From assembly GCA_004335635.1 (NCBI GenBank), contig QAXH01005559.1, positions 1 to 35,028 on the forward strand: DNA of 35,028 nucleotides, in the 5' to 3' direction. Every line of letters begins with the position of its first letter. The first letter of the stretch is position 1. Shown here in pieces: positions 1 to 35,028 of the stretch. The stretch is from Chloromonas sp. AAM2. Lineage: Eukaryota > Chlorophyta > Chlorophyceae > Chlamydomonadales > Chlamydomonadaceae. Below the pieces are notes generated by a model. The model was not told the DNA's origin. It did not search any database and saw only the letters and a program-made list of their open reading frames with translations. The position numbers were made by a program, and so were the translations under genes.

Positions 1-428
1 CCTTCAGCACATGTGGAGCCCTGGGGCTGTTCCCTGCAGCAACCACACAGTATGACGATGAATTGCCCGACATCTTTTTTCTGCAATGCATTTCAGCGCA
101 CAGCAGATCCCCAGCAAGGCACATGCACCGCATGCCATCATACCCTGAACAGTGCTCGTTCGTGTACTGCATCACCCGTTGCTGTGCCCCATCACCGCCC
201 TATGCTGTACCGCAACATCTGCCACTGCTTATTGCCAGCCATCAGCAGCTTACCCTTATCACACGTCACTGTTGCCCAGGCAACCTGTTGCTCAATATCA
301 AGTCAGTGTCGGCCGCGAGCGCAGCGATAAATGATGCATCAGACACAAAAGAAGTTTGCCAGTTCTGGGACAATTTGATAGGTTCATCTGGTGACTGTTC
401 GTGTGTCCTGTTGTATTGAATGATGGAA
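1..428. other. No supportable gene; one repeat copy
   Basis: Short overlapping open frames occur on both strands, but none has a credible start, splice pattern or family motif. The only structured element is the family-A repeat copy at 347-384. Confidence 0.4.
347..384 (+). repeat. Family-A dispersed repeat, copy a (partial)
   Basis: The block AAAAGAAGTTTGCCAG, then TTCTGGGACAATTTGATAGG, is nearly identical to the block at 6635-6672. It is related to copies at 7175, 8070, 19889 and 34217. The 16-base start matches the terminal inverted repeat of the full element at 34217-34298. No right arm was found within about 80 bases, so this copy looks truncated. Confidence 0.8.
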
Positions 429-2042
429 CTATTTTGTGGTGAGTCCTCGCTGCGCTTCTGACTGGTCATACTGCATGTGCGTGTGTCTGTTCAAAGAGTC
501 TGTGTGTTGGTCCACAACCAAATGAACAGGTCGTGTTGGTACACGGTGTGGTGCTTCATCTGGGACAGGCGTGAACATGCTAGAGATCAGTAAGTTGTGA
601 TCGTACATGTTGCATCCTTGCACACGAAGGCTGACAATATTGGGACTACTAACAACTTTAGAAAGCGAGCCAAGTTTGGCTGCAACCCATTGGCGCAAGC
701 CTTGATCGTTGACATGCAAACCCACCTGTTAGCGGTTTCAGATCTTTAACACCTGCAGCATGGAAGGCATAGGAGGTCAATGCAGACCTCAGGAAAGAAG
801 TGTGTGTACAACACCGCAGTGTTCATTACAAACAGCATGGCTGTGCTCAGGCAGCTCCGTGATGTAGTGTGCACCATGGAAACTTGGTCGGGCAGCCGCT
901 CAGACAAAGTTACACAAAGCTGAGTCTTGGCGCCTGTTTATGCATGCAGGTGTGGGCAAGCTGTTAGCCACGTAGCGGCCAAGCCAGGTACTGACATGAT
1001 GGTCACATGAGCAAGGCCACTGCATGGAATGCATGCCTTGCGAGCCGACTGCATACCACATTCCGCACACAAGGCCCGGGTGCCCGGGCGGCACAACATA
1101 TCAGTAGCCCGCATGCAACCCTTTCACTGCCGCTTGCGGTGCAACAGGTATGTGCTACACGAGTGGCAACAGGGTTGGCCCGCCCTTGGTACATGTAATC
1201 CTTGAACGGACATCCCTGCCGCACGCACAGGCAGCAATGTGCGAGCCCGAACACACGTCACATGTGCATGCACGTGGACTTATGATCCCTGTATGCATCT
1301 GGTCGCGCGCTGTGCATGCTGGTTGCTCATGTTCTGCACCACAGACGCATGCATATACCAATATTCTCACCCGTCCTCTTCTCAGCTTTCCAGGCAACAA
1401 TCGCGTCACGCATCCTGCAGAAGTCCCTTTTCGACGTCTCCGGCTGCGGGAACGCTGTTTGAAGTGTGTCCTCAGTAAGGTCCATCAATGCCCCCTCTGA
1501 ATCTACGTAGCTGGCGAGGGTGGCGAGCTGTTCGCCAGTGAACCTCGAGGTCCGGCCTCCAAGGATTGCCGACAGCATGTTCACGTCCATCCCGCCTGCA
1601 GATAGCAGACAGGCATGGTCATCCCAGGGGTGACAACAGCAGTCAATCCCACGATCAGGCAAAGCAAGCACTGTTCGCATGACATGTATGGGCCAAGCAC
1701 CCACCAGCGCCCCTGCACCACCCGACCTAAGAACAACAACACGACACATTAACAAGTGCTACCCAAACATGTCTGCCTGCATCCCGCACCCATGCAGCAT
1801 GAACAACAACGGGTCTGGATGAATAACACCTGATGCCTGCCTGGTGTCGGTCCTTAAGGCGGCTTGGGCCTAGAGTCCAGGCCGGGTGCCCGGGCGGGAT
1901 CATTGACCTCTCAGACAGCAGCAGCAGACACACACCTTTCACGGCTGCCTTCATGGCCGCAGCCAAAGCACCCTTGTGTTGCCTCCTCTGTCAGGTCGTC
2001 CATTCTGCTGAACAGTTCGTCCGGTGTTGGTGTTTCCGCCAT
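429..2042 (-). CDS. Putative multi-exon protein of unknown family
   Basis: I do not recognise this family. The proposed first exon starts with ATG at 2042 (MAETPTPDELFSRMDDLTEE) and ends near 1934-1936 in a GT-rich donor, where the exact base is unclear. The second exon, 1595-1371, is the best supported: it follows CTGCAG, ends at GG/GTGAGAAT, and encodes an acidic helical stretch including TGEQLATLASYVDSEGALMD. A possible last exon, 725-429, follows CTAACAG and reads VGLHVNDQGLRQWVAAKLGS to a TAG stop. The exons between 1370 and 726 are unresolved; one open stretch at about 905-770 could contribute. The joined model is an inference, and exon 725-429 could belong to another gene. Confidence 0.35.
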
Positions 2043-2159
2043 GGTCGCGCTCAGCACCAGCCACCGCCTGGCGCCTCCTCAGTTGCGCTTGGTGGAAAGA
2101 GGCTCAGTTGCGGCTTGAGCAAAAGCTATCCCTTTCCCCAGACACACTTCGATTGCGGA

Positions 2160-2275
2160 GAATTTTTTCACCCGACGTTCTTCTTGGGTACACCCGACGT
2201 TCTTCTTGGGTTTTGTTTTGTTTTTACATAGATTTTTTCACCGTCGTTCTTCTTGAGTTTCTTGGTTTCGGAACC
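2160..2275. repeat. Tandem repeat CACCCGACGTTCTTCTTGGG
   Basis: The 20-base unit CACCCGACGTTCTTCTTGGG appears twice back to back around 2169-2212. A third, diverged copy (CACCGTCGTTCTTCTTGAG) follows a T-rich spacer, and each unit sits near a run of T. The block lies just upstream of the putative minus-strand gene that starts at 2042. Confidence 0.75.
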
Positions 2276-2276
2276 C

Positions 2277-2545
2277 CAGACACCTAGCGCAGGGCAGCGG
2301 GAATGACATGCAAAGGCTCGGGCTGCAGCACATCAGACGTATACCCAGACACTCAGACACACAGCGCAGGACAGTAGGAGTGGCATGCAAAGGCATGGGG
2401 TGTGGCACATCAGACATATACCCTGATACCCAGACACCCAGACACATAGACAAACATACACCCGCTACTCCAAACATCCAATGCAGGAGCGGCATGCAAG
2501 GGCTTGTGATGCTGCACAGACCCGGTATCCCAGCAGTCCGGAGAC
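2277..2545. repeat. Degenerate tandem repeat, unit about 75-110 bases
   Basis: Three diverged units share GCATGCAARGGC followed by a GCACATCAGAC-like segment and CAGACAC-rich DNA. The GCATGCAA landmarks fall at about 2306, 2381 and 2492. No coding frame is shared by the three units. Confidence 0.65.
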
Positions 2546-3664
2546 CAGCGCAAGGACATAGATGGTGCAACGCACAGGGCTTATGGGGCAGTGACGCATG
2601 GCAACGCTGACAAGGGTGCACTCAACGCGTCCACACTCACCAGAGTTGTGCAACAAGGGCTGTCAAGTCGCCACAAGGGCTGTCCTGGCCAACACCTCCC
2701 AGGCTACAAAGCGGTCCACAGACCGCACCGCCGCACACAGGCGCTGCTTGCTACAAGAGGAGAGAGCAAGCGTGTGGGCCATGCCTCATACAGGACACGT
2801 GCAATATGATACAGACATCTGTAGGGAAAAGATGCATTGTGTGGCTGCATGACGTCGCTTCCAAGTAGGGTTCGGGCGAAGGAAGGTCCCGGCGAAATGT
2901 AATAAACTGTTGAGCACTTCTCAACTAGGCTGCACGCAAACTGGCCACATGCAATTTGGTACACAGCATCACGGACCAGGTCTGACGATTCCAAAGAACA
3001 CGGCAAATTTCAAACGCCCAGCATGCTGCAGCCGGCACGAACCTTTGTTAAGACCAGTTCTCATAGGGCGGATAGGGGCAACAGGACCTCGTCAGCGAGA
3101 CCTAGTGCTCGTGGCCCCATCCAACTACCAGACATGAGGTACCAGGCATGGCCAGGTCGACGCCAGAAGTCACATGCTGACACTGCGGGACCACTGTAAC
3201 CACCTGCGGTATGCGTACCGCAGTCAAAAGGCTGCTCTGGGCCTGTAGTCTGACGAATAATGCGGCATTTTGGGCTTTAATATGTATTACCAGGCACGAA
3301 TGCTGTCCCAGCACCCAACCCCCCCTCTTAAAGTCATGGCTTCCTAAGGGGGGCTAACTGCATTGTATACAATGATGACTCACAACAAGAATTGTTTCAG
3401 ATCTTTCTTTTTCCAGCTGCAATGTGCTAGCAATGACAACTGTCCACTCGTTCCGTGAGCTGCGCGATGCTGACGAAGGTTGGCCACACTGGGTGGGTCT
3501 GACATGTTGTTCCTTTAGCTGCACTTGCCGATGCTGTCATGCATGACCTGGGTTCTCCATGTCCAGCTGGTCAAGGCGCTTGCCTTGTTCTCCAAGTGCG
3601 AGAGTGGGTTGTGACGTAGACGAAAAAATGTTCCTCATCGTCGACAACATAAATGAACCTTGCC
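2546..3664. other. No supportable gene
   Basis: Only short frames on both strands, without start context, splice signals or motifs I recognise. The right part is presumably the upstream region of the aldo/keto reductase gene. Confidence 0.4.
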
Positions 3665-3790
3665 GAGGACTTTTACACCACCCAGTCAACCATCTCAGAA
3701 TGACCTGAAACCTCTGGATTTGAGCTCCTCATACCGTCAGCATGCGTACAAGTGGTTCAGAGATACCCACTCCCGCCTATGGTCATTTTT
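3665..3790 (+). repeat. Dispersed repeat C, copy 1
   Basis: About 125 bases match the reverse complement of 25302-25425 at roughly 85-90% by eye. Shared stretches include CAACCATCTCAGAATGACCT and CGTACAAGTGGTTC. Similarity may extend through the C-run near 3800. It lies about 200 bases upstream of the aldo/keto reductase start and might form part of its upstream region. Confidence 0.8.
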
Positions 3791-3983
3791 CAGAGAACCT
3801 CCCCCCCTTGTTTCCAACCACTGTTTTCAACCACCTTGAAAAACGTGTGCTTGCACATCATCACTTTCCTGCTGCAGCAATTCCAGCATCGGCTAGCATA
3901 TGGCTGCACGGTCTAGGTGCAAGCCTTGGTAACGAGACCAAAAATTGTGTCCAGCCTGTTTGCGCTTGCATCGCTAGCCTCCC

Positions 3984-6900
3984 ATGAATGCTGCCTCAAC
4001 CACGAATATCATCGGCGGGTCAGCGCGCAAATTAGTACGCCATACCTTGCCAGAACCTCGCGCAACTAGCCGTTGCAGCCGGACGGGACACACCCAATCT
4101 TGTACAAGTCATCACCTCGCTCGTTGCAACGCTCATGATAGTGATGCATTGTGCACGAGACGGGGATTTGTGTCCGGAGTTGCATCAGCTCTGATCCTCC
4201 CAAGCACGCATTGGGCAAACGCAGCCCCGAGTAAATCAAACGTGTGCCTGATCAACACATCGCCCAAAGCCAAGGCAAACGCCACTACTCTCATCCCCAA
4301 GATGCCAGTGGGTGGCAACCTGTTCATCTCTCGGGTAAGCACTAGGGTAAGGGGTGCCAGGGTAAGCATTAGGGTAGGGCGTTAGGGTAAGCATTATCAC
4401 ATTCTCTATCTTCTAGTGCGTACTTGGGGAAGGCACTGAAACGCCGCTGATCTGTGTGATCTTCAGTGTTGAACCACGCAGGTGTTCTTTGCATCTGATT
4501 GTGACGCTAGTGGGCTGCACTCATGCCTTGAACGAGTTGCTGCTGTGGCCGTTTTGACTGGCATGGAATTTCTGCTGGTCAGCGACAGTCTTGCTCAGGC
4601 TATGCCTTCAACAACCGTTGGGTGCATGCATCATCTAAACCCACCAAACCCTCGTGCCTTCAGGTGGTCAAGGGCTGCTGGCCCAGTGGTGCAGCAGGTG
4701 CCGTCCCCATGGACATTGCACAGTTCACCAGAGCAGGTGTGAAATCACTGGCTCAAACAGCACCAGGTCACAGCACTTAGCTCAGACAACGCTCCCTTTG
4801 GTGAAGTTGGTTGCCGTGACACATCCAGCACTGCTTGCCCGACCCATGCCTGCTCGACTGATTGCATGCATCTCCCGACAGGCTCTTGATGTGCTGCATT
4901 GCAATCACGGAATTACATGAGCAGTAGGCGCATGTCTTCCTGAGCCCGTGAACAAACATGCGGCTTTGCTGTACCTGTAACAGTGGACTGGCAACATTCA
5001 AAGTTTTGTCTCCTTTGCAGGCGTCACCACATTTGATACAGGCGACCTTGATGGCGGCCGGGCTGAGCTCATGATGGGCAACTGGCTCAGGGAACAGGCG
5101 CCTGAGGAACGGTCCAAAGTACAGGCACGTGAAGGCGTCTTGTCCGAAGCTTGATTTATTATTTACTGTGCATATGGGCTACCTTTGAAAGTTGTAGCTA
5201 CACTCAGCTACAATATCTAACCTGAGGAGTTTTTGTACCAAAGCCTTGTTAGGTGCGTTGGTCTGGTGAAGTGATCCTCGACCTTTGGTTCCGCTCTCCT
5301 CGCTACTTATATGGAATACAGTGGCAGTATGAGCATGTTCTTTGTTGGCAGGGCAAGAACCTTTCCTGAGAGGCTGATGCACAGGATTAGCCACTACACA
5401 ATGGGAGCTATCGGCAGTTGAATTTAAACACAGGCAAAGCCGCCACTGACCGACTCACCGCCCAAGCACTGGTTTGGCACAGCGACAGAGTGCCTATCTG
5501 TCGGTCCATGGGCTACTCCATGCCGGGGCTACTCCATGCCTGGGCTACTCCATGCCAATCAACTTGCCGCTGCTGAGGGGTTCAGCTGCATTTTCCGCCC
5601 AAAAGCCAATCATCACATGATATTGCATTGACCCACTGCACGAGTTGCTGTGCCAGTAACAGACGGTCACATGCACTGTTCAGGTGCTGACCAAGCTGAG
5701 CGTTACCAATGTAACCGCCATGGCCGCGTTCAGCAAGAAGGATGTCACCCAGGTGCGTGCATAGGTGCGTGCATAGGTGCTTGCACGCTGCAACATGGTT
5801 CTGGCATTACGAGTTCATGCCAACAGCTGACATGAGCAAGCAGCCTCATCTCATTGATAAACATTTGCGTGACAACAAGCAGAGGAGGAACATGTTTTGA
5901 TTCACTTGTTATCCAGCCATGTGGCATCATGGCTTCATAAGCAAGCATGCTATGCTGGTACGATTATGCAGGCACTGAGTGACAAGGCACGTGCCCTGGG
6001 TTCCCCTCCAGACCTGGTGCAGCTGTACTGGTGAGCCGACCCTGCCTTGGGCAGGAGCTGAACCTGCTTCTGGATTTATCTGTAGAGTAGCAGCCCTGTG
6101 TTGCTGTTCGTCAAGCCCACTGACATGGCTGCTGCTGTTTGGACCAGTCGCCAATGGCATCCTGTGCAGGGGCGCATGGCAGCAACCACGATGGTTGGAC
6201 GCCACCAAGTGGCTGGCGGATGAGCAGGCAGCGGGCCGCTTCAAGCACCTGGGCCTCACCAACTTTGATGTCGCTCAGCTGTCCCGGGTGCTGGATGCGG
6301 GAGTCAAGGTGGCGTCAGTACAGGTCGGAGCGCCGGGTGGCCACGGGCATGCACAGCTTCAGAAATGGACCTGCTGGAATCATGCAGCTGGATGGTATCA
6401 GGACTGGCAGTTGAACGGTACTGCAGTTCAGACGTGTGAAGAGACGTGTGAATGGCAGCGGCCCATGGGATGCACCATGATTGTGATAGGCCACAAGGAA
6501 GGGAATGAGGAATGCCACACATGGCAAGGGCTGAGCATGCACCTTATCTCAACACGTGAAGGGCTTCCCATCAAGAGAGTGGCGAAAGAATTGGTCCGGA
6601 GTCTTCATCACACATGGCTGGCATACGTATCAGCAAAAAGAAGTTTGCCAGTTCTGGGACAATTTGATAGGTTTTTTTTTGCAGTTTACTGTTATGACTG
6701 GCAATTTCTCGAGAGGTATGTTGGTACGCAACTGACTTCCTGGTCACAGCCATCACTCTTAACACCACACCTATCCACCTCTTTGTGTGCAGGTGCTTGC
6801 TTCGCTGGTGGACCAGCGTGCGGACGCCGCCCTGATCCCGCTGTGCCGCGAGCGGGGCATCCCTGTCCTAGCACAGGCACCCCTGGCAGGAGGACTTCTC

Positions 6901-8335
6901 AACGGCACACTCATGGGAAAACCAGCAGACAAGTAAGACGGTGGGGTTTGAACGTGAGATTCGTCACATGATCCGCACGCATGACAAATGCCAACATGGG
7001 GTGATCAGACAGCTTCTTTACACGTGAATCACAGACTGTTGCAAAGCACTGAGGCATGCAGCATTGAGGCATGCAGCCTGGCACGTCAGTGGCGCAATGC
7101 GTTAGCTAACACTACACAGTCTCTGCGTTGCCCATGCTGCGATAAAACCCACCAGCCCATCATTTGCACCTGAAGAAAAAAAAGATGTTTGCCAGTTCTG
7201 GGACAGTTTTCAAGGACGCCACTGGGATCAGTGTGGGACCATTGGCATACCATGCAATCACATGTCATGCGCTTGTCCCACAGGGCTCCATCCGACCTGT
7301 ACAGTGTGAAGGGCAAGTACGGCGCGTTGCTGCGGGGCGCAGGCCAGTGGGAGTGGCTGCAGCAGCTGCTCTCAGTCCTCGACACCATTGCAAGCAAACA
7401 CGGGGTGTCCATGTCGACAGTGGCCACACGGTAAGGAGGGTTGGCTGTAGCATGAATCTGTATACATCCATTGCCCTGGCTGGGGCTGAGGCCTAGGCCG
7501 TCATGTGGACCATATGCTGATGTAAAGTGGGTCTGATGACGCCATGGACAAGCTGCTGCCCAGGGCTTGCAGTAGCAAGGAAAATGGCGGCAATTTAGTA
7601 AATGAGGAGCACCCAGTTGTACAGCTGCATTAGGCCCGCTTGATCTGGTACCATTCCGTGTCTAAGCGAACATTGTGTAAATTACAGCGCCAGAATACAA
7701 TGGCATGCCTCTGAACTGGGCAAGACCCTTCTAATATCAAAGACAAAGAGACAAGCATATGCACGTGCACATCAACACACATGCACACCAGCGCTGCTAC
7801 TGAGCGTAGGGCTTGCTGCTGTGGTCTGTCCTCTGTTGTAAGTGTGCATCAGTGCACCAGGGATCACAGGCCACTGTCCCAGTATTGGCAGTCAACAACA
7901 CCAGCAACACATCCCGTGACATTCAACATTCATTTATGGACAAAGCCACTGGTTACTCTCCACAACATTGGACGTCTCATCACTGAGTCACAAGGAACTG
8001 GATGCGGCGGCCATGATTGCACTGGAAAGGCAAACATAAACCATCTAAGTAGTAGCAGTCACACACAAGAACTGTCCCAGAACTGGCAAACTTTTTTTTT
8101 TTTGGTGGCTGCTGTATTGTGGTCTGACAGGTGGGTGCTGGACAAGCCTGGCGTGGCTGCCGTGGTGCGCCCTGCGCGGCTGACCACCCCCGAGGGCCTG
8201 GCTGCACTCTCTGCGCCCTTCAAGTGGAGGCCGGACGCAGAGGACAGAGCCATGATCAATCAAATACTGGATCAAGGAAGACCTACTTCTGGTGAAGTGT
8301 ATGACTTTGAGCGCAGCTCAGGGTCCTTCTGGTGA
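3984..8335 (+). CDS. Aldo/keto reductase family protein, predicted chloroplast/thylakoid lumen
   Basis: Nine exons: 3984-4334, 4664-4736, 5021-5118, 5684-5752, 5972-6030, 6170-6323, 6793-6932, 7284-7430 and 8131-8335. All have GT-AG introns and matching phases, giving 431 aa. Residues 1-81 look like a transit peptide followed by a twin-arginine signal (RRGFVSG at 59-65, hydrophobic stretch, ANA-A near 78-81). The reductase barrel begins with NLFISRVVKGCW. Family landmarks follow: TTFDTGD (144-150), VLTK (175-178), PDLVQLYW (210-217), LGLTNFD in exon 6 and GIPVLAQAPLAGG in exon 7. The family reduces carbonyls with NADPH through an Asp-Tyr-Lys-His tetrad. Asp147 and Lys178 are present, but the Tyr position appears to be Asp152 and the His position Tyr216, so normal activity is doubtful. 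The end of exon 3 (AAA/GTACAG) is the least certain junction. Confidence 0.9.
4335..4397 (+). repeat. Tandem 5' splice-site-like repeat at start of intron 1
   Basis: Intron 1 of the aldo/keto reductase gene opens with GGGTAAGCACTAGGGTAAGG and continues with more GGGTAAGCATTAGGG-like units. Four or five GGGTAAG-type donors therefore follow the one that keeps the frame (GT at 4335). The unit resembles a telomeric TTAGGG motif but is internal and irregular. Confidence 0.75.
5510..5556 (+). repeat. 15-base tandem repeat in intron 3
   Basis: GGGCTACTCCATGCC occurs three times in succession, the units separated by zero or one base, inside intron 3 of the aldo/keto reductase gene. Confidence 0.85.
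5752..5788 (+). repeat. 12-base tandem repeat carrying donor sites, start of intron 4
   Basis: GGTGCGTGCATA is repeated twice, with a third partial unit (GGTGCTTGCA). The first unit contains the working donor after CAG at 5752. Each further unit repeats the donor-like GTGCGT or GTGCTT. Confidence 0.8.
6526..6586 (+). repeat. Direct repeat D, copy 1 (intron 6)
   Basis: About 60 bases match 8454-8513 at roughly 80%, including ACACGTGAAGGGCTTCCCAT here against ACACGTGAAGGACTTGCCAT there. Both copies continue with a CAAGA, GTGGCGAA-type tail. Confidence 0.75.
6635..6712 (+). mobile_element. Family-A element, copy b (intron 6)
   Basis: The left arm AAAAGAAGTTTGCCAG and the following TTCTGGGACAATTTGATAGG match copy a almost exactly. 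A T-run follows. CTGGCAATTTCTC near 6698-6710 may be a diverged right arm, which would give an element of about 78 bases, close to the 82 bases of the copy at 34217. Confidence 0.65.
7175..7212 (+). repeat. Family-A repeat, copy c (intron 7)
   Basis: An A-run followed by GATGTTTGCCAGTTCTGGGA and CAGTTTTC. This is a left-arm-only copy inside the aldo/keto reductase gene. Confidence 0.75.
8070..8103 (-). repeat. Family-A repeat, copy d (intron 8)
   Basis: On the minus strand an A-run of about 12 bases leads into GTTTGCCAGTTCTGGGACAG. It is the third copy inside this gene and the only one of them in reverse orientation. It ends about 27 bases before the exon 9 acceptor, so its T-run could act as a polypyrimidine tract. 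Confidence 0.75.
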
Positions 8336-8702
8336 TGCACTCCAGCAGTTGTGATGACCACATGGGGTGCCCCACGATTGTTGGTCGTGCTTCATCACAT
8401 GACATGCGCCTTAGTAGGCTAAGAGGGGGGGATGAGGGGTGCTTTACATAAAAAGGGTGAGCATTCACCTCCTCACCCACACGTGAAGGACTTGCCATCA
8501 AGATGGTGGCGAACAACGCAGCAACCGCTAACAGAGCAGCCAGGGCAATACCACGGAGGCATCCAGAAGCCTGCATGATGCCCTGTCTAATGTCTGCGGT
8601 AGAGCATAGACAGTTCAAAGCAAGTTCTATCTCTCTTCTGATGAACGCTGCTGGACTGTCAGTCAACTGAAACTTGGGTTTATTGGCGCTGAAGTTGCTC
8701 AT
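8283..8702 (-). CDS. Possible small membrane protein (weak)
   Basis: An ATG at 8702 opens a frame of 139 codons with one clear hydrophobic segment (GIALAALLAVAALFATILMA) after a stretch rich in Cys and Arg. A donor-like GGGTGAGG near 8477 could end the first exon there. If the frame is read to its stop, it overlaps the last 53 bases of the reductase coding region in convergent orientation. It also overlaps repeat D (8454-8513). I do not recognise a family, and the frame may be fortuitous. Confidence 0.22.
   Translation of the reverse strand: MSNFSANKPKFQLTDSPAAFIRREIELALNCLCSTADIRQGIMQASGCLRGIALAALLAVAALFATILMASPSRVGEEVNAHPFYVKHPSSPPLSLLRRMSCDEARPTIVGHPMWSSQLLECITRRTLSCAQSHTLHQK
8454..8513 (+). 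repeat. Direct repeat D, copy 2
   Basis: Second copy of the roughly 60-base segment at 6526-6586. It lies just beyond the reductase stop codon, in its probable 3' untranslated region. Confidence 0.7.
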
Positions 8703-8710
8703 AATTCCAG

Positions 8711-9903
8711 GTGTGTTTTGCCGCCTGGCAGGTGGCGAGCAACTTTACGCAACTTCTCCATGACCCAACTCACCCGCGGCTTGGCTGCTCAGCCCTGACC
8801 ATCCCTTTTTGTTCCTGCTCGATGGTCGGCTTGCTCTCAGGCTGTCGCCACCCTAGGAATTGTCAGGCCCCTGCACGGTCGCCAACTCAGGCCCAGATTT
8901 GTTGCTCGTCCGTTGTTTTGGGCTTGAGACGTCAAACACCTGTCAGCCATCATCGCCACTGCCAGGCCTTGCCATCAGAGTTTATTTCCCGTTCTTTGCT
9001 TCTACCTGCACCTGCTCAACCCATGTCTGACAGCCTTCGGCAGTACGCCGGCCTCTGTTTGTCCACAGTGCTTTGACTTCTGTGTTTTTTGCTCGTTGTG
9101 CCTTGCAGCTGCCTTCTGTTGCTCACAGTTGGTTAGGACGGTATCCAGCCTCGTCTCTTGCTTGGCGTTAGGTCCCGGCCACGGGCGCCCCTGACTCAAA
9201 CTGTGTGTGCTAGCCCATGTGAACTACTCTGCCAAGACCAACCAAGACCACGTTGCTCACCCAGTTTCGCGCTCAAGTCTCCACCTTGCTGTGCCAAGCT
9301 CATGGCATGCCTGTCCACTTTTGCACCTTGCTATGCTATGTCAGGTCAATGTAGCAGCTTACTGTTTGTAGCCCCTCCAGCGGACAGGCCGATCTGGACA
9401 CGTTGGTGGCGCTGCGTGCCGTAACTCAGTACAGTCAGCCTGGCAAGTCTTGAGTAACAGGTGGCTTGGACGTGTCGAAAAGAACCCAACGGACCTATCA
9501 AAACAACCCAGTTCTGGCAGGCGTTACGCCCTTTCGGCAAGTCCAAGGACAATCTTGATGCAGCACCCCCCCCGTCTGTTCAGCGACAGTAGCGGCATGT
9601 CTGGCGTACTCGAACAGCGTTGCAAGTTGCCAAGCGCGACATTTTTCGACGCGCATCTAGGCAGCCAGGCAGCAATCGCCAAGTGCGTTCTCGTGCTCGG
9701 ACTATCGTTGGGCCTTGACCGCTCGTAAGTTTGTGAAGTGAGTCTTGCAGACGGCCGAGGAAGTGTCAATGGAAACGATGTAGGTGGACTACTGTTTCTG
9801 CCCGGCGCGGCAGGTGCGGCCCAGCTCGCTATGGCTGATGGATTGGCCTTGACCGAAGCTGGGCCTGCTAAGCTCTCATCCAGCGCCGTCAACTTGCCTG
9901 CCG
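8711..9903. other. No confident gene; possible upstream exons
   Basis: Several frames of 60-120 codons overlap on both strands with no consistent splice pattern. One ATG at 9831 in good context opens MADGLALTEAGPAKLSSSAV, which looks protein-like. I could not join it in frame to the next exon, so it is left unassigned. Confidence 0.35.
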
Positions 9904-10516
9904 ATGGTGCGGGACCGCCTAGTGCAAACCAGGGTTAATCGTAACAGAAGTGTTGTGCGTTTGTGCGACGAGTCGGAATCGGCACCTCAGAAAAGTGCCC
10001 TGCATGCGAATTCTACAGGTCAGCCCGATGCTCGTAAGGATCTTGCTGCCAGGAAGGAGACGCGTGACGACGATGATAGCACATCAGATGACAGCTGCGT
10101 GGACGATGAGAAGAAAGAAGAGGAGGTATGCAGCCAGGAGCACAGGCCGGTTAGACGGAACTGAAATGGCTCAGGTTAAAGTTACACAGGCGGGGTCTGT
10201 TGGACATCTGTCTTGCCATCGAGGTAGCGACAGGTGCAAATTGACAAATATTGCATAGGGTGCTGTGTCTTCCATGTGTGGCCCTTGCTTCAGTTGTTCG
10301 CATATTTGCAATCTTGTCATCAGTGCATATGCATGTTGCTGTGTGCACGCGCTCCACGCTGATGGGCCTGGGGATGTACCTTTCACGTTGGGCTTGAAAT
10401 TATGATGTGCACTGCAGTATCCAGAAGGAGTGCCAGTCGTGACAAATTTGCGGCTGCTGAGCCGTTTGAGCCAACTTCAGATCAGACGAAAGCGTCTTGG
10501 ATTGCCTCAGTCATAA
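9904..10516 (+). CDS. Putative small acidic protein
   Basis: Two exons are proposed: 9904-10126, starting MVRDRLVQTRVNRNRSVVRL and ending in a very acidic stretch (RDDDDSTSDDSCVDDEKKEE) at GAG/GTATGC; and 10414-10516, which follows CACTGCAG, reads YPEGVPVVTNLRLLSRLSQL, then a basic QIRRKRLGLPQS, and stops at TAA. The product would be about 107 aa, acidic then basic, suggesting a nuclear protein. The phases agree, but there is no recognisable family and the start is uncertain. It might be a 5' part of the MYB gene downstream; the in-frame TAA argues against that. Confidence 0.35.
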
Positions 10517-11612
10517 CCTGAAGGTTGTTCGACTTGTAGGCGTGCAGCGTTGCAGAAGCGACTGGTACCAACCTGCACGTAGCAGTGGGGCTGCTTGTGC
10601 ACGGATGGAGGCCTTCCAAAATTGTCTACCTTTCAATTACACCCACACCCCTCCTTGAGAGAGCTAGACCACTGGCACGTGATATTGGTGACGTTGTTGA
10701 TCACTTCTATACGATTGTGGATGCAAGATTTACCAACTATTAAGCACAGCAGGCACTGTTTGACTTCCAATCACAACTCCCACCCCCTTCCTTGCAGTTG
10801 ACTGCCAAACGCTCTACATGTTATGCGCTGCACACAAAACACGAGGCACTGTACATTGAGCAATCAATAGCCTCATGTACAGGCTATGTATGGGCTATGT
10901 CTTGTCAACCATGATGGGCTGCAAACAGAGGAGGAACTATGTACCAAGACCAATGGATGAACCATCGCAACGTGCATTACCGTGTCATCGACCATGGGAC
11001 ACTTATAAATGATGCGGTGCATCCACAGAGACAAGAGGTTTGGATTTGTAGCTTGACACAAACGTTGTGTGAGGCGCATATCACGTTGTGTTTTGAGCCC
11101 GGCCACGAAAGTGCTTCCACGCTGACCACCATATTTGATGGCTGATTCGATGGCTAGCCATTTCTGCGGGCTTGACAGCCACCAGCCATGTTCTTGAAAC
11201 TCCCTTCCATCAGGTGAAGACACTTTTTTTTACCTGTTCTCTCAGAGACTACAGGATTGTTCTCCCAGGGGCAGGGCTGATCATTAGCTGGCTGGTAGCT
11301 GGGCTCAAGCAACACAACAGCTCTGTTTACAGCTCTCGTTCAATGCCTGATCCTTTGTTCACTGTGTTGACTGCTGCTGTAGCAACCCTCTCGTGCAACC
11401 GCCAGTCGTATTGTACTGCCTCGATAAATCGGGGAACGCCGAATCTGGAAGTGCATCAGCAATAGCGTCTGCGACAGGTGCAGTGAATGCGAAGGAGCAC
11501 AACCGGGCTGGAAAATCCACGGCGGTTTCTCAGTCGTTGAATCTACGACATCATCTCAGGTTCATGCCCAGTCTGGACCAGGCGGACTTGTTGCCTATCC
11601 AGAGCCCTAGCC
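10517..11612. other. No confident gene; upstream region of the MYB gene
   Basis: An open stretch at about 11420-11610 looks coding, ending MPSLDQADLLPIQSPSHG at a TAG. It is in a different frame from the MYB start at 11613 and might be an alternative 5' exon. The rest holds only short frames. Confidence 0.35.
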
Positions 11613-14600
11613 ATGGATAGCGATAGCAGGCGAAGGAACAAATGGAGTGCACAGGTGGGCGGTTGCGTGACACTTGCTACTTACCAAGAACCAAGATGCC
11701 AGGCTTTCGTACAAGCGTTGCATTTGGATTTGCGACGCAGGAAGACGAAGTTATCGTTGAGCACATCCAACAGCATGGCCCCAAAGACTGGGCGAAACTG
11801 GCACAGGTGCGCGATAAGAAGCCAGTCACATCGCTGATGCCCTGGTCTTGTTCACAGCTCCCGCTACAGCAGCCTTTGCGAGTGCACACCGGTACCCGCA
11901 GAATCTCGAAGCTAAGCTCGGAGGCTCTAGGACGGCGAAATCGTGCCGACTCAGGTGTGGTCGCTTGGTATTGATTGTCAGGCGCAGTGGAAGCCGCAGC
12001 ATCAGCACGGCAGTTGCTGTTGGTCTTGAATACAAACAAGCTGTGCTTGGCTACAGCTATGCGGTCCACACAGTGCCTGTTGATGATATGCCTGTCCTGC
12101 TGCACGCAGGTGGTACAACGAACTGACACCCACAATCAATCGTACACCATTCAGCGAAGAGGAGGTGTGTGCGATGAACATCACATATGCAGGCTGCCCC
12201 CAGCTATTGTTTACCCTCTCGACCTTTTGACCTCTTAAACATTGAAACTTGACCATGTTGGACAGCATTGTCACACGGCAACAATCATGCCTGTAATTAG
12301 GTCTTGGTGCCGCACATGTTTACTAAGCTAGTGATGTGGTTGCGGCCAAAAGCAGCTCTAGCCTGTATGCATGCAGTAGCAGTAGTAGTGATATCATTTA
12401 CTGGCTTATATCAACTTGGAGCTGTTCCACATTTTCAAGCCGTTCAATTGCGTGTTTGCGTTATGCATGTCTATTGAAAACAAAGTTTGGCGGGGCGAGG
12501 GAAGGCTCCAGTTCATTTACCATTGCCAGGGGCATCTCAATGGTCTCATTTTGGCAAGGCAAGGCACAACTGTCCTTGTGGAGATATCGTTCCGTGTGGG
12601 GTATCAAGCCCACTTCACATGGGCTTTGGTGATCGCGTGTAGTGCGTCAGCCCGGGAAATGTACAGAGCTCGGACCTTGGAATGTCAGAGGGCAGTGCAA
12701 GTGATCCAAACTTTGGTAATGTATGAAGATTTGGGTACTGTATGCAAGACCGCAATGAGAATGCCCTGACTCATGTTGTTGACGGCTTGCCGAAATTCCC
12801 CCGTGCAATGTGCCAGCACGGCCACAGTGCCAACAGGGCACAATCATTTGCATGTATGCCTGCCACTTCACGTGTAAAAGTACACGACACCTTTTGGAGG
12901 CCTTCCTGTTCAAACCCCCTGTGCCTCTGTAAAAAGAGGGCATGTTTGATAACACGCGTCTCCACACACGCAGATGACGTTTGTGATGCGTGCCGTGATG
13001 GCGCACGGCACCACCTGGTCGAGGATCAGCATGGAAATGGCAGCGGCTGGCATGGCAGGCAGGACAGACAACGCCATCAAAAACTGCTGTGAGTTGCAAC
13101 CTGGCCACACATGTTTCTGTGTGTGTGATTGACAGGGCACGAATTCTATCTGACACACGCTCGCAATTCACATTTAAACGGTATCCGCGCTCGTTCTGGA
13201 CTGCAGGAGTGTGTGCTGGCATGCATTGTTCTGCTTTTTGTTCTACTCTGTCCAGTTGATCAAGGACAAGGTGTGAATGGCACCTACCTGCAGATCACGT
13301 GAGGCTGAAGAAGGCCATGGAAGAGCAGGGTCTGAAGATTGGTGCGGGCTGCAGGCTGACACAGACAGGGCACGCGCCGGTTCTGTCTGTACCAAGTGGG
13401 CTGAGCTCAGGTGGGCGGATGTATGTGTACACCACTGGATCGGTCAGCTTGCAACAAGGTGCGCAGTGCATCAAGCAACATACCATGAGAAGTAGGCAGC
13501 GCATTTGCTGCACAGCACCTAGCCGCTTTTGTGATGACAGCGGGTTATTTGTGTCGACCATGCATTGAGAGCCTGGGATCATCTCTGTGTAAATCTTGTC
13601 AGCCTAAGCGCTGTTCTTATTTCAGGCAGATCTGCGCATCATGGATAACCTGGCTCATGACTCTTGTTGCCTTGGAATGTCCGTGTCTGCTTCAGGTGGC
13701 TTGGGCCAGAGTGGCACAGTTGCCAATGACTTGCTTGCCGTGGCAGGCACCAGCCAGGACAGCACACAGCATCTGGGCCCAGTACAACTTTTAGCCAACG
13801 GGAGGCTGCAGCACATCGCAGTGCATGAGGCTGGCACAAGGCCCAGCCGCTTTGCCTCTCACCTCAGCCACCCAGCGCCCTCACAGTCACAAACGGCCGT
13901 CACATTTGCTATGGACCACCTCGACCTCGCTTCACTCCCCTTCAGCACCTCAGTCCAGTCGGTGTCGGGCGATCCCCGGCCTAGCTCATGCTCGCATTTG
14001 GACGTGAGCGCTCCCAACAGTGGCTACAGCTCCCCCCTGGCCTCTCCAAAGCGCAGTGCACAGGATTCCATCAAGCATCGGAGGGTGTGCAAGCGTGCCT
14101 CCCGCCTGCGCATGACAGAATCGCCTCAGCCTCAAAGGGACGCTCTAGATAGCGGCCAAGAAGACGCAGGTGGGTTTGTACGATTTGTGGATGCATTCAC
14201 TGCTCCGTCATCTGCGATATAGATGTCGGAGGATTTGAGCAGTACAGTCAAAACATATGGGCAGTCTCAAGCAAGACGCCTTAAACATTGCAGCTTTGTG
14301 GGGCTCATGACTTGGCCAAGCAGTCAAGTGCAGCGTTTTCAGGCCTGTCGTACTTGACAGGGTGACTTGAGTATGCGGACTGGTCCAATGGCTGTGCTAG
14401 TTCTCCTCGAGCACCTACACACAAGTGAAACACAGACATGCACCCGACCATGATGCAAGTGACAGCATTCAGCATTCAGCATTCACAAAAAAGGGGACCA
14501 GCCATTAGTTGTAGTGCCCACCTTTGCAGCAGATTCACCCGGGGTTTCTGGGCCCGAATCTGCCCTGGGGCCGTTTTGGCCTCCTTGCTACTTCACGCAC

Positions 14601-16603
14601 CTAAGGATTGGTTCCACAGACACACTTCACCACACGCGCTCGTCAAACTGTCAAACATGTTTTTTGTTTGCTAGCCTTACACGCATAAGAGCATGTATTG
14701 CCCTTGCAGGCAGCGAAAACCACGAGGATGAACTGCAGGGCGAGAGCAGCATGCTCATGAAGTCCATGCCTGACATTCTGATGAGAAGCCACAGGGTTAA
14801 GGTCAAGCACAGCGAGCCCAAGCCCACCCTCAGGAGCATTGCGAGCGCCCCACGTCTGCAAGACTTGAATATTCCAGGTGAAAGGAAGGGCAGGCAGGCA
14901 ACTGTGTGCGATTGATGCAGTCGTGTTTTGAAAGGGAGTGTGCTTGTTTGTTTGTGTGCGTGTTTCTACGGGGGGTGTGGGGCTGTGTCTGTTGAGCAGT
15001 TGGTGCGAATACACATGGGCAGGGAATAGGCCGTCGGCATGTAGGAGTGGCTGACGTGGAGGGGTTGCAGAGGCTGAGCTAGTACGGGCGGATGCGAGTT
15101 CAGGGCGACAGGACTGGGGTGGATGGACACTGACAATCGGCAAGTTGGCACGTGGTAACTGAGGTCTTGAATGCATCATCAGCTAGCAGGCTAGGGTGGC
15201 CATGGACTTGACAGCTGGTGCTTGTCCTGCATTGGCTGAGTGCAGCTTGTCACACTGCCTGTGCTATGCTCAACCAATGTGCAGGGAACACAGGAGATGT
15301 GCCTACACTTAACTTGCAATTCACCAATGTCGGCTGTGTGTGGCCAGCCCCACCCAGCGAACACGGTTGGGGGAACGAGCAACACACAGCGGGCAGCATG
15401 GGTCAGGCGCCACAGCTTCCTTGTGGCTTGTACGGCCTGCCAATGCCCATCTTTCATGAGCCAGGGCAAGTTGTCCTGCAAGGCCGATTACACAGTCAAT
15501 CCCCAGAACTTTACCCGTGGCACAACGTTGATGCCTTGCCAAGCAAGTACAGCCCGTTCCAAATCAGCAACCAAGCGCCAGGAACGGCCACAGCTTGCAG
15601 CGGGGACATGCCGCAACCACATCTGCATGGCGGCACCATCAGCACTGGCTTTGCCAATTTTCCAAAGGTGGGTACAGATTAGATTGTTGATCAGCAAAGC
15701 AAAGCAAAGGTTTTGAGGCTGGAGCGGCACCTGATACTGACCTACCTCCTCGCCCTTGGTTGGCTTGATCCCCATTCCAACCTTGCCCTGTGATGGGCTA
15801 CTGAGCAGCTGATCATGCTGTGGTTTCACATTCTGAGATCACCGAGAAATTGCCTCTTTTATGCCTTGTTATAGAAGAAGCCGATGAGCGCCATGAGGCA
15901 GAGTCAGTCGGCGCGATATACATCTTCGTCTCCTCCATCAGGACTTGATCAGTCTGTGCGCGCCAACCAGGCGCAGGTCTCTGATCAAGCTGCGCGCAAC
16001 ATCCTCGTGCGCTTTGCTGACCTCGCGCTACCAGGCAACCATCTAGCTTCCGGGCCCTGTAGTGACCATTCGATTTGTAGTAGCAGCAACGCAGGCACCG
16101 ACTTCGCAATTTCATGTGCGGCGACAATTCCACCCGCGACTGCTGAGGCGCTGTCATGGCAGCAAGGCTTGTTCGCATCCCAGGCAGCCAGCGATTGGCG
16201 GGAGAATGCTTTCATCAACAGGGGCGTGCTTCAGAACGAGGCGCTGGATCATGGTCTGCAGCATAACGGCATGTTGCAGAACGTTCAGCAGTCAGTCGGC
16301 CAGCCACGGCCTGTGCAGTGGCAGCAGCAAACGGGTGAAGTGGCGCCTGAAGCGCCCCAGCGTACAGAGCCGAGCTTCGCGGCCTTCTGCGCTCTGGGAC
16401 TAGGCATACCTTCGGAAACCTTTGTCAGCAATGAGCTGCATCGGACCAGTACTGACGAGGGACTGTGCGCAATTCTTCATTCGGATCAAATCTTGCCGCA
16501 ACTGCATGATCTACAAGCGCTGTTTCCGGCGAGGTACAGGAGCCAGCCTTCTTCAGACCTAGATGCCGACCTGTGCGACTTGCTGCAGGATTTGCGGGAA
16601 TGA
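11613..16603 (+). CDS. R2R3-type MYB transcription factor
   Basis: Ten exons: 11613-11654, 11741-11806, 11902-11954, 12110-12164, 12974-13088, 13294-13410, 13630-14169, 14710-14877, 15285-15667 and 15875-16603. All phases match, giving 755 aa. The start ATG has strong context (GCCATGG) and sits nine codons before the first conserved Trp. Repeat R2 spans about 9-60, with W11, W31 and W55 and the motif SRTAKSCRLRWYNEL. R3 spans about 61-115, with RTPFSEEE, TTWSRIS and GRTDNAIKN. MYB repeats of this type bind DNA in the nucleus. The third R3 Trp appears as Tyr111 (NAIKNCYHV). The remaining 640 residues are Ser/Gln/His-rich, with basic KHRRVCKRASRLR near the end of exon 7. The last 45 residues form an acidic Leu-rich block (LHSDQILPQLHDLQALFPA), possibly for activation or protein contact. 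The exon 6 donor and exon 7 acceptor (TTCAGGCAG) have alternatives. Confidence 0.88.
12581..12662 (+). repeat. Dispersed repeat B, copy 1 (MYB intron 4)
   Basis: About 80 bases containing GAGATATCGTTCCGTGTGG, an internal palindrome (AAGCCCACTTCACATGGGCTT) and CGCGTGTAGTGCGTCAGCCC. It is shared with 19984-20068 over its full length and with 18784-18832 over its second half. Confidence 0.8.
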
Positions 16604-16639
16604 AAAACGTACCTACACGTCCTTCACGTGATGGCATGG

Positions 16640-17005
16640 TTGGGATGTGAAAGTTCGCGAGGCACAGATCGCTTGCCGTGAGGGCTACTCTCAGCGTGTG
16701 ACCACGTCAGACGCAGTGGACCAGACCTGCCAAGGGTCGCTAGTGGGGCAGATGGGCTGCACAACAGGGTGAATGATGAGGCATGGGCTGGCAGCAACGA
16801 TAGTGGGTCAGGAACTGAAGCGCCCAAGCCGCAGGAAGGGAGTCCTGGGAGCGATAGCAGAAAGGATGAGCATGTCGCTGAGAAGCTGACCCAGAACTCA
16901 ACTAATCGAAGAATGGTACAATAATATGAACTCAGTTCACAAGCTGGCCGAGGCTCAGGACAAGGCTGAGGCAGCTTTGCAGCAATCCCAGGGCAGTCAC
17001 TGAGG
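16640..17005 (+). other. MYB downstream flank, source half of a duplicated segment
   Basis: This stretch directly follows the MYB stop and matches 18210-18480 in the same orientation, for example CCACGTCAGACGCAGTGGACCAGACCTG-like DNA and a GCCCAAGCCGCAGGAAGG-like segment. A plus frame reads VNDEAWAGSNDSGSGTEAPK and continues as an acidic stretch to a TAA near 16920. A minus frame of 143 codons also exists. I cannot say whether it is coding. Confidence 0.5.
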
Positions 17006-17229
17006 CTGCCGCTCTGCTCCAGCGAGCCTCTCCATTTTGTTTTGTAGCTGCACACCTAGGAAGACGACTGCTCGGAGTATTGCATTCTTGTTCATTACTA
17101 ACCCTTACTCTTCTTCAAAATCGCATACTTACGCAGGGTGGCCTAATCTGCTTCCAGCTACTCGACTGGAGTGTGGGCCCTCCATGATTGCTCAAGCGGT
17201 TTTTTGACAGCGGTGATTGCTCAAGAATC

Positions 17230-17297
17230 CGTATTGTTATATGGCATCCATTGTTATATGGCTCATTTCATTGTTATATGGCATCCATTGTTGGATA
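17230..17297 (+). repeat. Tandem repeat CATTGTTATATGG
   Basis: ATTGTTATATGG occurs three times, followed by a truncated ATTGTTGGAT. The units are spaced by CATCC or CTCATTTC. Confidence 0.85.
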
Positions 17298-17904
17298 GCG
17301 CCAGGCCTGACAGCCTTGCAGGGTAAAGCAAGGAGGCTGAGCGACTGAGGCTTCACACTTACCGTAAAAACCATATCTCATCCGGCAGGCGGCAAAATAA
17401 CATTCAATAATACCGTCGTCCAGGTCCCGCCCCCAACAAAAAGGATGTCTTACGCAGGCGTCCCGCAGATGCAGCCAGACGACATTATAATCTTGTGCAG
17501 CGTTCCCGCAGCCATTGTGACTGAGCTATGCATGGCTGACATGCTTGTGGTCATGCTTGGTCTCCCCGCCATCCGTGAGAAAATGGGCTCCAAACGTGGC
17601 TGTGCGTGAGATCTGACAATACCCTGATCTTGTGTGCTGCAGCCTCCAAGTTACAGCTACACACACAAGTGGTTTGTTGCACACACACGTGCGTTTCTGC
17701 TCTGTCTTATTTACATCAAGGAGTCAAGCAGATGTGATGTACTGCCTGTTCATGCCAACAAAAGTCCAGTCCGTCTGGTGATGAATGCACACCCCCTATT
17801 CCTCAGCTAGCATGACACGTTGCAGACTACAAGATACAAAGGGTTGAGCAGAGATATCCCGCAAAAATGTTTGTATCAGCTTTATCCATATGCCCTGGTC
17901 GTGG
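17298..17904. other. No supportable gene
   Basis: Only short, unconvincing frames. This is spacer between the tandem repeat and the decayed MYB 3' copy. Confidence 0.4.
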
Positions 17905-18480
17905 CAAAGCCTAAAGCGCCCCAACCTACAGAGCCCAGCAGGTCTGAACTTATGGTTGACTTGGCCCCCCAGACGCCTCGCGGCGCTGAAGGCGCTGAAG
18001 GCGCACCCCCAGGCTAGGCAAACCTGCAGCAACTCAAACAGCTCGACGTCTACGTATGAATGAGGCTGGCTCGTATAAGTTGCTGGAAGCAGCGCTTGTA
18101 GGCCATGCAATTGCGGCAATACCTGATGGGAGTGAAGTAACGCGGCGTACAATTCGTTGTCATTTGCCCGCGGCCATCGACGCGGGACTGATCGCTCAGA
18201 CGAAGACAAGTAAGTGTCGAAATGCGTGGCCGGCGTTAGTCATTTTGCGTGAGCGCATCTCGCAACGCATGATCACGTCAAAACCAGTGGATCAGACCCG
18301 ATTGTATGCCAGGAACTGATCCGCCCAGGCGGCAGGAAGGGGGGTCGGGGGATCGAGAGGAGAAATAAGGGGCGTTTCGTCCGCATTTCGCTGATGATTT
18401 GACTGACAACACGAAATAGTAACCCAGAATATCAGGCCAAGGCAGCTTCGCAGTGTCAACAACACACACTGTTACTCTGA
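17905..18480 (+). pseudogene. Decayed, rearranged copy of the MYB gene 3' end
   Basis: Three blocks correspond to 16345-17000. Block 1 (about 17905-17945, +) reads KAPQPTEPS against EAPQRTEPS in the MYB protein. Block 2 (about 18010-18185) matches the MYB C-terminus on the opposite strand: read minus it gives LLHSHQVLPQLHGLQALLPA and then SQPHSYVDVELFELLQ, against LHSDQILPQLHDLQALFPA. Block 3 (about 18210-18480, +) matches the MYB downstream flank. The copy therefore carries an internal inversion of roughly 180 bases. No intact MYB domain or continuous frame accompanies it. Confidence 0.75.
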
Positions 18481-18783
18481 CGTCATGTTACAAGAGTTAG
18501 CAGCTATTAGCTATTCAGCACCATGATATCATAACCTCAAGCAAGTAATGCAAGTCATAACGGCAGAACAGGGTTTTGTATCCACAGTGTCCAGTGGAAA
18601 GTCACGCGTGTGATCATTTCACGCTTTCACGCAACGCACCAATGCAACTGAAGGCAGTTCAACCTCATTGGCTGTGGCTCAGTCCATTCAATGGTGTTGC
18701 CAATCTTGAAGGCAACAAGTGCCGCCAGCTGAAGCTGTCAGTCACCAGGGCAATAGTGGGGTCGATCACCAGGGCAACAGTGG

Positions 18784-18832
18784 GATCATGGGCTTTGACG
18801 ATCGCGTGTAGTGCGTCAGCCCATGTGATAGT
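18784..18832 (+). repeat. Dispersed repeat B, copy 2 (partial)
   Basis: Contains CATGGGCTTTGACGATCGCG then TGTAGTGCGTCAGCCCATGT, the second half of the unit at 12581. Just upstream, a 24-base segment (CACCAGGGCAAYAGTGGG) is repeated twice. Confidence 0.75.
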
Positions 18833-19888
18833 CAGCTAGCCCAAGTGTTGTCGGTAGCAGACATGTCAGTAGCACAGAGTGTCAGACTGTCAGTAGCAGG
18901 CATGTGTTCCAGCTGCTGGCAATGCTATGCTTTAGGCTGTCCGTTGATATAGCTCCAACTGGTGCAACTCAGAGTACAGAACTGCAGTGAGTTTCTAATA
19001 TGTTCCAAATTTGCGTCCCATGGAAGGGTCCGAGGTAGGGAAAAAAGTTGTTACTAAGGCATAGTTCAGCAGCAATACAGCAGTCTCGGGAATCTGTGGA
19101 TTCTAGGCTGCACGAAAGTCAGCTATGCTGTTACGAGATGCCCACTGTGCAAAACTGTTCGAGGCACAAAGTCAACGCTGCATGCAAAATCATTGATTGG
19201 CTGCTGGCATGGTGCATAGGCTTTGAACCGAGCATGTACTGTTGAGTTGTGTGAAGGTTGAGAAAGTTGATGTCAGTTCGCATGAACTCACCATTGCAAC
19301 CCTTCTATCAGTTCATTTGGGCAATGACAATGCAAGCGCTGTGCGGCTGGTTGACTGAGGCTCACCAGCGGGATGGGATCTGTGCCAACAGTTGGCTGCC
19401 GTTCGCCCTCCAGTGTGGTATGAGTGGGCGGCAAGGAACAGCGGCGAGCCCTAATGCAAGAGCTCAAGCACGTGATGGCACCCATACCCATCCCATCTGT
19501 CCACCCAGCTTCCACCTACCATCACAATCCCTTCCTGATGTCCCTCTGGCTCTTTGGCTCTTGTATTTCTCCGGCATTGACGCGCTTTGCTAGCTCCACA
19601 CATCACGCCCACACCTGCACACAGGTCAAGCATGGGAAGGGCCCCAACCCCTTGTTTGCCACCATGCGCACACTCTCTTCCCGCCCCCATGTGCGTACTC
19701 TTTAAAGTGAGAACACTTTTGAAGTGTAGATATCAGACCAAAGAATCACACCAAATCATTTGATTGGTCACCACAGGCAGAGCCACCACGCATGGTGCGC
19801 AAGACTGCTGCCAGCACGCGGTACAGCAGGCAGCGGCATGGCATGCTGGGCAACGTACCTACTGCCCCACAAACTACCACACGGACTG

Positions 19889-19927
19889 AACAATTATCCC
19901 AGAACTGACAAACATTTGTTTTTGTAG
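19889..19927 (-). repeat. Family-A repeat, copy e (diverged)
   Basis: The minus strand reads ACAAATGTTTGTCAGTTCTG then GGATAATTG, a diverged form of the shared GTTTGCCAGTTCTGGGACAATT block. Confidence 0.6.
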
Positions 19928-19983
19928 AACAAAACATTCAACTCTTCGGCGCTCTTTTGGGCAAGTCCTTGGCATTGGCATTG

Positions 19984-20068
19984 TGAAGATATCGTTCCGA
20001 GTGGTTATAAGCCCACTTTACATGGGCTTTGATGCTTGCGTGTAGTGCGTCAGCCCATGTAATGTATG
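19984..20068 (+). repeat. Dispersed repeat B, copy 3
   Basis: A near full-length copy with GAAGATATCGTTCCGAGTGG, the palindrome AAGCCCACTTTACATGGGCTT, and GCGTGTAGTGCGTCAGCCCA. The two ends of the best-aligned part differ from copy 1 by only a few bases. Confidence 0.8.
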
Positions 20069-20742
20069 ATCAGTTTTCAGCTTCGTCAGTTCAGTTGGAT
20101 TGTGAATGGGCAGGCAACAACAAGGGTCTGTCTGGTCGCAACAGGCATCAAACCCCGATTGATGGCTGAAATGAACTCGCTTGGTTTGCTAATAGCTGCC
20201 TAGTTTACTGGATGAGGGCAAATCTTTCTAATACCTACGCCCTACGCCTGGGCGCTCCTGTGTTTGCAGGCTGTTGATATCTGTGATATTGTTTGGCGTG
20301 TACAACATTCAGCTGTTTTCATGGCCAAACTACATGTCACCCGCTTGTCCAGGGCGTAGGGGCTAGGGGCAGCTGGCCTTGCAGTATGTTGCGTTGACGG
20401 GATGCAAGGCTGACCATGCGCGGCACGTCTAGGGCTCTGTCTGTGTGCAACCGCAGCAGCGCAGGAAGAAAGAAGTCAAGTTAGCGAGCCAGTCAACCGC
20501 AACACAATACCGGCGGGACTGGAGAGGCTGTGCCAGGCCGTTACAGTCGGCTTTCTTGAATTACCAGAATGGTGAAATCTGGAGAATCGCCACTTGCGAG
20601 CGCTTGCTAACGCCAAGCACTTTCTAGCCCTTGCGTGCTTGCGCATGTCATGGATTGCCCGCAAACCCTCTTGAACATTCAAATGGGGCGCTGACAGCCG
20701 TCACAGCTAGGTTCATCACACAGACAGCAGTCATTCTGCAGC

Positions 20743-23700
20743 ATGTTGAAATTGCTGCTGCTGGTGCAGCTAGCTGCCATCACCTATGCAGCACTGGAAG
20801 GCCAGCAGCAGCCAGCTTTCCTCAGGAGTGGAGAGCTGGGCGTGCGGCACTGCAGCATGCAGGGCGTTCTGCATGATGAGGATATCGTTTTGCATGTCTG
20901 GCTGCGGATGATACCCTCACACATGATAGTTCCTACTCCCCACTGCGAGGAAGCAGAGGAACTGGGCAAGCCCTGCCCAACCAGCGCATTAGTACGAGGT
21001 TAGTGCCGACCACAGCCTCAGCATAGCCACAGCTAGACAGGAAGTCTAGGCTCAAGATGCTGACAGTCGTCATGATGTCAGAGCGTCGTCAGATTCCTGC
21101 CTAGCACTGGACAGCTGGCGTTTGCAAGCAAACAGAGTCTGTGCATGCAGAGGTGGATGAGCTGTAGAGGTGGATGCAGCTGTAGAGGTGGATGCTTGCA
21201 GATGAGCGTGCAGCATTTTGGTGGCTTTGTCTGGCTAACAACATACACAGCTTGTGCTGCCTTTCTCTACCTTCAGGGTACGCTTTGCTGCAGTCAGTCA
21301 AGTCATCAGCGGGTTTGAAACCAGGACTGTCACACGCCAAAACCATATCGATGTTCGATCGCATCTTGTACATAAGGTGCGTGTGTGGCAGGTGCTCCTG
21401 TCAGGCAGTCTACCATTGGAGACAGCTGTGCCTGCTAAAGTCGGGGCACACAGCGCCACCCTGCAGTCTAGCCTAGCCTAGCCTTATGTTAAATACACGA
21501 AAACACGATACACTAGCGTGCACGAGCCTGGCTCAGCACAGCCATGCAATCCTCTGTCAGGGCGTTGCAGTGCTCTCAGGTTGCACCCTTGTAGACGTAC
21601 TCTGGGCACACAGTGCAGCCAAGGCATGGTCACGTTAACCAGTAAGCGTGCGTGCGTTCACGTGGATGTGCATGGGCTGACCACGGCCCTGACAGCTAAT
21701 GGGCCACTGGGTAACCTTCCTTGCGGAAGCTGTGAATGCACCACGTGTGTCCGTGCATGTGATCGTTCAGGAGCATGATCTCATCAAAGAACTACGCCCT
21801 GACAGTCACGGGGCCGACGGGGCCTGTAGGCGATGCAAACACCCATGTGGTGAGGAACAGCGGCAAAGATAGGATGGATGGCCTTCATTGTATGCAGATG
21901 TGAAGCTGAGCGTCATGGTGCAGGCTGCCTGGACGTGTGACTGCTGGGCAGGCAAAGCCTCGCATTGTCTTTACAAGGCACTGCGCAGATTGGTGGTAGC
22001 ATCACAGTGTGGGGCATGCAAGGCCTTTGGAGTAAGTGCATCTCATGGCCAATCAGTTGATCGATGACATGCTGAAAGAGCTAGGCCAGTAGCACATGAT
22101 TGGTGTCTGGCGACAATGGTGTTGCAAAGTTGCTGACACAATCACATAGCCAAATTACTCTTGGATGCCTGGCACCATACATTGCGTTGCATATCGTCGG
22201 CGGACTCCAGATTCCCATTGATCCTGTACACTGGCCGTTGATCACCAGTTGATTCCTGGCTGCAGATGGATATCCATGGCGAGCTTGAGATGGACCCGCG
22301 TGACGACCAGTCATTGGACTTTGAGGTGCGTGCAACACACTTGCTGCTGTGGCACTGGGAGGTGGTCAGCATAAGCATGTCAGGCCTGTAGGATTGCTGG
22401 TGGACACCAGACAGAGTGCGTGTGGCCAAAGCATCTGAAAGGCGTTCTTGATGTACTGCCAGCCCCTGACAGCGTAAGTGAGCGTCATAATCCTCGTGCC
22501 CTGTGCCCAATTCGTAGCCTTACCTGCACCTTCTCTGCACATCCTATGCACGAGACATCTGTGTTGATCCCCACCGCATTCCTCTCATCCTGTCTGTGTC
22601 TGTGCCTGCAGCTGCGTGCACGTGACCTGCCCTGGTACTGCCTGCTGGTCACGGACAGGTCAGACTCAGCTGAGCCCCACCCACTGAGCGCCGCAGGCAG
22701 GCCTACACACAGCACGGGCCCAGTGCCCGCTCTCATGCACTTGAGAGCCAGCAGCTGGACACCAAACACGCAGGTGATCAAAACCACCACGTGCAGTAGG
22801 CAAGGCGTCTGGTACGGCACCTCAGGCCAGTTGTAGTCAAGGAAAAGCAAGGCGAGACTAAGCAGGAGTGCATTGTATCATTGATACAAAGTCATTGCAT
22901 CACAGTTTACATTGTGAAGCTGGTGCTCAATACGTTGTTGACCTCACTGGTGTGTGGTCTGTGTGCAAAATGGCCATTTGGTATCTGCTTTACGAGTTTG
23001 TGTCTCATGTATCTTGCATGCACAGGTGTGGGTTGTGCTGCCGCCCTTTACTGGCAGTGTCAGTGCGGACCGGTACGCACGGCTGCTTGCGCATCACATG
23101 GCATGGCATGCCCAACTGGGGGTGGCACGCTACCTGCTCTACTGCCACAGGCACATGGGCAAGCTGCTGAGGCAGGAGCAAGTCAAGGTGGGCAAACAGA
23201 TACCGAAGAAATGCCTTGGTGTTGCCAGCCGCCACGCACATGAGGTTTCCCCTGCATGTCAACCGTCCTTCCAAACAAAGAACACTGAATTTCAAGAAGC
23301 TGCGCACACGTAAAGGCAACACATCGGGATTCCAAAGGCGTTTGAAGGTCGTAGGCACGTGGTAACCTTATGCATGCGTTTGATAAGTACCTTGCAACTC
23401 AAAGATGACATCAGCAGTGATGTGCTGGGCCAGGGACGTTTCCACGCCATGCACTGAACATGAGCAGATCCCGTGCTGACTAATCTTCTCAACACAGCAT
23501 GTCAGAGACTGAACGTCTGTTGCTCAACCGGTCCATGCCTCCTGTTTTCTCCTGCAGCGTTTGGTCGCATCCGGCCAGCTGACCCTTGTGTGGCACTCGG
23601 AGCTGCCTCAGTACCTGCCTGAAGGGGCGGGCGAGGATAGGCCTGACAAGCCAACTGAGATCGAACAGGTGAACAGTGCGTGATCTGACCGTAGGCCATA

Positions 23701-26254
23701 GGTGGTGCGCTCGGAAGACATTGGGGAGGCATTGGATACATTAACTGAACGAGATGACGTTGCCTACGTAGGCGATGTGTGGTGGCTGGGCTGTGGGTTG
23801 GCTCAAGAAAGCTACAGCTAAGCTGTTGGCCTGTTCCACAAGCGCACAGCCCTTGTTTTGCACTACAGTAGGCGCAAGTGCAGCGCAGCCCTGCAACCCA
23901 GCTCTGCCAGCTTGAGCAAGCAAGCCTGGATGCGACGTTATGTCCACCTCAAGCTCCACCATGAGCCTTGATTGCTCTCTCCTGCCCAGGTCCTGAGTGC
24001 CAACCATGCCCTTCTTGCGCTGTGGGGCAGCGATGTGCTTGTGCTGTTCCTGGCGCTGGAAGACTACCTCATTTACACACCGGCCAAGACAGCAGCACAG
24101 GTGAAGCTGACAGGGCACAAGAGCCAAAGCTGAACCTCGAGTAACGTAGTGAAATTGATTATTTGTTGCGGGATGAAATATAGTCTATACGGTGGTGAAA
24201 TAGGCCGTGACCTCCTTGATTGGTGTGAAAAAGCACTGAACTTGTGCATCGGGTAGCTTTGAAGAGCGGAAAGGGCGCATGGTTGTTACCCAATGATACT
24301 GTCTGTTGATGCCACTCACTTTCATGCCTGACGTGTGCTTGCCTCCCTCAAACGGCTTGCCCTGAGTCCTGCTGCGCTGGCAACAGGCATTCGCCAAGTG
24401 CAGTCCTGGTGTTGAAGGCACAAGAGAGCTAGCGGGATTGCAGGTGAGAACCTGTCATGGGATTACATGTAGGGAACTGACAATCAGAGAACATTGGCGT
24501 GTGCAGCACTTGCTAGCCATATCCGTTGCGATCCGTTACGTTACAGGAAGTGTGCACAGTGTGTTACCCTGCACCAGGGGCTGTGCTGTGCCACATGCAA
24601 GGGCTGTGCTTGTCAACTTCTGACCTCCGTGCATCAACAGCTCAAATACAGGCAAAGTATGACAAACTCAATCGTTAAAGCCAGCCGAGCTCAATGCATC
24701 CAGTGATATTAAGTGCCTGCCTGGAGGGACGGTGCGTCTGACTGTATGACGCAACGTTGCTGTGCTGTCCTGCTGCAGATCGGCGTCCACGAGGCCACGT
24801 GTCAGCAGGCCCCTGTACCTGCATGCCAGTCCACAGCTGCTGCAGACGTGCAGCAGGACGCGGTGAAGCAAGCCCTGGACAGCATGCAAACACTCACCCG
24901 CAACAGTGGCTCGCTCAAAGGCAGTACAGGCATGCTGGTGGTGAGTCATCAGGACTGTTACAGGAGCCTTTGTTACGTTCATGAGCGAACGTCCTCGGGG
25001 GCGAAGAGGACGAACAGAGGGCGCTGGTGCCCAAATGTGGCCACAGGGCTGACAGGTCACAGGCGTTCTTCTCACTCTGACGTCACGTACATGCTGCGCA
25101 TTAGGACTGTTGTTCACCAGGGTGTAGCTGCGTGTTGGAGGCCGGTGCAGTAAGCCTTCTGGCGAGTTCTGCAATGTACGGCGATGCAATGCATGAGGAC
25201 GGAGTTGCTGATAGTCAGATCATGGTCGGCATGGGCTGTGCAGGGCTGAGAACGACTGGCTTCAAAAACACGCAGCTCGGCAGGGGGGGAATTTAAATAG
25301 AGAATGACCATATGAGGGAGTGGGTATCTTCGAACCACTTGTACGAATGCTGACGGTGTAAGGAGCTCGAATCCAAGGTTTCAGGTCATTCTGAGATGGT
25401 TGAGTGGGTGGTATAAAAGTCCTCCAAAAGGCCCGAGCTACTTTTTTTACCTTTTTGAGTATTTCTTGTTCTACGGCTCAATCAAAGCGAATACAAGGCT
25501 TTTGAAGACGTGGCTGGTTGCAGCTCGTTAAGATCTATCCAAAATCACCTTCATTTTCCAGATTGGCCTTGTGGGTGGTTTGTTATGGGCTGGGGAAGTG
25601 TCAGAGGGTGCCGGCCCTGGCGTGACCTGCGGCGCCAGGCCGCAGGTCACGCAAGCAGCGATCCAAAGTCGGACGCAGAGCGGGACGTGCTTGCATACCT
25701 TGAAAGTGAAGTTTACCTTTGGCATGCCCCCATAGCCTGTGACATGTGTGGCGATTAGGGTTTGATTAGGGCCGCCTGGGCTTTGATGACCCATAAGTGA
25801 GGCAATGTTCAAGTGAAATATGCAACCAAGGGGAACAGCTTTCGATTGAGCCCCTTTTCATGTGATCCTGAGCCGTTTCTGGGTGGGTTCCAAAAGTGGT
25901 CCAGTTTTCAAAAAGCCGAGGCCATTTTTGATCATAGGGTCACGGACTTTTTAACCACCACCCCTTCCCCCGCCTGACCTCGGCGACACAAATTGTTGTT
26001 TAGGCAACAGTGCTTGCACGTCTTTTCCAAGCCAGCACTCAGGCAGTGTTTGTCTCCACTAAGCGACCTGCGCCGCACCTTGTTACTGTGTTAACAAGAT
26101 GTTATGTCGTCATCGCTCGCAGGATCCAAATCTCGTGCTGGACTTGCATGTCAGCTCCTTTCAGGCCTGGCCCGGAGCGCGCATGGTGCAAGCCGATGCC
26201 GCATGCCTGCGGATTGTGCACATATCTGATGTCATGGCATCTGACTCAAGCTAA
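20743..26254 (+). CDS. GT92-like (DUF23) glycosyltransferase, secretory pathway; partly resolved model
   Basis: The ATG at 20743 gives a clear signal peptide (MLKLLLLVQLAAITYAALEG); exon 1 runs to about 20998. Well-supported later exons, all phase 0, are 22266-22325, 22612-22773, 23026-23187, 23558-23668, 23990-24100, 24779-24940 and 26123-26254 (TAA). Family-like motifs are YARLLAHHMAWHAQLGVARY with LLYCHR, then ANHALLALWGSDVLVLFLAL with EDYLIY, and a closing DPNLVLDLHVSSF with AACLRIVHISDVM. Known GT92 enzymes transfer sugars to glycans in the secretory pathway. The usual Asp-rich motif (DxDEY-like) reads ALEDY here, so metal binding may be altered. Exons between 20998 and 22266 (candidate 21277-21376) and between 24940 and 26123 are unresolved. 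The assignment rests on motif resemblance only. Confidence 0.6.
21148..21200 (+). repeat. Short tandem repeat AGAGGTGGATG
   Basis: Three units of AGAGGTGGATG joined by AGCTGT-type spacers, in an intron of the glycosyltransferase model. Confidence 0.75.
25302..25425 (-). repeat. Dispersed repeat C, copy 2
   Basis: The reverse complement of this segment matches 3665-3790. It includes a TATAAAA string near 25412-25418; the other copy has a weaker TGTAAAA. It lies inside the proposed last intron of the glycosyltransferase gene. Confidence 0.8.
25620..25652. other. Perfect 14-bp hairpin
   Basis: GCGTGACCTGCGGC, a 5-base loop (GCCAG), then GCCGCAGGTCACGC: a perfect GC-rich inverted repeat within the last proposed glycosyltransferase intron. 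It could fold in RNA or be a remnant of a foldback element. Confidence 0.85.
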
Positions 26255-27662
26255 GCCAAGCACAGAACAGTGCACAAGAACACACCGTCATGATTCTTTA
26301 TTGTATTGTATGGTAGGCAGGGCTTGATGGCCAAAGCAGCTGACACACGCCATGACTCAAATGAGAGTGATGCAGGTTCACAGAGCACCGACAACATGTT
26401 GAATAGCACCTTTTCCTTAACACCTGCATAGTTTTCATTGCCAGTCTACATGGACGGCTTCGTGATGGTTAAATCTCGAAATCCAGCACAGGACTGTGTG
26501 ATAGTTGGTGGCATTGGTTGTGATTTCAGTCATGGCTGGGTCTGAACATGGAATCACTGGGCATTATAGTGTGTAGCAGCCGTGCCACATGGAGCATCAG
26601 AGTAATGAAGGGTTGTCCGTTGCTGGCAGTAAACCGCATCGCAAGCCATGTGGCTCCTGGTACAGAGTTTTCTGTCACAAGGCGCTTGGCTCTTCTATGT
26701 GCAGTCAGCGGCCCATGTCATATGCATGGCCATTCACCAGCACCTGGCTGCCCTTGTCACCAGGCTGTGCTGAAGGAGGACTTTGGATTGTAACGTATGG
26801 TGTGCGCGCTACACACATGGCACATTATGAATCAATCAAGGCTGCACTTGCTTTGTTGTATTATCCATTCATTCATGGTTGCCACTTCGTGCAACCAATC
26901 GTCTCTGCAGTAACAGCAGATACTGATGCAAATGGTAGCCAATCCAGGTTGCAGAACCCGGCTGTCATGCATTGTCAGGAAGTGCCAAATTGTCAATGTC
27001 AGCCCAACAAACCGAGCGCTGTATAGGCTCTCAACGTTCCCTCAATCATTGTCGCTCTTGACAACGGAATTAAACAAACGCTTGCACGCCTGCCGACGAG
27101 GGCCAGCATAACATGCAAGTGACACTGCTGCTTGAAGCCCATGCTGTCAACTTGCTCATTCAACCCTTTTGAACTGAGCAGTGTATTCAACTTGCACATG
27201 CACTCTCAATCACAAGTGCCACGTCACGCACGCGTGCGACATGTAACCTAATGCACATGCCCCACAGGTGCTTTCGTAGTGCCGAAGTGCTCGTGGAGAG
27301 GCCACAATGCCAAAGGTCAAAAACAAGCACTGGTGAAGCTTGCGCAAGAAACACAAGGACCCAGTCAGCTGCTTTCAACTTTGGACAGCAGTCAGAGTTC
27401 GCGCCATTCAACATCTCCAGGCCATGCGTTGAAAGTTGCTCTGCTGGCTGATCACCAAACAGGCAACCAATCGCATTTCGTTCACCTGCGTGGCACACGT
27501 TGACATGTCTAGTTCTTTTCTAGCTCTTCCTGGAATGCTTAGTGGTAGCTGCCTCATCGCCATTGCCATGTGCCAGGTTGAACACATTCTGGCTGGTGCT
27601 GGCTCCCAGCTGTCGTTACCAGCCTAGCCCCCAGCAGTGTATTGTTTAGCGTGAAATGCTGT
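26255..27662. other. No confident gene
   Basis: Open frames at 26589-27026 (+) and 27187-27498 (-) lack recognisable motifs or supporting splice sites. The left part is presumably the glycosyltransferase 3' untranslated region. Confidence 0.35.
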
Positions 27663-28119
27663 TCAATGTGTGCTTTGGTGATGTCTTCCATAATACATCC
27701 GGAGTACGAGGGACTCTGCCCGCTTGACCCTGTGCCACGCTGGCATTGGCAGGCAATTACAACTCATTGCTGCTGGTGGCGTTGGACCTTCTGCAACAGC
27801 CATTCGACTCCTCTTGCGCGGACGTAGCGGCAGCCTTGCGTGAATGGCGACGCATCAGCCGGCAACTGGCGTCCTGCGAACGCGCACCCGGACTCTGCGC
27901 TGGGTATGGCTGGGCATCAGATAGTCATGGAACGCGCAGCCTTGACTTACCAACTGTGGACTTGTACACGAGACTGTAGGAGTCTCTGAAACCGACATGA
28001 TTGATCGGCCTGACCTCCCAGTGGTGCCCAAAAAGGCGCAGCGATGCTTCGTCCTTGTCCCGCTTCGGTTGCGTTGTCTGTGTTTGTTCACTAGCGGTGA
28101 CTTTCTTGGGGTTGTCCAT
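27663..28119 (-). CDS. Putative small protein, two exons (weak)
   Basis: An ATG at 28119 opens MDNPKKVTASEQTQTTQPKR, followed by a stretch with LRLFGHHWEVRPINHVGFRD and SYSLVYKSTV, ending at a consensus donor (G/GTAAGTC) at 27951. A phase-compatible second exon, 27739-27663, would read WHRVKRAESLVLRMYYG and stop, giving about 81 aa. I do not recognise the family. A competing plus-strand frame at 27757-27903 (LREWRRISRQLASC) runs through the proposed intron. At most one of the two is likely to be right. Confidence 0.3.
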
Positions 28120-28974
28120 GCTCGCTCCCCGGATCTGAAACGGGAACAGCGCAGTTTGCGGAAGTAGCGACCAATGCTTGATCAGCGTTCTGACGTTTGT
28201 GTCATGTCATCAACTCCTTCTCATGTCAAAGTCAGGGGCTGCTGACGTGGCGGCCACACATGGCGGCCATATCACGCAGCCGTCACCGTGCCCAAGTCAG
28301 ACTACGACCCTACACCCCCCATGTCACGCAGCCATTCCCCATGGTTCAACTTTCGGTGAGAGAGCGACCATTAGCACTGTGTTCCAACTCAATCCAACTG
28401 AGCACCTTGACCTCGTCTGTGCAAGCAATGGCAAATGCCATCGTATTCACCTCACTGCATCAGTATGGGAGCACAATGGCAGCCATCGACAAGCAGCACC
28501 AAGCCTCACAGCTTGTTCACAACTTATGCAACAACCACACTCGTCCTCGTAGCCACACTATAGTCAATGCTTGAGCAATCAACGCAGCTTCAGCAATTGA
28601 TGCAGAATCGCTTTGGTACTAGAGGCATCAATATCACTGTACCAGAGGCATCACTTATTATACCACAGACTCATCGAACATTCTCAAAAGTGCCAGATAT
28701 AAAAACAAAGTCTCAAAATAACGTACGTGTCACTACACAGGGTTTCCATGGCCATGGTTCCGCCCACAAATGCCATGCTGACGCCCTGCGCAATGATCAT
28801 TTACCATTCTATCCGTGTTAGTTTCCACACTGCTCAACGCTATGCACTCAACTTCACAACGCTAGCTCTGGAACTACAACTTTGCAATGCTGGCTCTAGG
28901 GGGATAAGCAGCTCCCTCAGGAAACACGCTGGTAAAGATGCACAAAAATTGCTCTTGTGCAAGCGCGGTATGTG
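28120..28974. other. No confident gene
   Basis: Two long plus frames overlap at 28178-28574 without motifs. The right end is the probable 3' untranslated region of the viperin-like gene. GTAC-AGAGGCATCA occurs twice near 28616 and 28639. Confidence 0.35.
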
Positions 28975-31900
28975 CTACATCGCAGCCTGCGCTGCTACAG
29001 CAGCAGCTGCCTGGGCTTCTTCCCTGCTGTGCATGTCCGGGCCCTGCCCGTAGTCCCACACGCCGCCCCGCTTCACAAAGGTGGGCGCATTGAAGAACGG
29101 CGCCACGGCAGCCCATGCACGCGGACCACCCACCTGTATGAAAGCAGCACAGTGCAATATGCATTCATGCAGATTGGTGTGCATGCAGATAATTCAGGCA
29201 CTACACCATACAACAAGGCGCCCGTCCGTACAAGGCGCAAGCCAAGGGAGAACTCGTGACGGATGTTGTTTGTTGCTCAGGCAGGTAACAGATACACATT
29301 CACGGGGTTGTCTCTTTGTACAGTGACGAGACATCAGCTGGCTCACTGTGCGTGTGATGGTGCCAGTGAAGATGCCTGCTTTCGCACGCGGCACTGACCT
29401 GCAGCACAGAGGGTCCGTACTTGTGACCGGTGGAGCAAGGCGAGCTGCCTGCTGCGTCCGAAATGGTGTTTGTGAAGAAGCTGCAAGGGACCAGTCACAA
29501 CGTTGTGGCCCAGATACTGGACAACATGAGATCTGTGTGAGCTCTGCGGTGCAGTTGGTTTGTGTGCATGCCGCGGCCCAATTCTTTGATGCTTTGGTAG
29601 TTTGTGCTTTGTATGCCCAGTTTGTGCTTTGTGAGTGCATGCTTGGCATCCTGCCATTACACTCATAATTTGTACCACCCAGCCATGGTGTGCGCCTGCT
29701 GTTGCCCGAACCTGTGTGTCTGGCCTGCACTCACCAGCCCCTGGCGTCCATCATGGCTGCATGCAAGCACGAAAACACACAGACTTGTTGGCAAAGCCCA
29801 GAACTATGCAGACTTCATCCATCATGCACTCAACTGACTTGAGCGCAGGGCGCACATCTCAACCTGCAAACAGGCAACCTGCTTCAGCTTCACGATTGAT
29901 TTCTTACTCGTCTGGCTGTCCCGCCTTGCCTAGATGCACCACTTGCCCCTGCCGCCCCAGGAGTGCAGTGCACTCACCGTAGCTGCCCCGCATGGTTGCG
30001 TTGTCCTCCGGCACCACGGGAATGCCGCTGCCCTGAAGACCTGCCTGGGCGCGACCCACGTACCTGCAACATCACAACATTACAACATAACATTGTCTTC
30101 TGACTTTGTGGCACTGACATAATGTGTTTTTCATTACCACTTTGTAGGACTGGCAGCCAGTTCGCACCTGTCACGACACATCAAAATATGACGTAACTCA
30201 CACTTTGAATTGCTCGGGTGAGATGAGCAGGGGGTCGATGGACCCTGTGTTCTGACCCTCCACGGGCAGGGCCTGCGCAGGGCAGAGCAGTCTCTAGACA
30301 ATCAGTTCGCAAGGGTGGCCGCAGCACGGCCCAGTGCTGACGCAATGTAAAGACGGCTTGCACTGACACCTGAGCAACTGCACTAGCTTGCCTGAAAGAT
30401 TTTCCATCGTGCTGGAGCCATGGCCGTGACAAGCTCTGTCATGTCGTCCTCGCAGTTGAGGCGGGTAACCACCTGGGTGCAAAGGCGGGCAGGCAGGTTA
30501 ACATCGGTGAAGCGCGCCGCGCGCGAGCTTGCCTCGTGACCAGGTTGCGAGGTCCGGGTCGCCTTCGTTTGTCGCTTTTCCTCCGCCTCGTTCAACATGT
30601 CACCCTGCCCCAGCCTAACCTCAGCCAGGCGCAACAAGCTGTCGTCTGGTGGCTGAAGCCGTGATCGTGCGGGAAGCTCGTGCACATCGCGTATGCATAA
30701 AGTTACGTAGCGCCTGGAAACATCTGCACCCAAGCGACGACGGAACAGAGCTGCCGACTAGGTCACGGCACCCACCGTATTGACTTTTAAAGTGATGCCC
30801 AGCTCGTGCGCCAGCGGGCACAGCCCTAGAATGCGTGCAAGATGCGCATTGCGCGGCGTTGATATGTCGCCAGTGGACTGCGCGCGCATGGATGGGCAGA
30901 TGTGTAAATACGTGCGTGCGACTCAGTCATCATACAAAAGGCTCAGTAAACACAACCATATAATCATGCGACAAACAGGATCTAAACAACCCGTTTGTTC
31001 AGCGGCAAGTGCAGCTGCTCAATTTTCAACTGCGGTGCTGATTTTTGTGCGGCAGGACCGCCTGTGCTCGCGGTGTGCGGTGGTCCAGACCTGCAGGCTG
31101 CAGCTCCGTTAGCTCCTTCGTGCAACCGGCAACACCGCCAGCATACCAATGTATATCGTTGCAAGTTGATCTCACATGGCGCACCTGAGTGTCAACTGAC
31201 ACAACCTCGTGGTTGAGGCCCCTGCCCAGGCTTGCATGCAGAGCATCAGTGCTGGCGTCTACTGAGAAGGCCAGTATGTCCAGGGATGCTGCGGCAGAGT
31301 GGCACAGCAAATCGTTGCGCCGCATGTGTTGCAAGGCAAGAATGAACAAGGCGCTTACTCAACGTGATCTTTTAACAATACTAAACTTCGCCGTCACTAT
31401 TATTATTATTCGGTTGATCACCTATGTACGAACACCAGGCTCTGACGATGTCGTGGCGTAATCCATGTAATGTAAACCATGGCAAAGCTAGTCTAGTAAT
31501 GCCAGCTGCTGGCGTTACCTGAGAGGTCGCGAAGCCGTCTGGGCGTCAGCAAACTTCCGTTGGTAACCTGAAACGTACAAGGATTGCCCCTTGCTTTGAT
31601 CAAAAATTGACGAAAACGTGTGTCGCTTGACACGTTTCTGGGCGGCTGAGTCTGTCACACAACGTGTGTTGATCATGACTGCGTGGACGGACTATGACTC
31701 GACGTTCACGTCTGCTCACCAGGCAGGTGTTCATACCCAGGTCCTTGGCTGCGGGTATGAGCTTGTCGATGCTTGGGTGCAGAAGAGGTTCACCACCAAC
31801 AAAGGTAATGCGCGTGAAGCCCAACGCCTTAATTTCCTCCAAAATCTGTGCAGTATATGACAACATGCTGTTGCTTTCCGAGCGAGTAGCAAACGGACGC

Positions 31901-32471
31901 GCTGCCTTGGCAACGGTCGGCGAATGCACCGCGTCCCACCTCGGGCGCTCGCGACACTGACACAGCCTGGTAATTCTGAGTTCAGCCTGATATCTGTATC
32001 CTGCCAGGCCTTACGTTCATCATACTTCCCAGCTGCGCCAGTGCCTGCGACTTGTCGATGTCCTCGAACGTCGCAAAGCAGAATCTGCACGGAATTATCG
32101 CGCATCAAAACAGCCATGTACAGCACATCATGCCACTGCACAAAAGGCATCCTTTCTGTGACTGCACAAAATGCAAAAGCTGGTTGGTTGCCGTGGTGAA
32201 GCGAAGTGAAAACCCTAAAGATTTCAAAAGCTCAACTCAGGTTATCCGAGAACGTCGTCACTTACCTGCAGCTGTAGTTGCAGCTGGGCGTGAGATGCCA
32301 GTTCACTGTAGGTGGCACTACTTGTGGACTCGACCCCAGCGCTGCAACCATGCTTTTCGTAGGCGTGCTTCTTTTGACCAACCAGCTGGGTGTGTACAAG
32401 CTCCTGAAGCCGCTGCCTTTCGCCGGCAAGCCATGGAAGCGCGGTCGCTTGAGGTATCGCTGCATCTGCAT
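28975..32471 (-). CDS. Viperin-like radical SAM enzyme (ddhNTP synthase family)
   Basis: Twelve exons on the minus strand: 32471-32266, 32084-32015, 31845-31720, 31567-31519, 31288-31185, 30877-30776, 30472-30392, 30272-30202, 30063-29978, 29756-29735, 29480-29399 and 29133-28975. All phases agree, giving 385 aa; human viperin has 361. The [4Fe-4S] cluster motif CNYSCRFC (Cys64, 68, 71) is followed by GGEP (109-112), NGS (137-139), LDILAFSVDA, GRG (172-174), KVNT, then DDMTELV and ARWKIFQALPVEGQN, in the order seen in viperin. FVKRGGVW (352-359) matches the conserved C-terminal region. Viperins use SAM to convert nucleoside triphosphates to 3'-deoxy-3',4'-didehydro forms that block polymerases. 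The N-terminus is basic and could be an organelle leader. The tail is Ala-rich and lacks the terminal Trp of animal viperins. Intron 7 has a GC donor. The start could lie further upstream, since the frame stays open. Confidence 0.93.
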
Positions 32472-32479
32472 GGGCAATG

Positions 32480-33260
32480 ATCTCGCCCGATTCAGGTTGC
32501 AATAGAGGCGCAGACTCAGAGAATCAGAATCTCGGGCGCAGCGCGATAAGCTGTGCTATCTCACAGATAGAGACAACAGCCTAGGCAAGTGCGCCTGTGC
32601 CTGTGCACCGAAACGGCTGCGCCTGTGCATAAACACAGCCCGTGCACACACTTGTCCAAGGAAACTGGTCTAATCAACCATGTACAACAGTGTATATTGT
32701 ATACGTACACAAGCGCAAGGCAACGACGTCACATACAACAGTGGCGCAACCTGAGTTCTGCTCCTAAAGTCTGTCGCTTGCGGAAATGTATCCAAACTTC
32801 TGAGATCTCTTGGGGTAGCCCGTCGATGGCCCGAGGTATCGCATTCATGTTCACTCGGCACCGGGATTGTTGATCAGCGCCGAGACCATGGCGAACCGTT
32901 CAGCCTGCAGGCAGCGTTGACGGAAGCAGGCAAACTTATAGCGCTGCAATCCCTGTGGACAGAACCTTGGGACGCTTGTCTGCCGTCGTGTGTCCAATTG
33001 GTTAGTGCTGTCAGCACCGCCGGGGTCCGCACCTCTTTTGAAACTGTCACTCGGCGCCCCAGACGGGGTTGCCACGCCACATACCACACTACACTCCTCG
33101 GCAGTCAGGCGTCTTCGTCACCACTCAATCATCGTCCATACCTCAGCCAAGTAATCAGTGCAGCTGGGGAGCACGAGCAAGTGCATTTCAAATCAACTGG
33201 AACGTGCATACGTCGAGCCAACCACACTTCGACCTGCCTAGTTCGTACCAACTGTCGCAA
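32480..33260. other. No confident gene; viperin-like gene upstream region
   Basis: Frames on both strands (for example minus 33089-32874) overlap without recognisable motifs. A 5' untranslated exon or promoter of the viperin-like gene probably lies here. I could not identify a nucleotide-kinase-like neighbour. Confidence 0.35.
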
Positions 33261-33521
33261 ATGTGTCAGGCAACAAGACACAACAAATATAATGTCGCGC
33301 TGGAACAGGCCTTTCAGAGGCTTGAGCATCAGTATTGCCACCTTCACACACCAGGTGAGGCCAAAGCAGGTGGCTGGGTGGAGAAAGCAGTGCATGGCTG
33401 TTGTGGTGATCCGGACAAGCTGCTGCCTATCATGTCGTGGGTGGACTTGTTAGACTTTGCAGCGGTAGCAGTACAATACAGAGTGCTTTGGTCTTGTCTG
33501 AAGAAGGGATCTCTTGTCTGA
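33261..33521 (+). CDS. Hypothetical short open frame
   Basis: The ATG at 33261 opens 86 codons ending in TGA at 33521. The product includes ALEQAFQRLEHQYCHL and LLPIMSWVDLLDFAAVAVQY, which look protein-like, with an amphipathic or hydrophobic C-terminal half. The frame is open upstream to about 33069 and might be an internal or last exon. A donor-like CCAG/GTGAGG occurs inside it near 33353. No family is recognised. Confidence 0.3.
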   Translation: MCQATRHNKYNVALEQAFQRLEHQYCHLHTPGEAKAGGWVEKAVHGCCGDPDKLLPIMSWVDLLDFAAVAVQYRVLWSCLKKGSLV

Positions 33522-34213
33522 ACACGGCTGCAGCACTAAGAAATGTGTCGGAAGGGCACAGAACTACATAGATCACAGCATCATGAGGGCGTCGTGTACT
33601 CTTCTTGGTCGAAGAAACTCAGTTGCTATGGGGATGAGCTAGGGGTCAAACAGACCTGGTCGTGTTCAGTCAGCAAATTGTAACAGAGTTTTGAGTGGTT
33701 TGGTGTGTCTATCGCGGAGGTCACTGGGCCTGTTGTTACAGATAGGCAGGCGTCTGCCAACCAACTCCACACTCTGCACATTTGCCGGCAGGGCCAGCGA
33801 CAGTCCAACGTCACTTGAAGCAGTGTGGAAGGCAAACAGTCTTCACGCCCAACACCTACATCTCTTCCAATGTGTCATTCGGCTTCCCCAAAGGGTGTTA
33901 GGACAAGAATGGGCGATGTCAGGCCAAGCAGACGCAGCCTTTTGTGTCCAGTGCTTATGGTAACTGCTACCCCTGCATCTGAGCAACTACTCTAAAGCGA
34001 AAACCTTCAACAAGCCGACACAAACGAGCATGACGAACTGGACGTCGTTGGAGGCACGGAGGTGGTTATTGGTCTTAGCCTAGGCCCTGAGAGCGACCTA
34101 CAAACAGCCTATGGCCGTGCAAACAACAATGACAAGCACACCGTTCGCTCGGGTCAGACCCAAGCAGTGAGGCACACCGATCAAATCGAGCAGTCAAAAT
34201 ACCAGCCGCCCAA
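33522..34213. other. No supportable gene
   Basis: Short frames only, with no recognisable motifs or splice pattern. Confidence 0.4.
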
Positions 34214-34216
34214 CGA

Positions 34217-34298
34217 AAAAGAAGTTTGCCAGATCTGGGACAATTTGCAGTGGCACCACTGAGACCAGTCTTGTGATGTGACCTGGCAAACTTCTTTT
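34217..34298. mobile_element. 82-base terminal-inverted-repeat element (family A, full copy)
   Basis: Perfect 16-base inverted ends: AAAAGAAGTTTGCCAG at 34217-34232 and its reverse complement at 34283-34298. The inside shares ATCTGGGACAATTTG with the partial copies elsewhere. The size and structure fit a miniature inverted-repeat element. No clear target-site duplication is visible; CCAAC occurs just outside both ends and may be chance. There is no coding capacity, so any transposase would act from elsewhere. Confidence 0.8.
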
Positions 34299-34301
34299 CT
34301 T

Positions 34302-34692
34302 ATCCAACCTACAGCTGCTGCAGCTTTTGCGGCATTGGCATGCAATTTTGAAAAGGATGTACGAGGTATGGGATGCGATTTGCATACGCCAGGACTCGCC
34401 ACCTAAACCTCACCCATACCTCTGCTCCTGCGAGCGATCCAAACACAAACACAATCTGCAAGCAAGCGTCTCTCTCCTTTGTCGCATCATGCATCATCTC
34501 CTCAAAAGAATCCCTCACTGCACCTAATGTGGTGCGGCCTTCCTAGGCGCACACAACCCGAACCACAACCCGTGCTAGGCCCTGTTCGAGGAAAGCTGCC
34601 TGTTGCCCAACCAACCATACAATACGATGGCATTTGTAGAATTGCTGCAGGTTAATCATCTGCAGCCGGTAGTAGTATGACAAGGTAATTCA
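34302..34692. other. No supportable gene; 3' flank of the Gln-rich gene
   Basis: A minus frame at about 34518-34309 and a plus frame at 34327-34527 overlap without motifs. Part of this is probably the 3' untranslated region of the gene that ends at 34693. Confidence 0.4.
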
Positions 34693-35028
34693 TTAATGAT
34701 TGGTGTGGTCTGATCCACTCATGTCGCCATGCTGTGCCGCTGCTGCCTGTGCTGCTTGCTGCTGCCTCTGCTGTGCCAGAAGCACCTGGTACATGTGCAT
34801 CGCAGGTGCAGCTCCCATACCGCTGAACGGCAGGCTTCCTGCCACCTGTGAAGTGTCTGCATAATGCCCTCCTGCACCTCCCACTGACCCCTGTCCACCA
34901 AGCATCCCACTGTACATGGCTGACTGCCCCTGCAGCTGCTGCTGCTGCTGTTGCTGCTGATGCAGCCAGCCGCCCACTGTCTGCTGGTCAACCAGCATAT
35001 CCATGGGCTGCCCTCCACCACCTTGTGA
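34693..35028 (-). CDS. Gln/Ala-rich protein, C-terminal exon (partial)
   Basis: The frame is open from the right edge of the window to a TAA at 34695-34693, giving 112 codons including the stop. It encodes a low-complexity C-terminus with a run of eight Gln, Gly/Met-rich spacing (MYSGMLGGQGSVGGAGG) and a second Gln/Ala tract (LLAQQRQQQAAQAAAA), ending GDMSGSDHTNH. Such tails are common in transcription factors and co-regulators, but no DNA-binding or catalytic domain lies inside the window, so the function is unknown. The Gln run is encoded mainly by CAG repeats and may vary in length. Confidence 0.7.
   Translation of the reverse strand, partial: SQGGGGQPMDMLVDQQTVGGWLHQQQQQQQQLQGQSAMYSGMLGGQGSVGGAGGHYADTSQVAGSLPFSGMGAAPAMHMYQVLLAQQRQQQAAQAAAAQHGDMSGSDHTNH

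Follow-up and report, generated by a model that had tools for sequence, protein, structure and literature searches.

A viperin gene of prokaryotic type with a diverged second copy in a green-algal genome

Viperin makes nucleotides that stop RNA chains and so acts against viruses in animals and in microbes, and the locus described here raises the question of whether a green alga carries such an enzyme as a nuclear gene and, if it does, from which lineage the gene came. The locus lies in a window (the whole stretch of DNA analysed, 35,028 nucleotides) that corresponds to contig C1645 in an assembly of 74.4 Mb and 2,324 contigs, and in which a first-pass annotation, made from the letters of the sequence, had pointed out a complete intron-rich viperin homologue. 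From our comparisons we consider it very probable that this gene encodes a nuclear green-algal radical-SAM viperin (a ddhNTP synthase) that belongs to a prokaryotic-type clade and is present in two copies that have diverged under purifying selection. The gene, its family, its conserved residues, the paralogue, the selection, and the placement are what the present analysis establishes.

Gene model and family identity

On the minus strand, between 32471 and 28975, we reassembled the whole gene, start codon to stop codon, as 12 exons that remain open throughout and encode a 385-residue product when modelled from the first in-frame ATG. Exon 1 as modelled (32266..32471, 206 nt) encodes an N-terminal extension and the first part of CNYSCRFC, exon 2 (32015..32084, 70 nt) contributes the third cluster cysteine and FCFATFEDID, exon 3 (31720..31845, 126 nt) carries the ITFVGGEP motif with GGEP at 31786-31797, and these are followed by exon 4 (31519..31567, 49 nt) with VTNGSLL, exon 5 (31185..31288, 104 nt) with FSVDAS...LGRG, and exon 6 (30776..30877, 102 nt) with LGITLKVNT. 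Exon 7 (30392..30472, 81 nt) reads VVTRLNCEDDMTELV..ARWKIFQ and precedes a GC-AG intron that is common to the paralogue; exon 8 (30202..30272, 71 nt) encodes ALPVEGQNTG, exon 9 (29978..30063, 86 nt) encodes VVPEDNATMRGSY, and exon 10 (29735..29756) is a 22-nt microexon for AMMDARG whose length and phase are equal in the paralogue (C28:10067-10046). The last two exons encode FFTNT...KYGPSVLQ (exon 11, 29399..29480, 82 nt) and FVKRGGVWDYGQG with the C-terminal tail (exon 12, 28975..29133, 159 nt including the stop). Every intron has an AG acceptor (11/11) and all except one have a GT donor (10/11), the unusual GC donor being that of intron 7. The motifs CNYSCRFC, GGEP, NGS, GRG, DDMTELV, ARWKIFQ, and FVKRGG keep their order in the product. 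The twelve-exon gene read by the first-pass annotation was reproduced exon by exon, with the same plan in the paralogue.

Against curated models the product passed the NCBIfam equivalog for prokaryotic viperin (NF038283; 240 bits versus a cut-off of 180, E-value 2.8e-71), matched the PADLOC model pVip (233 bits, E-value 7e-70), and failed the animal viperin (RSAD2) model TIGR04278, where it scored 125 bits against a cut-off of 450. With phmmer, the Thermoplasmatota protein P0013 scored 241 bits and the crystal chain 6q2p, which we take to be mouse viperin, 118 bits (E-value 4.3e-33). The best nine PDB chains matched over ~300 residues, five of them being named viperin, viperin-like, or RSAD2 and the remaining four carrying just the name 'Radical SAM core domain-containing protein'. 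The viperin identity is borne out by the prokaryotic cut-off, by pVip, and by these PDB chains.

The cluster cysteines C64, C68, and C71 (CxxxCxxC) are kept. Six residues of mouse viperin that are presumably sites for nucleotide binding or catalysis (R194, K220, N222, R245, K247, and Y302) align with identical residues in the window protein (R173, K216, N218, R241, K243, and Y298, respectively); a seventh presumed site of this kind, mouse K120, aligns with R104, and the residue is Arg in both copies and in Chlamydomonas UWO 241. The window protein has its cluster motif, phosphate-side residues, and membership of the radical-SAM family in common with animal and fungal viperins (RSAD2; 6q2p, Trichoderma and other fungi) and differs from them in falling below the animal cut-off, the opisthokont proteins forming a clade of their own.

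A second copy and the 5' end

A search of the genome with an early 378-residue version of the protein gave 20 exon-sized matches, all on C1645 and on a second contig, C28; the search scored 22 candidates, so further viperin copies are not strictly excluded. On C28 the gene runs from 14375 to 9108 on the minus strand with the same 12 exons in the same order, and it agrees with the window copy in all intron phases (11/11), in the 22-nt microexon, and in the GC-AG intron 7. Because the C28 copy repeats exons, phases, microexon, and GC-AG intron, it lends independent support to the exon model. Thirteen DNA blocks common to the two copies touch 12/12 exons (exon 1 in part) and extend mostly some tens of bases into the introns (the longest ~80), and most intron lengths differ strongly between the copies. 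The two proteins are 77% identical, with the same residue at 287 of 373 aligned codons, and the 227 nucleotide differences in these codons fall 55/51/121 on positions 1/2/3. Our own Nei-Gojobori count gave dS 0.56 and dN 0.16, that is, an overall dN/dS of 0.28, which falls to 0.23 when the core is taken by itself. The third-position excess and the low dN/dS argue, at the level of sequence, for joining of the exons and for selection on the product. A dS of 0.56 rules out that the two copies are alleles, and it is unlikely that the window copy is a pseudogene, given its open frame and a diverged partner at this dN/dS. The C28 copy, with no start codon in its exon 1, stays open to doubt as a possible pseudogene.

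Searches of the genome with family models were of little help: the radical-SAM Pfam search hit five places, all outside the viperin exons, and with the model for animal viperin there was no match in the genome, a negative that says little since both known copies were missed too. Such exon-wise family searches evidently miss these genes.

The missing start codon bears on the 5' end of the window gene as well. Just inside the assumed exon 1 of both copies there is an acceptor-like stretch (TGCCCATGCAG in the window, TGCCCCTTGCAG in C28), and the C28 exon 1 has no in-frame ATG; together these make an upstream coding exon likely. The window gene model is therefore probably incomplete at its 5' end, with a 5' exon missed, and the first 6 nt of exon 1 may be intronic instead; the C28 copy would work only if an upstream exon exists. 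We enumerated ATG-to-donor stretches in phase 0, 30 nt or longer, within the 800 bases upstream of each copy, which left three candidates in the window and 11 for C28. By judgement we picked a pair, MHRRSRFGAQAQAHLPRLLSLS at 32630-32565 in the window and MLRQFPCSSVADGGRTVGRVR at C28:14602-14540, the latter having the best donor score (4) among the C28 candidates. The window member (32565..32630, minus strand; 22 codons, phase 0, joined to the acceptor before 32465) is basic and has no acidic residue; it is outscored on donor, 4 versus 3, by a rival at 33186-33142 (676-nt intron). With such a rival, an upstream exon is probable while the choice of exon is not settled, and 32630-32565 is perhaps the one used here.

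Animal viperin has an N-terminal amphipathic helix for the endoplasmic reticulum and lipid droplets. The first 50 residues of the window protein contain nine Lys/Arg and no Asp/Glu, and with the candidate exon the extension has 13 Lys/Arg and no Asp/Glu in 70 residues. The corresponding counts of Lys/Arg and Asp/Glu are 10 and two in 61 residues for the C28 copy with its candidate exon, three and zero in 42 for C. reinhardtii, and 12 and two in 107 for C. schloesseri; the Raphidocelis viperin has a short extension only, and the archaeal P0013 and P0036 have none. Judged by composition, the window extension would suit a transit peptide.

That the host is a photosynthetic eukaryote, a green alga, as had been supposed, agrees with the chlorophyll a/b-binding protein matches in the genome (30 listed) and with the green-algal names of the best named relatives. 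A 21-base word, AAGTTTGCCAGTTCTGGGACA, occurs with near copies six times in the window (352-372, 6641-6661, 7185-7205, 8073-8093, 19895-19915, and 34222-34242) against 0.01 expected; it has 1,879 exact copies genome-wide, versus none for the reversed word, and probably belongs to a short mobile element of very high copy number. Since this word is found throughout the genome and on both viperin contigs, contamination is unlikely. Other features of the window are two adjacent pairs of inverted repeat arms at 3658-3808 and 25282-25431 (83% over 94 nt and 91% over 56 nt, with ~21.5 kb between them), which probably represent one dispersed repeat present twice; a 58-nt direct repeat in three copies (12606-12663, 18775-18832, and 20009-20066, the second 67% and the third 88% identical to the first); a piece of an aldo/keto reductase gene on the plus strand at ~6763-6924 (PF00248, 35.3 bits); and, by eye, a glutamine-rich coding-like stretch on the minus strand at 34700-35028 that runs past the window end.

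Relatives and possible origins

A protein search found 504 matches among 7,998 scored candidates. Among the 120 matches listed, the four best with a named organism (ranks 1, 2, 4, and 9) were from green algae, and archaeal names among the others were Thermoplasmatota or Euryarchaeota. The green-algal proteins (Raphidocelis Rsub_10128, C. schloesseri HYH02_012656, C. reinhardtii CHLRE_03g196300v5, and Chlamydomonas sp. UWO 241 FOA52_013893) are 42-51% identical to the window protein and form one clade with it, sharing CNYxC(K/R)FCFATF and RGG(V/L)(Y/W)(D/E)(Y/W)GQ; they differ in that the Chlamydomonas proteins have inserts and the window genome has two viperin copies. When the genomes of 84,980 prokaryotic species were scanned, 120 relatives came up, of which 80 were retained; the top five loci, all Poseidoniales (which we take to be Marine Group II archaea) or Euryarchaeota, had 39-41% identity in their best segments. 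Judged by sequence similarity, the closest relatives are green-algal proteins and then Poseidoniales archaea. The archaeal proteins P0013 and P0036 have the same aligned active-site residues as the window protein but Lys at the K120 site and read CFAR where the algal proteins read CFAT; Poseidoniales viperins are encoded by single reading frames as opposed to 12 exons.

For trees we took 49 of the 80 genome loci, hand-picked for spread (one, L042 with 105 residues, fell out), together with six of seven viral loci, 18 other proteins, seven fungal proteins, and the mouse chain. Removing eight rows that were long or isolated, together with 12 similar rows, gave a 67-row tree, and a 62-row tree was built also without L095, L096, L067, L078, and UWO 241. 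The seven algal rows formed one clade at 99/97 in the 87-row tree and 100/98 in the 67-row tree, and six of them, with UWO 241 left out, at 100/100 in the 62-row tree. Algae, viral rows, and Poseidoniales grouped at only 83/84 in the 87-row tree, where several long rows were present; in the 67-row tree the algae joined two viral-contig rows at 95/92 and the set adding Poseidoniales had 100/99, and with the viral rows removed (62 rows) the algae, Poseidoniales, and one metagenomic row again had 100/99. Opisthokont viperins stood apart as a 100/100 clade in the 87- and 67-row trees. The first-pass annotation had proposed a search against RSAD2 and prokaryotic viperins with a tree, and by both the protein groups with prokaryotic-type viperins. 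In AU tests, the p values of which are weakened because we defined the groups with the first tree already in view (the bacterial and ancestral groupings are also hypotheses of PMC10732462), a branch separating the algae together with 30 rows of bacterial type (mg_P0047, two rows from viral contigs, and 27 loci of bacteria or cyanobacteria) from all others was rejected (p 0.0146), as was a join of algae with cyanobacteria (p 0.0006); algae with four Asgard-like rows (L061 being named only 'archaeon') gave p 1.8e-5, and algae with Poseidoniales without the viral rows p 0.126. Algae with opisthokonts (animal, fungal) gave p 0.059 (0.157 when the smaller set was used) and so were not rejected. These comparisons point to archaeal rather than bacterial nearest kin, and the opisthokont values leave an origin separate from the animal lineage favoured, unproven.

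The viral contigs themselves (L095, 1760-2644; L096, 3715-4596; and L101, identical to L096 in the 87-row tree) carry an open archaeal-type viperin frame that falls beside the algal clade. No useful host marker was found in eight reading frames of L096. A virus carrying an archaeal-type viperin is worth attention.

Green-algal viperins are already published, and to these the present analysis adds a duplicate, a placement with the archaeal type, and a possible N-terminal address. Culbertson and Levin 2023 (PMC10732462) describes 194 viperin-like proteins in 158 eukaryotic species, with two Chloroplastida clades inside a bacterial clade at ultrafast bootstrap >80; the second, mostly Chlamydomonas, is attributed to bacterial transfer and, from its genus names, is probably the clade (Clade B) that includes our chlorophyte proteins. 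Clade A of that study, near cyanobacteria and likewise green-algal and attributed to transfer, differs from the algal rows here, for which a cyanobacterial grouping was rejected in trees built without Clade A sequences. A 2026 review in J Virol cites Shomar et al. 2024 (Nat Ecol Evol) for Chlorophyta viperins. By title and the start of the abstract, the literature on viperin with algae or Chlamydomonas held no archaeal origin for the algal clade, although Shomar et al. 2024 may contain one; that on viperin with Poseidoniales gave only work on viruses of Bathyarchaeia, and that on residues setting the choice of CTP, UTP, or GTP gave nothing usable.

Several other accounts of the protein have to be set against these results. 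Membership in another radical-SAM family such as MoaA or the NrdG activase, which the first-pass annotation had named as a placement that would speak against viperin, would explain the shared radical-SAM core and the low scores with the moaA and NrdG2 models (63 and 42 bits, respectively), but these lie far below the cut-offs of 284 and 131 and the viperin match reaches the C-terminal RGG motif; we give this reading almost no chance, a rejection made by score alone, as the trees held no MoaA rows. An ancestral viperin of animal/fungal type, inherited from the last common eukaryotic ancestor and not transferred, is allowed by the AU test with opisthokonts, whose branch is long in trees that hold no protist viperins of the main eukaryotic clade. 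We nevertheless think it unlikely, given the 100/99 support for algae with Poseidoniales in both pruned trees (67 and 62 rows), a prokaryotic model score above cut-off beside an animal one far below it, and a phmmer score for P0013 about twice that of the mouse chain. The idea of a copy of the animal-type gene likewise finds no support in score or tree, with the AU test leaving a join with animals and fungi possible. A bacterial source, as proposed for Clade B in PMC10732462 on the strength of its bootstrap-supported nesting of both Chloroplastida clades, seems to us doubtful in view of the AU rejections of bacterial-type rows and cyanobacteria and of the top five loci in the genome scan. We tentatively put forward, as a possibility, that the green-algal viperin had its source in Marine Group II archaea, or in viruses with archaeal-type viperins, and not in bacteria, and that it later gained introns, an organelle-type N-terminal address, and, in the lineage of the window, a duplication.

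Proposed function

By analogy with the viperin family we infer the ddhNTP reaction, the substrate, and the antiviral use. A [4Fe-4S] cluster on C64, C68, and C71 would cleave SAM, and the resulting 5'-deoxyadenosyl radical would abstract the 4'-hydrogen of an NTP, at a guess most likely CTP or UTP; loss of water would then yield a 3'-deoxy-3',4'-didehydronucleotide (ddhNTP), which would halt RNA synthesis by viral polymerases. The antiviral role against algal viruses suggested by the first-pass annotation may follow from this chemistry, and kinship to viperin alone does not prove immune use. Asgard viperins have been expressed in E. coli and challenged with phage T7 (PMC11291487). A search for a linked nucleotide kinase gave no Pfam match at an E-value of 0.001 when 24001-28900 and 32472-35028 were read in six frames, and in 1-24000 the search covered the three plus-strand frames of 5500-9500; the only thymidylate-kinase-like match in the genome, from an exon-wise search of limited reach, is on C1646 and below cut-off. 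A viperin-derived enzyme with a non-immune role, e.g., making a modified nucleotide for regulation in an organelle, would fit two copies retained under purifying selection and a basic, acid-free N-terminal extension that P0013 and P0036 do not have; as the aligned active-site residues are kept and we know of no viperin with a non-immune role, we regard it as distinctly unlikely.

With the reading of the gene as a viperin of prokaryotic type, one more alga, and one with two diverged copies, joins the few green-algal cases. If the archaeal derivation were true, algae would have domesticated an archaeal immune enzyme, possibly acting inside the chloroplast or mitochondrion. The homologue in C. 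reinhardtii, a laboratory alga, makes the use of ddh-nucleotides against viruses in the plant lineage, and the compartment in which it would occur, directly testable.
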